Source: a virus
Reading direction: 5' to 3' (one strand)
Length of the DNA: 44,452 nt
IMG/VR virus record: IMGVR_UViG_3300010288_000002
Span: 1-44,452 of that record
In this document: positions 1-44,452 of the stretch, piece after piece
Layout: the number at the start of each line of letters is the position of its first letter
Position numbering within the stretch: the stretch's first letter is position 1
The notes under the pieces: model-generated
What the model was told of the DNA's origin: nothing
Seen by the model: only the letters and a program-made list of their open reading frames with translations
Databases searched by the model: none
Translations under genes and position numbers: made by a program

Positions 1-153
1 ATCGCCGAAGACTATTTTGACGCTGCGCCCGCCACTGGCCTGGTGAAAGTATTCGCCGCCGCTGGCTGGGAGGAGCGTGCTGTGAAGGTCTGGACGGGCT
101 CGGTGTGGCAACAGTTGCCTGTACGTCGGTGGACAGGTGATAGTTGGACATGA
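1..153 (+). CDS. C-terminal fragment of a structural (tail-type) protein
   Basis: The frame starting at base 1 is open to a TGA at 151-153, so only the last 50 residues are in the window. The fragment has two similar tryptophan-centred units (VKVWTGSVWQQLPV and VRRWTGDSWT), a repeat style common at the C-termini of phage tail and virion proteins. The GC-rich codon use differs from the replication genes that follow. The assignment rests on repeat style and on a strong hairpin just downstream; the specific protein cannot be named. Confidence 0.5.
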   Translation: MAEDYFDAAPATGLVKVFAAAGWEERAVKVWTGSVWQQLPVRRWTGDSWT

Positions 154-195
154 CAGCCAACCAATTTTCGCTTCATGCCCTTCATCGAAATCTCC

Positions 196-227
196 CGAGA
201 ACTCTCGCCTGAAGGCGAGAGTTCTCG
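196..227 (+). terminator. Perfect 14-bp hairpin after the structural gene
   Basis: Arms 196-209 and 214-227 are exact reverse complements (CGAGAACTCTCGCC) around a TGAA loop. There is no T tract on either side, so it may act as a factor-dependent terminator or an mRNA-stabilising 3' end separating the structural gene from the replication operon. Confidence 0.55.
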
Positions 228-236
228 CTGGGACGC

Positions 237-265
237 TTGATAGTCGCCACTATATCCGTTACAAT
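237..265 (+). promoter_or_regulatory. Sigma70-like promoter for the clamp loader operon
   Basis: TTGATA (237-242) and TACAAT (260-265) are separated by 17 bases, placing a start near 272 upstream of the clamp loader gene. Both boxes are close to the bacterial consensus. Confidence 0.5.
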
Positions 266-295
266 AACATTTTTAATGTGTGAGGTGTATAACAT

Positions 296-1252
296 ATGAG
301 CATGAATTTTGATCCTACTCAGGCCCTTTGGGTTGAAAAGTATCGTCCCTCGACCTTGGACGATTGTATCCTTCCAGAACGTATCAAGAAAGACTTCCGA
401 GGGTTCATCAATGATGGTGAATTCCCCTCGTTGCTGCTTTCTGGTTCTGCAGGAATTGGTAAGACGACTGTAGCTAAAGCTCTGTGTCAAGAGCTAGGCA
501 TGGATTGGATTCTAATCAACGCTTCAAATGAACGGGGTATTGACGTTCTACGAAATCAAATTACCCAATTCGCTACGAGCGTGTCGTTCAATGATTGCAA
601 GATCAAGTGCATCATCATGGACGAGTTCGACCAAGCCACAAACCTCTTGCAAACAGCCATGCGTGCAGCAATCGAGGATTTCTCCAAGACTTGCCGATTC
701 ATCTTCACCTGCAATTATCCCAACAAAATCATCGAGCCGATTCATTCACGTTGCGCTAACATCTCCTTGGCATTGGAAGGTGACGAGAAGCAGGAGATTG
801 CAGTGGCGTTCCTACGCCGTATGGAATCGATGCTGAAGAACGAGGGTGTAGACTTTGAGCGCAAAGCAGTGGCCTCGTTGATTCAGAAACATTTCCCAGA
901 TTTCCGCCGAGTTATCAACGAGCTTCAACGTGCCTCTAAGGCTGGTGGCAAGATCGATATGGAGCTTATCTCGAACGTAGGCGAAGATGTCAACATCGCC
1001 AAGCTGACGAAATATCTCCGAGAGAAAGACTTTCCTGCCATGCGTCAATGGGTTGCTCAAAATGCAGGCAATGATGTGAACCTGTTGTTCCGTAAGGTTT
1101 ATGATCAGCTAAGCAACTTCATGCAGCCCGCATACATTCCTGATGCCATCATCAAGATTGCAGAGTATCAATATCGAAGCACAACATGCCCTGATCCTGA
1201 AATCAATTTTGTGGCGTTCTGTATCGAAATGATGGGCATGGAGTATAAGTGA
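296..1252 (+). CDS. 44: Sliding clamp loader ATPase subunit (T4 gp44-like)
   Basis: AAA+ ATPase of the T4-type clamp loader, which with gp62 opens the gp45 ring and loads it at primer termini for the gp43 polymerase. The 318-residue product has Walker A GSAGIGKTT (about 50-58), Walker B IIMDEFD (about 106-112), a sensor-1 region FTCN (about 137-140) and the SRC motif (151-153) that carries the trans arginine finger in clamp loaders. Length matches T4 gp44. The ATG at 296 has GAGGTG eight bases upstream; a second ATG at 302 is possible. The gene is followed by gp62 and regA as in T4. Function follows from family membership. Confidence 0.96.
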   Translation: MSMNFDPTQALWVEKYRPSTLDDCILPERIKKDFRGFINDGEFPSLLLSGSAGIGKTTVAKALCQELGMDWILINASNERGIDVLRNQITQFATSVSFNDCKIKCIIMDEFDQATNLLQTAMRAAIEDFSKTCRFIFTCNYPNKIIEPIHSRCANISLALEGDEKQEIAVAFLRRMESMLKNEGVDFERKAVASLIQKHFPDFRRVINELQRASKAGGKIDMELISNVGEDVNIAKLTKYLREKDFPAMRQWVAQNAGNDVNLLFRKVYDQLSNFMQPAYIPDAIIKIAEYQYRSTTCPDPEINFVAFCIEMMGMEYK

Positions 1253-1662
1253 TGGAATTTGACCTATTTAAAGAATGGCTCCCGTCAATAACGGAGAAGA
1301 AAGGATATTTGTTTGAAAAGGGTAAAGAGGAGGAGATTGAGCGCAAATATCCGTCGTTTATGATTAACCGCGCTTTGTCTCAGTATGAAGACACGGTTCT
1401 GTTGGCTAACGAAGTCAATAGAATGAGTGCGAGTCTTGATCCTAAGTTGCAATATGATTTTCTCTATCACCTTGTTCCTAAGAAACGTCGATTCTCAAAA
1501 TGGGCTAAGGCGCAGAAGTCTGACACCATAAATATGATCGTCGAAGCTTATAACATCTCTGTCCGTAAGGCAGAGGAGATTAGCGACCTGCTCAGTGAAG
1601 ACGACATTGAGAATTTGAGAACATATCTATGCAAAGGTGGTAAAGATGGACGAAAATCTTAA
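1252..1662 (+). CDS. 62: Clamp loader small subunit (T4 gp62-like)
   Basis: Small, non-ATPase subunit completing the clamp loader. The 136-residue product is shorter than T4 gp62 but keeps its recognisable centre: a FMINRALSQY segment (T4 has FMVENALSQF) and, later, VPKKRRFSKWAK (T4 VPRGKRYGKWAK). The ATG overlaps the TGA of gene 44 in a TGATG arrangement, consistent with translational coupling, and GGAG lies about ten bases upstream. A GTG one codon earlier is an alternative start. The N-terminus looks reduced relative to T4. Confidence 0.88.
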   Translation: MEFDLFKEWLPSITEKKGYLFEKGKEEEIERKYPSFMINRALSQYEDTVLLANEVNRMSASLDPKLQYDFLYHLVPKKRRFSKWAKAQKSDTINMIVEAYNISVRKAEEISDLLSEDDIENLRTYLCKGGKDGRKS

Positions 1663-1697
1663 TTTTGGGCTGCGCTTGAAGATGTTTGGAGATAAGC

Positions 1698-2102
1698 ATG
1701 AATGAACAACTAGTAGAAAAAATCCTATCCCAAATGGTTGAAGTAGAACTCCCTAAACGAGATTCATTTCTAATCTTGAAGGAAACATTGACTAGGATCG
1801 GTGTAGCTTCAACTCAGACAAAAACCCTTTCTCAAAGCTGTCACATTCTCCATAAGCGCGGAAAATACTATATCACTCATTTCAAGTTGCTTTTCGAATT
1901 GGATGGTAAGACATCAAACTTTGATGAACAAGACCGTGCCAGAATGAATACCATTGCAACTCTATTGGAATCATGGGGTCTTTTGAAAATCAAGAACAAA
2001 ACCGCATTGAAGAATTTTGTTCCCATCAAAAAAATCAAGATCATCCCTTCAAGCGAAAAGCATGAATGGAATTTGGTGGCTAAGCATCGAATTGGCACAT
2101 AA
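1698..2102 (+). CDS. regA: RegA translational repressor
   Basis: RNA-binding protein that represses translation of many early phage mRNAs by covering their initiation regions. The 134-residue product carries RegA-specific stretches: LKETLTRIGVAS (T4 VKETLTRMGIAN), LSQSCHILHKRGKYYITHFK (T4 YQSCHILQKKGLYYIVHFK), LLESWGLLKI and KHEWNLVAKHRIG near the C-terminus. The ATG at 1698 has GGAG six bases upstream, better than the TTG 12 bases earlier. It follows genes 44 and 62 as in T4, but polymerase gene 43 is about 3.2 kb away instead of adjacent. Confidence 0.96.
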   Translation: MNEQLVEKILSQMVEVELPKRDSFLILKETLTRIGVASTQTKTLSQSCHILHKRGKYYITHFKLLFELDGKTSNFDEQDRARMNTIATLLESWGLLKIKNKTALKNFVPIKKIKIIPSSEKHEWNLVAKHRIGT

Positions 2103-2107
2103 TACAA

Positions 2108-2135
2108 GGAGGAAGGGCAGTAATGCCCTTCCTCC
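2108..2135 (+). terminator. Perfect 12-bp hairpin after regA
   Basis: GGAGGAAGGGCA (2108-2119) and its exact complement (2124-2135) flank a GTAA loop. It begins five bases after the regA stop and has no T tract. The left arm contains a strong Shine-Dalgarno sequence and the loop/right arm contains an ATG opening a 7-codon ORF ending in TAA at 2144-2146, so a role in translation control is also possible. Confidence 0.5.
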
Positions 2136-2141
2136 AAGTCA

Positions 2142-2149
2142 AATAAATA
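2142..2149 (+). promoter_or_regulatory. Late promoter-like element AATAAATA
   Basis: AATAAATA differs from the T4 late consensus TATAAATA by one base and follows directly after the post-regA hairpin. It would drive late transcription of the two ORFs between regA and the polymerase gene. Its position inside the possible 5' coding extension of the next ORF is a complication. Confidence 0.4.
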
Positions 2150-2288
2150 CAAAAGTCGCCAATCGGAATTAACTATAGATCATATTACAAATCAAATTGC
2201 AGAGAATAGCCTTTACACAAACCCTACAGAGCTAGCCGATCTTCTGAAAGACAAAGAGAAAGTTGCTAGTGCGTTCTTCATTAACTTC

Positions 2289-3569
2289 TTGGGTACACTT
2301 GGCTTATTTGCCATTTCAAGCACCCGAGGCATTATGAAAACCTATTTCCCAGATGACGGGAAACTCCAAATTGTCAATATTGGCGACGCAAACAAAGACA
2401 TCTCTTTGGCTACTAAGCTATACCATGATATTGGTGGCCTTAAGCCAGATACCGCAAACAAAATTACTCGTCTATTGTTCAAGCTAAAGTCTCGAGCAAT
2501 CACATCTAAAAGCTTTGGTGAGAACATTGTTCGTGAACTCATCAAAGAGATTCAATATCTGTCACATAGACCGCACCCTGTTATCTTGAATGTGGTTAAG
2601 CAGTTTGAGTCAGGTGCTGCAAACATCAAACAAGTTGCTAAAGCATTCTTCATGCTGATCAAAGCGCGTAAGAAAGACTTTGGTCCCATCTCTCAAGAAT
2701 TTTACGGCATCGCTCGTCAATATCAAATCTATCTGAAGGACATTCCCGACATTGGTTTGGCTCCAGCAGACGCTGTTTCAACCGCTGCAATTAACACCGC
2801 CGTTCCCCATTCAACAAATGGCACCGCGCCTGTTGCTCCAGTTTCTGCCGTTGTCAATCAAAAACCCAAAGCAGACAAAATTCAAACCGTTGCAAAACCT
2901 GCAACAGTTTCAGATGAAGATTTCTATTTGATGCTGTGGAAGGCGACCTCACGTAGCGAAATCACAAAGCTATTGAAAGAGCGCGGCTATACTGATCTAT
3001 TTGGTGATCTTCTTAAGAAAGCGACCGACTATTTGATCCCTTCAACAAGCGACCGAGAAGAACATTTCAAGATGATTATGTCCGTCATGCCTGATATTGA
3101 GACATTCAATAAGGCATTCGGCTACTTTATGAAGAAAGACGTTAACTCTGAACATCTTTGGCGCATGATTCTTCTTTACAAGGTTGCAATGGGTAAGAAC
3201 GCTGCTGAAATCAAGGCAGGTTTGACCGCTGCAAGTCTACCTCTACGTAAGTTGTTCTCAGCCCGTACAATAGGTACAATCAACGGCAAGACTAAGGAAA
3301 CTTTGAAGCGCATGGTGTTCGATGTAGTTATCAACGAATTCCAGCGTAAGATTGTTTCGGCCGGACCTACAGACGACATTGATGCATTGTTTGAGTTGGC
3401 TGAAAAAGAATTGGATTTAATGGCGAATGCTTTCAGAGAAAACAAATGGCTCGGCAACTTATCATCCTTCCCTAATGAAAGCACGCTAACAGAAAAAGAG
3501 AAGCTAAAGTATTTGATTGCTTTCTTAAGCAAGGCCCGCGTTCACATTACAAGGAATATGTTGAGATAA
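2289..3569 (+). CDS. Unknown protein upstream of the PARP-like gene; start unclear
   Basis: I do not recognise this 426-residue product. It is mostly helical and charged, with an Ala/Pro/Val-rich linker at about residues 160-210. The first conventional start is a TTG at 2289 with no good ribosome binding site, yet the frame stays open to 2124 and the upstream translation (for example LTIDHITNQIAEN and NPTELADLLKDKEK) looks coding. No ATG or GTG lies in that extension. The frame ends at TAA 3567-3569, and the next gene is open in the +1 frame from 3565. The two may form one roughly 1000-residue protein broken or shifted at both places. The late-like promoter suggests a late, possibly virion-associated protein. 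Confidence 0.6.
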   Translation: MGTLGLFAISSTRGIMKTYFPDDGKLQIVNIGDANKDISLATKLYHDIGGLKPDTANKITRLLFKLKSRAITSKSFGENIVRELIKEIQYLSHRPHPVILNVVKQFESGAANIKQVAKAFFMLIKARKKDFGPISQEFYGIARQYQIYLKDIPDIGLAPADAVSTAAINTAVPHSTNGTAPVAPVSAVVNQKPKADKIQTVAKPATVSDEDFYLMLWKATSRSEITKLLKERGYTDLFGDLLKKATDYLIPSTSDREEHFKMIMSVMPDIETFNKAFGYFMKKDVNSEHLWRMILLYKVAMGKNAAEIKAGLTAASLPLRKLFSARTIGTINGKTKETLKRMVFDVVINEFQRKIVSAGPTDDIDALFELAEKELDLMANAFRENKWLGNLSSFPNESTLTEKEKLKYLIAFLSKARVHITRNMLR

Positions 3570-3627
3570 CTTTGAAAAAAATTATTCAGACATTACAAGC
3601 CCAGCATTCAAGCAATCATTTGATGGT

Positions 3628-5289
3628 TTGAATGAAAAGGATAAAGAAGAACAGCTAGATTATCTGAAGAAAAACATTTTCAGAAAATCTGCTTATACAG
3701 ACGGTTTGATGGGTGTTGTTCAACTACCTTTAAAACGTTTCACATATCTTGTAGGGAAAGAAAAGGCAGACGCTTATCTAAATGCTTTGGGTGTGGAAGA
3801 GAAGAAAGCATTGCTGGTTTCGGCTTCAGATTTATTCTTCAACCATATGACGGCATCAAACATGAACGAGACTATCGTTCTTGTTCTGGATGATCCGCTT
3901 TGGTCAAAGAACATTCCAAAGGACGTCCTTATCTCCCATGCACGGAAGCGCAAAGATGAATTGACTCTTGAAGTTGCTAAGAAACTAACCGATTTCTATT
4001 CACGGTATGACCGCGGATTGAAACCTTCTGAAAGGCGTGAATTCGAGCACATGTACTTTGGCGCAATCGAAATCTTGTTAAGCAAGAGCAAAGATGCTGC
4101 TGATGATATTTTCTTGCAGATGCCTTTGAATGAGCGCCGCTCATTGGTTGGATATTTAATTCATGGGCGTTTCATGGCCGAAGCTTTGAAGAAAGTTCAA
4201 GGCGATGATGCTCTCATTAAGCCTTTGACTCCTGTTACCGAAGAGCGTCTAGTTCAGATTCTTAAGTACAATGACATTGAGACACCTCGTCGTCCTAGCG
4301 TAAAAGAGAAAGACAAGCTATCTGAAGTGTTGAGCAGAACGGTTGTCCAGCAGCCATCGGTCAACGATCTTCATGTGGATATCATTGAATTGGATGATGA
4401 GGCTCTTGAGAGAATGTCTGTTGAGTATGATGCATTCAACCGCTATGCTCACGGTGAGATCGCTTTGAAAATCAAACGAGCTTTCAACGTTAGTGTTCCT
4501 TTGCAGGAAGAAGGTTTCAAGCGTTGGTTGCAGAAGATGGCAGACGAGGGGATTGATCCTAAAGTAATGAAACCAATCTTCTACGGCACAGGTTCTATTG
4601 GCGCATCGATGATCCTACGCTACGGGTTCAAAGTTATCAAGTCCAATGACCCATCAGTTGTTGGCCGTATGTTGGGAGACGGTATCTACTTCTCAAACGT
4701 TTTGGACAAAGTTGCTCAATATATTGGTGACGAAGGTTATAGCCGTCGTCGCGGCACACAAGGTTATATTTTTGAGATGGAAGGTTCACTAGGCATGCAC
4801 CGCCGGGACTATCGTTGTGCTGGAACAGGCGCAAAAGAAGATGAACGTGATACCGTGTCACCGGAATGGGCGGTGTTTAACCCCAATGAACAGTTGCGTA
4901 TTTACAAGGCTTATCATGTTGAACTAATCGGCAAAGAAGAAATGAACAAAATGAAGGCAAAGCATCTTGGAACGAATGAATCAACGGCAATTGAGATCAA
5001 GAGCTTCAAAGAATTTATCAATGAAGGAACAGGCGACATGCCACACTGCATCACTTACATTTTCATGGATGGCAACATTCCAATCAGCGAAAAACAAGCC
5101 GTTGACTTCAAGGACTTCCAGGCCAAGAAGATGGGCAGAAACGTCAAACTCGACTGGACAGGTTCGGGCCCCGCTGTTATGATTTACAACAGAAAAGAGT
5201 CAAAAACGTATGTGGTTCGTTATACCCGAGAGTTCATGGAGAATAGGGAAGGCGAATTGACAGAGTATTTGAAGTTGATTAAAAAGTGA
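3628..5289 (+). CDS. PARP-like ADP-ribosyltransferase domain protein
   Basis: The region at about residues 317-430 aligns by eye with the PARP catalytic fold: FYGTGSIGASMILRYGF (usual HGT...ILxxGF strand-helix), then MLGDGIYFSNVLDKVAQYI (PARP1 MFGKGIYFADMVSKSANY) and PEWAVFNPNEQLRIYKAYHVEL (PARP1 NEYIVYDIAQV). The predicted NAD triad is Y319-Y354-E413, with tyrosine where most PARPs have histidine. The 300-residue N-terminus and C-terminus (with an EIKSFKEFINEG segment) are unassigned. The listed start is a TTG without a ribosome binding site; the frame is open from 3565 with coding-like sequence. T4 phages carry ADP-ribosyltransferases (Alt, ModA, ModB) that modify host proteins, but those are a different subfamily. 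Activity is inferred, not shown. Confidence 0.72.
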   Translation: MNEKDKEEQLDYLKKNIFRKSAYTDGLMGVVQLPLKRFTYLVGKEKADAYLNALGVEEKKALLVSASDLFFNHMTASNMNETIVLVLDDPLWSKNIPKDVLISHARKRKDELTLEVAKKLTDFYSRYDRGLKPSERREFEHMYFGAIEILLSKSKDAADDIFLQMPLNERRSLVGYLIHGRFMAEALKKVQGDDALIKPLTPVTEERLVQILKYNDIETPRRPSVKEKDKLSEVLSRTVVQQPSVNDLHVDIIELDDEALERMSVEYDAFNRYAHGEIALKIKRAFNVSVPLQEEGFKRWLQKMADEGIDPKVMKPIFYGTGSIGASMILRYGFKVIKSNDPSVVGRMLGDGIYFSNVLDKVAQYIGDEGYSRRRGTQGYIFEMEGSLGMHRRDYRCAGTGAKEDERDTVSPEWAVFNPNEQLRIYKAYHVELIGKEEMNKMKAKHLGTNESTAIEIKSFKEFINEGTGDMPHCITYIFMDGNIPISEKQAVDFKDFQAKKMGRNVKLDWTGSGPAVMIYNRKESKTYVVRYTREFMENREGELTEYLKLIKK

Positions 5290-5294
5290 GGAAC

Positions 5295-5319
5295 GGGGGC
5301 TTGACAGGCCCCTTTTTTT
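5295..5319 (+). terminator. Rho-independent terminator with TTGACA in the loop
   Basis: A GGGGC / GCCCC stem around a TTGACAG loop is followed by seven Ts (5313-5319), six bases after the stop of the PARP-like gene. The loop is also the -35 box of the polymerase promoter. Confidence 0.8.
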
Positions 5320-5329
5320 GTCATATACT
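5301..5329 (+). promoter_or_regulatory. Sigma70-like promoter for DNA polymerase
   Basis: TTGACA (5301-5306) and TATACT (5324-5329) are 17 bases apart, placing a start near 5336, shortly before the polymerase ribosome binding site. The -35 hexamer is the loop of the preceding terminator. Confidence 0.65.
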
Positions 5330-5364
5330 ATCGTTTTGATTGGTATCTCTACGTGAAGGATGAC

Positions 5365-7893
5365 ATGTCTTTTTATACTCATTTTCATAATCGTGGCGGC
5401 GCAATTTTCCTACGTTGGATTGACGAGCAAGGGCGTCGCCGTTCAACGGTGGTTAAGGATTTTCAGCCTACCTTGTATGTCAAAACCAATGAAGAAACGA
5501 AATATCAAACTCTCGAAGGATTCTACCTAAAGCCCGTCCGGACCGAATCTATCAGCGATGCAAAGCGATTCATTGAAGAGTATTCAGACGTTGAAGGCTT
5601 TGAGGCTTACGGCAACACCAATTGGGATTATTCCTACATCAACCAACGTTGGGAACAAGACATCAAATATGATGAGTCGTTGATTCTCACATATTACCTT
5701 GACATTGAGACGGAAGTGTCTGACGAGTTCCCCGACCCCTATCTGGCTAAGGAACGCATCAACGTCCTGACAATCTTTGACGGCAAGAAGTTTCATTGTT
5801 GGTGTTTCCAAGACGCACGTCCTGGAATGAAACATCCGTTCCCTGTGGAGTTGAAGGTGTTCTCGGATGAGGATTCGATGCTCAGGAACTTTGTGGCGTT
5901 TTGGGCGGGCAACTACCCTGATGTAGTGACAGGTTGGAACACGGAGCGTTTCGATATTATCTACCTCTTGAATCGTATTCGCCAACGTCTGGGTGAAGAC
6001 AAGATGAAGTCCTTGTCGCCTGTTGGAATGATTCGTGAATACAACATCGACCAGAAGTCAACCTCGTTTGAAATCAAGGGCATTGAGCATCTGGACTACC
6101 TTCAGTTGTTCAAGAAGTACATGCCAGGCGAACGGGACTTTTCATTGGATGCAGTGTGTGAAGACTTCCTCGGCGAACAGAAGCTAGAGAACCCCTATTC
6201 GACATTCAGAGAATTCTATGAGAAGTCGTTTGATTTGTTCGTGGATTATAACATCCACGACGTTTCCCTTGTCTACAAACTAGAACAGAAGTTGAAGCTG
6301 TTGAGCCTCACGTTCTCGATTGCATATCTGGTTAAGATGAACTACTCAGATGTGTTTGGAACCGTCAAGCCGTGGGACATTTTCATTCAGAACTCCCTTT
6401 ACAAAGAAAACAAGTTCGTTCGTTGCAAGACAAGCCCAGGTGTTGCAGACCGTCAAATCATGGGCGGTTTCGTTATGACACCAGTTCCCGGTCGATATGA
6501 ATGGGTTGTGTCTTTTGATGCAAACTCCCTATATCCTTCAATCATTCGGACATGGAACATTTCGCCAGAGACAATCTTGTCAGAGCATGAGGTGCCTGAT
6601 GAGCTAATCAAGTATTATGACAAGATTCAGATTGATGAGTTGTTGAAGGATATGAGCGAACTATCTGCGCTCTTAAAGAAGTACAATCTTACAATGACGG
6701 CAAACGGTCATTTTTTCCGTCGAGACAAACAAGGCATCCTGCCTCTCCTAACGGGCATGGTATATAACGGTCGCGTGGATGCGAAGAACGAGATGAAGAA
6801 ATACAAGAAGGCTCTCGTGAATGAGACAGATCCTGTCAAGCGAGAGGATCTCGAGGCGCGCATTGCATCTCTTGATAACAAACAGCTGGCTCTAAAGATT
6901 CTACTAAATTCTCTCTACGGCGCAATGGCGAACGCTTACTTCCGATTTTTCGATTTCCGATGTGCCGAGGGTATCACGTCTACGGGCCAATTCTTCATTC
7001 AGAAGGTTGGTCGTATGGCGTCAAGTTATATTAACAAGATGAGTGGCGTGGAAGATTCGTTGGTCTATATCGACACTGACTCAAACTACTTCTCATTGAA
7101 GTCGTTGATAAAGCGTGCGGGTTTGGATAAACTACCCACAGCCAAGCTGGTTGATGCACTGGACAAGGTGTGTGAGGAAAAGATCGGTAAGAAGATCGAT
7201 GAGGCATGTAAGTGGATTGGCGACGAGCTAAACGTCTTTGACAATCAGTTGGCAGTCAAGCGTGAGAAGATTTGTGAATCTGCGATTTGGGTTGCGAAGA
7301 AGCGCTACGCTTTGTATGTATGGGACAACGAGGGTGTTCGCTACAAGGAGCCCGAGATTGCAGTGACGGGTTTGGAGGTCAAGCGTTCAAGCACCCCTAA
7401 GATATGCCGTGATTCATTGAATGATGCGCTTAGAATCTTCCTTGTCGGCACGGAACAAGAGCTGCAAGAGTTCGTTAAACAGACCCGTGAGAAGTTCTTC
7501 AAGCAGGATCCTTATACAATTGCAATGCCCTCGGGCGTCAAGGGGTTGGACAAGTATGGCGATGCGAAAACCATCTACAAGCAAGGTTGCCCCCAGCATG
7601 TCCGAGCATCATTGATCTACAACCATTTGCTTAAGACCCACGGCATTGCAGGCAATTACAACCCGATCATGGAGGGCGGCAAGATGCGTAGGGTACCACT
7701 TCGTATGCCAAACCCTATCGGTGAAGATGTGATTGGGTTTGTGGACAAGCTGCCTAAAGAGTTCGGCCTCCATGAATATGTTGATTATGATGATTTGTTC
7801 CAGAAGACCTTCATGAGTGCTCTTGAGCGCATTGCAGGCGCCGTTCGTTGGCAAACAGAGAAGAAAGCAACTCTGGATGACTTCTTTTGCTGA
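5365..7893 (+). CDS. 43: Family B DNA polymerase (T4 gp43-like)
   Basis: Replicative polymerase with 3'-5' exonuclease. The 842-residue product has exonuclease motif DIETE (about 113-117), polymerase motif A SFDANSLYPSI (D near 385), motif B LKILLNSLYGA (about 510) and motif C YIDTDSNYF (about 569). The C-terminal TLDDFFC resembles the clamp-binding tail of T4 gp43 (SLDFLFG). Length is near T4 gp43 (898). The ATG at 5365 has AAGGA five bases upstream and is preferred to the GTG at 5353. No intein or intron interrupts it. It has its own promoter in the preceding terminator. Confidence 0.97.
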   Translation: MSFYTHFHNRGGAIFLRWIDEQGRRRSTVVKDFQPTLYVKTNEETKYQTLEGFYLKPVRTESISDAKRFIEEYSDVEGFEAYGNTNWDYSYINQRWEQDIKYDESLILTYYLDIETEVSDEFPDPYLAKERINVLTIFDGKKFHCWCFQDARPGMKHPFPVELKVFSDEDSMLRNFVAFWAGNYPDVVTGWNTERFDIIYLLNRIRQRLGEDKMKSLSPVGMIREYNIDQKSTSFEIKGIEHLDYLQLFKKYMPGERDFSLDAVCEDFLGEQKLENPYSTFREFYEKSFDLFVDYNIHDVSLVYKLEQKLKLLSLTFSIAYLVKMNYSDVFGTVKPWDIFIQNSLYKENKFVRCKTSPGVADRQIMGGFVMTPVPGRYEWVVSFDANSLYPSIIRTWNISPETILSEHEVPDELIKYYDKIQIDELLKDMSELSALLKKYNLTMTANGHFFRRDKQGILPLLTGMVYNGRVDAKNEMKKYKKALVNETDPVKREDLEARIASLDNKQLALKILLNSLYGAMANAYFRFFDFRCAEGITSTGQFFIQKVGRMASSYINKMSGVEDSLVYIDTDSNYFSLKSLIKRAGLDKLPTAKLVDALDKVCEEKIGKKIDEACKWIGDELNVFDNQLAVKREKICESAIWVAKKRYALYVWDNEGVRYKEPEIAVTGLEVKRSSTPKICRDSLNDALRIFLVGTEQELQEFVKQTREKFFKQDPYTIAMPSGVKGLDKYGDAKTIYKQGCPQHVRASLIYNHLLKTHGIAGNYNPIMEGGKMRRVPLRMPNPIGEDVIGFVDKLPKEFGLHEYVDYDDLFQKTFMSALERIAGAVRWQTEKKATLDDFFC

Positions 7894-7899
7894 TTCTTG

Positions 7900-7927
7900 T
7901 AGACGTGACTGAGAACTCTGATATAAT
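7900..7927 (+). promoter_or_regulatory. Early promoter, TAGAC type
   Basis: GATTCTTGTAGACG with TAGACG at 7900-7905, then TATAAT at 7922-7927 (16-base spacer). It belongs to a recurring family in this window. The predicted start falls on the ATG of the next gene. Confidence 0.7.
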
Positions 7928-7933
7928 CGAGGT

Positions 7934-8146
7934 ATGAAAAAGACATTGGCCCAAAAGCGAGCGGAAGACAAAGCATTCTATGAGAAGTGTGCAAGACAAG
8001 CTCTCATGGATGCTGAGAATCCTAAAAATACGGACGCCCAGCGCCAATATGCTATGGACGTATATCGTAGAGCCTTTCGAGCAATCGAAGTTTCAAAGCT
8101 TGACCCGATTGCAGCGCATCGGGTCTTTACAGGTGTTGATCTTTAA
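7934..8146 (+). CDS. Small early protein, unknown
   Basis: A 70-residue charged, helical protein with no recognised domain. The ATG lies seven bases after the -10 box, where transcription should start, so the message would have almost no leader; a GAGGT directly abutting the ATG is too close to act as a normal ribosome binding site. An internal start or read-through from gene 43 is an alternative. The gene leads a short set with the next small gene and dUTPase. Function cannot be assigned. Confidence 0.7.
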   Translation: MKKTLAQKRAEDKAFYEKCARQALMDAENPKNTDAQRQYAMDVYRRAFRAIEVSKLDPIAAHRVFTGVDL

Positions 8147-8159
8147 GCAGGAGTTATAA

Positions 8160-8351
8160 GTGAGCAAGAGTCTGAAACGTCACCGCGTTGCCGATAGTGA
8201 CGAGTATAGCGATCACAAAGTAAAAGTTATGAAAAGGCGTGAGGTCGAGCGAAAGATGGCCGCGTTGGACGAGGAATACTACAAAGAAGAAGTTCCCGAA
8301 GAGTATATGAATGACCCAAAATTTTACCGAGCCATCAAGAATTATCGTTAA
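8160..8351 (+). CDS. Small early protein, unknown
   Basis: A 63-residue, very charged product (rich in K, R, E, D and Y) with no recognised domain. It starts at a GTG with GCAGGAG seven bases upstream. Its TAA overlaps the first ATG of the dUTPase gene (TAATG), so the two are probably translationally coupled. The strong ribosome binding site supports it as a real gene. Confidence 0.7.
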   Translation: MSKSLKRHRVADSDEYSDHKVKVMKRREVERKMAALDEEYYKEEVPEEYMNDPKFYRAIKNYR

Positions 8352-8395
8352 TGATTGGAATGATTGGAATGATTGAAATGATTGAAATGATTGAA
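8351..8395 (+). repeat. Five tandem 9-base repeats at the dUTPase start
   Basis: Five consecutive units ATGATTGRA (two with GGA, three with GAA). Each adds an in-frame Met-Ile-Gly/Glu. Slippage here would change the N-terminus by whole codons without a frameshift. Confidence 0.9.
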
Positions 8396-8854
8396 CAAAA
8401 ACCATTTTTCTTCCGTATCCCAGTCGAGATCGTTCTAGTTCATCCTCTGGCAGAAGTTCCCTTCTATGCAACAGAGGGCTCAAGCGGGTTTGACTTGAAG
8501 GCGTGCATTGATGCGCCAATCACCCTGAAGAAGCGCACCTGGCAACTCATCTCTTCAGGTTATCGAGTGTCTGTTCCTTATGGTTTCGAGATTCAGATTC
8601 GCCCTCGGTCAGGCCTTGCCCTGAAGAAAGGCATCACCGTCAAGAACACCCCAGGTACCGTTGATGCCGATTACCGCGGTGTCATGGGCGTGATCCTTTA
8701 CAATGAAAGTGACGAGGATTTTGTCATCGAGCCAGGCGAACGCATTGCCCAAGCGGTGGTGTGTCCAGTGTATCATGCAGAGTTCTATGTGGTGAAGGAG
8801 CTGTCTGAGACCTCTCGAGGTGAAGGTGGTTTTGGTTCAACGGGGACGAAATGA
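8351..8854 (+). CDS. dut: dUTP diphosphatase (trimeric dUTPase)
   Basis: Hydrolyses dUTP to dUMP and pyrophosphate, keeping uracil out of phage DNA and supplying dTMP synthesis. All five motifs of the trimeric family are visible: SSGFDLKA, RPRSGLALKKGI, NTPGTVDADYRGVMGVILYN, GERIAQAVVCP and RGEGGFGSTG at the C-terminus. The start is unusual: five 9-base repeats each provide an in-frame ATG, giving an N-terminus of MIG/MIE units. Which ATG is used cannot be told. The gene overlaps its upstream neighbour by one base and its downstream relic by four. Confidence 0.95.
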   Translation: MIGMIGMIEMIEMIEQKPFFFRIPVEIVLVHPLAEVPFYATEGSSGFDLKACIDAPITLKKRTWQLISSGYRVSVPYGFEIQIRPRSGLALKKGITVKNTPGTVDADYRGVMGVILYNESDEDFVIEPGERIAQAVVCPVYHAEFYVVKELSETSRGEGGFGSTGTK

Positions 8855-8937
8855 GCCAATACACCCCAGACCATTGGGTGGTCATAGGGATTACCAATCC
8901 TGAAAGTGAATCTCATAGGCGTGTCCTAGTGAGATAG
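8851..8937 (+). pseudogene. Truncated small early gene
   Basis: A 28-codon ORF overlapping the dUTPase stop (ATGA). It reads MSQYTPDHWVVIGITNPES at its start, which resembles from memory the N-terminus of a longer family of small phage proteins beginning YTPDxWVV. The frame stops at TAG 8935-8937 and no convincing continuation follows, so I call it a truncated relic. It may instead be a short real peptide. Confidence 0.4.
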
Positions 8938-8980
8938 TTGTGGTAGAAGGCTACGATCCCGACAAGGAAAATTCTTCAAG

Positions 8981-9005
8981 ACACCCCTTGACAGGGGTGT
9001 TCTTT
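8981..9005 (+). terminator. Hairpin terminator with TTGACA loop
   Basis: ACACCCC (8981-8987) and GGGGTGT (8994-9000) form a perfect 7-bp stem around a TTGACA loop, followed by TCTTT. It ends the dUTPase transcription unit and supplies the next -35 box. Confidence 0.7.
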
Positions 9006-9015
9006 GCTGTATAAT
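8988..9015 (+). promoter_or_regulatory. Early promoter nested in a terminator
   Basis: TTGACA (8988-8993) is the hairpin loop, TATAAT is at 9010-9015 with a 16-base spacer, followed by the recurrent TGAGTCAT start-region sequence. Confidence 0.75.
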
Positions 9016-9045
9016 TGAGTCATGATCAAACAAGGAGCAAGCAAA

Positions 9046-10089
9046 ATGGCGCGCGGTAAACGAATGAGCGCAAAGATTCAAGCTGCTGTGGATAACCTGT
9101 TGAATGGCGCTTCGGAACCGAAATTCACCGCTCTGAACAGCGACAAGATTAACCTTGTGCGTGGTCTGAACCACTACGCCGTTCATGCAAAGCAAGAGCA
9201 CTCCAAGAAGTGGGCCATTGAATGGGCCAAGAAGAACATGCCTGAAATCGTTGCAGGTTTGCGTGACCAGAAGGATTGGCGTTTCAGCAATCTCGGTTAT
9301 GTGCTCCGCATGGTCGAGAACGGGTTCCTCCTGGAAGAGGGTCAACTGGAACGCATCAAGGCAGAGCTGGTTCAAATTTCCAAGTTCGTTGAACCTGTAG
9401 TCGAAGAGAAGAAGGTTGTTATCAAGAAGGCTGTAGTTGCCCCCAACAAAGCCCTTGAAGATTTCGATTACGCCGTGGACGATGTGCTGATGGGACAAGA
9501 GCCCCGTAGCATCGCTTTTGGTACGGACAAGAAGCACCACGCTGAAGTCATCGCCCAATGCGACAAGATTCTTCGTGAGATGGAAGAAGCCCCTGAGAAT
9601 TTCGCCAAGGACAAGATTCGTCCTATGAAGAAGTTCCTCAATGCAGTGAAGAAGCAGTTGGACACGGTGGTCCAGGTTGTTAGGCAACAGCGTGTCCGAA
9701 AGGTTGCTCCTAAGAAAATCAACCCTGTCAAGATGGTAAGCAAGATGCCGTACAAGAAGAAAGACGAAGCGTTGGGTCTGGAGTCCCTACGTCCCGAGGT
9801 GTTGATAGGTGCAAAACAGGCTATCGTCTACAATACCGAATATCGCTTCCTGATGTACTTCAAAGCAGCTAGCGATGACGGGTTCATGGTGACGGGTTCG
9901 ACCTTGAAGAACTATGACCTCGAGAAGTCGGTGTTCAAGAAGATTCGTAAGCCTGAAGATATGGTGAAGGCCATCAAGGGTTCGACCTTGGCAGCGATGC
10001 GGAAGTACCTGGACACGGTTAAGGGCAAAGAGTTTGCGTGTAAGGGTCGCTTCAACGAGAACACGATGATCCTGAAAGTTTCGGGTTAG
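9046..10089 (+). CDS. Unknown basic early protein
   Basis: A 347-residue lysine-rich protein of unknown function. Its N-terminal part (about 1-110) and C-terminal part (about 245-347) look folded; the middle has lysine/valine-rich and charged helical stretches. No catalytic motif or zinc site is visible. The ATG at 9046 has AAGGAG eight bases upstream; the in-frame ATG at 9022 sits at the predicted transcription start and is less likely. The gene has its own promoter and faces the next promoter downstream, so it is monocistronic. A nucleic-acid-binding role would fit the charge but is a guess. Confidence 0.75.
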   Translation: MARGKRMSAKIQAAVDNLLNGASEPKFTALNSDKINLVRGLNHYAVHAKQEHSKKWAIEWAKKNMPEIVAGLRDQKDWRFSNLGYVLRMVENGFLLEEGQLERIKAELVQISKFVEPVVEEKKVVIKKAVVAPNKALEDFDYAVDDVLMGQEPRSIAFGTDKKHHAEVIAQCDKILREMEEAPENFAKDKIRPMKKFLNAVKKQLDTVVQVVRQQRVRKVAPKKINPVKMVSKMPYKKKDEALGLESLRPEVLIGAKQAIVYNTEYRFLMYFKAASDDGFMVTGSTLKNYDLEKSVFKKIRKPEDMVKAIKGSTLAAMRKYLDTVKGKEFACKGRFNENTMILKVSG

Positions 10090-10105
10090 AATCAGCAAGA
10101 AGTTC

Positions 10106-10134
10106 TAGACAGACACTAGAACTTCCCTTATAAT
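10106..10134 (+). promoter_or_regulatory. Early promoter, TAGAC type
   Basis: TTCTAGACA with TAGACA at 10106-10111, 17-base spacer, TATAAT at 10129-10134. Confidence 0.75.
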
Positions 10135-10161
10135 GAAGGCATGTTGAATGAGGTGTTAAAC

Positions 10162-10359
10162 ATGGACAGGGACATGAACAAGGTGAATCGTTACAAGGCA
10201 GCTGGTTACACCCATTACATTTCATGGGAAAACTACCACAAGGGGCTGGGCATGAATGTGAAGAAGGGGTTCCATACGACAGCCGATGCCGTCAAGATTC
10301 ATCTTGATGCTCTTCGTCGGAAGAAGGATACTCTCAACCTTAAGGTGGAAGAGCTCTAA
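10162..10359 (+). CDS. Small early protein, unknown
   Basis: A 65-residue basic protein with a Tyr-rich N-terminal segment (YKAAGYTHYISWENYHKG) and a helical C-terminus. The ATG at 10162 is preceded by GAGGTG with a seven-base gap. An in-frame ATG at 10141 coincides with the predicted transcription start and is not preferred. No family is recognised. Confidence 0.65.
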   Translation: MDRDMNKVNRYKAAGYTHYISWENYHKGLGMNVKKGFHTTADAVKIHLDALRRKKDTLNLKVEEL

Positions 10360-10378
10360 TAAAGGCCACGAGCGGATT

Positions 10379-10606
10379 TTGAAGGACATTGAACAGCAGC
10401 TCTCGGAGATTCGCTTTGGAGGGTTTTAGCGCATCGCCAACAACATCGAACTGTCCTCCACAGAAGAAGGATACCTCAGAGACTACCTTAATAGCCTGGT
10501 GTTTGATAACAGGGGCAACCGATCGGGGTTTCCCAAGCCTGTTATGAAGGCCATTATTGAAATTTATTTGAAACTTCCTGAGCAAAAGAGAGACATCGGG
10601 TCCTAA
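10379..10606 (+). pseudogene. Early gene remnant with in-frame TAG
   Basis: One frame reads ERILKDIEQQLSEIRFGGF, then TAG at 10427-10429, then RIANNIELSSTEEGYLRDY and on to VMKAIIEIYLKLPEQKRD, ending at TAA 10604-10606. Both halves look like real protein in the same frame, so the amber codon interrupts one gene of about 75 codons. No good start is present; a TTG at 10379 lacks a ribosome binding site. Possible explanations are a nonsense mutation in a decaying gene, suppression of UAG, or a sequence error. Confidence 0.5.
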
Positions 10607-10610
10607 AATT

Positions 10611-10639
10611 TTGGAAGATGAAACCCGTAGGAGTATAAT
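10611..10639 (+). promoter_or_regulatory. Sigma70-like promoter
   Basis: TTGGAA (10611-10616), 17-base spacer and TATAAT (10634-10639), directly after the preceding remnant and before the membrane-protein remnant. Confidence 0.5.
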
Positions 10640-10640
10640 C

Positions 10641-10840
10641 GTGGAGCTTTTACCAAAACCTTTCTTTTCTTTAGCATCGCCTTCTTAGTGCTCTACCTCT
10701 TGGGTTGGGTGGTGGCCCTCGTGGAGTACTGCAGGTTGACACCTGCTCAAAGACGATACACTAGTATCGAGGTTTCTATTCCTGGAATGCTAGGATTCAT
10801 CTTGTCTGCATGTTATAATGTGGCATATTGGATGATGTGA
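10641..10840 (+). pseudogene. Small membrane protein gene lacking a usable start
   Basis: The frame from 10643 to TGA 10838-10840 encodes TKTFLFFSIAFLVLYLLGWV, a clear transmembrane segment, then a soluble linker (LTPAQRRYTSIEVSIPGMLG) and a second hydrophobic stretch. No ATG, GTG or TTG precedes the membrane segment in that frame. A GTG at 10641 is in another frame; one more T in the four-T run after it would join them (VELF-TKTFLFF). The promoter at 10611-10639 would start transcription downstream of that GTG, so the start remains unresolved. A decayed or frameshifted two-helix membrane protein is the best reading. Confidence 0.5.
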
Positions 10841-10850
10841 GGAAAATGTG

Positions 10851-12002
10851 ATGAAGCAACTAGAAGTCCAGAAGTTTTTGAAAAACAAGGTTGCTTCTGG
10901 ATTGACCAATCTGGAAGCATTGCAGTCGTTGAGCACCGAACTTGGCATAAAGGTCAAGGTGTATGATGATCCTCAAGACCGAATGGTGCTTCTGGATTAC
11001 GATCAGTTTGAATCTCCTAAGACTCACCCTATCGTCATTGAGTGCCGCTCGCTTATCCTTTGCTTGGATACTTTCGATCTGGTGTCACAGAAGTTCAATC
11101 GTTTCTTCAACCTGGGTGAATGCCCTGAATTCTACTCGGACTTTCAGTTTGAAGGTTCGTATGTGATGGAGAAGGTTGATGGTTCGTTGATCGGTGTTTA
11201 CAACCGAAACGGCGTGTGGCAGATCTCAACCCGGGACATGGCAAAGGCCGAGGGCGAGCATATCCTGGGTGGAACTTTCCGTGAGAAGGTTCTGGCTGCT
11301 TTCGGATTCCATTCGGAGCAAGCCTTCCAGAGCTTCTTCAATGCAAAGCTTAAGCCCGGCAACACCTTTGTGTTTGAATACATCTCTCCTGAGAATCGTA
11401 TCGTGACCAAGTATGAGAAGGCTGAGATGGTTCTGTTGGGTATCAACAACATGGGCGAGGAGCTTCGCTTCCAGACCATGAAAGACCTTTCGGCTTTCTT
11501 CAAGTCCTATGGGTTCAATGTTCGTTTGCCTGAGCTGTATGATGCAACCCGAGACATTGAGCAATTGGTTGAGGCAGCTAACTCTTTTAAGAACCTAGAA
11601 GAGGGGTTTGTTGTCTGGGATCCCTTTTCGGGCAAGCGCGTCAAGATCAAGGCCAAAACCTATCTTGCGGCTCATAAGCTCCGCGGTGAAAACGCCATAC
11701 CGACCCGCAAGAATCTTCTGAGCCTTGTGCTGGAAGGTGAAGTGGACGAATTCTTGGCATATTTCCCTGAATGGACTGAAGCCGTTGCTGCTCTGCAAAA
11801 AGAGGTTGCTGATTTCGAGGCATATCTGTTGGAAGTGTGGTTTGACGTTTGCAACATTCAAGACCAAAAAGAGTTCGCTCTGAAGGTCAAGGATCTGCGT
11901 GGTTCGGGCTTCTTGGTCGAGGCTAAGAAGAAGAAAAAGTCACCTGTGGCGATCTTCCGTGAGACCGACGTGAATAAAAAGATGCGCGTTTTTGGAGTAT
12001 GA
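10851..12002 (+). CDS. rnlA: RNA ligase, T4 Rnl1 family
   Basis: ATP-dependent RNA ligase of the T4 RnlA type, which in T4 reseals host tRNA cut by anticodon nuclease. The 383-residue product has nucleotidyl-transfer motif I MEKVDGSLIG (lysine 108), motif IIIa FVFEYISPENRIV, motif IV EEGFVVW and motif V RVKIKAKTYLAAH. Length matches T4 RnlA (374). The ATG at 10851 has GAGGA upstream; a GTG one codon earlier is possible. A weak TATAAT at 10814-10819 lies inside the preceding remnant. No polynucleotide kinase gene, the usual partner, was seen here. A second RNA ligase of another family lies at 22878. Confidence 0.92.
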   Translation: MKQLEVQKFLKNKVASGLTNLEALQSLSTELGIKVKVYDDPQDRMVLLDYDQFESPKTHPIVIECRSLILCLDTFDLVSQKFNRFFNLGECPEFYSDFQFEGSYVMEKVDGSLIGVYNRNGVWQISTRDMAKAEGEHILGGTFREKVLAAFGFHSEQAFQSFFNAKLKPGNTFVFEYISPENRIVTKYEKAEMVLLGINNMGEELRFQTMKDLSAFFKSYGFNVRLPELYDATRDIEQLVEAANSFKNLEEGFVVWDPFSGKRVKIKAKTYLAAHKLRGENAIPTRKNLLSLVLEGEVDEFLAYFPEWTEAVAALQKEVADFEAYLLEVWFDVCNIQDQKEFALKVKDLRGSGFLVEAKKKKKSPVAIFRETDVNKKMRVFGV

Positions 12003-12003
12003 T

Positions 12004-12225
12004 ATGGTAACTAGAACCCGAGTAGTTGTTGTTAGCAACAAGTGTCAGTGTAGACATTGTGGTGACATTATTGAGAGCAAGCACCGACATGATTTCGTAT
12101 CATGCAAGTGCGGCGCGATCTTCACCGATGGTGGCAAGAGCTACATTCGCCGTGGTGCCAAAGACCCAAGTGACATTATTGATCTCAGCGAAACCTATGA
12201 GGAAGAGTATGAAGCTGATTGGTAA
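12004..12225 (+). CDS. Small zinc-ribbon protein
   Basis: A 73-residue protein with paired cysteines in CQCRHCGD (about 14-21) and SCKCGAIF (about 35-42), a zinc ribbon layout. The C-terminus is acidic (DIIDLSETYEEEYEADW). I recall similar small proteins from many phages, without a known function. The ATG at 12004 overlaps the RNA ligase stop region and has GGAG six bases upstream, so it is probably co-translated with the ligase. Confidence 0.75.
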   Translation: MVTRTRVVVVSNKCQCRHCGDIIESKHRHDFVSCKCGAIFTDGGKSYIRRGAKDPSDIIDLSETYEEEYEADW

Positions 12226-12244
12226 AGAATTTTTCTGAAAGTTC

Positions 12245-12272
12245 TAGACAACCCACTTTGTTCCTGTATAAT
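12245..12272 (+). promoter_or_regulatory. Early promoter, TAGAC type
   Basis: TTCTAGACA with TAGACA at 12245-12250, 16-base spacer, TATAAT at 12267-12272, then GTAGTCAT across the predicted start. Confidence 0.75.
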
Positions 12273-12303
12273 GTAGTCATACAGTGAACGAAAGGGTTTT
12301 ATT

Positions 12304-12803
12304 ATGAAATTGGTCATTTGCACTCAGTATCGTGAGAATTACGGTACCGAAGACCGACCGTACTGGAAGATGAAGGGCGGCAACGTGTATGTTGTCGAGA
12401 ATCTTACCATGTCCCAGGCTCAAAAAGCCATCGCGAGTGGGTGCCCACTCTTTCGGGTTTGATTGAGCACATAGGCCCTATGCTCGAGGAATACATTATC
12501 GACATTGCTGCGGTGTCGGATGACAAGGTTGTTTGCAAACCTTGGGAATCCGTTGTCAAGCTATCCTATGTTCAAGGCGTTTGGAAAGCTCTGCTGACCA
12601 AGGAAAATAACTACAGTAACATGAGAAGAGACATCGCCCGTAGAGTGGAGGAATGGACCTTGGGCGACAAGAGTTCGGTGAAAGTGATGTTTGAATTGGT
12701 TGATGGTCGGAAGATGTCTTATAATGAGTATGTTGCAGAAATTCGGTCAAAGCTGTGGTTGAGGACACTACCAAGTAACCCAGAACAATACTCGGTTTTC
12801 TGA
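12304..12803 (+). pseudogene. Frameshifted early gene
   Basis: The ATG at 12304 follows a good promoter and AAAGGG. The first frame (MKLVICTQYRENYG to SQAQKAIASG) ends at TGA 12460-12462. The -1 frame from GTG 12441 continues with VPTLSGLIEHIGPMLEEYI and on to 12803. Reading one extra G in the GGG at 12439-12441 would join them as IASG-VPTLSG, about 166 residues. The intact form resembles, from memory, a phage family beginning MKLVICTQYRENYGAHDW. The downstream piece alone may be annotated as a 120-residue protein. Missing base by mutation, sequence error or -1 frameshifting are the options. Confidence 0.7.
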
Positions 12804-12809
12804 TTCTTC

Positions 12810-12837
12810 TAGACGTGTTCTAAAATCCTGCTATAAT
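12810..12837 (+). promoter_or_regulatory. Early promoter, TAGAC type
   Basis: GATTCTTCTAGACG with TAGACG at 12810-12815, 16-base spacer, TATAAT at 12832-12837, followed by TGAGTCAT. Confidence 0.75.
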
Positions 12838-12864
12838 TGAGTCATCAGACAAGAAGATTGAACG

Positions 12865-13137
12865 ATGCGGTACACGGTAGCTAAAGTGGAATTCGGTAAC
12901 ATCAAGGTCGGCACGATCTTTGCAACCCGCAAGGCCGCTGACGGTGCTGTTTTGGTCAGCCGCGTGAAGTTCTCGGATGATCCCAAATCGCTTGAAATGG
13001 TGGTTGATCCGACATACGAGCCAATTCGTCTCCCTCAGTCGGATGCCCGTCAACTTTTATCTCCCCCGTCTAAGGACCTTGCTGCGATTGTGGAAGCATC
13101 TATCTCTATCATGCTGAGTGAAAGCGCATACCGCTAA
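12865..13137 (+). CDS. Small early protein, unknown
   Basis: A 90-residue protein whose first 50 residues look like a small beta domain (VAKVEFGNIKVGTIFATRKA) and whose C-terminus is helical. No motif is recognised. A purine-rich AAGAAG nine bases before the ATG is a weak ribosome binding site. It is the first gene of a three-gene unit (12865, 13150, 13403) behind one promoter. Confidence 0.7.
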   Translation: MRYTVAKVEFGNIKVGTIFATRKAADGAVLVSRVKFSDDPKSLEMVVDPTYEPIRLPQSDARQLLSPPSKDLAAIVEASISIMLSESAYR

Positions 13138-13149
13138 AAAGGAGAAAAC

Positions 13150-13401
13150 ATGTCTAATTCGATTCGCTACGAGATTGCTTCTGCTCTTCGAGACACGGTC
13201 TATTTCAGCGGTCATGCACCCAAGATCGAAAAGGTCAATCTGGGTGACAAGGATGTCTGGCGGGTGTCTGCCAAAGACGTTATTACCATAGACGTGGTTT
13301 CACCCCACAACATTGTGGTCTACACCGATGGCAAGTGTAAAACTTTCAATTCAGAATACACTGCCAAGACTTACATCCTTAGCGAAATCTTGGAGGAATA
13401 A
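13150..13401 (+). CDS. Small early protein, unknown
   Basis: An 83-residue protein of mixed alpha/beta character, not recognised. The ribosome binding site AAGGAG six bases before the ATG is strong, and the gene lies 12 bases after its neighbour in the same orientation. Codon use is like surrounding genes. No function can be proposed. Confidence 0.7.
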   Translation: MSNSIRYEIASALRDTVYFSGHAPKIEKVNLGDKDVWRVSAKDVITIDVVSPHNIVVYTDGKCKTFNSEYTAKTYILSEILEE

Positions 13402-13402
13402 C

Positions 13403-13534
13403 ATGCGCCTTCGTCGCTTCTGGTGTTGGTTGTTTGTCGGGCATGTGTGGGATAAAACCAACAGCAACAAAATGGCTAGCCGTCAAATGAACCGCTGTTC
13501 CGTGTGCGGTGCGTATGAAGCAGGCTCCGATTGA
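13403..13534 (+). CDS. Very small Cys/Trp protein, unknown
   Basis: A 43-residue protein, RRFWCWLFVGHVWDKTN followed by MNRCSVCGAYEAGSD. The CSVCG pair together with the Cys and His in the first part could bind a metal, but there are too few ligands to be sure. GGAGG lies seven bases before the ATG, and the gene starts one base after the previous stop, as expected for a real operon member. Confidence 0.65.
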   Translation: MRLRRFWCWLFVGHVWDKTNSNKMASRQMNRCSVCGAYEAGSD

Positions 13535-13563
13535 AGAATCAGAAAAATTCTTGCTGATTCTTG

Positions 13564-13592
13564 TAGACGATGTAGAATAGTTCTGTCATAAT
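13564..13592 (+). promoter_or_regulatory. Early promoter, TAGAC type
   Basis: GATTCTTGTAGACG with TAGACG at 13564-13569, 17-base spacer, CATAAT at 13587-13592, then ACAGTCAT at the start region. Confidence 0.72.
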
Positions 13593-13645
13593 ACAGTCAT
13601 CGGTAAACAATATTTCATCATTGAACTCTGAAAGGAACGTGAAAA

Positions 13646-14605
13646 ATGGCACATCAGATCGCAATTGTTAAGGGTAAGGCTTCTATGGCTTATGTGGGCG
13701 ACAAGCCGTGGCATGGTCTCGGTCAAGAGCTGACCCCAGATGCTTCCATCGAAACCTGGAAGAAGGAAGCAGGCATGGATTGGGAAATCAAGGATTCCCC
13801 GATCTATTTCAATGACGGTTCTGGCTCTAAGGTTTATACAGGTAGCCGTGTTCTGTACCGAGGCGATACTCGTGAGCAGCTCTCCATCGTCTCGGACGAG
13901 TATCGTATCGTTCAGCCTGGTCAGGTTCTGGATTTCTTCCAAGACCTTGTTTCCCTGCAAGGCATGAAGCTGGCAACCGCTGGTGTGTTGTATGGGGGTC
14001 GCCGTTTTTGGGCCCTGGCTGATACGGGACGAGCAGCAGATGTTCTCGGCAATGACCGGGTGAAAGGCATGTTGCTTCTGACTACGTCTTGTGATGGTAC
14101 TATGGCGACCAGTGCCATGTTCACCGCGGTTCGTGTGGTGTGTAACAATACGCTGACCCTTGCAATGAACAAGGACGGCAAGAGTGCCACTCGAGTGACC
14201 CATCGTTCAGTGTTTGATCCCACGAAGGTGAAGGCTGATCTGGGTCTCCTGGATACCGCTTGGGAGACCTTCAAGGCTAACATCACCGCTATGGGTAAGG
14301 TCAAGATGTCGGACAACGATGCCTATGATTTTGTCAAGAAGCTCCTGGTCAACCCCGACCGTGAGGCTGATAAGCAACCTTACACCCTGGAACGTGACGT
14401 TCAGGCTATCCTGAACCGTGCAAAGAATGGTATGGGTGCGGACAAGACCTACGGCACTCTGTGGGGTGTTCTGAACGGTGTGACGGAGTTTGTGGATCAT
14501 GATAGCCGTGCTCGCATTCCGGACCACGCCCTTTGGAGTTCGTGGTTCGGCAAGGGTTCGAACCTGAAGACCAAGGCTTACGAGGCGGCTCTGGAACTGA
14601 TTTAA
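13646..14605 (+). CDS. DUF932 family phage/plasmid protein
   Basis: A 319-residue member of the phage/plasmid DUF932 family, recognised by the N-terminal pattern MAYVGDKPWHGLGQEL (usual form: PWHGLG), the DEYRIVQPGQVLDFF segment, the ALADTGRAADV region and VRVVCNNTLTLAM. The family is widespread on phages and plasmids and its biochemical role is not established. The ATG has AAAGGA eleven bases upstream. The gene has its own early promoter and a downstream hairpin terminator, so it is expressed on its own. Confidence 0.88.
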   Translation: MAHQIAIVKGKASMAYVGDKPWHGLGQELTPDASIETWKKEAGMDWEIKDSPIYFNDGSGSKVYTGSRVLYRGDTREQLSIVSDEYRIVQPGQVLDFFQDLVSLQGMKLATAGVLYGGRRFWALADTGRAADVLGNDRVKGMLLLTTSCDGTMATSAMFTAVRVVCNNTLTLAMNKDGKSATRVTHRSVFDPTKVKADLGLLDTAWETFKANITAMGKVKMSDNDAYDFVKKLLVNPDREADKQPYTLERDVQAILNRAKNGMGADKTYGTLWGVLNGVTEFVDHDSRARIPDHALWSSWFGKGSNLKTKAYEAALELI

Positions 14606-14611
14606 GCAACT

Positions 14612-14632
14612 AGGGGCTCCGGCCCCTCTTTT
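14612..14632 (+). terminator. Rho-independent terminator
   Basis: AGGGGC (14612-14617), loop TCCG, GCCCCT (14622-14627), then CTTTT. Follows the DUF932 gene. Confidence 0.8.
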
Positions 14633-14644
14633 GGAGATTGTTAT

Positions 14645-14857
14645 ATGAGCTTTGACCGATTTGATTTTGAACAAGCTATTATGATTGCTTGGTCTGGCAC
14701 CGATGACTTGGACCTTGTGCTGGAAGCCATGGACGACGGCGCAAGCCAGAATGAAATTCGGAACATGCTTATTGGCATCAAGTTCTTGCAGGATCGGAAG
14801 TTCCGTAAGGTCTTCTCAATGCTCGAGGCGGGTGTAGCGGACAGAAAAATTCTCTGA
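14645..14857 (+). CDS. Small early protein, unknown
   Basis: A 70-residue, mostly helical acidic protein (MSFDRFDFEQAIMIAWSGTD, then helices rich in D, E, L and M). Not recognised. GGAG is about nine bases before the ATG. It lies between a terminator and the next early promoter; no promoter of its own is evident, so it may depend on terminator read-through. Confidence 0.65.
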   Translation: MSFDRFDFEQAIMIAWSGTDDLDLVLEAMDDGASQNEIRNMLIGIKFLQDRKFRKVFSMLEAGVADRKIL

Positions 14858-14863
14858 TTCTTG

Positions 14864-14891
14864 TAGACACGGGAAAGTTCTGTGTTATAAT
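14864..14891 (+). promoter_or_regulatory. Early promoter, TAGAC type
   Basis: GATTCTTGTAGACA with TAGACA at 14864-14869, 16-base spacer, TATAAT at 14886-14891. Confidence 0.75.
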
Positions 14892-14922
14892 ACATTATCA
14901 GCAAACGAAACGAGGAAAGAAA

Positions 14923-15108
14923 ATGTTCTTGAACAAGGTGAACAAGGTTGGTAAAACTGCCAAGGTCGTGAGTAAGATCACGGGTGAGACCTTCAATGTT
15001 CGGCTTCTTGCAAAAAGTGAACTGACCCCGAAGATGGATCTGTTCATCATCTCGGGCAGGTCGGTTGTGTGGCGCGACAGCATCCGTCGTCGCTATCATG
15101 AAAAGTGA
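14923..15108 (+). CDS. Small basic early protein, unknown
   Basis: A 61-residue lysine- and arginine-rich protein with alternating beta-like segments (KTAKVVSKITGETFNVRLLA) and an Arg-rich C-terminus. No family is recognised. GAGGAAAG precedes the ATG by about six bases and a strong early promoter lies 31 bases upstream. A hairpin terminator follows the gene. Confidence 0.65.
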   Translation: MFLNKVNKVGKTAKVVSKITGETFNVRLLAKSELTPKMDLFIISGRSVVWRDSIRRRYHEK

Positions 15109-15126
15109 GGTGTTCTGAGGTCAACC

Positions 15127-15148
15127 GCCCCAGGCTTCAGCCTGGGGC
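15127..15148 (+). terminator. Hairpin terminator
   Basis: GCCCCAGGC (15127-15135), loop TTCA, GCCTGGGGC (15140-15148): a perfect 9-bp GC-rich stem followed by a short TTGT. Ends the early unit. Confidence 0.65.
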
Positions 15149-15178
15149 TTGTGAGGAGTAGGTAGATGCTCTTAGACA

Positions 15179-15215
15179 CCCCTCGGTGTCATGATAAATA
15201 AATGATACCGAGGGG
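15179..15215 (+). promoter_or_regulatory. Late promoter inside a ribosome-binding-site hairpin
   Basis: CCCCTCGGTGTCAT (15179-15192) pairs with ATGATACCGAGGGG (15202-15215), 13 of 14 Watson-Crick plus one G-U in RNA. The nine-base loop holds GATAAATA (15193-15200), a T4-type late promoter. The right arm contains most of the ribosome binding site of the gene at 15226. Read-through early mRNA would fold and hide it; late mRNA starting near 15207 would lack the left arm. Confidence 0.65.
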
Positions 15216-15225
15216 GTTTCCACAA

Positions 15226-15813
15226 ATGGCATACAATAATCTACGAAAGAAGTTTGAAGAATACAAGCGCAAGAAGGGCGTGGAAACCATGTCCAAGGAA
15301 GCGCTAAACTGGTTCTACGACTACACCAACAAATACGCCAAGGGAGCCTCGTTCTCCAAAACGGTGGGTGCAGGTTCATTCACAAACAAGCCAGTCCCTG
15401 GTCGATTCTACTTGTACCAATATGACCCCAAGACCAAGGAACAGATGCCGTACTATGATGCAATGCCCTTGGTGTTGATAACAGACGTGACAACAGACGG
15501 TTGGTACGGTATCAATTTCCACTACATGCCTCCAGCGGTGCGTCTTAAGATCATGGAGGGGTTCTATGATACACTGAAGAACCCAGCCTTGACCGATGGC
15601 GTCAAACTGAAGGCAAACTGGAAGCGCGCTGTGGCCGTGGCTAAAGCTGCATCGGCACATCGATTCTTGAAGCATAGCATCAAACGATACCTAGCCGATC
15701 ATATAGCTAGTCCTTTGATTGAGCTTGATCCCGAGTATTGGGCAATATGCATCTTTTTGCCCTTGTCAAGGTTCAAGAAGAAATCCGCATCATTCGTTTG
15801 GAGCGACTTCTAA
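15226..15813 (+). CDS. Late protein, probably a virion component
   Basis: A 195-residue basic protein. The central part GRFYLYQYDPKTKEQMPYYDAMPLVLITDV, followed by GWYGINFHYMPPAVR, is a pattern I associate with T4-like structural proteins, possibly the gp2 DNA end protector family, but I cannot confirm that. The late promoter and absence of a nearby early promoter support a virion role. The ATG at 15226 is used because GAGGGGG lies ten bases upstream and the earlier ATG at 15202 would be upstream of the late start. It is the only late gene among the plus-strand early genes and faces the minus-strand tail genes. Confidence 0.6.
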   Translation: MAYNNLRKKFEEYKRKKGVETMSKEALNWFYDYTNKYAKGASFSKTVGAGSFTNKPVPGRFYLYQYDPKTKEQMPYYDAMPLVLITDVTTDGWYGINFHYMPPAVRLKIMEGFYDTLKNPALTDGVKLKANWKRAVAVAKAASAHRFLKHSIKRYLADHIASPLIELDPEYWAICIFLPLSRFKKKSASFVWSDF

Positions 15814-15929
15814 GTCCTCCAAGGAGAGGCTAAAGGTGCAGGCCTTCTACCAAAGAGTGGGCTGAGAGTCACCTTGTATCTTGTTGGTGTTTCCCTGCAG
15901 ATTGGGAGAAGCACCACTGACACTTTCTT
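15814..15929. other. Intergenic region between convergent genes
   Basis: Separates a plus-strand late gene from the minus-strand tail genes. I see only a weak possible stem at 15886-15914 (GGTG...CACC with TTCCC/GGGA). No tRNA or coding signature was found. Confidence 0.4.
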
Positions 15930-17228
15930 TTAAACAGGAACAGGAACGACTCGGTCGTAAATCTTAGCGTTCATGTCTTCATTTTCATTGGGAAAACAAA
16001 CGACATAGACTGGATCGGGGCTTACAAATCCAATTGAGTAGAATCCTGTTGTTTCGTCACTAATCGCAGATCCCAAGAATTCGTTTGTGGTCTTTGAAAA
16101 AACACAGACCTTTCTTGCAATCGGATTCCCTTGTTGGTCATAAACTTTACCCTCGACCTTGTAGTTATTAACTACAATGTCTGCATCAAGAACAAAATTG
16201 ATAACATTTGGTGAAAACACCTCAGTAAGAATTCTGCTTTGATTTGAATACCAATCATCCAGGGTAATTACGTATTTAATTGAAGGGTCTAACTTTTCAA
16301 TTGAAAAATAACCATTTGTGGGAATTGATTGTCTATAAACATAACTGTTTGTTTGTTTAGCCAATCTAATAACTGCGCCATCATAAGGAACCAGTACGCC
16401 ATTGATGTATTTCTTAACTGTTCCTGTTATTGAGGTAAGACCACCAATCTCATACCCGCCTGGTTTTCCTTCTTTTTCTATTTTATTTTCTACGAGTATT
16501 TGAGGGGTTTCGGAATCTCTAGGAATCAAATGGGTTGGTTCAAATCCTTCAACAAACACGTTAAGGGTATAGGATTCAACTGTTAGTTCGGCGGCAGGTG
16601 GCGTAAAATTCTCGGTGTATTTACAGACATAGGTAATTAGATGAACGTCATCTAATTCGCCTTTTAGGAAAGTGCCTGCAGAGGAAGAGTACATTCTACC
16701 AATCATGAAACGATCAAGGTGGTTCAAGTTGATTGTGCTCTGGGCAGTTTGTTTCAAAACGCCATCCAAGAATGCCAAGAAGCTATCGCCGTTTCTACAG
16801 AAAGCAAAATGATGCCAATTGCCGTCATTGATAGGATCAACCAAACTTACTATTGGTGCAGAACCACCGGGTGAAAACTCTAAAGTACTAGCAAAACTAT
16901 TCGTTTGTGTGGGTGACGTTGGCGAAAACCAAAATTGAAGAAAATTTCCCGGGTTGGTTGATGAAGCAGGCGCCAAGAGTCTCTGATATCCTGATGCATG
17001 TGCCGAGGTTGTTTTGAACCATCCTTCAAACGTAAACGCAGATCTTCCCAAAGTAAACTGAAAAGGAGAAATCACCCCCGATGATGTTCCGTTGAATGCT
17101 GCAGAAGCTGAGCCGTACTTTTGTGTAGTCGTGTTGTAGGTAATGTCTGTAGCATTCCACGGTTGAAGATTTACAGAATCTTCAACCGTGCCGTTAAACG
17201 GCAAAAGGAAAGTTGAGCGTATTTCCAT
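15930..17228 (-). CDS. Tail-type protein with LamG and carboxypeptidase-regulatory-like domains
   Basis: A 432-residue protein. Residues about 1-215 look like a LamG/concanavalin jelly roll: FTFEGWFKTTS, NDGNWHHFAFCRNGDSFLAFLDG and GELDDVHLITYVCKYTENFTPP. The rest has Ig-like carboxypeptidase regulatory-type repeats, with ITGTVKKYINGVLVPYDGAVI and VEGKVYDQQGNPIARKVCV followed by TGFYSIGF. Such proteins are usually tail fibre, spike or head decoration components that bind glycans. It is the last gene of a minus-strand late block; its ATG overlaps the preceding stop by one base. The N-terminal coding region contains a long inverted repeat (17158-17190). Confidence 0.72.
   Translation of the reverse strand: MEIRSTFLLPFNGTVEDSVNLQPWNATDITYNTTTQKYGSASAAFNGTSSGVISPFQFTLGRSAFTFEGWFKTTSAHASGYQRLLAPASSTNPGNFLQFWFSPTSPTQTNSFASTLEFSPGGSAPIVSLVDPINDGNWHHFAFCRNGDSFLAFLDGVLKQTAQSTINLNHLDRFMIGRMYSSSAGTFLKGELDDVHLITYVCKYTENFTPPAAELTVESYTLNVFVEGFEPTHLIPRDSETPQILVENKIEKEGKPGGYEIGGLTSITGTVKKYINGVLVPYDGAVIRLAKQTNSYVYRQSIPTNGYFSIEKLDPSIKYVITLDDWYSNQSRILTEVFSPNVINFVLDADIVVNNYKVEGKVYDQQGNPIARKVCVFSKTTNEFLGSAISDETTGFYSIGFVSPDPVYVVCFPNENEDMNAKIYDRVVPVPV
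17158..17190. repeat. Perfect 14-bp inverted repeat inside a coding region
   Basis: CACGGTTGAAGATT (17158-17171) and its exact complement (17177-17190) flank TACAG. The repeat lies in the first 25 codons of the tail gene, so its mRNA would carry a stable hairpin near the start. Confidence 0.85.
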
Positions 17229-18376
17229 TAGTTATTCCACTTTGTTGCATTGATGAATATGTAGCCCGGATTTCCCAAAGTATTAGTAACAGAATAAGGC
17301 ACAATGAACATCAAAGAATCAGGTGCCATGTCGGTGATGTTTTCTACAATTCTGACTATGTTGTCTTGACCCAGTTTACCTCTAAGATTTTGAGGAGAAA
17401 CATACATGCCAGGAATCTTTCCTCTCAAAGCTAAGTTTACTTCTTCTAAGACAAATGTCTCAAACAGAACCAGACCAAAGTCAGGGCCGTTTGGAAAATT
17501 GATCAACCCATAATCGCCTGAGTTCCAAGAAGAGGCGGCAGATACGCTTACTGTTCTGACGTCAGTCGGACCACCCAACGAGGTATATGATTTTTGGATT
17601 TTTAAAGAAATTCCTCCAATACTGCCAATTGAATATGAAGAGTTGGTTGGGCTAGTATAACTAGCTGAACTATTATTCCCTCGAATAATTGACCTAAAGC
17701 TATCATTTTGCTTTCTGCTTTCAATATCACCAAAAACTCCAACCGTGTTATCGTAGCTGGTAGATGATTGGTTGATGATATAGACGAAATTAGCGTTAGC
17801 TATAATTGTCCAAGGTTTGTTGTTTGAATCGCTTGATTTAAAGAACCAACGGTATTGAGAAAGCATTTCGTTTGAGCCAACTGAAACACTAGTCATAGAT
17901 TCATAGCAACGAATTTCATAGATTTGTGACGTTGTATCAATTACTCTGAAAAATGCAAAACTAGCGCCTACCTTATTTGGGGCATATACTGCTTCGTTTG
18001 TTCCGGTGTATGGTTTAGTCCAACCCGCAGGTGCCATTTTTGATGTAATTGTACCTGTGGCGGTTTGATCTGCAATACCCGTTGTCTCGAAGGTAAATGT
18101 TGTTCCGGTCGTTGAGGTGATTCGATGTTGGCCGTTCAATTCAGAAGGGGTGGCTCCTGAAATTTCTATGACTGCATACTTTCTATATGAGTGGCCTGCA
18201 GCAATTGTAGCTGTTGCAACGTTTGATGATACAACAAGAGAGTCTAGAGTTTTGGTATCGAAACCGTTTACTAAACATGCATCCAAAACAGGAATAATTG
18301 ACCCAGCCGCATTATTAAGGGCAGGGGCTCCTGGCATGGCGCTAGTAAAAAATTTCACATCTGTTTGTAGTGGCAT
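17228..18376 (-). CDS. Virion/tail protein, unknown
   Basis: A 382-residue beta-rich protein without a named domain. Residues about 1-120 contain short repeats of beta strands (ATATIAAGHSYRKYAVIEISGATPSELNGQHRIT) like those in phage tail and head-associated proteins. Serine, threonine and asparagine content is high and cysteine low. A late promoter lies 37 bases upstream of the ATG and AAGGA precedes it. It is translated just ahead of the LamG protein, its stop overlapping that ATG. A tail fibre or adaptor role is likely from context only. Confidence 0.65.
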   Translation of the reverse strand: MPLQTDVKFFTSAMPGAPALNNAAGSIIPVLDACLVNGFDTKTLDSLVVSSNVATATIAAGHSYRKYAVIEISGATPSELNGQHRITSTTGTTFTFETTGIADQTATGTITSKMAPAGWTKPYTGTNEAVYAPNKVGASFAFFRVIDTTSQIYEIRCYESMTSVSVGSNEMLSQYRWFFKSSDSNNKPWTIIANANFVYIINQSSTSYDNTVGVFGDIESRKQNDSFRSIIRGNNSSASYTSPTNSSYSIGSIGGISLKIQKSYTSLGGPTDVRTVSVSAASSWNSGDYGLINFPNGPDFGLVLFETFVLEEVNLALRGKIPGMYVSPQNLRGKLGQDNIVRIVENITDMAPDSLMFIVPYSVTNTLGNPGYIFINATKWNN

Positions 18377-18412
18377 TTTTAGAATTCCTTAATAGTGTTC
18401 ACTATGTTTGAG

Positions 18413-18420
18413 TATTTATG
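18413..18420 (-). promoter_or_regulatory. Late promoter CATAAATA
   Basis: On the minus strand CATAAATA matches the T4 late consensus at seven of eight positions and lies upstream of the 17228-18376 gene. Confidence 0.6.
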
Positions 18421-18502
18421 ATGTTACTTCAATAGGTACGACTCTAGCTATTAGGTAGTTATATGTCGGTTCTGTTAGTCGCCCGAAGAAATAACGTAAC
18501 AT
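18416..18502 (-). CDS. Possible very small ORF
   Basis: A 28-codon frame, MLRYFFGRLTEPTYNYLIAR and eight more residues, in an otherwise gene-free 150-base gap between two tail genes. The composition is protein-like, but there is no clear ribosome binding site and the stop codon overlaps the late promoter. It may be a relic. Confidence 0.3.
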   Translation of the reverse strand: MLRYFFGRLTEPTYNYLIARVVPIEVTS

Positions 18503-18532
18503 TATGAAGCGGAGTCCGTGGTTGTGTCTGGT

Positions 18533-19432
18533 TCATGCAGGAATAGTTCTCAGGATGAGATCGTTGTAGGTTGTCCCTTCGCTATCGTCCAAACAGATGA
18601 CATTGCACTCACCTGTGTAGGTAGTGGTGATTTCATATTTGCCAAGCGGTAAGGGCGTCGCTGTTTCTGGAAACGGCGCAGTAGGCGGGGTGAAGTTTGC
18701 AGTGTAACGGGCTACGCCTTTGGTGATTCTAAATGAATCCAGATAGCCATTAAGCGGTCGGGAGGCTGCTCTCTCAGACCCTATGTCAGCTACTGCTGTA
18801 GAATTAAAGTTAGTGGTGAGCGCCCCTTGGTAACCCATGACGCCATCAACGAACATCCGCAGAACCCCACTCTCTCGAACGAATGCAAAGTGAGACCATT
18901 TGTTAGTCGGCACAGGTATACTGCTAACAGGTGCGGTGTTACCGTCCCAGAGAGACGGGGCGTTGTCTCTCCTATCGAGGAAAAAATTCATATCAGGGTT
19001 GAAGTCAAACGCTCCAAATATTGACCGATCATTATCCACCCCGCCCCCGGGTGGAGGCCCAACGTAAATCCACCCCTCAACAGTAAAGTCCCCTGTCCCA
19101 AAAGAAAAATCAAGAGTCGGGGCCGTATCAATACGGCTACCAACCCCGAAGAATTTACCACTGGTATTTCCGAACTTGGCCTGTTCACTTGAGATAATCG
19201 CACCGCCCTTAGCTGTCCACAAGCGGCCAGTTTCATCAATGAAGGATGTACTGCCGTTAACGCCGTCAAAATGCAGCAGCGACACAACCTTGTCCCAGTG
19301 CGGGTCTGATGAGCCGTCCGATGATAGTGTCCACCCAAGCAGCTCTCCGGTGTCTCGTCGATAGGCACGCACGATCCGACCAGCGACAGGGTTCCCAGAA
19401 TCATCAAAAACTGTACCGCTAATAATGGGCAT
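18533..19432 (-). CDS. Tail-type protein: Ig-like domain interrupted by LamG
   Basis: A 299-residue protein. It opens with ISGTVFDDSGNPVAGRIVRAY, a carboxypeptidase-regulatory-like strand pair, and ends with LGKYEITTTYTGECNVICLDDSEGTTYNDLIL, the closing strands of the same kind of domain. Between them, about residues 42-255, lies a LamG fold (LLHFDGVNGSTSFIDETG, FTVEGWIYVG, NKWSHFAFVRESGVLRMFVDG, GYLDSFRITKGVARYTANFTPP). One domain therefore seems nested in another. It is visibly richer in GC than its neighbours, suggesting recent acquisition. GAGGTGA lies four bases before the ATG. A host-recognition tail role is likely. Confidence 0.72.
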   Translation of the reverse strand: MPIISGTVFDDSGNPVAGRIVRAYRRDTGELLGWTLSSDGSSDPHWDKVVSLLHFDGVNGSTSFIDETGRLWTAKGGAIISSEQAKFGNTSGKFFGVGSRIDTAPTLDFSFGTGDFTVEGWIYVGPPPGGGVDNDRSIFGAFDFNPDMNFFLDRRDNAPSLWDGNTAPVSSIPVPTNKWSHFAFVRESGVLRMFVDGVMGYQGALTTNFNSTAVADIGSERAASRPLNGYLDSFRITKGVARYTANFTPPTAPFPETATPLPLGKYEITTTYTGECNVICLDDSEGTTYNDLILRTIPA

Positions 19433-19435
19433 CGC

Positions 19436-19540
19436 TCACCTCTTATAATAACCTAAACTCACCACTCGACCAAGAACGTTATTTGTCGTACAAGTGAGAG
19501 ATGATTTGAAAGAAATCTTGTCTCGGTGAATATCAACCAT
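19436..19540 (-). CDS. Small protein between terminase and tail gene
   Basis: A 34-residue basic ORF, MVDIHRDKISFKSSLTCT and on to VVSLGYYKR. The ATG overlaps the large terminase stop (TGATG) and AAGGTGG lies just upstream; its own stop is three bases before the next ATG. Tight packing on both sides supports a real, translationally coupled gene of unknown function. Confidence 0.55.
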   Translation of the reverse strand: MVDIHRDKISFKSSLTCTTNNVLGRVVSLGYYKR

Positions 19541-21675
19541 CATTCCACCTTCTCCCATTCGCCTGATTGAACATCATCCATCCCATCAAAGAACCCAATA
19601 GGGCTCAATTCTTCCATCAAATCCTCAGAGCTTTCTTCAATGAACGTCTTACGGAAATCTTTCTGCATGATTTCCTTGAAAAACTCTTGTCCCGTTGCCC
19701 AAGCAAAAACAACAAGCGCCATGACCGTATCATCGTGGCACATCTCATCAGCTTCGTATGAATTGTTCTTTGAGATGAATGTGCTGAATTCTTGAATCGT
19801 TGTCCAATCTCGCAATTCATATTTATTCGACTCAATCAATGCCTTGATGATAGAACAACCTTCGCGCTTTGTAGACTTTGTGGTGCGAACACCATTACGT
19901 CCGTTCTTCCAAGATCCGAGAACAATTTTGCCTTTCGATTCACCTGTGGTCAATAGGTTTTCATATTCCTCATCAAAGTAAATTGCATCAGCTACCGCCT
20001 CACCAATGTCATTGATTTCCACAAGGACATAACCGTTGTTGTATTTCTTAGCAATCTCCACAATGATTCGAGGCAAGAGATAGTGGTTTGTCTTGTTATC
20101 ACGGAACATTGCCACTTGTTTGAACGGATACTCTGTAATGTCCGTGACTTGGATAACAGAGTAGTCAATGCCCGCACCTCGAGAACAATCTACACTTAGG
20201 AAGTAGACATGATCTGGCTTTGGGTGTTCATACACCTTCAATGAACCGCTTTGAGCCACAGGTTCACGGTGCACCAATCGTCTCAATGTTGCAGGTGATA
20301 GCAACGTGCTCGCTGATCCTAGGAACTGCGCTTCGAATTCTTGTTCCCACGATTCTTGACCAATGTTAGCAATAGTCTTCTCTTTCCATGCCTCATCACG
20401 GCCAGGAACGTCATACCAGCTGATTTCAAACGGAACGAATTCAGAACGACCCGTAGTTGCCTCGACCCACATCTTGTAGAAGTGGTTCATACCCTTAGGC
20501 GTAGAGAACACCGATATCTTTGACTCCTTACCAGATGAAATGGTAGGATACACGGACTCGAAGAACTCTGTCGCTTGGTTTGGCGGGACGAAGGCGAATT
20601 CATCAAGAACCAACCAGCTTATGCTTGTGTTCGAAGATATTACATCATTGGCAAAATAACACTGGTCACCAACATTTCCTTCAATTATTTCCCAATCTTC
20701 TGATGGCTTCTCTAAAAGATTAAGACTGACAATCTCATCTGTTTTCTTGTTCTTTGCAAATTGAACCCTACCCTCATTGCCCGTCTCAACATATGCGGGA
20801 TCGTACATAAACCCCCGTTCTTCAATCTCCTCGCATTCCAAAATCTCGGCTTTTCCAGTTGCAGTGATGACTTCCATCCCTACTGTCAAATCTTCAGCGT
20901 TAATCCAACCCAGACTGGTAAATAGAGGATGGTTTTTACTTAATCTCAACTCTTTACCGTGACTCAAAAATAACCTGATATGGGATTCACTCGGATAACG
21001 AATCACTGAAGAGAAGTTACTCCAACCTGAAGGCGTTTTTAACAGGTAATCCTTATTCAAAGAAACATCGGGTGAGGATTTATCCAACATCTCAAAGAGA
21101 CCTTCTATTTCAATGTCAAACTCCTCACCTGAAGATATTTTCTTGACATTTAATATGATACTACCGTGTATGCAACCACGAATCGCGCTTGATGATGTTG
21201 AAGCAGCAATGACCTTACATCCGTTGCCTAGGCTGAATGAACCTTTGTTCCAAGATGTGACGCCGACCTGCATCCACAAAGGCAGATGTTCGTACATCAT
21301 TTGGATACGGCTCAAAATTTCACGAGCGGTCGCTGCCTTGTTTGCAAGGATGGCAACGGTCTTATGTTCTTGGAACAGAATGTAGTGCAGGATACAGGCT
21401 GCGGTTGTGGTAGACTTACCAGATTGTCTAGGCAACTTCAAGAGAACGTAACGGTTCTCCATTGTCAAGCGAACAATGTCTTTTTGATAATAGTAGAGCT
21501 TGAACGGCACAAGACCTTTGTCAATATGCACAATCTTGGCATAGTTTTCAATGAAGTAAATTGGATCGCTGTAACACTTCACCAACTCTTGAACCTGCCA
21601 CGGCTCGAAATTGATTTCGACACCCGCCGCTTTCAGGTTCGGGTTGTTTAGGTAAACTTTAACGTCTTGATTCAT
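19540..21675 (-). CDS. 17: Terminase large subunit (T4 gp17-like) with mini-intein
   Basis: ATPase-nuclease motor that cuts concatemers and pumps DNA into the head. The 711-residue precursor has Walker A LPRQSGKSTTT (K87), Walker B WLVLDEFAFV after the intein, and nuclease-domain acidic motifs FLSVDCSRGAGIDYS, VLVEINDIGEA and MCHDDTVMAL. Residues 168-349 are an in-frame intein; removal leaves about 529 residues. The ATG at 21675 lacks a strong ribosome binding site, and a late promoter-like AATAAATA lies upstream. In T4 it follows gene 16; here gene 16 is about 13 kb away on the opposite strand. If splicing failed, DNA packaging should fail. Confidence 0.95.
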   Translation of the reverse strand: MNQDVKVYLNNPNLKAAGVEINFEPWQVQELVKCYSDPIYFIENYAKIVHIDKGLVPFKLYYYQKDIVRLTMENRYVLLKLPRQSGKSTTTAACILHYILFQEHKTVAILANKAATAREILSRIQMMYEHLPLWMQVGVTSWNKGSFSLGNGCKVIAASTSSSAIRGCIHGSIILNVKKISSGEEFDIEIEGLFEMLDKSSPDVSLNKDYLLKTPSGWSNFSSVIRYPSESHIRLFLSHGKELRLSKNHPLFTSLGWINAEDLTVGMEVITATGKAEILECEEIEERGFMYDPAYVETGNEGRVQFAKNKKTDEIVSLNLLEKPSEDWEIIEGNVGDQCYFANDVISSNTSISWLVLDEFAFVPPNQATEFFESVYPTISSGKESKISVFSTPKGMNHFYKMWVEATTGRSEFVPFEISWYDVPGRDEAWKEKTIANIGQESWEQEFEAQFLGSASTLLSPATLRRLVHREPVAQSGSLKVYEHPKPDHVYFLSVDCSRGAGIDYSVIQVTDITEYPFKQVAMFRDNKTNHYLLPRIIVEIAKKYNNGYVLVEINDIGEAVADAIYFDEEYENLLTTGESKGKIVLGSWKNGRNGVRTTKSTKREGCSIIKALIESNKYELRDWTTIQEFSTFISKNNSYEADEMCHDDTVMALVVFAWATGQEFFKEIMQKDFRKTFIEESSEDLMEELSPIGFFDGMDDVQSGEWEKVE
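20629..21174 (-). mobile_element. Mini-intein in the large terminase
   Basis: A 182-residue insertion starting with Cys (CIHGSIILNVKKISS) and ending FANDVISSN before a Thr. Block B is clear (LSKNHPLFTSLGWINAEDLTVGMEVI), and blocks F/G correspond to QCYFANDVISSN. The flanking exteins SSSAIRG and TSISWLVLDEF join to restore the T4 gp17 sequence (DAVRGNSFAMIYIED). The usual penultimate His is Ser. No LAGLIDADG or HNH endonuclease motif is present, so it is not self-mobile. Confidence 0.9.
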
Positions 21676-21706
21676 GCTATAGATATTCTATATGGTTGTT
21701 TATTAG

Positions 21707-21714
21707 TATTTATT
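21707..21714 (-). promoter_or_regulatory. Late promoter-like AATAAATA for terminase
   Basis: AATAAATA on the minus strand, one base from TATAAATA, about 32 bases upstream of the terminase ATG. Confidence 0.55.
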
Positions 21715-21730
21715 AGCGAGACTTGATAAA

Positions 21731-22069
21731 ATGAAAACTGCCAAGGTCACTTGCAAATGCGGCAAGCAAGTCGCTTACATTGAAGAATTCCTAGAACACG
21801 GAGACCTCCAGCAACGAGAGTTTGACCTCTTGACAGAGCAAGGGTATCATGTTATCATTGGTGATGATTTACCCAAATCACCACTTTGTCTTGAACCTTG
21901 TTTTGAAAGGTATGACTGTGCCTTCAAGAATTGTTTCTCCACCAAGCCAGGCTTTCACAATGTCTACACCTGGAGACACAAGAACTGTAGTCAGAGCTTT
22001 GGCGACGAACTACATTCAGGAAGCTCTGGAAATACTTCAACGGACGACAAAAAAGCGTCTACGCTTTGA
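21731..22069 (+). CDS. Cys-rich small protein, possible zinc binder
   Basis: A 112-residue ORF whose first 75 residues look genuine: VTCKCGKQVAYIEEF, then PLCLEPCFERYDCAFKNC with five cysteines, suggesting metal binding. The last part (about 80-112) has low-complexity, out-of-frame character and overlaps the SprT-like gene by about 110 bases, so the true end may have been lost through a frameshift. The ATG follows closely after the divergent terminase promoter region; no strong ribosome binding site is seen. Confidence 0.6.
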   Translation: MKTAKVTCKCGKQVAYIEEFLEHGDLQQREFDLLTEQGYHVIIGDDLPKSPLCLEPCFERYDCAFKNCFSTKPGFHNVYTWRHKNCSQSFGDELHSGSSGNTSTDDKKASTL

Positions 22070-22379
22070 TGAGTTGATCCTGAGCGGAAGGTTGTCTTCA
22101 ACCATGGGACTCGCAAACTATCGCATGGTCGGAAACCGCTATTACTACACCATCACAATTTCCTCTAAGATTTTCAAACGTGATAGTATAGCCCTAAAAG
22201 AAACCTGTTACCATGAGGTTGCCCATCTAGCAGATTGGCAGATCTACAGGAAGTGGGGGCATGGCGACACGTGGTGCCGCCTCATGCGTAAGTTGGGGCT
22301 GGAACCTAAGGTTTACATAGAGCCAGAAGAATATGTTGAGGCTGGTTACATTTCTGTAGACGAACGCCCAATCTCTTGA
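21960..22379 (+). CDS. SprT-like zinc metalloprotease domain protein
   Basis: SprT-family protein with the zinc site CYHEVAHLADW (HExxH) preceded by IALKE and followed by a KWGHGDTWCRLMRKLG helix carrying a likely third ligand (GH), as in SprT/Spartan. These proteases act on DNA-bound or DNA-crosslinked proteins in cells; the phage role is unknown. The 139-residue length fits a minimal SprT domain. The start is uncertain: ATG 21960 leaves 16 residues before the domain, while ATG 21912 also gives plausible sequence but has AAAGG too close. It overlaps the Cys-rich gene in another frame. Confidence 0.78.
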   Translation: MSTPGDTRTVVRALATNYIQEALEILQRTTKKRLRFDELILSGRLSSTMGLANYRMVGNRYYYTITISSKIFKRDSIALKETCYHEVAHLADWQIYRKWGHGDTWCRLMRKLGLEPKVYIEPEEYVEAGYISVDERPIS

Positions 22380-22385
22380 TATGAT
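22357..22385 (+). promoter_or_regulatory. Early promoter, TAGAC type, in the SprT 3' end
   Basis: TAGACG (22357-22362), 17-base spacer, TATGAT (22380-22385). The -35 and most of the spacer are inside the SprT-like coding region. Confidence 0.6.
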
Positions 22386-22433
22386 GTAGGCATGAAACGG
22401 TGAAACACCGTGGCAAAGAAAGGATCATCAGAA

Positions 22434-22717
22434 TGAACGTAGCAAAGACCATCCTGAATCAAATCAAAGCGATCGACGCTTGTGCCATGTTGGCATGGGG
22501 TGCCAAGGATCTTGTCTATACGAGCAAAGGCCTCCAGTTTCGCGTCGGTGGTTTGGCAAAGTTCAAGGGTCTAGTTCATGTTCGCTACGATGAAGGCAAC
22601 GACCTTTACGATGTTGAGATCATCAAGATCAAGAAAGGCATGCCCGAGGTCGTGAAGAAAGTCGAAGGCGTGTTCGGTGAATGTTTGGTGGACGCCATTG
22701 ACGCTACGGTGCAGTGA
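22434..22717 (+). CDS. Small early protein, unknown
   Basis: A 94-residue protein with an N-terminal helix (AKTILNQIKAIDACAMLAWG) followed by beta strands (GLQFRVGGLAKFKGLVHVRYDEGNDLYDVEIIKI). It looks like a small compact domain found in T4-like phages, but I cannot name it. AAAGGA precedes the ATG. Its stop overlaps the ATG of the next, damaged, gene. Confidence 0.7.
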
Positions 22718-22849
22718 TGTAAGACATTTACTATTATCGCCCTTGGGGTTTGGGTTGAGTTGGTTCTTGATGCTGGGGGCAATCGGGTAGGAGAATGTGA
22801 GTATTTTTCTACAAAGGCCATTGCAAAGTCGTGGCAAGTTGATGTATAA
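22717..22849 (+). pseudogene. Small early gene with one-base insertion after the start
   Basis: ATG 22717 overlaps the preceding stop (TGATG) but is followed by T-AAG, giving ATG TAA. Dropping that T gives ATG AAG ACA TTT and a complete small protein, MKTFTIIALGVWVELVLDAG and 23 more residues, ending at TAA 22847-22849. The TGATG coupling and the good protein sequence argue that the T is an insertion in a once intact gene. Confidence 0.55.
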
Positions 22850-22850
22850 T
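22821..22850 (+). promoter_or_regulatory. Promoter for the second RNA ligase
   Basis: TTGCAA (22821-22826), 18-base spacer, TATAAT (22845-22850), inside the 3' end of the damaged small gene. Confidence 0.5.
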
Positions 22851-22877
22851 GCGGCATTGTGATTGGGGGATATGAAG

Positions 22878-23936
22878 ATGCGTAAGCTGGCAAGCATTCG
22901 TAAAATTGATGAGATTCGTCCTATTGAGGGTGCAGACGCAATCGAGTGCGCAGTTGTTGGCGGATGGACGGTTGTGGTGAAGAAGGGTGAGTTCAAACCC
23001 GGCGATGTGGGTGTTTATCTTGAAATTGATAGCTGGGTTCCGACAGAGCTTGCTCCTTTCCTATCTAAAGGTAATGAACCTAAAGAATATAATGGTGTAA
23101 AGGGTGAACGCCTTCGGACTGTTAAGCTCCGTGGTCAACTTTCTCAAGGTCTTTTGCTTCCTGTAGATGAAGTAAATGGAACCAAATTCATAACCGGATA
23201 CTTCCGGGAAGATGGTGTGGGTTCTATGATTATTGTCAAGGAAGGCGATGACGTAACGGAAGCTCTAGGAATCCAGAAGTGGGAAGCCCCTGTTCCTGCA
23301 CAACTGGCAGGACAAGTTCGTGGCAACTTTCCAACGGCCGTTCCTAAGACCGACCAGGAAAGAATTCAGAACTTGAAGAAGGAATTCGAGGAATGGAAGG
23401 CTCAAAACCTTGTCTTTGAGATCACTGAGAAGTTGGATGGCTCTAGCTGCACAATGTACCTTGACCTTGAAGGCGATTTCCATGTCTGCAGCCGCAACCT
23501 TGATCTGAAGCGTGATGAAAACAACAGCTTCTGGAAAGCAGCCATTCAGAACGACGTTGAGAATCGTATGGTCGCGGCAAACTTGCAAGGTTTGGCCATC
23601 CAGGGTGAATTGGTTGGTGAGGGCATTCAAGGCAATCAGTACAAGATTCGAGGTCAGAAGTTCTACGTCTTTGACATCTACGATACCAAGACTGGTGCGT
23701 ACTTGAACAGCGAACAGCGAATCAAACTTTGCCAACAGTTGGGTCTGGAACATGTACCCTTGGTTTCGGTGAAGGCTATCACCGCTGAAGACATTGCGGG
23801 TATCCTGCAAGAAGCGGAAGGTAAGAGCCTTCTGAATGATAGCGAACGCGAAGGTTTGGTGTGGAAGTGCATTAGCGATCCGAGCATCAGCTTCAAGACC
23901 ATTTCGAACCGGTGGCTCCTGAAGAACAAAGAATAA
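22878..23936 (+). CDS. RNA ligase, DRB0094-like family
   Basis: Second RNA ligase of the window, of the Deinococcus DRB0094 (Rnl5-like) type. An N-terminal OB-like domain (LASIRKIDEIRPIEGADAIE, VVVKKGEFKPGDVGVYLEID) precedes a nucleotidyl transferase with motif I EITEKLDGSS (K185), motif III IQGELVGEGIQGN, motif IIIa FYVFDIYD, motif IV EREGLVWK and motif V SFKTISNRWLLK. DRB0094-type ligases seal 3'-OH/5'-phosphate nicks in RNA or mixed duplexes; substrate here is unknown. The ATG at 22878 has GGGGGA seven bases upstream; the ATG at 22872 is too close to it. Followed by a terminator-promoter element. Confidence 0.9.
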   Translation: MRKLASIRKIDEIRPIEGADAIECAVVGGWTVVVKKGEFKPGDVGVYLEIDSWVPTELAPFLSKGNEPKEYNGVKGERLRTVKLRGQLSQGLLLPVDEVNGTKFITGYFREDGVGSMIIVKEGDDVTEALGIQKWEAPVPAQLAGQVRGNFPTAVPKTDQERIQNLKKEFEEWKAQNLVFEITEKLDGSSCTMYLDLEGDFHVCSRNLDLKRDENNSFWKAAIQNDVENRMVAANLQGLAIQGELVGEGIQGNQYKIRGQKFYVFDIYDTKTGAYLNSEQRIKLCQQLGLEHVPLVSVKAITAEDIAGILQEAEGKSLLNDSEREGLVWKCISDPSISFKTISNRWLLKNKE

Positions 23937-23953
23937 GGAAATTCTTTGACAAG

Positions 23954-23975
23954 GGGCTAGGCATCTAGCCCTTTC
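23954..23975 (+). terminator. Hairpin terminator
   Basis: GGGCTAG (23954-23960), loop GCAT, CTAGCCC (23965-23971), then TTTC. Overlaps the following promoter. Confidence 0.65.
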
Positions 23976-23984
23976 TGTTATAAT
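23958..23984 (+). promoter_or_regulatory. Early promoter overlapping a terminator
   Basis: TATAAT at 23979-23984 followed by the recurrent GTAGTCAT. A TAGGCA (23958-23963) lies 15 bases upstream, inside the hairpin; a TTGACA at 23946 is too far for normal spacing, so the -35 is uncertain. Confidence 0.5.
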
Positions 23985-24025
23985 GTAGTCATACATCAAA
24001 AACGTCCAATTCATCAAGGCCTAAA

Positions 24026-24542
24026 ATGTTTCGTTATACGCCTAAAAAGGAAATCCTTAAAGAGCTGAAACGCCAGCGCAACAAAGGTTGAAACAGAACC
24101 TCCGGTTCAACATATGAGTACGATTATGTTAGTCGGATATTCAAGGGCAATTACAGTTTGACTTGGCGTTTCATGCGTTATTGGGAACATGTTGAGTTTT
24201 ATAGCGAAGAACAACGCCGAGATCGTACTCATGCAATGTACCAAGATATCCTAGAATACTACAAGGTGAAGTACAATCTTCAGCCCGGAACACCCAAGAA
24301 GCCTGTTAATTGTCGGGAACATCTAGAGCGTGCCTTCAATGCATTCCCTGAATTCAAGCAAGCCGTAAGAACTTCAACGGCGATAACTTCTCGGAGTATT
24401 TGACGTTGAAGGCAAAGAGCCGGGTGAACTGATGGCGAAATATCGTCGCTACTTTGAACGAATGAACCTGAAGGCATTTGTGGCATCTCTTAGTCCCGAG
24501 GCTTTCCGTGGGTTTGTGATGGAATTGCAGGACGAGGTTTAG
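24026..24542 (+). pseudogene. Early gene with a nonsense codon and two frameshifts
   Basis: From ATG 24026 the frame encodes a Lys/Arg-rich start (FRYTPKKEILKELKRQRNKG), then TGA 24089-24091, then continues in frame (STYEYDYVSRIFKGNYSLTW to FPEFKQAV). It then needs one base near 24362 to enter KNFNGDNFSEYL and another near 24393 to enter FDVEGKEPGELMAKYRRYFE, which runs to TAG 24540-24542. All pieces look like one protein of about 170 residues. The central open stretch 24158-24403 alone might be annotated as a gene. Three lesions make decay likely. Confidence 0.6.
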
Positions 24543-24552
24543 GAGAATGATT

Positions 24553-24732
24553 ATGAACTTAAAGCAAGGCGACAAAATCTACAAACGGAAGTTCGAGAAC
24601 TTAACCCCTCGCCAGCTAACAGACCTTATGAAACGGTGTAAACAAAGAAAGTACGCCTTGAAGGAATGGTGGTTCGAGGTTGAAGAGAATTCTGAAAGAA
24701 AATACTCGGGATGTTTGTTCTACAAACTGTAG
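24553..24732 (+). CDS. Small early protein, unknown
   Basis: A 59-residue basic protein (LKQGDKIYKRKFENLTPRQL, then KEWWFEVEENSERKYSGCLF). No family recognised. AGGAG lies seven bases before the ATG at 24553; an ATG at 24547 is too close to it. The last bases overlap the next promoter. Confidence 0.6.
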   Translation: MNLKQGDKIYKRKFENLTPRQLTDLMKRCKQRKYALKEWWFEVEENSERKYSGCLFYKL

Positions 24733-24759
24733 ACATGGTCTGATTCTTTGTTATATAAT
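24730..24759 (+). promoter_or_regulatory. Early promoter, TAGAC type
   Basis: TAGACA (24730-24735), 18-base spacer, TATAAT (24754-24759), followed by ACAACATCAG. Confidence 0.65.
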
Positions 24760-24786
24760 TACAACATCAGAACAGGAGATCGGACA

Positions 24787-25134
24787 ATGAACATCAAGAA
24801 AATCATCGTAGCAGCAGCAATGGTTGTGACATCGTTCGGTGCAGCTGCTCAAGAATGGACGACTTCCATAGGCGTTTCGATTGGTGGTCCTAATGGTCAC
24901 ATCACTATCGGAGCCACAAACGGACATCCCGTTGTCCGTGGTGTCTATGTTCATCCTGGTGTGGTGTATGCACCGCCAGTGGTTGTTTACCCGGCACATG
25001 TTCCCTCGGTGGTTGTTGTTCCGTGTTATAATTGCGGACAGTATCCCCAAGGTAATCCTTACGATCCTTACCGCAATCATCATCACCTTCAGAGACCCCC
25101 CCATTACCACTTTCATCACCACTATCACCGTTGA
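24787..25134 (+). CDS. Exported histidine-rich protein
   Basis: A 115-residue protein with a signal peptide (MNIKKIIVAAAMVVTSFGAAAQ, cleavage expected after AAA or AAAQ), a Val/Pro-rich middle (GVVYAPPVVVYPAHVPSVVV) with CYNC, and a C-terminus of His, Pro and Tyr (HHHLQRPPHYHFHHHYHR). It would be sent to the periplasm and could bind metal through the His cluster; that is inference. The signal peptide looks typical of Gram-negative proteobacteria, so the gene may be host-derived. It has a strong early promoter and AGGAG before the ATG. No homologue can be named. Confidence 0.72.
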   Translation: MNIKKIIVAAAMVVTSFGAAAQEWTTSIGVSIGGPNGHITIGATNGHPVVRGVYVHPGVVYAPPVVVYPAHVPSVVVVPCYNCGQYPQGNPYDPYRNHHHLQRPPHYHFHHHYHR

Positions 25135-25158
25135 TTCTTAACCAAGAAATTTTTCATT

Positions 25159-25545
25159 ATGACGATTTTTCACTCTGACGGCACGCTCCCTAGCGACAAT
25201 TCCATTTTCGTTTTCGGCAGTAACCTTGCGGGAATTCATGGCGCGGGTGCGGCTGCAGCAGCTTTGAACTTTGGTGCTAAATGGGGTAAAGGTGTTGGCC
25301 TTTCTGGCAAGACATACGCCATCCCTACAAAGGATGAAAACATCAAGACCATGCGTCTTAGCGCCATTCGTCCTTACATTGAAGAATTCGTCCAATTCAC
25401 AAAAGACCATCCCGAACTCCGTTTCTTCGTGACTCGTATCGGTTGTGGTCTTGCGGGTTACACTGATGGTCAGATTGCGCACCTGTTCAAGGGTGCAGTG
25501 AATTGTTCCTTCGCTCAAGAGTGGCGACCGTACATTGAAAAATGA
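25159..25545 (+). CDS. A1S_2505-like phage protein
   Basis: A 128-residue protein with the family signature IFVFGSNLAGIHGAGAAAAA and KTYAIPTKDENIKTM, then FFVTRIGCGLAGYTDGQIAHLF. This family is often annotated A1S_2505 phage non-structural protein; its function is not established. The glycine-rich loops suggest a nucleotide- or ADP-ribose-type binding fold, which I have not verified. The next gene overlaps its stop by four bases (ATGA), so the two are coupled. Confidence 0.75.
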   Translation: MTIFHSDGTLPSDNSIFVFGSNLAGIHGAGAAAAALNFGAKWGKGVGLSGKTYAIPTKDENIKTMRLSAIRPYIEEFVQFTKDHPELRFFVTRIGCGLAGYTDGQIAHLFKGAVNCSFAQEWRPYIEK

Positions 25546-25958
25546 TCTCTAACAATACGAGTAAATGGTATGAAGGTATGCTTGCAAAAGCATCACATCT
25601 TGGTCAATTGAGTGACGTTCCGACATACAAGATTGGTGCGATTCTAGCTTATCGAAAAGGCATCATTGCAACAGGATACAACAAGAAAAAGAGCCATCCC
25701 TTACAATATCACTATAACCAGTTCCGTGAAGAATACAAACGCCGTAGAAGCTTTGTTCATGCAGAAATTGATTGCATAGGCAATCTTAGAGAAGTGCCCA
25801 AGGGCTCTACTCTTTTCATTGGCAGGATGGACATGAACGGCAACCCCGCAATGTGCCGCCCCTGTGAAGCTTGTCTTCGTCTGATAATGCTTCACAATAT
25901 TTCCGAGATCGTTTATAATACACCGAATGGATATGCCATTGAACATTTGAAAAGGTGA
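25542..25958 (+). CDS. Deoxycytidylate deaminase-like protein
   Basis: Zinc-dependent deaminase of the CMP/dCMP family: FVHAEIDCIGNL supplies the HAE motif and PAMCRPCEACLRLI the PCxxC motif. dCMP deaminase makes dUMP for thymidylate synthesis, which fits the dUTPase in the same genome. The 138-residue length is shorter than T4 cd (193), lacking its extra regulatory region. A tRNA- or nucleoside-directed activity cannot be excluded. Start overlaps the previous stop by ATGA. Confidence 0.82.
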   Translation: MISNNTSKWYEGMLAKASHLGQLSDVPTYKIGAILAYRKGIIATGYNKKKSHPLQYHYNQFREEYKRRRSFVHAEIDCIGNLREVPKGSTLFIGRMDMNGNPAMCRPCEACLRLIMLHNISEIVYNTPNGYAIEHLKR

Positions 25959-25963
25959 GATAT

Positions 25964-26887
25964 ATGAGTCTATTAGAAAAGCTTAAGAAAAATTCAAAAA
26001 TCAAAGAAACCTCTGTCCTAGAGAATTCCACATTCTTCAACAAAAAAGATGAAATACCCACACCGATTCCTGCTCTTAATATTGCTCTTAGCGGCTCTAT
26101 TGATGGGGGATTGCAACCTGGGCTACTCCAGGTGGCTGGCCCTTCAAAGCATTTTAAGTCCAGCATCTCCTTGGTGATGGCTGCCGCCTACATGAAGAAG
26201 TATCCAGATGCCGTTCTGATGTTTTATGATTCAGAATTCGGTTCTCCCAAGTCATACTTCCAAGCGTTCGGCATTGATACGACTCGTGTCCTTCATACGC
26301 CCATCACCGACATTGAGCAATTGAAGTTTGACATTATGAGCCAGTTGGAGCAAATTCAACGTGGCGACAAGGTCATCTTCTTGATTGACTCTATTGGCAA
26401 CCTTGCATCTAAGAAAGAGGTTGAGGATGCGCTGAACGAAAAGTCCGTGGCTGATATGTCACGCGCTAAGCAGTTGAAATCATTGTTCCGAATGGTTACA
26501 CCCCACCTGACAATCAAGGACATTCCTATGATTGCGATTAACCATGTCTATCAAGAGATTGGTATGTTCCCCAAGGCGATCGTCTCTGGCGGTTGCCTGA
26601 CGGAAAATACTAAAATCCGAATGGCTGACGGCACGACCCGAAACATTCAAGACGTCAAGGAAGGCGAGCTAGTTCAAACACGTTCTGGTCCAAGGAAAGT
26701 GACGGCAACTTGGAATCCCGAAACCCTAGAGGAAGGAACCCCTGAATGTTTTGAGTTGGTGTTTGAGGATGGCTACACGGTTCGTTGTTCTGACAAACAT
26801 CCGTTTCTTGTTAGAATGGGTGACGGCTCGGAGAAGTGGGTGATGGCAAAGGACCTCACTTACGATATGGAGTTTATCCGTCACTAA
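25964..26887 (+). CDS. uvsX: UvsX recombinase N-terminal half fused to split intein IntN
   Basis: Residues 1-210 are the N-terminal part of the RecA-like UvsX recombinase, with Walker A GPSKHFKSS (about 59-67), Walker B VIFLIDSIGN (about 137-146) and the end KAIVSGG, which in T4 continues TGVMYSAD. Residues 211-307 are IntN: CLTENTKIRMADGTTRNIQD (block A) and CSDKHPFLV followed by MAKDL (block B), ending at a TAA. The ATG at 25964 has AGGTGA upstream. The chain cannot be active without its C-half at 27938. UvsX drives strand invasion in recombination-dependent replication and repair. Confidence 0.93.
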   Translation: MSLLEKLKKNSKIKETSVLENSTFFNKKDEIPTPIPALNIALSGSIDGGLQPGLLQVAGPSKHFKSSISLVMAAAYMKKYPDAVLMFYDSEFGSPKSYFQAFGIDTTRVLHTPITDIEQLKFDIMSQLEQIQRGDKVIFLIDSIGNLASKKEVEDALNEKSVADMSRAKQLKSLFRMVTPHLTIKDIPMIAINHVYQEIGMFPKAIVSGGCLTENTKIRMADGTTRNIQDVKEGELVQTRSGPRKVTATWNPETLEEGTPECFELVFEDGYTVRCSDKHPFLVRMGDGSEKWVMAKDLTYDMEFIRH

Positions 26888-26894
26888 CAGGCCA

Positions 26895-26943
26895 GTGCCT
26901 CCTGAAAAAACAGTTTTTATATAAAAGTACATTCAGGAGGCAC
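26895..26943 (+). promoter_or_regulatory. Hairpin sequestering the endonuclease ribosome binding site, with late-like promoter in the loop
   Basis: GTGCCTCCTGAA (26895-26906) is the exact complement of TTCAGGAGGCAC (26932-26943), which contains the ribosome binding site. The loop holds TATAAAAG (26920-26927), six of eight matches to TATAAATA. A late transcript starting near 26933 would lack the left arm and be translatable. This is the arrangement known for T4 I-TevI. Confidence 0.75.
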
Positions 26944-26945
26944 AT

Positions 26946-27869
26946 ATGAAAAAACAAACGATAGAATGGTACAAGAAAAATTTCCCTTCACTTGACCTTA
27001 ACAAACAGCCATCAGATGAAGAAATGCTGATGATATATTCTGCTTTTGATAAAGACCTAAACCTCAAAAACCCCATTATCGTTTCAAAATTGCTTGCGCA
27101 CGGAAACGAACTAAGGGGAATGGTGGAAATTTACAAAATAATAAAGTCAATAGTTAATCCAAGTGGAAAACTGGGCGGGTCTAGACGAAGCAAAACATAT
27201 TGGTTGGTCCGGGGTTATTCTGAAGATGAAGCAAGACGCTTCACAAGTGAAATTCAAAAAGAAAATTCTCCGAGGTGTGTGGAATATTGGGTTAAGCGAG
27301 GCTACACTAAAGATGAGGCCATTGTAAAGGTAAAAGAGACCCAATCTCAGAACGCAATCAAATTTCATCAAAAAGTCAAATCAAATGGTTCATCCGTATC
27401 ACGCTGGAATAAGAATTACTGGATTGCTCGTGGTCTTTCAGAAGAAGAAGCCGCTGAAAAGGTAACAGCACTTCAAACAAGCAATGGCAACAAATATGCT
27501 CAAAAGTATTCAGCCGAAGAGCGAAGAAAACATCAACCATGGTGTGTAGAGTATTGGATTAGTCAAGGTAAAACTGAAGACGAGTATGCCGAATTTATGT
27601 CCTCTCGTTATGCATATTGCTCAAAATCATCGGTTAGATTTTTTGATAGCTTGTGTGAGGAAATTCAATTCGTTAAACCTCATTACGGTGAAAGAGAATT
27701 TGGTAAATTCATCAAAGGATTGGGGTATGTAAAATATGACTTTGTAGACACGGCTCTGAAAATTGTTATAGAATATGATAGCGAATTTTGGCATAGATCG
27801 GAAGAAGCAAAGCGTAGAGACGCAGTGAAACAAGAATTCATGGAAGGATTAGGGTATAAGGTTTTTTAG
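26946..27869 (+). CDS. Free-standing Vsr-like homing endonuclease
   Basis: Sits between the two uvsX halves. The C-terminal region IVIEYDSEFWHRSEEAKRRD fits the EDxHD (Vsr-like) homing endonuclease family of fractured genes. The first 220 residues contain about four repeats of the form YWxxRGxSxDEA (YWLVRGYSEDEA, YWVKRGYTKDEA, YWIARGLSEEEA, YWISQGKTEDEY), probable DNA-binding modules. The strong CAGGAGG before ATG 26946 is inside a hairpin. The frame stops at TAG in GGTTTTTTAG; one T fewer gives KVFRVQFEKHAKDPTNYVKQ and on to 27969, the expected C-terminus, so the gene is probably frameshifted. Expected role: cut intact uvsX alleles and spread the element. Confidence 0.82.
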   Translation: MKKQTIEWYKKNFPSLDLNKQPSDEEMLMIYSAFDKDLNLKNPIIVSKLLAHGNELRGMVEIYKIIKSIVNPSGKLGGSRRSKTYWLVRGYSEDEARRFTSEIQKENSPRCVEYWVKRGYTKDEAIVKVKETQSQNAIKFHQKVKSNGSSVSRWNKNYWIARGLSEEEAAEKVTALQTSNGNKYAQKYSAEERRKHQPWCVEYWISQGKTEDEYAEFMSSRYAYCSKSSVRFFDSLCEEIQFVKPHYGEREFGKFIKGLGYVKYDFVDTALKIVIEYDSEFWHRSEEAKRRDAVKQEFMEGLGYKVF

Positions 27870-27937
27870 AGTGCAATTTGAAAAGCATGCTAAAGACCCC
27901 ACAAATTATGTTAAGCAAATTGCAAAGGAAATAATGA

Positions 27938-28474
27938 ATGAAATTGGTAAGCAAGAAATCAATCGGTAACGTTCCCGTCTTTGATATTTCAGTTGATGAG
28001 GTCGAACACTACATCCTTGAAAATGGTCTCATAACTCATAATACCGGTGGATACTATTCTGCAAACGACATCTGGATCATTGGTCGTTCTCAAGAGAAAG
28101 ATGGCACGGACGTTGCAGGTTATACTTTCACCATCAACATCGAGAAGTCTCGTCGCGTCAAAGAGAAGTCCAAGATTCCTTTGACTGTTATGTTTGACGG
28201 GGGCATTACCCGTTGGTCGGGTTTGCTAGACCTTGCCCTTGAGGGAGGCTTCGTTACTAAGCCAAGTATGGGTTGGTATCAGAAGGTTGATCCTGATACG
28301 GGCGAATTGGTTGAAGGCAAGTATCGTGCCAAGGAAACAAACACGGCAGAATTTTGGGAAGACATCCTGAAGAACCAGAAGTTCAAGGACTTCATCTGTA
28401 AGAAATACCAATTGGTGATGAACGAATCCATCATGTCTGATGAACATGGAGAAGCCGATGCAGACGAAAAATGA
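27938..28474 (+). CDS. uvsX: Split intein IntC fused to UvsX C-terminal half
   Basis: Residues 1-35 are IntC (blocks F and G: VPVFDISVDEVEHYILENGL, then ITHN) followed by the +1 residue Thr. Residues 36-178 are the UvsX C-half: TGGYYSANDIWIIGRSQEKD, YTFTINIEKSRRVKEKSKIP and FDGGITRWSGLLDLALEGGF, matching T4 UvsX in order. Trans-splicing would give a 353-residue UvsX (T4: 391). AAAGGA is nine bases upstream of ATG 27938. An ATG four bases earlier is in another frame, which is the probable tail of the endonuclease reading frame. Next gene overlaps the C-terminus. Confidence 0.92.
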   Translation: MKLVSKKSIGNVPVFDISVDEVEHYILENGLITHNTGGYYSANDIWIIGRSQEKDGTDVAGYTFTINIEKSRRVKEKSKIPLTVMFDGGITRWSGLLDLALEGGFVTKPSMGWYQKVDPDTGELVEGKYRAKETNTAEFWEDILKNQKFKDFICKKYQLVMNESIMSDEHGEADADEK

Positions 28475-28799
28475 TGTCTATGCAATTATCCAAGATTTGA
28501 GGAAGGTTGTGCCTTCTTTTTATTCGATCCCTGTGGAGAGCGATGAAGAAGCTCGCATGATGGACGAGAAGAAAATCATCGGAGCCGTTGTGCTTCAGGA
28601 TGGTGACTTCAAGGACCATATCATCATTCTCCGTAGTGTCGAGGTGAAAGGTTCGCAGCTTGAGATTGACTACACCGCAGTGAACAAGGACAAACAGAAC
28701 GTGGAGTCGGATGAACTGAACGTTATCGTGGGTAATCTCATCAATTATTTACTAGCTATGGAACGTCTGAAAGAATTTGACAAACAAGATGATTCCTGA
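28458..28799 (+). CDS. Small protein after uvsX, unknown
   Basis: A 113-residue protein beginning MQTKNDVYAIIQDLRKVVPS, with beta strands in the middle (VVLQDGDFKDHIIILRSVEV) and a helical end. No family is recognised. ATG 28458 has GGAG six bases upstream and overlaps the UvsX C-half; ATGs at 28440 and 28446 are alternatives. Its position between uvsX and the gp41 helicase gene suggests a replication or recombination accessory role, which is inference only. Confidence 0.65.
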   Translation: MQTKNDVYAIIQDLRKVVPSFYSIPVESDEEARMMDEKKIIGAVVLQDGDFKDHIIILRSVEVKGSQLEIDYTAVNKDKQNVESDELNVIVGNLINYLLAMERLKEFDKQDDS

Positions 28800-28828
28800 T
28801 ATAATTGTCCTTTGGTCTAGGAGAATAA

Positions 28829-30256
28829 ATGATAGAAGAAGTAATCTTGGAGAACCTGTTGCACAATGATGAGTATATGCGAAGGGTTCTCCCTTTTTTG
28901 AAGGATGAGTATTTTGGCGAGAACGCCCATTCTATCGTCTTCACAAAAATCTCAGAGTTCGTTTCCAAGTACAACAAGGCACCTACTCAAGATGAGCTAC
29001 GTATTGAAATCAAGGACACGAAAGGACTAAAACAATCAGACTATGAGACTGCGGTTGATCTTGTCAATAGACTGACAAAGCGTAGCAAAGCGCCCTCGAT
29101 TGATTGGCTTGTTGAGCATACGGAAAAGTTCTGCAAGGACAAGGCACTGTTCAATGCCATTGTAGACGCCGCTGCAATGATAGAGGACGATAAGGCGGAC
29201 GTAGGCCAGATCCCGGACATTTTGAAGAATGCTCTATCGGTGTCATTTGATACCAACATCGGTCACGACTTCATGACCATGATTGAGCAACGCTACAAAA
29301 TGTTGCATCAAATCAATGAATACAAGATTCCTTTTGACATTGAAGCACTGAACGAAATCACAAACGGAGGTTTGCCTCGGAAAACTCTTGCAGTTGTATC
29401 AGCATCAACTGGTGCTGGTAAATCTCTGTTCCTTTGTCATTGTGCGGCACGGAACCTCTTAGCAGACAAGAACGTCCTTTATATCACCATGGAAATGGCA
29501 GAAGAACGTATCTCGGAGCGCATTGACGCTAACATCTTGAACATGAGGATTCAAGATCTACCTAATCTGTCATTGCAAGAATACAGACGTCGGTTGAACA
29601 AGGCATTGGATGGCTGTAAGGGTCGCTTGATTGTCAAAGAGTACCCCACCGCTAGTGCGGGTGTTACGCAATTCAGGGCGCTCATCAATGAGCTGAAGTT
29701 GAAGAAAGACTTCGTGCCAGACATCATCTACGTTGACTACATCAACATCTGTTCTTCAAGCCGATTCAAGGCAGGCATGGTGAACTCTTATCAATATGTC
29801 AAGGCCATTTGTGAAGAACTACGTGGTCTGGCTATTGAGTACAATCTGCCTATTGTTTCAGCTACTCAGTTGAATCGTGAGGGCACGGATACGACAGATG
29901 TTGGTCTGAAGGAAATTTCAGACAGCCATGGCCTAGCCATGACCGCCGATATCCTTTTGGCTATGATTCGTACTGAAGAACTAGACGAGCAGAATGTTGT
30001 CATGTTCAAACAGTTGAAGAATCGCTTTTCAGACATGGCAAGCAAGCTCCGTTTCGTTGTAGGTATTGATCGCTCGAAGATGAGGTTGTTTGATGCAGAG
30101 TCTGAGGTTCAGATGACAAAGACACGACCCGTTTCAAACGGAAGTCCTAAGCGTAAAGATGAGGAGATTGACCAAGATACAGGGGAAATCAAGTTCAAGA
30201 AGCCAGCTTTGGGTGTAGGCAACAAGCCAAGGTTCTCAGGCATCAAGGTAGAATAA
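28829..30256 (+). CDS. 41: Replicative DNA helicase (T4 gp41-like, DnaB family)
   Basis: Hexameric 5'-3' helicase of the phage replisome. The 475-residue product has Walker A SASTGAGKSL (191-200), the H1a-like ITMEMAEERISERI, Walker B DIIYVDYINI and a SATQLNREG motif, all RecA-like DnaB features. Length equals T4 gp41 (475). The C-terminus is basic and unstructured, ending FSGIKVE. The gp41 gene is a known site of split inteins in other phages, but here it is intact while neighbouring uvsX is fractured. It probably works with a primase not seen in the window. Confidence 0.95.
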   Translation: MIEEVILENLLHNDEYMRRVLPFLKDEYFGENAHSIVFTKISEFVSKYNKAPTQDELRIEIKDTKGLKQSDYETAVDLVNRLTKRSKAPSIDWLVEHTEKFCKDKALFNAIVDAAAMIEDDKADVGQIPDILKNALSVSFDTNIGHDFMTMIEQRYKMLHQINEYKIPFDIEALNEITNGGLPRKTLAVVSASTGAGKSLFLCHCAARNLLADKNVLYITMEMAEERISERIDANILNMRIQDLPNLSLQEYRRRLNKALDGCKGRLIVKEYPTASAGVTQFRALINELKLKKDFVPDIIYVDYINICSSSRFKAGMVNSYQYVKAICEELRGLAIEYNLPIVSATQLNREGTDTTDVGLKEISDSHGLAMTADILLAMIRTEELDEQNVVMFKQLKNRFSDMASKLRFVVGIDRSKMRLFDAESEVQMTKTRPVSNGSPKRKDEEIDQDTGEIKFKKPALGVGNKPRFSGIKVE

Positions 30257-30261
30257 AGTTC

Positions 30262-30289
30262 TAGACAACTCCTTGTTCTATGCTATAAT
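30262..30289 (+). promoter_or_regulatory. Early promoter, TAGAC type
   Basis: TTCTAGACA with TAGACA at 30262-30267, 16-base spacer, TATAAT at 30284-30289, followed by TGAGGCAT. Confidence 0.75.
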
Positions 30290-30315
30290 TGAGGCATAGG
30301 GACAAGGAGCATATC

Positions 30316-30559
30316 ATGGAAACTGAAATCATTAATGGGCATAAAGCGGTTGTCCGACACATTTTCAAAAAAGGAAGATCTTGAGGTTGGTTCTCGTTGG
30401 ACTGCTGCCTATGGTTCCAAAGGCGACGTTGTTGTCATTCGAAACATTGTGAAAACAGAAGAACTCTGGTGGGTTCAATATGGATATCATGGCTCAGACA
30501 CGACCTACGAAAAAGACTACTTCTCTTTTCAGTGTCACTACTGCAAGATTGTTGAATAA
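30316..30559 (+). pseudogene. Small early gene frameshifted in an A6 run
   Basis: ATG 30316 follows AAGGAG and a good promoter but its frame (METEIINGHKAVVRHIFKKG) ends at TGA 30382-30384. The +1 frame continues EDLEVGSRWTAAYGSKGD to TAA 30557-30559. Removing one A from the six-A run 30367-30372 joins them as HIFKKEDLEVG, about 80 residues. A start at ATG 30335 in the second frame (74 residues) has no ribosome binding site. One-base expansion of a homopolymer is the simplest explanation. Confidence 0.55.
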
Positions 30560-30561
30560 AG

Positions 30562-30586
30562 GACAAGACGCCTCGTGCGTCTTGTC
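30562..30586 (+). terminator. Hairpin terminator
   Basis: GACAAGACGC (30562-30571), loop CTCGT, GCGTCTTGTC (30577-30586): a perfect 10-bp stem, followed by TTAAAATT. Confidence 0.65.
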
Positions 30587-30616
30587 TTAAAATTGAATCA
30601 ACAAGGAAGGAACATC

Positions 30617-30901
30617 ATGAACAAACAAAACATCGCTTTTGAAAAATTCTACTCAAAAGTAGCAGTTAAAGACAACTAAATTAAGCCGAAGATTGTCCGT
30701 ATGGATAATTGGGCGGCTGATAATTACGAAAGCGAAGATTTGTTTGCTGGTATGTCAGACGCTGGTTATCGGCGCTGAATCGGTCAAAAAGGATCTGATG
30801 GTAAAGTGAAATGGCGAATTACCGAGTCCTACGGACCAAATAGTACCGAGTACACATATTCCGGAATTACCCAAGAAGAGTTTGAAGCACTGGAGTTTTA
30901 A
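30617..30901 (+). pseudogene. Small early gene with two in-frame stop codons
   Basis: AAGGAAGG precedes ATG 30617. One frame runs for 94 codons to TAA 30899-30901, interrupted by TAA at 30677-30679 and TGA at 30776-30778. The pieces, NKQNIAFEKFYSKVAVKDN, IKPKIVRMDNWAADNYESED and IGQKGSDGKVKWRITESYG, are protein-like throughout and no frame change is needed. The stop overlaps the DNA ligase ATG (TAATG), as for an intact operon member. Two point mutations in a dispensable gene, or stop-codon readthrough, are possible. Confidence 0.6.
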
Positions 30902-32259
30902 TGACCACATTTGCAACCCTTATTGAAATTTTGAACAGCGACGGTTCTCGTTTGTTCAAGGAAGCTAAGCTGAAAGAGTTTGGCGAGAAGTATCCGAACT
31001 TTGTTCGCCTGCTGAATCGAACCTACAGCCCAGAGTATGTCTACGGCATCAAGAAGGTTCCCGAGGTGGTGAATTTCGGTGTTAAGAATTTGAACGATGC
31101 TTGGCCCTCAGTCGAAGCAACACTGGATCGTCTAACAAGCCGTGCAATTACAGGTAATGCTGCCCGAGATGAGGTCGCATCGCTCATGTCTTCACTGCTA
31201 GAACAAGAGGCAAAAGTTCTAGCAAATCTCCTGAAAGGTGACCTACGTTGTGGTATCAATGTGGGTTTAATCAATCGAGTTTTCCCTGGTACGATTCCCG
31301 AATATCCTTACATGCGCTGCTCCTTGCAGAAAGGTAGCAACATTGATAAGTTCAATTGGAAAGACGGAATCTTCTCCCAAGAGAAAGCAGACGGCATGTT
31401 CGCCAACGTGTTCGTTTATGCTGATCGCTCAGTCAAGATCACAAGTCGTAACGGCACAACGTTCGCCAATGTTGAGTTCCAAGCGTTCATTGATGAATTC
31501 TTGAAGGTAGCCGATGTAGGATATTGTTACCATGGCGAACTTCTTGTGGCAGAAAAACATCCGGATGGTTGGAAGATTTTGCCTCGTGAGATCGGCAACG
31601 GTGTTTTGAACAGTGTTCTCAAGGGTGGTTCGTTTGAGAAGAACCAGAAACCGTTCTACTTCATCTGGGACAAGGTGCCTGTTGAGAATGCAGTAGCAGG
31701 CGGCAAATATGAAGTTCCGTATCGTGAGCGTTATAAAAAGGTTGAGAAGCTGAAAGGCCAATACTTCCTTCCCATCCCCACCAAGATCGTCTTCTCCTTG
31801 AAAGAAGCATTTGAACATTATGTTCAAATGACCGCCATGGGATATGAAGGCACGGTCATCAAGAACCCCGAAGCAATTTGGGCAGATGGTACGTCCAAGG
31901 ATCAAATCAAGATGAAGGTGGAAGCCGAGGTTGATCTGATTGTCCGAGGCTTCAATCCAGGCAACGGCAAAAATGAAAAATGGTTTGGTTCGTTGATTTG
32001 TGAGAGCTCCGATGGTTTGGTGCAGACTAATGTATCGGGCTTCAGCGATGCGGACCGTGAGCGTATCACCAAAGAGATGGACGAATGGATTGACAAGAAA
32101 ATCATCACCGTTCGGGCAAACTCTTTGATGCCCAATGACAATGGTCCTCGGCGTCTGTTCCTCCCACGGTTTGTTGAGGAACGTCTTGATAAGAGCGAAG
32201 CGGATAGTCTTGAGAAGATTATTCAAATCTTTGATGAAGCGATGAGGGGTGAGAAATGA
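30901..32259 (+). CDS. 30: ATP-dependent DNA ligase (T4 gp30-like)
   Basis: Seals nicks during lagging-strand synthesis, recombination and repair. The 452-residue product has motif I SQEKADGMFANV (K162), motif III YCYHGELLVAE, motif IIIa PFYFIWDKVP, motif IV GYEGTVIKNP and motif V DQIKMKVEAEVDL, followed by an OB domain. Length is near T4 DNA ligase (487). Its ATG overlaps the previous stop (TAATG), so expression may once have been coupled to the now interrupted upstream gene. The following small gene overlaps its end. Confidence 0.95.
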   Translation: MTTFATLIEILNSDGSRLFKEAKLKEFGEKYPNFVRLLNRTYSPEYVYGIKKVPEVVNFGVKNLNDAWPSVEATLDRLTSRAITGNAARDEVASLMSSLLEQEAKVLANLLKGDLRCGINVGLINRVFPGTIPEYPYMRCSLQKGSNIDKFNWKDGIFSQEKADGMFANVFVYADRSVKITSRNGTTFANVEFQAFIDEFLKVADVGYCYHGELLVAEKHPDGWKILPREIGNGVLNSVLKGGSFEKNQKPFYFIWDKVPVENAVAGGKYEVPYRERYKKVEKLKGQYFLPIPTKIVFSLKEAFEHYVQMTAMGYEGTVIKNPEAIWADGTSKDQIKMKVEAEVDLIVRGFNPGNGKNEKWFGSLICESSDGLVQTNVSGFSDADRERITKEMDEWIDKKIITVRANSLMPNDNGPRRLFLPRFVEERLDKSEADSLEKIIQIFDEAMRGEK

Positions 32260-32573
32260 GCGAGAAAATTTGTGACGAGTGCGAGACAGTAGCGCATTGC
32301 AAACAATTTGGTTGTATCCCTAAGGTTATGGATGCTTTCAATCTGTTCAAACAGAAGAACTCTAAGTTGGGTGTGAACTATTACATCCGCCGCATTATGA
32401 AAAGCAAAACGCCCGTAGAGTTTTTGAAGAATCAAGCTGATCTGGTGTTGTTCCTGAACCGTAGGTTTGGGTATGAACAAGAACAATACCTTGAGAAATA
32501 TAAAGAGTTGCTTAGTGCATTTGAGCCCAGGCCTTCAAAGCCTCATTATTCGGAAGAACCTCCAGAAATTTGA
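32256..32573 (+). CDS. Small Cys-containing protein, unknown
   Basis: A 105-residue protein with an N-terminal cysteine cluster (ICDECETVAHCKQFGC) that could bind a metal, followed by helices rich in K, L and F and a Pro-rich tail. No family recognised. The ATG overlaps the DNA ligase stop (ATGA). Its last bases form part of the left arm of the following terminator. Confidence 0.7.
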   Translation: MSEKICDECETVAHCKQFGCIPKVMDAFNLFKQKNSKLGVNYYIRRIMKSKTPVEFLKNQADLVLFLNRRFGYEQEQYLEKYKELLSAFEPRPSKPHYSEEPPEI

Positions 32574-32601
32574 AAGAAAGCCCCTCGAGGGGCTTTCTTT
32601 C
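32572..32601 (+). terminator. Strong hairpin terminator
   Basis: GAAAGAAAGCCCC (32572-32584) and its exact complement (32589-32601) flank a TCGA loop; the distal stem is A/T-rich with TTTCTTTC on the 3' side. It ends the early operon and lies two bases before a perfect late promoter. Confidence 0.8.
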
Positions 32602-32602
32602 C

Positions 32603-32610
32603 TATAAATA
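32603..32610 (+). promoter_or_regulatory. Late promoter TATAAATA
   Basis: Exact T4 late consensus, 25 bases before the neck gene start. Confidence 0.85.
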
Positions 32611-32634
32611 ATAAAAACAACTAGGTGGATAAAC

Positions 32635-33381
32635 ATGTCTGCATCTAAACCAGAAACAAGAAAAGAGTTCAAAGCGTATTGCCTGCGCCGTTTGGGTGCG
32701 CCCGTTATTCAAATCAACGTAGACAATCAACAGGTCGAGGATTTGGTCGATGCTGCCTTGGAATATTTTGGTCGAAATCACCATGACGGCAGCATCCAAA
32801 TGTATGTGCCAGTCGAAGCAACAGCTCAAGTCATTCAAGACAAATACTTCCCGATTGATGACTCATTCGTAGGTGTTCAGCGAGTCTTGGAAACGTCATA
32901 TCAAGGATCAAGCCAATTTTCTATTGAATGGCAATTGATGGCTAGCACATATCCTTTTGCACTAAAAGGCGATGGTCTTTTAACATACAGCATGGCGATG
33001 TCTTATCGTGAGACATTGAAGAACGTTGTTTCTGGAAAAACGAAGCACATTCGCTTTAATCGTCATATGGACAGACTGTTCATTGATATTGACTGGAATA
33101 CGGTTCGTGAAGGTCAGATTTTTGTTGTTGAAGCAACAAGAGTTCTCGACCCCGACGAATTCCCACGAGTGTGGAATGACCCTTTTCTCAAAAAATATGC
33201 CACTGCTCTAATCAAGAGACAGTGGGGTAACAACCTTCGTAAGCTACGAAACGTTCAGTTGGTTGGCGGCGTGACAATTGATGCAGAAGGTATACTTCAA
33301 GAAGCAGAAGCAGAGATCAAAGAACTAGAAGAATCCATGATCTTAGAACACCAAGAACCAGTAGACTTCATAATGGGCTAG
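32635..33381 (+). CDS. 13: Neck protein gp13
   Basis: Head completion/neck protein that closes the packaged head before tail joining. The 248-residue product starts with the family pattern TRKEFKAYCLRRLGAPVIQI, NVDNQQVEDLVDAALEYF and keeps the FPIDDSFVGVQRVL and RFNRHMDRLFIDIDW segments of T4-like gp13. TAGGTGG precedes the ATG. It is the first gene of a 13-14-15-16 block driven by the late promoter, in T4 order. Confidence 0.93.
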   Translation: MSASKPETRKEFKAYCLRRLGAPVIQINVDNQQVEDLVDAALEYFGRNHHDGSIQMYVPVEATAQVIQDKYFPIDDSFVGVQRVLETSYQGSSQFSIEWQLMASTYPFALKGDGLLTYSMAMSYRETLKNVVSGKTKHIRFNRHMDRLFIDIDWNTVREGQIFVVEATRVLDPDEFPRVWNDPFLKKYATALIKRQWGNNLRKLRNVQLVGGVTIDAEGILQEAEAEIKELEESMILEHQEPVDFIMG

Positions 33382-33385
33382 AGCA

Positions 33386-34033
33386 ATGGCAGTTTCACCA
33401 TATTTTCAGCACATCAATGCAAACAACGAGCAAGACCTTTATCACGAACTTGCAACAGAGTTAGTGCAGCTTGCTGGCGTAGATGTTCATTACATCAAGG
33501 TAGAACAGGTCAATGATGCGAACTACGACTCATTGTTTGGCGAAAACAGATTTGAGAAGCTAGGCCAATCTGTTGTTATTGAAATGTATCTAAAGGACTT
33601 CGAGCAACCCTACGGCAACTATGACCTATATGCCAAGTTTGGTTTGGTACAACCTAACACTTGTACGTTCTTGGTTGGCGTTAGACGTTTTGATGGGGTG
33701 TTTGGACATAGACCAAGGGAAGGCGATTACATCTATATTCCCGCTTGGGATTACCTAGGCCCTGATGACATTTTTAGAATCGCCAAGGTTGATATTTCAG
33801 ACTTTCAATTCAAGGCATTGGGAAGTCCTGTTTATTATTTCATCAAGTGCGAAAGAGCCAAGTACAATCATCAACAGGTCAATACGGGCGAACCTGTATT
33901 GGATGCAGGTACAGCTGGGCTATTGAACAATGACAGTGTGGCTAATGATACAAACGCAGACAACGACCCATTACAACAACTTTCAAACGATTTTATTCAG
34001 TTTGACGAGCGCAATCCATTCGGGAATCCATAA
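33386..34033 (+). CDS. 14: Neck protein gp14
   Basis: Neck protein acting with gp13 in head completion. The 215-residue product begins VSPYFQHINANNEQDLYHEL and has AGVDVHYIKVEQVNDANYD and FGENRFEKLGQSVVIEMYLK, a pattern typical of T4-like gp14. The C-terminal part ends QFDERNPFGNP. It starts four bases after gene 13 and its stop overlaps the ATG of gene 15 by one base. Confidence 0.92.
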   Translation: MAVSPYFQHINANNEQDLYHELATELVQLAGVDVHYIKVEQVNDANYDSLFGENRFEKLGQSVVIEMYLKDFEQPYGNYDLYAKFGLVQPNTCTFLVGVRRFDGVFGHRPREGDYIYIPAWDYLGPDDIFRIAKVDISDFQFKALGSPVYYFIKCERAKYNHQQVNTGEPVLDAGTAGLLNNDSVANDTNADNDPLQQLSNDFIQFDERNPFGNP

Positions 34034-34773
34034 TGCTAGGGCACGCACCATTTTATCACCAACACTATAAAAAGTATGTGTCTATCTTCGGCACGTTGTT
34101 CAACGACATTTCTATTGTCCGTAAGAACGCCGAACCAGGTGGGGCAGACAAAATAATCAAAGTGCCTTTGTCATTCGTTCAGAAGGATAAGGCATTGGAG
34201 CGTTTCATTCAAAACCCTGCATTGAGAGCAGCGTGGAATAACTCATTCCCTAGAATGGCGTTTGAGGCAGGATCACCTTCATATGCGGGTTACAGAAAAG
34301 AGAACACTGTAAACCACATTACAAGGACCCCCAATGGCAATCTTGCTAAGATGCAATATGCTCCTGCGCCTTATGATATAAACATGACCCTGACTATCTT
34401 CGCAGGATATTTTGAGGACGGATTGCAAGTGGTTGAACAGATTCTACCCTTCTTCCAACCCGAATATACCGTAGCAGCAAAGGAAATACCTGAATTGGGA
34501 TTAGAGCGAGACATTCATATTGTTTTGAATTCTGTAACCCTAAACGATAACGTGGAGGGTCCTTTTGAAGATGCCAGATTGATTGAATGGACTCTTGACT
34601 TCACGGTAAAGGGGTTCTTTTATGGACCAGTAACAGATAAAGCAATCATCACCAAGATTGACGCAAACACATTCTTTGAACCAGATTTCGATACTCCTCA
34701 TGTTATTCAAAGATTTGAGGGCGTCCCACCAAATGGCCCTATCGCCGAAACTGTAATAGAGAATAGCGCATAA
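34033..34773 (+). CDS. 15: Tail sheath stabiliser / completion protein gp15
   Basis: Terminal tail protein that caps the sheath and joins the neck. Residues 1-60 contain YKKYVSIFGTLFNDISIVRK and KVPLSFVQKDKALERF, and the centre has INMTLTIFAGYFEDGLQVVE and LPFFQPEYTV, all characteristic of T4-like gp15. Length 246, compared with 272 in T4. The start overlaps gene 14; gene 16 follows after two bases. Confidence 0.92.
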   Translation: MLGHAPFYHQHYKKYVSIFGTLFNDISIVRKNAEPGGADKIIKVPLSFVQKDKALERFIQNPALRAAWNNSFPRMAFEAGSPSYAGYRKENTVNHITRTPNGNLAKMQYAPAPYDINMTLTIFAGYFEDGLQVVEQILPFFQPEYTVAAKEIPELGLERDIHIVLNSVTLNDNVEGPFEDARLIEWTLDFTVKGFFYGPVTDKAIITKIDANTFFEPDFDTPHVIQRFEGVPPNGPIAETVIENSA

Positions 34774-34775
34774 TC

Positions 34776-35189
34776 ATGTTTGAAAAACTAGAAGAAACGT
34801 TCGACCTGATTCCAGCCACTAAACCTGAGGCTAAGCCACCTTTGGTCATTGAAAACGAAACACCAGAAGATCTCAAGGACAAGGAAGATCAAGAACTCGC
34901 TCGTCAGACGTTCAAAAAAATGATCCAAAAGTCCGAGAACATGCTTGATGCTTTGGTGCAGATTGCAGAAAGCACGGAACATCCAAGGGCATTTGAGGTG
35001 GCTGCTAACTTGGTGAAGACAATCACAGATGTTGCAAGCAAGCTAGACGAAGTTTCTTCAAGACGCACAAAGGCAAAAGAGAAGGGCTCCGAAAGCCTTT
35101 CTACAAATATCAACCACAATCACTTGTACGTGGGTTCCTCGGAGGAACTAATGAAATTGATTAGGAACAAAGGACAATCAAGCGAATAA
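34776..35189 (+). CDS. 16: Terminase small subunit gp16
   Basis: DNA-recognition subunit of the packaging motor. The 137-residue product keeps the central coiled region of gp16: MLDALVQIAESTEHPRAFEV, AANLVKTITDVASKLDEV, followed by a basic tail and YVGSSEELMKLI. Unlike T4, the large subunit does not follow; the last 12 bases overlap tail to tail with a minus-strand baseplate gene and no terminator separates them. Confidence 0.9.
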   Translation: MFEKLEETFDLIPATKPEAKPPLVIENETPEDLKDKEDQELARQTFKKMIQKSENMLDALVQIAESTEHPRAFEVAANLVKTITDVASKLDEVSSRRTKAKEKGSESLSTNINHNHLYVGSSEELMKLIRNKGQSSE

Positions 35190-36494
35190 GATGTCGGTTT
35201 CAGCGTTGATTGTCGCTTCTTCTTGAAGTATTGTTTTCACAAACATCTTCAAACCAGCGATATGCAAAAGGGCTTTCAAAGATTCTTCTTGCGCCTTCGC
35301 ATCAGCTTTCGATTGAATCTCGTAAGAATATTCTTGATAATAATCCGAATCATGTAGCTTTGCATACCCCGTAGATGGGGTTGATTGGGGTTTCACCCAA
35401 TACTTGACAGTGTTGGTAACGCCTTGAGTAAATACAATCTGTGTTCCGTTGGGCAATGTAACGGTCAAATCTGAACCATTGGTGAATTTGTCGTTCTGAA
35501 TGATTGACAAGCTCTTGATTTTTCTGAACTCAGAATCAAATATAGGTTCAAGAATTGCGCCCGTGCCCGAAGAGCTTTCAACGATGATATCTACGTCATC
35601 GTGGCTGAATCCGAATCCTGAACGTTGAACGGCGATGCTTGTAATTGCACCAGAACCATCCACACCCGTAACCTTGGCTTTAAATCCTGTTCCGGAATAT
35701 TGAGACGTTGAAGTGATTACATCATCAACCTCATATCCTGTTCCGCCGTCTGTAATAGTCAAACCCACGATTCGGCCGTAGTTGATTTTGTCCACTTTCA
35801 ATATCACGCCGTTGGTATGAATGATTGATGAATCATACCAATCTTGAGTTGAGGTGAATGATGACACCTTGAATATAGGTACAACTGTTACTGAGATGTT
35901 TTCATGGACAATGACCTCACCCACTTCAAATTCGCCGTTAGCTTCCTCGAAGTAAATATCGTAGAGATCACCAACCTTAACAACGTTAGACACAATAGCC
36001 TTGTAGCCATTGTTCAATCCAGTGATTTCCGCATTGATGAGATCGAACGGATTACCGCTTGTCGCAGAGGCTTTGAAAAATGTTTCTTTGTTCCAAACCG
36101 CTTCAGATGGTTTGAAGAGTTGAATTCGAGGGAAATATACTGAGGCTTCTTCGTTAAATACGGCTTTGAAGAAAATTCTATAGGATTCTTCGGTTCCTCT
36201 CAATTGATAAAACTCCTTGAGGAACTTAGCGAAGTGTCTAAAATTGGTTTTCAATTCAATTGGGAAGTTCTTGGCGTATGATGCTCTGTATGAAGGCAAC
36301 ATCTCCTCGATTACCAAATCAACGTCATTTGCTAATTTCATCGCCTCCATTGCAAGATCTGGCCCTTCGGTTGCTGACCAGGTGTAATAAGCACGAAGGA
36401 AATTCACAAATTTAGGGTAGTTCTCGATTACAAATTTTGGGAGAGCGGAAACCATTTGGCTTCCAGCCCTCGCTACAACGTTGATATTAGCCAT
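35178..36494 (-). CDS. Baseplate/virion structural protein after gp6
   Basis: A 438-residue protein beginning with a helical region (FVIENYPKFVNFLRAYYTWS) found in T4-like virion proteins, then FRHFAKFLKEFYQLRGTEESYRIF. The middle has two repeated glycine-rich units, ITDGGTGYEVDDVITSTSQYSGTGF and VQRSGFGFSHDDVDIIVESSSGTGA, a common beta-repeat in phage tail proteins. The ATG overlaps the stop of gene 6, so it belongs to the 25-6 baseplate unit and may be a wedge component equivalent in place to gp7 or gp8. The exact role is unassigned. Confidence 0.72.
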   Translation of the reverse strand: MANINVVARAGSQMVSALPKFVIENYPKFVNFLRAYYTWSATEGPDLAMEAMKLANDVDLVIEEMLPSYRASYAKNFPIELKTNFRHFAKFLKEFYQLRGTEESYRIFFKAVFNEEASVYFPRIQLFKPSEAVWNKETFFKASATSGNPFDLINAEITGLNNGYKAIVSNVVKVGDLYDIYFEEANGEFEVGEVIVHENISVTVVPIFKVSSFTSTQDWYDSSIIHTNGVILKVDKINYGRIVGLTITDGGTGYEVDDVITSTSQYSGTGFKAKVTGVDGSGAITSIAVQRSGFGFSHDDVDIIVESSSGTGAILEPIFDSEFRKIKSLSIIQNDKFTNGSDLTVTLPNGTQIVFTQGVTNTVKYWVKPQSTPSTGYAKLHDSDYYQEYSYEIQSKADAKAQEESLKALLHIAGLKMFVKTILQEEATINAETDILFA

Positions 36495-38209
36495 TATACT
36501 GACCTCAATTCGACTGACAATCTATCCTTGTTCAAGACGATTGCTGTTGCGAAACCTGCTAGAATATCATCATTTGCGGGCGTCACAAAAACTTCCAATA
36601 CGTTTGTAGTTGTTTCTTGAATTTTAGTTGTATCTATAATAATCTTGCCTGTGTGATAATTGACTGTACCAATTGAGACTGTTCCTGCATAAAGGGTGCC
36701 ATCACCATTGTTATCTTCGATTGGATAGAATTCAGTCGTACCAGTCAAACGAACCTTGTTTGTTCTTACGCTGCCAGGAACAATGGCGTTTTCGAAAGCA
36801 AAGTCTGTCTGATTCAATGAATTGACAAGAGACAATGAATACTCTGCTCTTACACCTACAATGGCTCTTGAATAGTTCTTGATCTCAGCCAAGAGGTTTG
36901 AATAATAGAAGTCACTATCAAAAATTCCGAAGGTATTGTCAAAATAGGTTTCAACAAGATCAGTTATTTGTTTTGAGAAATTACTCAAGCCATTTGTTGC
37001 GTTCTTTCTGACTGAAGCATGAATAGTCATGTTCAAATTGATGAACTTAGGATCAACGATTACAGGTGCAATGCCTGCAACAGACCTAGAACGAATCTTT
37101 CTTTCAAGATCGCGCTTGTTTGTAGATGTTAGTTTTGTTAGGCTTTTTGGAATGATTGAGATGAATACCTTACCAAATTGTGGAGGGTTCAGTTCTTCAC
37201 CGCCCCATACTGCAACAGATTTGGCATAAGGGTAAATGTCATTCGTAACAGCGGCAAAATCTTCTTTGGTAATCGCTCTGTTCTGTGACTGATAGAAACG
37301 AGGTGCATTAAGCTTGATTGAAGATGTTGCTTCGGGTTCTGATCCGCCTGCTGATGCATTGATTGTCTCTACTGAAATGTCTGCGTTCTCATAACCCTCG
37401 AAGGTTCCAACTAGAGAGAATTGAGAGAAACCGTTTGCAGAACTTCCATTTGATTCTAAATATTCGCAATACACCACACCGTTCAATGTAGGCTTTTTGC
37501 CGAATACACCATCACCGAATTTCAATTCATAGAATCCGCCATCAGTTTCATAAACCCAAAACACGGTTGAATCTGAACCCACTTTATTGATGCCGTGGGC
37601 TTTTTCGTAGACAGTATATTCATTTGAACTAATGTTATCAAAAACACCCACCCTCAAAGTATTGGTGTCAATCTTCTTTGAAGGGATGATGTATCTACGC
37701 TCGTCTGAGGTAACGTCAAATGAATACGCTTTAATGATGCCTTCAAACACTCCAACCTCGTCATTACGAAACACACCCGATTCATCTAGGTGTAGGTTGT
37801 AGTCGTCAAGTGTTGTAAAGATGAATTGCTGAGATGAAGATTTGGCAATGAATTTTGTACCACGAGGCATTAACAATGAGGTAGATTGGTTACCTGGGTC
37901 ATTAACTGTAATTGATAGCACTGCTCTTGATGCCGTAGTTGATCTTGGGGTGTAACCCAATAGCTTGGCTCTTGATACAACGTTAGAACGCAAAATGGCC
38001 GAATCAATTTCAGCCTCGTTTGCAAGCATGTTGGCTAGATAAGCCGTATGTTGAGAATTGTACGCCAATAGGTCAAGGATAATTGAAAGCCCAGAGCCTT
38101 CAAAATTGTAATCTGTAAATTCGTCCTGATTTCGTAGAAACGCCTTTAAATTCTCCTTAATGTCGGAGAATTCCATTGCCGTCAGATTAATTAGAGCCCT
38201 TTCTGCCAT
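36494..38209 (-). CDS. 6: Baseplate wedge protein gp6
   Basis: Core baseplate wedge subunit (gpJ-like fold in other phages). The 571-residue product opens with FSDIKENLKAFLRNQDEFTD YNFEGSGLSIILDLLAYNSQ-type sequence, then HTAYLANMLANEAEIDSAIL and RAKLLGYTPRSTTASRA, the recognisable N-terminal pattern of gp6. The C-terminal half includes the QNRAITKEDFAAV segment. It follows gene 25 after five bases. Confidence 0.93.
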   Translation of the reverse strand: MAERALINLTAMEFSDIKENLKAFLRNQDEFTDYNFEGSGLSIILDLLAYNSQHTAYLANMLANEAEIDSAILRSNVVSRAKLLGYTPRSTTASRAVLSITVNDPGNQSTSLLMPRGTKFIAKSSSQQFIFTTLDDYNLHLDESGVFRNDEVGVFEGIIKAYSFDVTSDERRYIIPSKKIDTNTLRVGVFDNISSNEYTVYEKAHGINKVGSDSTVFWVYETDGGFYELKFGDGVFGKKPTLNGVVYCEYLESNGSSANGFSQFSLVGTFEGYENADISVETINASAGGSEPEATSSIKLNAPRFYQSQNRAITKEDFAAVTNDIYPYAKSVAVWGGEELNPPQFGKVFISIIPKSLTKLTSTNKRDLERKIRSRSVAGIAPVIVDPKFINLNMTIHASVRKNATNGLSNFSKQITDLVETYFDNTFGIFDSDFYYSNLLAEIKNYSRAIVGVRAEYSLSLVNSLNQTDFAFENAIVPGSVRTNKVRLTGTTEFYPIEDNNGDGTLYAGTVSIGTVNYHTGKIIIDTTKIQETTTNVLEVFVTPANDDILAGFATAIVLNKDRLSVELRSV

Positions 38210-38214
38210 TTTCT

Positions 38215-38604
38215 TTATCTCGTTCTTTCAACGAAGATTGTAATATCCTCGAACCTATTTAAGTCAAGAATTTTGAAGTGAATTGTCACTTCCAGTGCAT
38301 TCTGGTCCTCTTTTTGGAATATAACAATTTTCTGAACCTGAATTCGAGGTTCATAGAGATCAACCATCTCTTTTATTTTTGTCTTGAGAAACTCTGTTGT
38401 AATTGGTGTAAAGTTCTCAAACAAAGAACCGTTCAACAATGTTCCCTTTTCTGGATTGAAAGGGACGTCATAAAGATTGGTCATAACAAGGTTTCGCAGA
38501 GATTTCTTAATTGCTTCAACATCTGTAGCCGAGACAACATCTCCAGTAAGCGGATGTTTTTCAAACGCCAGATTGATATCTCGGTAAACATATTTCTTTG
38601 CCAT
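38215..38604 (-). CDS. 25: Baseplate wedge protein gp25
   Basis: Wedge protein of the gpW/gp25 family, which seeds sheath polymerisation at the baseplate. The 129-residue product has YRDINLAFEKHPLTGDVVSA and the family signature AIKKSLRNLVMTNLYDVPFN, then FLKTKIKEMVDLYEPRIQV. Length matches T4 gp25 (132). A perfect late promoter lies 31 bases upstream of its ATG. Confidence 0.95.
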   Translation of the reverse strand: MAKKYVYRDINLAFEKHPLTGDVVSATDVEAIKKSLRNLVMTNLYDVPFNPEKGTLLNGSLFENFTPITTEFLKTKIKEMVDLYEPRIQVQKIVIFQKEDQNALEVTIHFKILDLNRFEDITIFVERTR

Positions 38605-38634
38605 TTTATTGAATCTCTACGAAACCTCTCCAGC

Positions 38635-38642
38635 TATTTATA
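38635..38642 (-). promoter_or_regulatory. Late promoter TATAAATA for the baseplate genes
   Basis: Exact T4 late consensus on the minus strand. Its upstream five bases overlap the last codons of phoH. Confidence 0.85.
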
Positions 38643-39342
38643 GATCTTCCGTAACCATAATAAGTTTCTTGACGAACTCTGATCTGACAATATCGCAAGG
38701 CATGAATCGAACAAGATCGAACCAATCAGGCATACGTTCTGCAACCTTCATCATCCATTCAAAACAAGATTCTTCTTTCTTCTTGTTCAGATCAGATTGT
38801 TTTGTGTCACCGCACAAAATTACTTGGGTATTTTCACCTACACGGGTTAGTAAAGAATAGATTTCATGGGGAGTTAGGTTCTGAAATTCGTCCACTATTA
38901 TAACTGCATCATCAAGAGTGACGCCTCGGACATAGCTTGTGGTCATGAATTGAATTGCTCCCTTCTTTGTCAAGATTTCCCAAGCTGCTCCGTTCTGACA
39001 AAGTTCATTGATGATATTGACATAGGGAATCTGATATATGGCTGATTTTTCTTCAAGGGTACCTGGTAGAAAACCTTGGTCTCGAGTTGGGACTGCGCTT
39101 CTAACAATGATTATTTTTTGTTTCTCCTTATCATGCAAATCTTTTAGTGCCAAGTAACATGCAATGAATGATTTACCCGAACCAGCCGAACCATATGCTA
39201 CAACGTTTTGCCCTTGCAAATATCCTGCCATCATCATTCGCTGGGCTTCTGTTTTTGGCTTAATTTCTGCAAGAGAAAATTCTTCGCGCTTTACCATTCC
39301 CGTTCTTTTCCCTTTAGTTGGCTGCTTGGTTGTTCTGCGCAT
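38638..39342 (-). CDS. phoH: PhoH-like P-loop ATPase
   Basis: PhoH-family ATPase, common in T4-like phages and of uncertain role (RNA-related or stress functions proposed). The 234-residue product has Walker A YGSAGSGKSF (50-59), Walker B AVIIVDEFQNL and a GDTKQSDL sensor region, with a basic N-terminus (MRRTTKQPTKGKRTGMVKRE). AAGGAG lies about ten bases before the ATG. A terminator separates it from the lysis genes upstream. Confidence 0.92.
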   Translation of the reverse strand: MRRTTKQPTKGKRTGMVKREEFSLAEIKPKTEAQRMMMAGYLQGQNVVAYGSAGSGKSFIACYLALKDLHDKEKQKIIIVRSAVPTRDQGFLPGTLEEKSAIYQIPYVNIINELCQNGAAWEILTKKGAIQFMTTSYVRGVTLDDAVIIVDEFQNLTPHEIYSLLTRVGENTQVILCGDTKQSDLNKKKEESCFEWMMKVAERMPDWFDLVRFMPCDIVRSEFVKKLIMVTEDL

Positions 39343-39369
39343 CTAAACTCCTTGTTTGTTAAGAAAAGA

Positions 39370-39397
39370 AAAGGGATCGGAGAAATCCGATCCCTTT
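39370..39397 (-). terminator. Terminator after the lysis cassette
   Basis: AAAGGGATCGGA (39370-39381) and its exact complement (39386-39397) flank a GAAA/TTTC loop. Read on the minus strand it is followed by TTCTTTTCTT, a good T-rich tail, and ends the spanin transcript before phoH. Confidence 0.8.
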
Positions 39398-39426
39398 GAT
39401 TCGCATATCATGTAAATATGCTTCAT

Positions 39427-39981
39427 TTATTGTTTTTCGCAAATCTGTTTTAGACGCAAAGCGTACTCTTGTGCAACTCTTAATTGTTCCACTACTTTGT
39501 CGGCGTCTGAGGCGAGTTGGAGAAGAAATTCACTAGCCTCTCTAGAAAGTTCTCCGCCACTGGAGGCTCCGTTACTGCCAGTGGTGGTTGAGGAATCACC
39601 ACCACTGGAGGCGTTGGGCAATTGCATGGAGGGTTGGGTTTGGGTTCCGGGGTCCCGCAACCTCCAACCATTAGAGACAAGATCATTATACTTAGTAAGC
39701 GCTTGATCTGCACGTTTGTTCGCATTAGCATATTTTCTCTCCAATTCTGAATTGAGATTGGACAATTGTGTTTGGCGTTCAAGAGCCTTTTTGTTCAGCT
39801 CTTCCACCCTTGCATTGTATTCATCCTGGCGTTTCTTCAACTCAGCAATATACTCATCCCGAACCTTTTGCTCTTTGATTGCATATTGCCCGTCTTTATA
39901 TTGGGCGGTGAAATAAACAGAAGCGCCCACGGATGAAACAAATGCGGCGATAATCAAATAAAGTTTACGATTTGAGATCAT
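39427..39981 (-). CDS. Rz: Inner-membrane spanin (Rz-like)
   Basis: i-spanin that links the inner and outer membranes at the last lysis step. The 184-residue product has an N-terminal transmembrane anchor (KLYLIIAAFVSSVGASVYFT), then a long periplasmic coiled coil (EYIAELKKRQDEYNARVEEL and on), a Ser/Gly/Thr-rich linker and a C-terminal helix with LRVAQEYALRLKQICEKQ. The start overlaps the endolysin stop (ATGA). A second gene, Rz1, is encoded inside it in another frame. Confidence 0.85.
   Translation of the reverse strand: MISNRKLYLIIAAFVSSVGASVYFTAQYKDGQYAIKEQKVRDEYIAELKKRQDEYNARVEELNKKALERQTQLSNLNSELERKYANANKRADQALTKYNDLVSNGWRLRDPGTQTQPSMQLPNASSGGDSSTTTGSNGASSGGELSREASEFLLQLASDADKVVEQLRVAQEYALRLKQICEKQ
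39492..39731 (-). CDS. Rz1: Outer-membrane lipoprotein spanin (Rz1-like), embedded in Rz
   Basis: A 79-residue ORF nested entirely in Rz in another frame. It has a lipoprotein signal (IKRLLSIMILSLMVGGC) with lipobox ending at Cys, then a Pro-rich segment (TPEPKPNPPCNCPTPPVVVI) typical of Rz1. ATG 39731 has GGAGAG seven bases upstream; an upstream in-frame ATG at 39782 is less likely. The lipobox and proline content make the assignment strong despite short length. Confidence 0.85.
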   Translation of the reverse strand: MLMRTNVQIKRLLSIMILSLMVGGCGTPEPKPNPPCNCPTPPVVVIPQPPLAVTEPPVAENFLERLVNFFSNSPQTPTK

Positions 39982-40670
39982 AGCACCGCCTTGAAATAGG
40001 GATCAACATATGGTTTGTACTTGAATCGTCTGACGTTCAAAATATTCACTGGATACTTTCGATTTATCTCGAAGAAACTTTTACCATAACCAGTTACAGC
40101 AGTTTTCTTTTTCAATGAAGTATGTTCAACGTGCCCAAACCACAAATTGGGATTGCATCCTTTTGTGTTTCTGCAGATACGTTGATCTGATTGAATCCCA
40201 CCTATGCCGCCATTGTATGCTGCAAGAGCAAAGGCATATCGGTCGATTTCCTTTTCAGCACTTCTGAAAACCTTGAAGTTTCGTTTCAACATTGCTACAA
40301 TAGCAATCATTTGATATTCGGCATTGAAACGATCATCCCATTTCCAATCTTTCAAACGACTATCCAATGTTTTGACTTCTTCAAATGCATTGAAACGTTT
40401 TGTGACTGTTAATTGACCCAGACCAAATCCATATTCCCTGCTAGTCTCTAGTTTTGCGAATCTAGACCAGCATTTGGGATGGGTCAATGAAATGCACGTC
40501 TCTTGCTCAATTAAGCCCGGAATAACACTCGGAATAGAAATGTCATTCCAACTTGTTTGCATCACTTTAACTAATGCGTCCTTATGATATAAGAAGTTCT
40601 TTGGAACCTCATCTGCTAACACGTTGATACTCATCACAAGTCCAATTAGGAAAAGTGATAGTTTAGTCAT
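39978..40670 (-). CDS. Exported endolysin / lytic transglycosylase-like enzyme
   Basis: A 230-residue protein with an N-terminal signal sequence (MTKLSLFLIGLVMSINVLAD) and a lysozyme-like SLT domain: VIPGLIEQETCISLTH around the catalytic Glu, YGFGLGQLTVTKRF and FALAAYNGGIGGI. These are the hallmarks of goose-lysozyme/Slt-type transglycosylases. It lies between holin and spanin genes, so it is the probable endolysin. The signal peptide suggests export by the host Sec system instead of, or besides, holin release. ATG 40670 is chosen since it overlaps the holin stop (ATGA) and begins the signal peptide. Confidence 0.85.
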   Translation of the reverse strand: MTKLSLFLIGLVMSINVLADEVPKNFLYHKDALVKVMQTSWNDISIPSVIPGLIEQETCISLTHPKCWSRFAKLETSREYGFGLGQLTVTKRFNAFEEVKTLDSRLKDWKWDDRFNAEYQMIAIVAMLKRNFKVFRSAEKEIDRYAFALAAYNGGIGGIQSDQRICRNTKGCNPNLWFGHVEHTSLKKKTAVTGYGKSFFEINRKYPVNILNVRRFKYKPYVDPYFKAVL

Positions 40671-41005
40671 GTTAGCAACATTACATTTACAACAATAAAG
40701 GTTGAAAGGACAATACAAACGCCTAGAAAAACGATTGCAGAAGCCAGTGGATGATTTAGCGCTTCTCGAGAAAACTCTTTCAAATCAATACTAGGGAAAA
40801 AAATGCGACGAATGATATGGCTAATTCCTGCAACAGACAAAACAATAGATGTGCTTGTCAATACAGATGTTAGAAATGCATATTGTCCCGCGAATGGGAA
40901 AACGCTATCAATTGATGATAGAACGAATACCACAAGGAACAAAAAGAATAGGCGTTGAAGATCAACCCAAATTCTCTTCATAAAATCTTGAAAAGTCTCA
41001 ACCAT
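40667..41005 (-). CDS. Holin-like membrane protein
   Basis: A 112-residue protein with three probable membrane segments: LQRLFFLFLVVFVLSSI, FLTSVLTSTSIVLSVAGIS and SAIVFLGVCIVLSTFIVVNV, and a charged N-terminus. Position directly upstream of the endolysin, with a stop/start overlap, makes a holin or pinholin the likely role. AAAAGGAG precedes the ATG. Assignment rests on topology and context, not on sequence family. Confidence 0.72.
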   Translation of the reverse strand: MVETFQDFMKRIWVDLQRLFFLFLVVFVLSSIDSVFPFAGQYAFLTSVLTSTSIVLSVAGISHIIRRIFFPSIDLKEFSREALNHPLASAIVFLGVCIVLSTFIVVNVMLLT

Positions 41006-41017
41006 AACTAACTCCTT

Positions 41018-41269
41018 TTAAACAGTTGATTGCATATTGGGATAGTGTTTTCTAATCTGATCAAGTCTATTTTTCAAATCCGTTGGAACTTTGGCGGCGT
41101 GATTAAAGCCGTTATATGACATTGCAACTGCACTCATAATCGACTTGAATGTTGAGGTTGATTTGCAATGGGGGCACTTGTCAATAAACTCTTTAGGCTT
41201 TTCAGACATTTTGAAAAACCTATCTACCACACCTTCACATTCACTACACTGAAATTCGTAAATTGGCAT
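41018..41269 (-). CDS. FmdB-like zinc ribbon protein
   Basis: An 83-residue protein with the FmdB/zinc-ribbon pattern MPIYEFQCSECEGVVDRFF and IDKCPHCKSTSTFKSI: two CxxC pairs about 25 residues apart. Small proteins of this family occur in bacteria and phages with unclear regulatory roles. GAGGAA lies before the ATG. It sits between the holin and the large hub-type gene. Confidence 0.8.
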   Translation of the reverse strand: MPIYEFQCSECEGVVDRFFKMSEKPKEFIDKCPHCKSTSTFKSIMSAVAMSYNGFNHAAKVPTDLKNRLDQIRKHYPNMQSTV

Positions 41270-41280
41270 TGTCTAATTCC

Positions 41281-43005
41281 TCATGTCAATAGCGGATGAT
41301 AATTCAAATCCAATAATCTCTGAATTGTTCCGTCTTGGTTTCTAACTAGTGGCACGGGGGTTCTAGTTCTTCCAGAATCCGAACCTTGAGACGTTGAAAT
41401 ATTACTTTGATTATTTATTGCAATTGGCACAATTGTAGGATTTGCTTTCATGTCTTGTTTCTCGGCATTAGTTTGTTCAATCTGCTGAGTCAAAAACTGA
41501 AGGTTATTTGTCTTTGTCTGGCCTGGTTGAATTGTGCCGATGTTAGGTTTTACCGTATTAGAAACATTAACCCGAGGTATCTTTGTTTCTAACGGCGAAT
41601 TTGAAGGAGCAACTGCATTGATAACGTCACCCACAACCTCGCCGCCCTTTTCACCTAGGAAGTATCCACCAATACCACCAATCACACCGCCGATTGCAGC
41701 TCCAATAGGACCGCCTATTGCGCCTACCATTGCACCAGCCTTGGCTCCAGCTAGGGCACCTGCCGTTTTGCCACCTATCTTGGAATACTCTATTGTCTTC
41801 TGTTCAGATGAAAGTTTCTCGTCTTTGCTTACGTTGTAGGCTTCATATGCGCCAATGCCTAATGTCAAAGGGGCACCCAATGCCTTAGCTCCAATGTTCT
41901 TGGCACCTTGTAGGAAACCACCTTTTACAGCCGCGGGCGCAACTGCTCCGCCCACCTTGGTGGCGTTTGTTGCAGCTAGTGCAGGCAATGTTGATGAAAC
42001 TGCTGGGGCCGCACTAGCTGCGGCGCTTCCTGCACCCACAAGACCAAGGGCTTTCAAAGGGGCAGGTGCTCTTGAAGCGGCACCTTTCATTGCTCCCCAT
42101 ATGCCCTTTGCACCGCCTGTATTTTTCCAAGCATTAGATGCTGCTAATGCACCGTTTTTAGCGCCCTGCCACACACCCCCAACAGCACCTTTCACACCTT
42201 GCCAAACAGAACTAGCTGCTCCTTTGACGCCACCCAATACTTTACCACCTAGGCGACTAGATGCGGCCTTGATGCCTGCATACCCCAAGACAGCATTTAC
42301 TAAGCCATTCATAATGGCGTCCATGATGTCGCCCTTACCACCTACACTCGCTGCTCCAACAGAACCAGTTGCTCCCATTTGCAACATACGCTGAGCTGCT
42401 CTAGCTTTACGAGCTTCGATTTCATCCTCACGTTGCTTCAGAGAATCGACGCGGGTGTTCTTTTCAACAGCCTGCATTACCTTAACAATTTGACCATTGA
42501 TGTCCAAAAGCTCTACAAGAGTCTCTTGGCTCTTTTCGGGGACGTCTATGATTTCAGCGATAGACCCTTCTGTTTTATTTGAATACCCTAGAAGCAGAGG
42601 TGTTGTTGAATTGTTAGATGATGAACCTTCACCACCTAGCTTTTTTAAGATCTTTGTTAGGTTTTCATTCGTTTCAGTGAAGCCTTCGTCTATTGTATCT
42701 AGCAGTTCTTCAACTAGATCGATGTCCGTTTCATCATCAGTTTCAAATGCGGGTTTATCAGTGCTGATGGTTGATCGGTTGGGTTCGACTTTTTTTGTTC
42801 TATCACTTATTATATCCAAAATCTTATTGACTCCGCGACCGAAGAATTTGGGCATGATTGCGTTAACTACATTTTTACGAGTGAACACACTCTTAACATT
42901 TTCAACCGAATCCTCGGCGAAATTTTTAACGCCTTCCTTTAGCTTTTGAGGTAGCTTTGTTAGTTCTTCAATTGCTTTTCTTAGCTTACTTTCTTCGTTT
43001 GGCAT
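41281..43005 (-). CDS. Large Ala/Gly-rich tail protein (hub or tape-measure-like)
   Basis: A 574-residue protein. The N-terminal third is charged and helical, with coiled-coil character (SLKQREDEIEARKARAAQRM). The middle and C-terminal parts are Ala/Gly-rich with hydrophobic segments (GAKAGAMVGAIGGPIGAAIG, GVIGGIGGYFLGEKGGEVVG) and repeated GVKGAASSVWQGVKGAVGGVW units, like tape-measure or tail-associated proteins. The end is Asn/Gln/Thr-rich. Position next to gp51 and gp26 points to the baseplate hub. ATG 43005 begins MPNEESKLRKAI and overlaps the gp51 gene; an earlier start at 43071 would overlap it fully. Confidence 0.7.
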   Translation of the reverse strand: MPNEESKLRKAIEELTKLPQKLKEGVKNFAEDSVENVKSVFTRKNVVNAIMPKFFGRGVNKILDIISDRTKKVEPNRSTISTDKPAFETDDETDIDLVEELLDTIDEGFTETNENLTKILKKLGGEGSSSNNSTTPLLLGYSNKTEGSIAEIIDVPEKSQETLVELLDINGQIVKVMQAVEKNTRVDSLKQREDEIEARKARAAQRMLQMGATGSVGAASVGGKGDIMDAIMNGLVNAVLGYAGIKAASSRLGGKVLGGVKGAASSVWQGVKGAVGGVWQGAKNGALAASNAWKNTGGAKGIWGAMKGAASRAPAPLKALGLVGAGSAAASAAPAVSSTLPALAATNATKVGGAVAPAAVKGGFLQGAKNIGAKALGAPLTLGIGAYEAYNVSKDEKLSSEQKTIEYSKIGGKTAGALAGAKAGAMVGAIGGPIGAAIGGVIGGIGGYFLGEKGGEVVGDVINAVAPSNSPLETKIPRVNVSNTVKPNIGTIQPGQTKTNNLQFLTQQIEQTNAEKQDMKANPTIVPIAINNQSNISTSQGSDSGRTRTPVPLVRNQDGTIQRLLDLNYHPLLT

Positions 43006-43144
43006 TTTTAATCCGTTCGTTCTCTTCTCTAATGTGTTTCGCCAACATAGCCAAGTAAATTTCTCGTTCAAAAGGAATCATACTTTCAATCTCGGTCAAT
43101 GAGTATTTGTGTAACTGCATCAATTGGAAATTGAGCTTATACAT
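42986..43144 (-). CDS. 51: Baseplate hub assembly protein gp51
   Basis: A 52-residue ORF: FQLMQLHKYSLTEIESMIPF then EREIYLAMLAKHIREENERI. This matches the short T4-like gp51 pattern (F-L-M-hydrophobic-H-K-Y-S-hydrophobic, then MIPxER), a catalyst of hub assembly. It lies 26 bases after gene 26 in the same orientation, as in other T4-like phages, and overlaps the next gene by 20 bases. Confidence 0.82.
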   Translation of the reverse strand: MYKLNFQLMQLHKYSLTEIESMIPFEREIYLAMLAKHIREENERIKNAKRRK

Positions 43145-43170
43145 TACACTCAATGGCTCATGACCGAGAA

Positions 43171-43866
43171 TTATCCGAAAAAATTTAGAACGCCTTTCAA
43201 TTCAATAAATGATTCTTCGCCGCATTTGGTGCATTTAGTCTTAGGCTTCAGAACCAATGTGGGTTGATTTCGGAAAAATGCATCAACTCGTTCTGAAGCA
43301 TCAGGTGGAAATGAATCGACAAACTCTTTGAATTCGTCTTTGTTGAATTCTGTAATTACCTCATCACCGTGGATAACCATTTTGGTCTTCGCATACAACA
43401 ACTGTTCGCTTGTTAGACCGTTCATCATATCCAGTACATCTTTGACTGTAACATGGTCAAACGTGATAGAGATTGAATCTGTAATCTTGATTGTGCTTTC
43501 AGGGAAAGGTTCATGGGTCGCGGTTCTAACATCAACCTCGATGAAGTTCTTCTGATTACACGTTTTCCCATCATGTGCGGCTTTACACTGATATGTCATT
43601 TCAACAACCTCACCCACAGACTTGGAACGAATATGCAAGAATGCATATTCCAAATTGACCGTAGGTTGTTTTAGCCAATCAATTTTACCGAATGTGCAAT
43701 TTGTCACCAATTCAACAATACCTTCAACAATATCTTTCTCTGAACCACCCTCTGCAATAATCAGGAGATTCTTCTGTTCCTTAACAGTGAATGGTCGAAA
43801 CTTCAAATCTTCGCCTGTCGGAAGTTTTGTAGTGAATGTAGGACTTTCAATTTTTGGTAGCGCCAT
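43171..43866 (-). CDS. 26: Baseplate hub protein gp26
   Basis: A 231-residue protein with an N-terminal pattern LPKIESPTFTTKLPTGEDLK and FRPFTVKEQKNLLIIAEG, and a C-terminal KTKCTKCGEESFIELKGVLN with a CxxC, as in gp26-like hub subunits of T4-related phages. A second Cys pair is in TYQCKAAHDGKTCNQKN. Together these may bind zinc. GAGGA lies before the ATG. Confidence 0.85.
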   Translation of the reverse strand: MALPKIESPTFTTKLPTGEDLKFRPFTVKEQKNLLIIAEGGSEKDIVEGIVELVTNCTFGKIDWLKQPTVNLEYAFLHIRSKSVGEVVEMTYQCKAAHDGKTCNQKNFIEVDVRTATHEPFPESTIKITDSISITFDHVTVKDVLDMMNGLTSEQLLYAKTKMVIHGDEVITEFNKDEFKEFVDSFPPDASERVDAFFRNQPTLVLKPKTKCTKCGEESFIELKGVLNFFG

Positions 43867-43905
43867 AGCAATCCTCTTAGCTAATGTTCTTCATATATCT
43901 ATATC

Positions 43906-44452
43906 TTAAACAAAATCGAAACCGCCGAACAATCCTCCCAGTTGTGTTTTATCCATAACTGAGATTTGTCTAAATGCTCCCAAGCCATCATCAAGCATAG
44001 AGGCCAATTCAGATTTCATGTTGCTCAATGGTTCATTAATTGTTCTTTCAGCATTCAGCAAACCGCTTGAAATTGAACCCACGCCTGAACCTCCTGCAAC
44101 TGAACCGAAGGTTGGTCTTCTGAAGATTGTCTTGTTTGCAACAGTTCTCATTCTTTTGAAAGTGAATGTTACGGGCAAACGAGAATAGGATCCACTTTGA
44201 TCCCAACCCAATGAAATCTGACCGATTTGTGTAGGAAATACGTCTTCTAACTCAATAGCATAGCTTGAAACACCGTTCTCCATAATCTGATAAATCTGTA
44301 AGCTACCAGAATAGTCAACCTTGTAGTTCATGTTACCTGTTTCTCTATCATATATTGAATTTACCCAGACGTCAAACAATTTCTTCACCTGGAAGTCACG
44401 ATCTAGTCTGAAGGTGATGTTCAATTCATCATGCGCTTTGCCGTATGCAAAT
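43906..44452 (-). CDS. Tail-tube-like protein (gp19/gp54-like), 5' end outside window
   Basis: The frame is open to the window edge, so the N-terminus is missing; the first visible residues are FAYGKAHDELNITFRLDRDF. The segment KKLFDVWVNSIYDRETGNMN followed by YKVDYSGSLQIYQI and AIELEDVFPTQIGQISLGWD is the tail-tube fold pattern shared by gp19 and the tube-initiator proteins gp48/gp54. Location beside hub genes favours a baseplate-tube connector such as gp54. The C-terminus is Gly/Ser-rich and may be flexible. Confidence 0.75.
   Translation of the reverse strand, partial: FAYGKAHDELNITFRLDRDFQVKKLFDVWVNSIYDRETGNMNYKVDYSGSLQIYQIMENGVSSYAIELEDVFPTQIGQISLGWDQSGSYSRLPVTFTFKRMRTVANKTIFRRPTFGSVAGGSGVGSISSGLLNAERTINEPLSNMKSELASMLDDGLGAFRQISVMDKTQLGGLFGGFDFV

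What the first reader, a model, noticed from the sequence alone, without database searches (positions are those of the whole stretch)
25964..28474. Fractured uvsX: a split intein with a homing endonuclease gene between the halves
Seen: UvsX N-half (210 aa) fused to a 97-aa IntN starting with Cys; a separate gene with Vsr-like endonuclease features; then a 35-aa IntC ending in His-Asn followed by Thr and the 143-aa UvsX C-half. Joining the exteins gives SGG-TGG, the conserved UvsX sequence. Known: fractured genes with split inteins and Vsr-like endonucleases were described for gp41, ribonucleotide reductase and IMPDH in metagenomic phages. Inference: active recombinase requires trans-splicing, and the element is a mobile unit targeting the L2-adjacent site of UvsX. 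I do not know a described uvsX example.
Basis: partly seen in the sequence, partly recalled or inferred. Interest (0 to 1): 0.95.

Follow-up and report, generated by a model that had tools for sequence, protein, structure and literature searches.

The report
Split-intein uvsX with decaying homing endonuclease
This T4-like phage makes its DNA-recombination protein UvsX in two pieces that must be stapled together by a split self-splicing element, with the gene for a DNA-cutting enzyme parked between them; the same arrangement turns out to be common in many phages, and in this one the cutting enzyme's gene appears to be broken.

Summary
uvsX is cut after SGG. The N-half carries a 97-aa IntN starting with Cys, and the C-half is preceded by a 35-aa IntC ending His-Asn|Thr. 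Trans-splicing is the best explanation; splicing itself is inferred.

It is not a first case. The same fractured uvsX, at the same codon, occurs in about 25 GenBank phage records and about 60 non-redundant loci. All 62 analysed keep Cys1, His-Asn and Thr/Ser+1. I found no paper describing it. The window's closest relative (82% identical) has an intact uvsX without the element, and the element comes and goes repeatedly on the UvsX tree.

Three corrections or additions:
(1) The endonuclease, an EDxHD/Vsr-like enzyme, carries a frameshift at a T6 run that removes the end of its nuclease domain, so it is probably dead or dying. Other loci show nuclease remnants or none, with the intein intact.
(2) GIY-YIG, HNH and EDxHD nucleases all occupy this same split.
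(3) The endonuclease's ribosome-binding site lies in a strong hairpin. Across relatives, 32 of 48 endonuclease genes have a T4-type late promoter just upstream (IntC starts: 0 of 60). This is the I-TevI/mobE control layout applied to a split intein.

The parts
25964..26593 (+). UvsX N-extein (210 aa, Walker A GPSKHFKS, ends ...KAIVSGG)
   Evidence: PHROG UvsX-like recombinase 4e-73; 3io5 1e-68; alignment A1
26594..26887 (+). IntN, 97 aa, Cys1 nucleophile, block-B-like CSDKHPFLV, then stop
   Evidence: NCBIfam intein_Nterm above cut-off; IntN profile finds the gp41-1 intein 6qaz 2e-7; Cys1 in 62/62 relatives
26895..26906 (+). 5' arm of the hairpin GTGCCTCCTGAA that pairs with the endonuclease RBS
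   Evidence: 12-bp perfect inverted repeat; dG -22.2 kcal/mol, z -4.3, 0 of 200 shuffles as stable
26918..26927 (+). TATATAAAAG in the hairpin loop: lies where relatives carry the late promoter NATAAATA; degenerate here
   Evidence: L114 has TATAAATAG in the aligned stretch; genome-wide NATAAATA upstream of structural genes
26932..26943 (+). 3' arm TTCAGGAGGCAC containing the Shine-Dalgarno AGGAGG of the endonuclease
26946..27869 (+). EDxHD/Vsr-like homing endonuclease gene, 307 aa as sequenced: repeats of a YW..RG-type module, then C-terminal nuclease domain, truncated
   Evidence: Pfam MTES_1575 5e-4 and DUF559 4e-3, both below cut-off; 37% identical to intact L114 enzyme; fold of the L114 enzyme matches I-Bth0305I 3r3p and Vsr 1vsr
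27862..27867 (+). T6 run at the frame break (GTT TTT TAG); conserved C-terminus continues in +1 frame
   Evidence: same in contig G001
27868..27969 (+). out-of-frame remainder of the endonuclease (RVQFEKHAKDPTNYVKQIAKEIMNEIGKQEINR*), overlaps the IntC start
   Evidence: aligns with L114 ...VIWESEYNKNKIDTITNLVKEI
27938..28042 (+). IntC, 35 aa, own ATG, ends His-Asn
   Evidence: NCBIfam intein_Cterm above cut-off; HN in 62/62 relatives
28043..28474 (+). UvsX C-extein, 143 aa, +1 Thr, then stop
   Evidence: Pfam T4_UVSX_C 3e-19; 3io5 2e-39

Best explanation
A class-1 split intein, split at the usual endonuclease position (97 + 35 aa), sits in uvsX between SGG and T at the end of the L2 DNA-binding region. 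Two polypeptides, UvsX(1-210)-IntN and IntC-UvsX(211-353), are made from the uvsX operon, associate through the intein, and trans-splice to give the 353-aa recombinase (inferred from complete conservation of the splicing residues). Because the intein interrupts a conserved functional loop, only exact splicing or exact loss keeps the phage alive, so the intein is retained. The endonuclease gene between the halves is an exchangeable passenger; GIY-YIG, HNH and EDxHD types occur at this same split. Its RBS is locked in a hairpin on the uvsX transcript. In relatives a late promoter is placed so that late transcripts (inferred) lack the 5' arm, so the enzyme would be made late, when recombination-dependent homing can copy the cassette into intact uvsX alleles. 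In this genome the nuclease has lost its C-terminal strand and helix by a frameshift and its late promoter is degenerate. It is most likely in the decay phase of the homing cycle, with the split intein remaining as an essential processing step.
For: Anatomy and profiles. Same site in 62 non-redundant loci with Cys1 62/62, HN 62/62, +1 Thr 59 / Ser 3, although the fused halves are only about 50-62% identical to the window's. Empty sites: about 20 non-redundant intact uvsX genes; sister L002 is 82% identical with SH-aLRT 100. Intein presence needs 14 changes on the UvsX tree, at least 8 on supported branches. Passenger swap: Pfam finds NUMOD3 in 37 and HNH in 9 of 48 endonucleases, GIY-YIG motifs by pattern, and MTES_1575/DUF559 in the window and L114. 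Fold match to I-Bth0305I (prob 0.99) and Vsr (0.97). Decay: frameshift here; frame break in TG1 (L061); truncation in VmeM-32 (L063); in-frame stop in L099; nuclease 3' remnants in L084, L089, L096, L153; contiguous inteins in L118, L132, L136. Regulation: RBS hairpin z -4.3. Across 48 loci mean fold z is -2.6 at endonuclease starts against 0.0 at IntC starts (p 6e-11); NATAAATA upstream in 32/48 against 0/60 and 2/58 (p 8e-16, 6e-13). The same layout is documented for I-TevI, segB and mobE (PMC2988022). A split intein in DNA polymerase of T4-like Aeromonas phages, beside a Vsr-like gene in Aes508, splices in vitro (PMC11923092; L159).
Against: No splicing was shown for any uvsX intein here. 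The window loop lacks a consensus late promoter, so late expression is not supported for this copy. The intein tree is weakly resolved and partly follows the host tree (Mantel r 0.44), so repeated loss may explain part of the patchiness. The T6 frame break could be bypassed by +1 slippage on UUU UAG or by transcriptional slippage. It was seen in two contigs that are otherwise 100% identical apart from one 21-base indel, so these may not be independent samples.
Confidence: 0.87

Rival explanations
1. The two UvsX pieces work as a non-covalent two-subunit enzyme, as the split NrdA of phage Aeh1 does; the intein halves are vestigial.
For: Precedent: split NrdA of Aeh1 and split gp43 of Aeromonas phage 25 are active without splicing (PMC2988022).
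Against: All splicing residues are kept in 62/62 loci although the fused halves are only about 50-62% identical to the window's; endonucleases decay in the same loci while the inteins do not; the break interrupts the L2 region of a filament-forming recombinase.
Confidence: 0.05
2. The endonuclease here is intact: its full length is produced by programmed +1 frameshifting (GTT TTT TAG) or slippage on the T6 run, and the element is actively mobile.
For: The +1 frame continues for 34 residues that align with the intact L114 enzyme; the frame break is in both contigs; U-rich UUU UAG is a plausible +1 slip site (general knowledge).
Against: Relatives L114 and L135 read through in frame without a shift; other endonucleases at this site are plainly broken or deleted; the late promoter is degenerate too.
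Confidence: 0.2
3. The frame break is a sequencing or assembly error at a homopolymer and the endonuclease is normal.
For: It is at a T6 run, a typical error site; only one base separates broken from intact.
Against: Identical in contig G001, which differs from the window by a 21-base indel elsewhere.
Confidence: 0.12

Closest known systems
Fractured uvsX in cultured T4-like phages (Escherichia phage HY03, ELT1; Salmonella pSe_SNUABM_01; Yersinia TG1; Proteus Pm5461, PM2; Shewanella Thanatos-1; Vibrio VmeM-32, EniLVp02; Pseudomonas PspYZU05)
   Same: Same gene, same insertion codon (GG|T), same split position, endonuclease between halves; IntN about 50-56% identical.
   Different: There the endonuclease is of GIY-YIG/SegG type; here it is EDxHD/Vsr-like and frame-broken.
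Fractured genes with split inteins and Vsr-like endonucleases (Dassa et al. 2009; gp41, NrdA, NrdJ, IMPDH; paper not held, known from citations and memory)
   Same: Same anatomy: ExtN-IntN / free-standing endonuclease / IntC-ExtC, with a Vsr-like nuclease.
   Different: Host gene is uvsX; endonuclease truncated; RBS hairpin noted here.
Split DNA polymerase of Aeromonas phage Aes508 (L159)
   Same: T4-like phage, split intein halves with a Vsr-domain gene between them; its nuclease hits the same Pfam families; the Aes123 PolB1 intein of this phage group splices in vitro (PMC11923092).
   Different: Host gene is polB; Aes123 intein is cysteine-less; endonuclease ORF overlaps the N-half stop, leaving no room for the hairpin.
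I-TevI, segB and Aeh1 mobE endonucleases
   Same: RBS sequestered by a hairpin on early/middle read-through transcripts; late promoter located so late transcripts lack the 5' arm (PMC2988022).
   Different: Those are in introns or free-standing genes, not in a split intein; the window's own promoter is degenerate.

Membership tests
Fractured gene with split intein | Conserved gene broken into two ORFs fused to IntN and IntC | tested here: met
Fractured gene with split intein | Exteins join to the sequence of intact homologues | tested here: met
   L002, L003, L005 and others contiguous at the same codon
Fractured gene with split intein | All catalytic splicing residues present (Cys1, block B His, HN, +1 Thr/Ser) | tested here: met
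Fractured gene with split intein | Free-standing endonuclease gene between the halves | tested here: met
   frame-broken
Fractured gene with split intein | Trans-splicing activity | not testable with these tools
   needs co-expression
EDxHD/Vsr-like homing endonuclease | Catalytic domain fold of I-Bth0305I/Vsr | tested here: met
   homologue L114 model hits 3r3p prob 0.99, TM(target) 0.61, and 1vsr prob 0.97; model confidence modest (pLDDT 59); Pfam hits below cut-off
EDxHD/Vsr-like homing endonuclease | Intact reading frame | tested here: not met
   frame break at 27862-27867
EDxHD/Vsr-like homing endonuclease | Site-specific cleavage of the intron/intein-less allele | not testable with these tools
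   needs protein and target DNA
T4-type hairpin-regulated endonuclease (I-TevI, segB, mobE) | RBS sequestered in a stable hairpin | tested here: met
T4-type hairpin-regulated endonuclease (I-TevI, segB, mobE) | Late promoter placed so late RNA lacks the 5' arm | tested here: inconclusive
   window has TATATAAAAG only; relatives 32/48 with NATAAATA

The most novel reading that the evidence does not exclude
Natural fracturing of inteins in phages is selected because it frees the homing endonuclease from its host gene's expression. The split lets a separate late promoter and an RBS-masking hairpin place nuclease production late in infection, and lets unrelated nuclease families replace each other, while uvsX is made early by trans-splicing. 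The conserved hairpin-plus-late-promoter module in fractured uvsX would be the signature of this.
Probability: 0.45. Interest if true: 0.65.

Novelty: new member of a known kind. Interest (0 to 1): 0.5.

Why it matters
It suggests that an essential recombinase of many T4-like phages, including ones grown on E. coli K-12, depends on protein trans-splicing, apparently undescribed in the literature I could search. The roughly 60 loci form a natural series (empty, contiguous intein, split without nuclease, split with one of three nuclease families, split with broken nuclease) at one codon, which makes the homing cycle and the question of why inteins become split testable. It is also a source of new natural split inteins.

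Tried and rejected
AlphaFold on the window endonuclease alone gave a useless model (pLDDT 42); only the three-sequence alignment led by L114 gave a usable nuclease domain. Sequence search of the endonuclease against PDB gave only chance hits (MARK kinases). The top profile hits of IntN in PDB (Tako8 beta-propeller) are repeats adding up and were ignored. The search for related loci with the window endonuclease found only the same phage. I tried to test whether fractured gp41 (gp41-1 type) has the same hairpin/late-promoter layout; in the six non-redundant contigs no IntC was found within 2.2 kb downstream of IntN, so it could not be tested. Rejected: chance similarity (profile E-values), ordinary contiguous intein (stop codon after IntN and separate ATG for IntC), gene-prediction artefact (same structure in dozens of independent genomes). 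L124 was counted as intein-less in the tree by mistake (its contig ends inside a contiguous-intein gene); removing it would lower the 14 changes by about one. Dassa et al. 2009 is not held in the library, so whether uvsX appears in its tables could not be checked.

Full report
OBSERVATION. The described anatomy is present exactly: UvsX residues 1-210 (25964-26593) run into a 97-aa IntN beginning with Cys (26594-26884, stop at 26887). An endonuclease ORF follows at 26946-27869. A 35-aa IntC with its own ATG (27938-28042) ends in His-Asn and is followed by Thr and the remaining 143 UvsX residues (to 28471, stop 28474). The downstream order, a small gene then gp41-like helicase, is that of T4-like phages. 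Curated profiles identify both UvsX halves and both intein halves above their cut-offs or with overwhelming E-values.

IT IS WIDESPREAD. Two PHROG families consist of just these fused halves: phrog_8337 matches N-half plus IntN, and phrog_18112 starts at IntC. tblastn against deposited phages finds the same fractured gene in about 25 records of T4-like phages of Escherichia, Salmonella, Shigella, Klebsiella, Enterobacter, Proteus, Yersinia, Pseudomonas, Shewanella and Vibrio. An IntN profile finds 80 loci in viral contigs, essentially all in uvsX at the same codon. After removing near-copies, 62 inteins at this site were compared. Cys1 is present in 62 of 62, His-Asn in 62 of 62, and the +1 residue is Thr in 59 and Ser in 3. 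I found no paper that describes a uvsX intein, but the arrangement has been deposited many times, and one depositor noted a HintC domain (VmeM-32).

MOBILITY AND HISTORY. The nearest relative of the window's UvsX is L002, 82% identical (89% over the N-half), with an intact, intein-less gene; the pair has SH-aLRT 100. On a tree of 80 UvsX proteins, presence of the intein needs 14 changes, at least 8 of them on supported branches (one row, L124, was mislabelled, see Tried and rejected). The intein tree is poorly resolved and only partly follows the hosts (Mantel r 0.44, p 0.001). So gains, losses and transfers are all likely, but their proportions are not settled. The endonuclease is also compositionally distinct: G+C 0.38 against 0.44-0.46 for the exteins.

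THE PASSENGER ENDONUCLEASE. At this one split, three nuclease families occur: GIY-YIG (for example HY03, L004), HNH with NUMOD3 (L009, L150) and an EDxHD/Vsr-like type (window, L114, L135). The window enzyme is 37% identical to the intact 345-aa enzyme of L114. A model of the L114 enzyme, modest overall but better in the nuclease domain, matches the catalytic domain of I-Bth0305I (3r3p, probability 0.99) and E. coli Vsr (1vsr, 0.97). A similar Vsr-domain gene lies between the split-intein halves of Aeromonas phage DNA polymerase.

THE FRAME BREAK. In the window the ORF stops at GTT TTT TAG. The conserved end of the domain (RVQFEKHAKDPTNYVKQIAKEI...) continues in the +1 frame to 27969 and aligns with the in-frame end of L114 and L135. 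The lost part is the last strand and helix of the predicted nuclease fold. The same T6 occurs in contig G001, identical over 15.3 kb but differing by a 21-base indel elsewhere, so a simple assembly slip is less likely but not excluded. Comparable damage occurs in other loci: frame break in TG1, truncation in VmeM-32, an in-frame stop in L099, partial nucleases in L116, L147 and L154, and only a 3' remnant in L084, L089, L096 and L153; three loci have a contiguous mini-intein. The inteins stay intact throughout. I infer that the intein is under selection because UvsX needs it, and the nuclease is not.

REGULATION. A perfect 12-bp inverted repeat (26895-26906 / 26932-26943) buries the AGGAGG of the endonuclease (dG -22.2, z -4.3). 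Testing all 48 non-redundant loci with an endonuclease: the mean folding z-score at the endonuclease start is -2.6, against 0.0 at IntC starts and -0.1 at uvsX starts (p about 1e-10). The T4 late-promoter motif NATAAATA lies within 70 bases upstream of 32 of 48 endonucleases, of 0 of 60 IntC starts and of 2 of 58 uvsX starts. NATAAATA is the likely late motif of this phage: it precedes many structural genes here at 24-45 bases. This is the arrangement described for I-TevI, segB and mobE, where early read-through RNA hides the RBS and late RNA, starting inside the hairpin, frees it (PMC2988022). The window has the hairpin, but its loop reads TATATAAAAG where L114 reads TATAAATAG, a further sign of decay. 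The loci are related, so the p-values overstate independence; however, the hairpin sequences differ and the pattern spans more than one nuclease family. In about half of the loci the folding signal is weak, and start codons were assigned by rule (longest ATG-started ORF), so individual cases are less certain than the group statistics.

MECHANISM, WHAT IS SHOWN AND WHAT IS INFERRED. Shown: gene structure, conserved splicing residues, empty sites, nuclease exchange and decay, hairpins and promoter motifs. Inferred: trans-splicing, late expression, homing into intact uvsX, loss of nuclease activity in this copy. No second RecA/UvsX gene was found in the window or in G001, together about 118 kb, so the spliced product is probably the only UvsX; the genome is incomplete.

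VERDICT. A well-read and real fractured uvsX, a new member of a known kind. The new content is the breadth of the family, the three nuclease types at one split, the decay series, and the conserved late-expression module.

Noticed in passing
window 19540-21675 (-): The terminase large subunit carries a contiguous intein (AIRG|CIHGS...VISSN|TSISW; Pfam Intein_splicing and PT-HINT weak), with Ser instead of His before the final Asn. So this phage has two intein-bearing essential genes.
   Followed up: partly
L059:2223-4432: A second kind of fractured uvsX: split intein plus endonuclease (I-TevI-type DNA-binding domain) inserted 13 residues upstream of the usual site (INHTYQ|TQEMF).
   Followed up: partly
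L062:2419-2586, L065:2419-2604, L071:2422-2604: A small unknown ORF of about 60 codons (ending ...YYIE.SYY..QG.V in L071, similar in L065) recurs between the endonuclease and IntC in several cultured phages.
   Followed up: no
L004, L009, L065, L067, L071 endonucleases: GIY-YIG and HNH endonucleases at this split share one C-terminal module (CPHCG...RWHxDNC), suggesting domain swapping that keeps target recognition.
   Followed up: no
window 26797-44452 versus contig G001 (IMGVR_UViG_3300025104_000001): A 90.8-kb contig extends this phage; it matches the window from 26797 on at 100% except one 21-base indel and continues about 73 kb beyond it.
   Followed up: yes
window 32603 (+), 38642 (-), 21714 (-), 18420 (-): NATAAATA late-promoter motifs 24-36 bases upstream of structural or packaging genes, as in T4.
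   Followed up: partly

What the first reader, a model, noticed from the sequence alone, without database searches (positions are those of the whole stretch)
26895..26943. Endonuclease ribosome binding site in a 12-bp hairpin with a late-like promoter in the loop
Seen: perfect 12-bp inverted repeat whose 3' arm contains CAGGAGG just before the ATG, with TATAAAAG in the 25-base loop. Known: T4 I-TevI and some other T4 genes are silenced in early transcripts by such hairpins and expressed from an internal late promoter. Inference: the endonuclease is translated only late, protecting the phage genome during replication, although uvsX itself is read through early.
Basis: partly seen in the sequence, partly recalled or inferred. 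Interest (0 to 1): 0.78.

Follow-up and report, generated by a model that had tools for sequence, protein, structure and literature searches.

The report
Hairpin-locked endonuclease gene between intein halves
In a T4-like phage, a selfish DNA-cutting gene sits between the two halves of a split recombination gene, and its ribosome-binding site is buried in a strong RNA hairpin that should keep it silent; the same lock occurs in nearly all related phages with a late-phase promoter built into it, but here that promoter looks worn and the cutting gene itself appears frameshifted.

Summary
The hairpin is real: two perfect 12-base arms (26895-26906, 26932-26943) bury the endonuclease Shine-Dalgarno. 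None of 20,000 shuffles reproduces it. Opening the start site costs about 13 kcal/mol on a read-through transcript and about 1 if transcription began at 26933. The locus is a fractured uvsX: N-half plus IntN, endonuclease gene, IntC plus C-half.

In relatives, 41 distinct IntN-endonuclease gaps mostly carry a hairpin over the start site, with exact TATAAATA in 25 and at most one mismatch in 34. None of 14 endonuclease-less split inteins has exact TATAAATA, and their start sites are open. So an I-TevI-like lock with internal late release comes with endonucleases in this slot. The mechanism is known (I-TevI, segB, Aeh1 mobE); I found no description of it for split inteins.

The window's promoter claim is weak. 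TATAAAAG matches 6 of 8 bases, as expected by chance in this AT-rich loop. This phage's own late motif is NATAAATA, strict at positions 2-8. The endonuclease frame also breaks at a T6 run (27862-27867). Most likely the lock is intact, while late release is weakened or lost. "Protects the genome" is untested. All regulation here is inferred from sequence.

The parts
25964..26887 (+). uvsX N-terminal half fused to the intein N-fragment (GGC|LTENTKIRMADG...), stop TAA 26885-26887
   Evidence: Pfam RecA and Hint-like Vint matches; IntN alignment with 13 relatives, 28 invariant columns
26895..26906 (+). left (anti-SD) arm of the hairpin, GTGCCTCCTGAA
26907..26931 (+). 25-nt loop
26920..26927 (+). 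TATAAAAG: candidate, off-consensus late promoter (6/8 of TATAAATA); would start transcription near 26933
   Evidence: 18 nt from the ATG, where relatives have TATAAATA at 17-40 nt
26932..26943 (+). right arm of the hairpin, TTCAGGAGGCAC, holds the Shine-Dalgarno
26935..26940 (+). Shine-Dalgarno AGGAGG, 5 nt before the ATG
26946..27869 (+). endonuclease gene, open frame of 307 aa; PD-(D/E)XK / Vsr-like C-terminal domain (DUF559, MTES_1575)
27862..27867 (+). T6 run directly before the in-frame TAG (27867-27869); the frame is interrupted here
27868..27969 (+). rest of the nuclease domain in the +1 frame (33 aa and stop)
   Evidence: Pfam MTES_1575 goes from 20.5 to 36.1 bits and reaches the profile end when both parts are read
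27938..28474 (+). intein C-fragment (ends ...LITHN|T) fused to the uvsX C-terminal half
   Evidence: Pfam T4_UVSX_C 2.8e-19; IntC motif as in relatives
32603..32610 (+). TATAAATA, late-promoter site of this phage upstream of the ORF at 32635
38635..38642 (-). TATAAATA, late-promoter site of this phage upstream of the ORF 38215-38604 (-)

Best explanation
The repeat is the regulatory head of a homing-endonuclease cassette that occupies the gap of a split uvsX intein. Messages that start upstream of uvsX must run through the endonuclease gene to reach the intein C-half, so the endonuclease cannot be silenced by stopping transcription. On these messages the left arm pairs with the Shine-Dalgarno and blocks its translation. 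In the standard design, seen in most relatives, a late promoter (TATAAATA) in the loop or in the left arm makes late messages that lack the left arm and are translated. In this phage the lock is intact but the promoter box (TATAAAAG) is off-consensus and the nuclease frame is interrupted at a T6 run. This copy is therefore probably a locked, partly decayed version with weak or no late release. Shown: sequence, hairpin, comparison, own late motif, frame interruption. Inferred: translational block, late release, decay.
For: Hairpin beyond chance and over the SD; opening energy 13.0 to 0.9 kcal/mol if transcription began at 26933, RNA then unstructured. Across 41 distinct IntN-endonuclease gaps median opening energy 10.8, against 1.8 in 14 endonuclease-less split inteins (Mann-Whitney 8e-8); exact TATAAATA 25/41 against 0/14 (Fisher 3e-5). 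Endonucleases fall in 26 clusters at 60% identity and differ in nuclease class (HNH, GIY-YIG/NUMOD3, Vsr-like) with unrelated arm sequences. Compensatory T-A to C-G change in 3 of 9 close relatives. Positive controls: T4 I-TevI 13.5 to 4.9, I-TevII 12.7 to 0.3. gp55 (39% identity, E 1.5e-21) and gp45 (E 3e-21) in the sister contig. The three most occluded start sites of this phage also have NATAAATA between hairpin arms. Literature: PMC2988022, PMC3014915.
Against: The promoter box fails the phage's own motif and is not beyond chance. A ribosome stopping at 26887 might melt part of the left arm: opening energy 13.5, 8.9 or 3.6 for 9, 10 or 12 hidden bases, so silence may be incomplete. No transcript data. 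The relatives are best-match loci and partly related, so the counts are not independent. Truncating a transcript lowers structure in any case.
Confidence: 0.7

Rival explanations
1. Fully working I-TevI-type switch: TATAAAAG is a functional, weaker late promoter, and the endonuclease is made late.
For: Its distance to the ATG (18 nt) fits TATAAATA in relatives (17-40 nt). It keeps TATAAA. TATAAAAG occurs 4 times in the genome and 2 of these lie upstream of ORFs (0.23 expected). The start from 26933 frees the site completely.
Against: Positions 7-8 of the late box are strict in this phage and the literature finds only position -13 variable in most T4-like phages (PMC1524935, PMC2984593). 6/8 is expected by chance in the loop. 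The second TATAAAAG lies 53 nt upstream of its ORF.
Confidence: 0.3
2. Translational coupling: the ribosome that ends at the IntN stop (26887) opens the hairpin, so the endonuclease is made together with uvsX, early, at a reduced rate.
For: The stop lies 7 nt before the left arm; with 12 nt hidden by a terminating ribosome the start site is nearly open (3.6 kcal/mol).
Against: With 9-10 nt hidden the site stays closed (13.5, 8.9), and 32 of 41 relatives stay at 5 kcal/mol or more with 10 nt hidden, so coupling is not the design of the class.
Confidence: 0.2
3. The inverted repeat is a DNA operator for autorepression by the endonuclease, as for I-TevI.
For: I-TevI binds an operator over its late promoter (PMC2988022).
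Against: Arms carry SD and anti-SD exactly, arm sequences differ wholly among relatives while pairing is kept; 25-nt spacing is wide for a dyad.
Confidence: 0.06
4. Transcription terminator or chance repeat.
For: Stable hairpin between genes.
Against: No T run after the stem, long loop; not called by the terminator scan; chance excluded.
Confidence: 0.03

Closest known systems
T4 I-TevI, I-TevII, I-TevIII hairpins with internal late or middle promoters (Gott 1988; reviewed in PMC2988022)
   Same: SD of a homing endonuclease sequestered in transcripts from upstream promoters; release by transcription starting inside the hairpin
   Different: Those lie in group I introns; this one lies between two translated halves of a split intein, and its promoter box is off-consensus
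Aeh1 mobE, HNH endonuclease within a split nrdA (Gibb and Edgell 2007, 2009, cited in PMC2988022)
   Same: Free-standing endonuclease that splits a host gene in two, RBS in a hairpin, late promoter
   Different: nrdA works as two peptides without an intein; other nuclease family
Fractured genes with split inteins (Dassa et al. 2009, cited in PMC3229294; paper not held, content from own knowledge)
   Same: Free-standing endonuclease gene, Vsr-like family, between the halves of a split intein gene
   Different: To my knowledge that work does not treat expression control; the hairpin and promoter head is what is added here
T4 gene e and similar genes with hairpin-occluded start sites and internal late promoters (PMC3014915)
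   Same: Same two-part logic
   Different: Phage's own genes, not mobile endonucleases

Membership tests
Hairpin-gated homing endonuclease (I-TevI type) | stable hairpin that pairs the endonuclease SD on transcripts from upstream | tested here: met
Hairpin-gated homing endonuclease (I-TevI type) | late promoter placed so that late mRNA lacks the 5' arm | tested here: inconclusive
   position fits, but the box is TATAAAAG against NATAAATA of this phage; met in most relatives
Hairpin-gated homing endonuclease (I-TevI type) | phage has the late transcription apparatus (gp55, gp45) | tested here: met
   sister contig; gp33 not looked for
Hairpin-gated homing endonuclease (I-TevI type) | shown delay of translation until late | not testable with these tools
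   no expression data
Hairpin-gated homing endonuclease (I-TevI type) | intact homing endonuclease | tested here: inconclusive
   nuclease domain present but the frame is interrupted at T6
Fractured gene with split intein | IntN and IntC halves on separate ORFs of one host gene with a free-standing endonuclease gene between | tested here: met
Fractured gene with split intein | trans-splicing activity | not testable with these tools
   splice-junction residues Cys1 and HN|T are present in the sequence
Intrinsic terminator | GC-rich stem, short loop, T run after the stem | tested here: not met
   25-nt loop, no T run

The most novel reading that the evidence does not exclude
Endonuclease genes of unrelated nuclease classes that occupy the uvsX split-intein slot have repeatedly been given the same two-part switch (hairpin over the start site plus internal late promoter), because the intein C-half downstream must be transcribed early. 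The window shows a copy in which release and nuclease are eroding while the lock remains, or in which the nuclease is completed by +1 frameshifting at UUU UAG.
Probability: 0.35. Interest if true: 0.6.

Novelty: new member of a known kind. Interest (0 to 1): 0.5.

Why it matters
It extends the I-TevI-type lock from introns and single free-standing genes to the split-intein slot as a class. It suggests a reason: an endonuclease between two halves of an essential gene must be transcribed through but not translated. It gives a natural series (fused intein, split intein without endonuclease, split with locked endonuclease, and an eroded copy) in which gain and loss of the switch can be tested.

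Tried and rejected
Terminator and sigma-70 promoter readings. An Rfam family (only a chance match). More copies of this exact hairpin with other loops: only the sister contig. Relatives of the window endonuclease in viral contigs: only the sister contig; in phages only 34% matches in Prevotella Lak phages over part of the protein. Solved structures: chance matches only. AlphaFold of the nuclease domain without alignment was too poor to use (mean pLDDT 51). Endonucleases of the same family outside uvsX show the switch only in part (19 of 53 with NATAAATA upstream; no significant difference in start-site closure), so the regularity belongs to the uvsX slot more than to the nuclease family. Covariation inside one group of relatives is modest: one pair with changes on both sides.

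Full report
WHAT IS THERE. The window is a 44,452-base virus record of a T4-like phage. A second IMG/VR contig, G001 (90.8 kb), is identical over the first 15.3 kb of the shared stretch, endonuclease region included. At 25964-28474 uvsX is split: an N-half ending in an intein N-fragment (stop 26885-26887), a 307-aa endonuclease frame (26946-27869), and an intein C-fragment with the uvsX C-half (27938-28474). Between the first stop and the endonuclease ATG lie two perfect 12-base arms, 26895-26906 and 26932-26943, with a 25-base loop. The right arm carries the Shine-Dalgarno AGGAGG.

IS IT MORE THAN CHANCE. For the hairpin, yes. None of 20,000 dinucleotide shuffles of the gap gave a 12-bp partner for the SD/ATG side, and it is the only perfect 12-bp repeat in the window with a loop above 10 nt. 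RNA folding gives -22.2 kcal/mol against a shuffled mean of -10.75 (z -4.4). Opening the SD-to-AUG stretch costs 13.0 kcal/mol, 4th of 137 ORFs in this phage, median 5.1. For the promoter, no. TATAAAAG matches 6 of 8 bases of TATAAATA; 63% of shuffled loops do as well, and 6% contain TATAAA.

THE PHAGE'S OWN LATE PROMOTERS. TATAAATA occurs twice in the window, both times just upstream of an ORF, and 6 of 9 copies in the sister contig lie within 60 bp of an ORF start, 0.31 expected. AATAAATA (6 of 9), CATAAATA (3 of 4) and GATAAATA (4 of 4) are equally placed, whereas changes at positions 2 to 8 are not enriched. They stand before ORFs that look like capsid, sheath and portal genes from their first residues (my reading). 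This equals the NATAAATA of marine T4-like phages (PMC2984593) and the variable -13 position of T4-like phages (PMC1524935). A late sigma factor gp55 and the clamp gp45 are encoded in the sister contig. TATAAAAG differs at the two last, otherwise strict, positions.

COMPARISON. An alignment of intein N-fragments brought 80 loci from viral contigs, joined with annotated phages. Of these, 41 distinct gaps (the window included) have an endonuclease downstream of the IntN stop, and 14 distinct gaps lead directly into IntC. Of the 41, 25 hold exact TATAAATA and 34 at most one mismatch; of the 14 none holds exact TATAAATA (Fisher 3.4e-5). Median start-site opening energy is 10.8 against 1.8 kcal/mol (Mann-Whitney 8e-8). 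Starting the transcript 6 nt after the promoter box lowers it in 39 of 41, partly because any shortening does. The endonucleases form 26 clusters at 60% identity and include HNH, GIY-YIG-like and, in the window, Vsr-like nucleases; NUMOD3 is shared by 21 of 23 scanned, not by the window. Arm sequences differ wholly between groups. Within one group of nine, a T-A pair is replaced by C-G in three. T4 I-TevI and I-TevII, run through the same calculation, give 13.5 to 4.9 and 12.7 to 0.3.

SAME DESIGN ON THE PHAGE'S OWN GENES. The three most occluded start sites of this phage (15202-15813 in the window, and 26237-27667 and 88311-89381 of the reverse-complemented sister contig) all have NATAAATA 24-28 nt upstream, between hairpin arms, with opening energies 18.7, 16.1 and 15.3. 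The endonuclease is fourth and is the one without a proper box. So the architecture is in use in this phage, and the endonuclease copy is the odd one out.

THE ENDONUCLEASE FRAME IS BROKEN. The in-frame TAG at 27867 follows a T6 run (27862-27867). The next 33 residues of the nuclease domain continue in the +1 frame, 27868-27969. Reading both parts raises the Pfam MTES_1575 score from 20.5 to 36.1 bits, to the end of the profile, and DUF559 to 31.8, above its cut-off of 20.6. The same T6 is in the sister contig, but I cannot show that the two assemblies are independent. It may be a real loss, a homopolymer error, or a +1 frameshift site (UUU UAG).

HOW IT MOST LIKELY WORKS. Since the intein C-half lies downstream, uvsX messages must be transcribed through the endonuclease. 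A block at translation is the simplest way to keep the endonuclease silent on them (inference). The hairpin does that by pairing the SD (structure shown by calculation, block inferred from I-TevI and mobE; PMC2988022, PMC3014915). In most relatives a late promoter in the loop or left arm gives messages without the left arm. In the window this release element is weak at best. A ribosome ending at 26887 may open the base of the stem: the energy is 13.5, 8.9 or 3.6 for 9, 10 or 12 hidden bases, while 32 of 41 relatives stay closed at 10. Leaky coupled expression therefore remains possible here.

Observation right for the hairpin, over-read for the promoter. The analogy with I-TevI is right in kind. 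The stated purpose, protecting the genome during replication, is untested; deletion of the I-TevI hairpin in T4 harmed intron splicing rather than viability or burst size with thymidine added (PMC3014915).

NOVELTY. The mechanism is known. No paper in the held library joins split inteins, homing endonucleases and late promoters, or split inteins, homing endonucleases and uvsX; the four that join free-standing homing endonucleases, split inteins and phages were seen as titles and abstracts, and the one read in part had no promoter text. The library is incomplete, and Dassa et al. 2009 itself is not held. I file it as a new member of a known kind, with the slot-wide regularity as the more interesting part.

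Noticed in passing
window 27862-27969: Endonuclease frame interrupted at a T6 run directly before TAG; the rest of the nuclease domain continues in the +1 frame and overlaps the IntC start. Same in the sister contig. Pseudogene, homopolymer error or +1 frameshifting at UUU UAG.
   Followed up: partly
window 19540-21675 (-): Large terminase of 711 aa with an insertion of roughly 170-300 aa matching intein splicing domains weakly (Pfam Intein_splicing 0.0016; homologues align in two pieces around it): probably a contiguous intein.
   Followed up: partly
window 15150-15230 (+): GATAAATA at 15193 between arms CCCCTCGGTGTCAT and ATGATACCGAGGGGG before the gene starting at about 15226: the most occluded start site of the phage (18.7 kcal/mol), a clean hairpin plus late promoter switch on a gene of unknown function.
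   Followed up: partly
L087-L091 (sister contig G001), reverse-complement coordinates 26237-27667 and 88311-89381: Two more genes with NATAAATA between hairpin arms over the start site.
   Followed up: partly
L133, L135, L138: Nearly identical uvsX inteins occur as a contiguous intein (L133), split with a locked endonuclease (L135) and split without endonuclease (L138): a natural series for gain or loss of the endonuclease.
   Followed up: no
L102 3910-3975 (Salmonella phage SEA1): The hairpin is kept through paired changes (GCGGATAC/GTATCCGC) although the start codon that lay in its right arm in sister phages is lost; the endonuclease start in the record (3919) is probably wrong.
   Followed up: partly
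window 42065 onward: The window and the sister contig G001 are identical for 15.3 kb and then differ from about 42065, in or near the gene at 41281-43005 (574 aa in the window, 630 aa in G001), probably an insertion or deletion.
   Followed up: no
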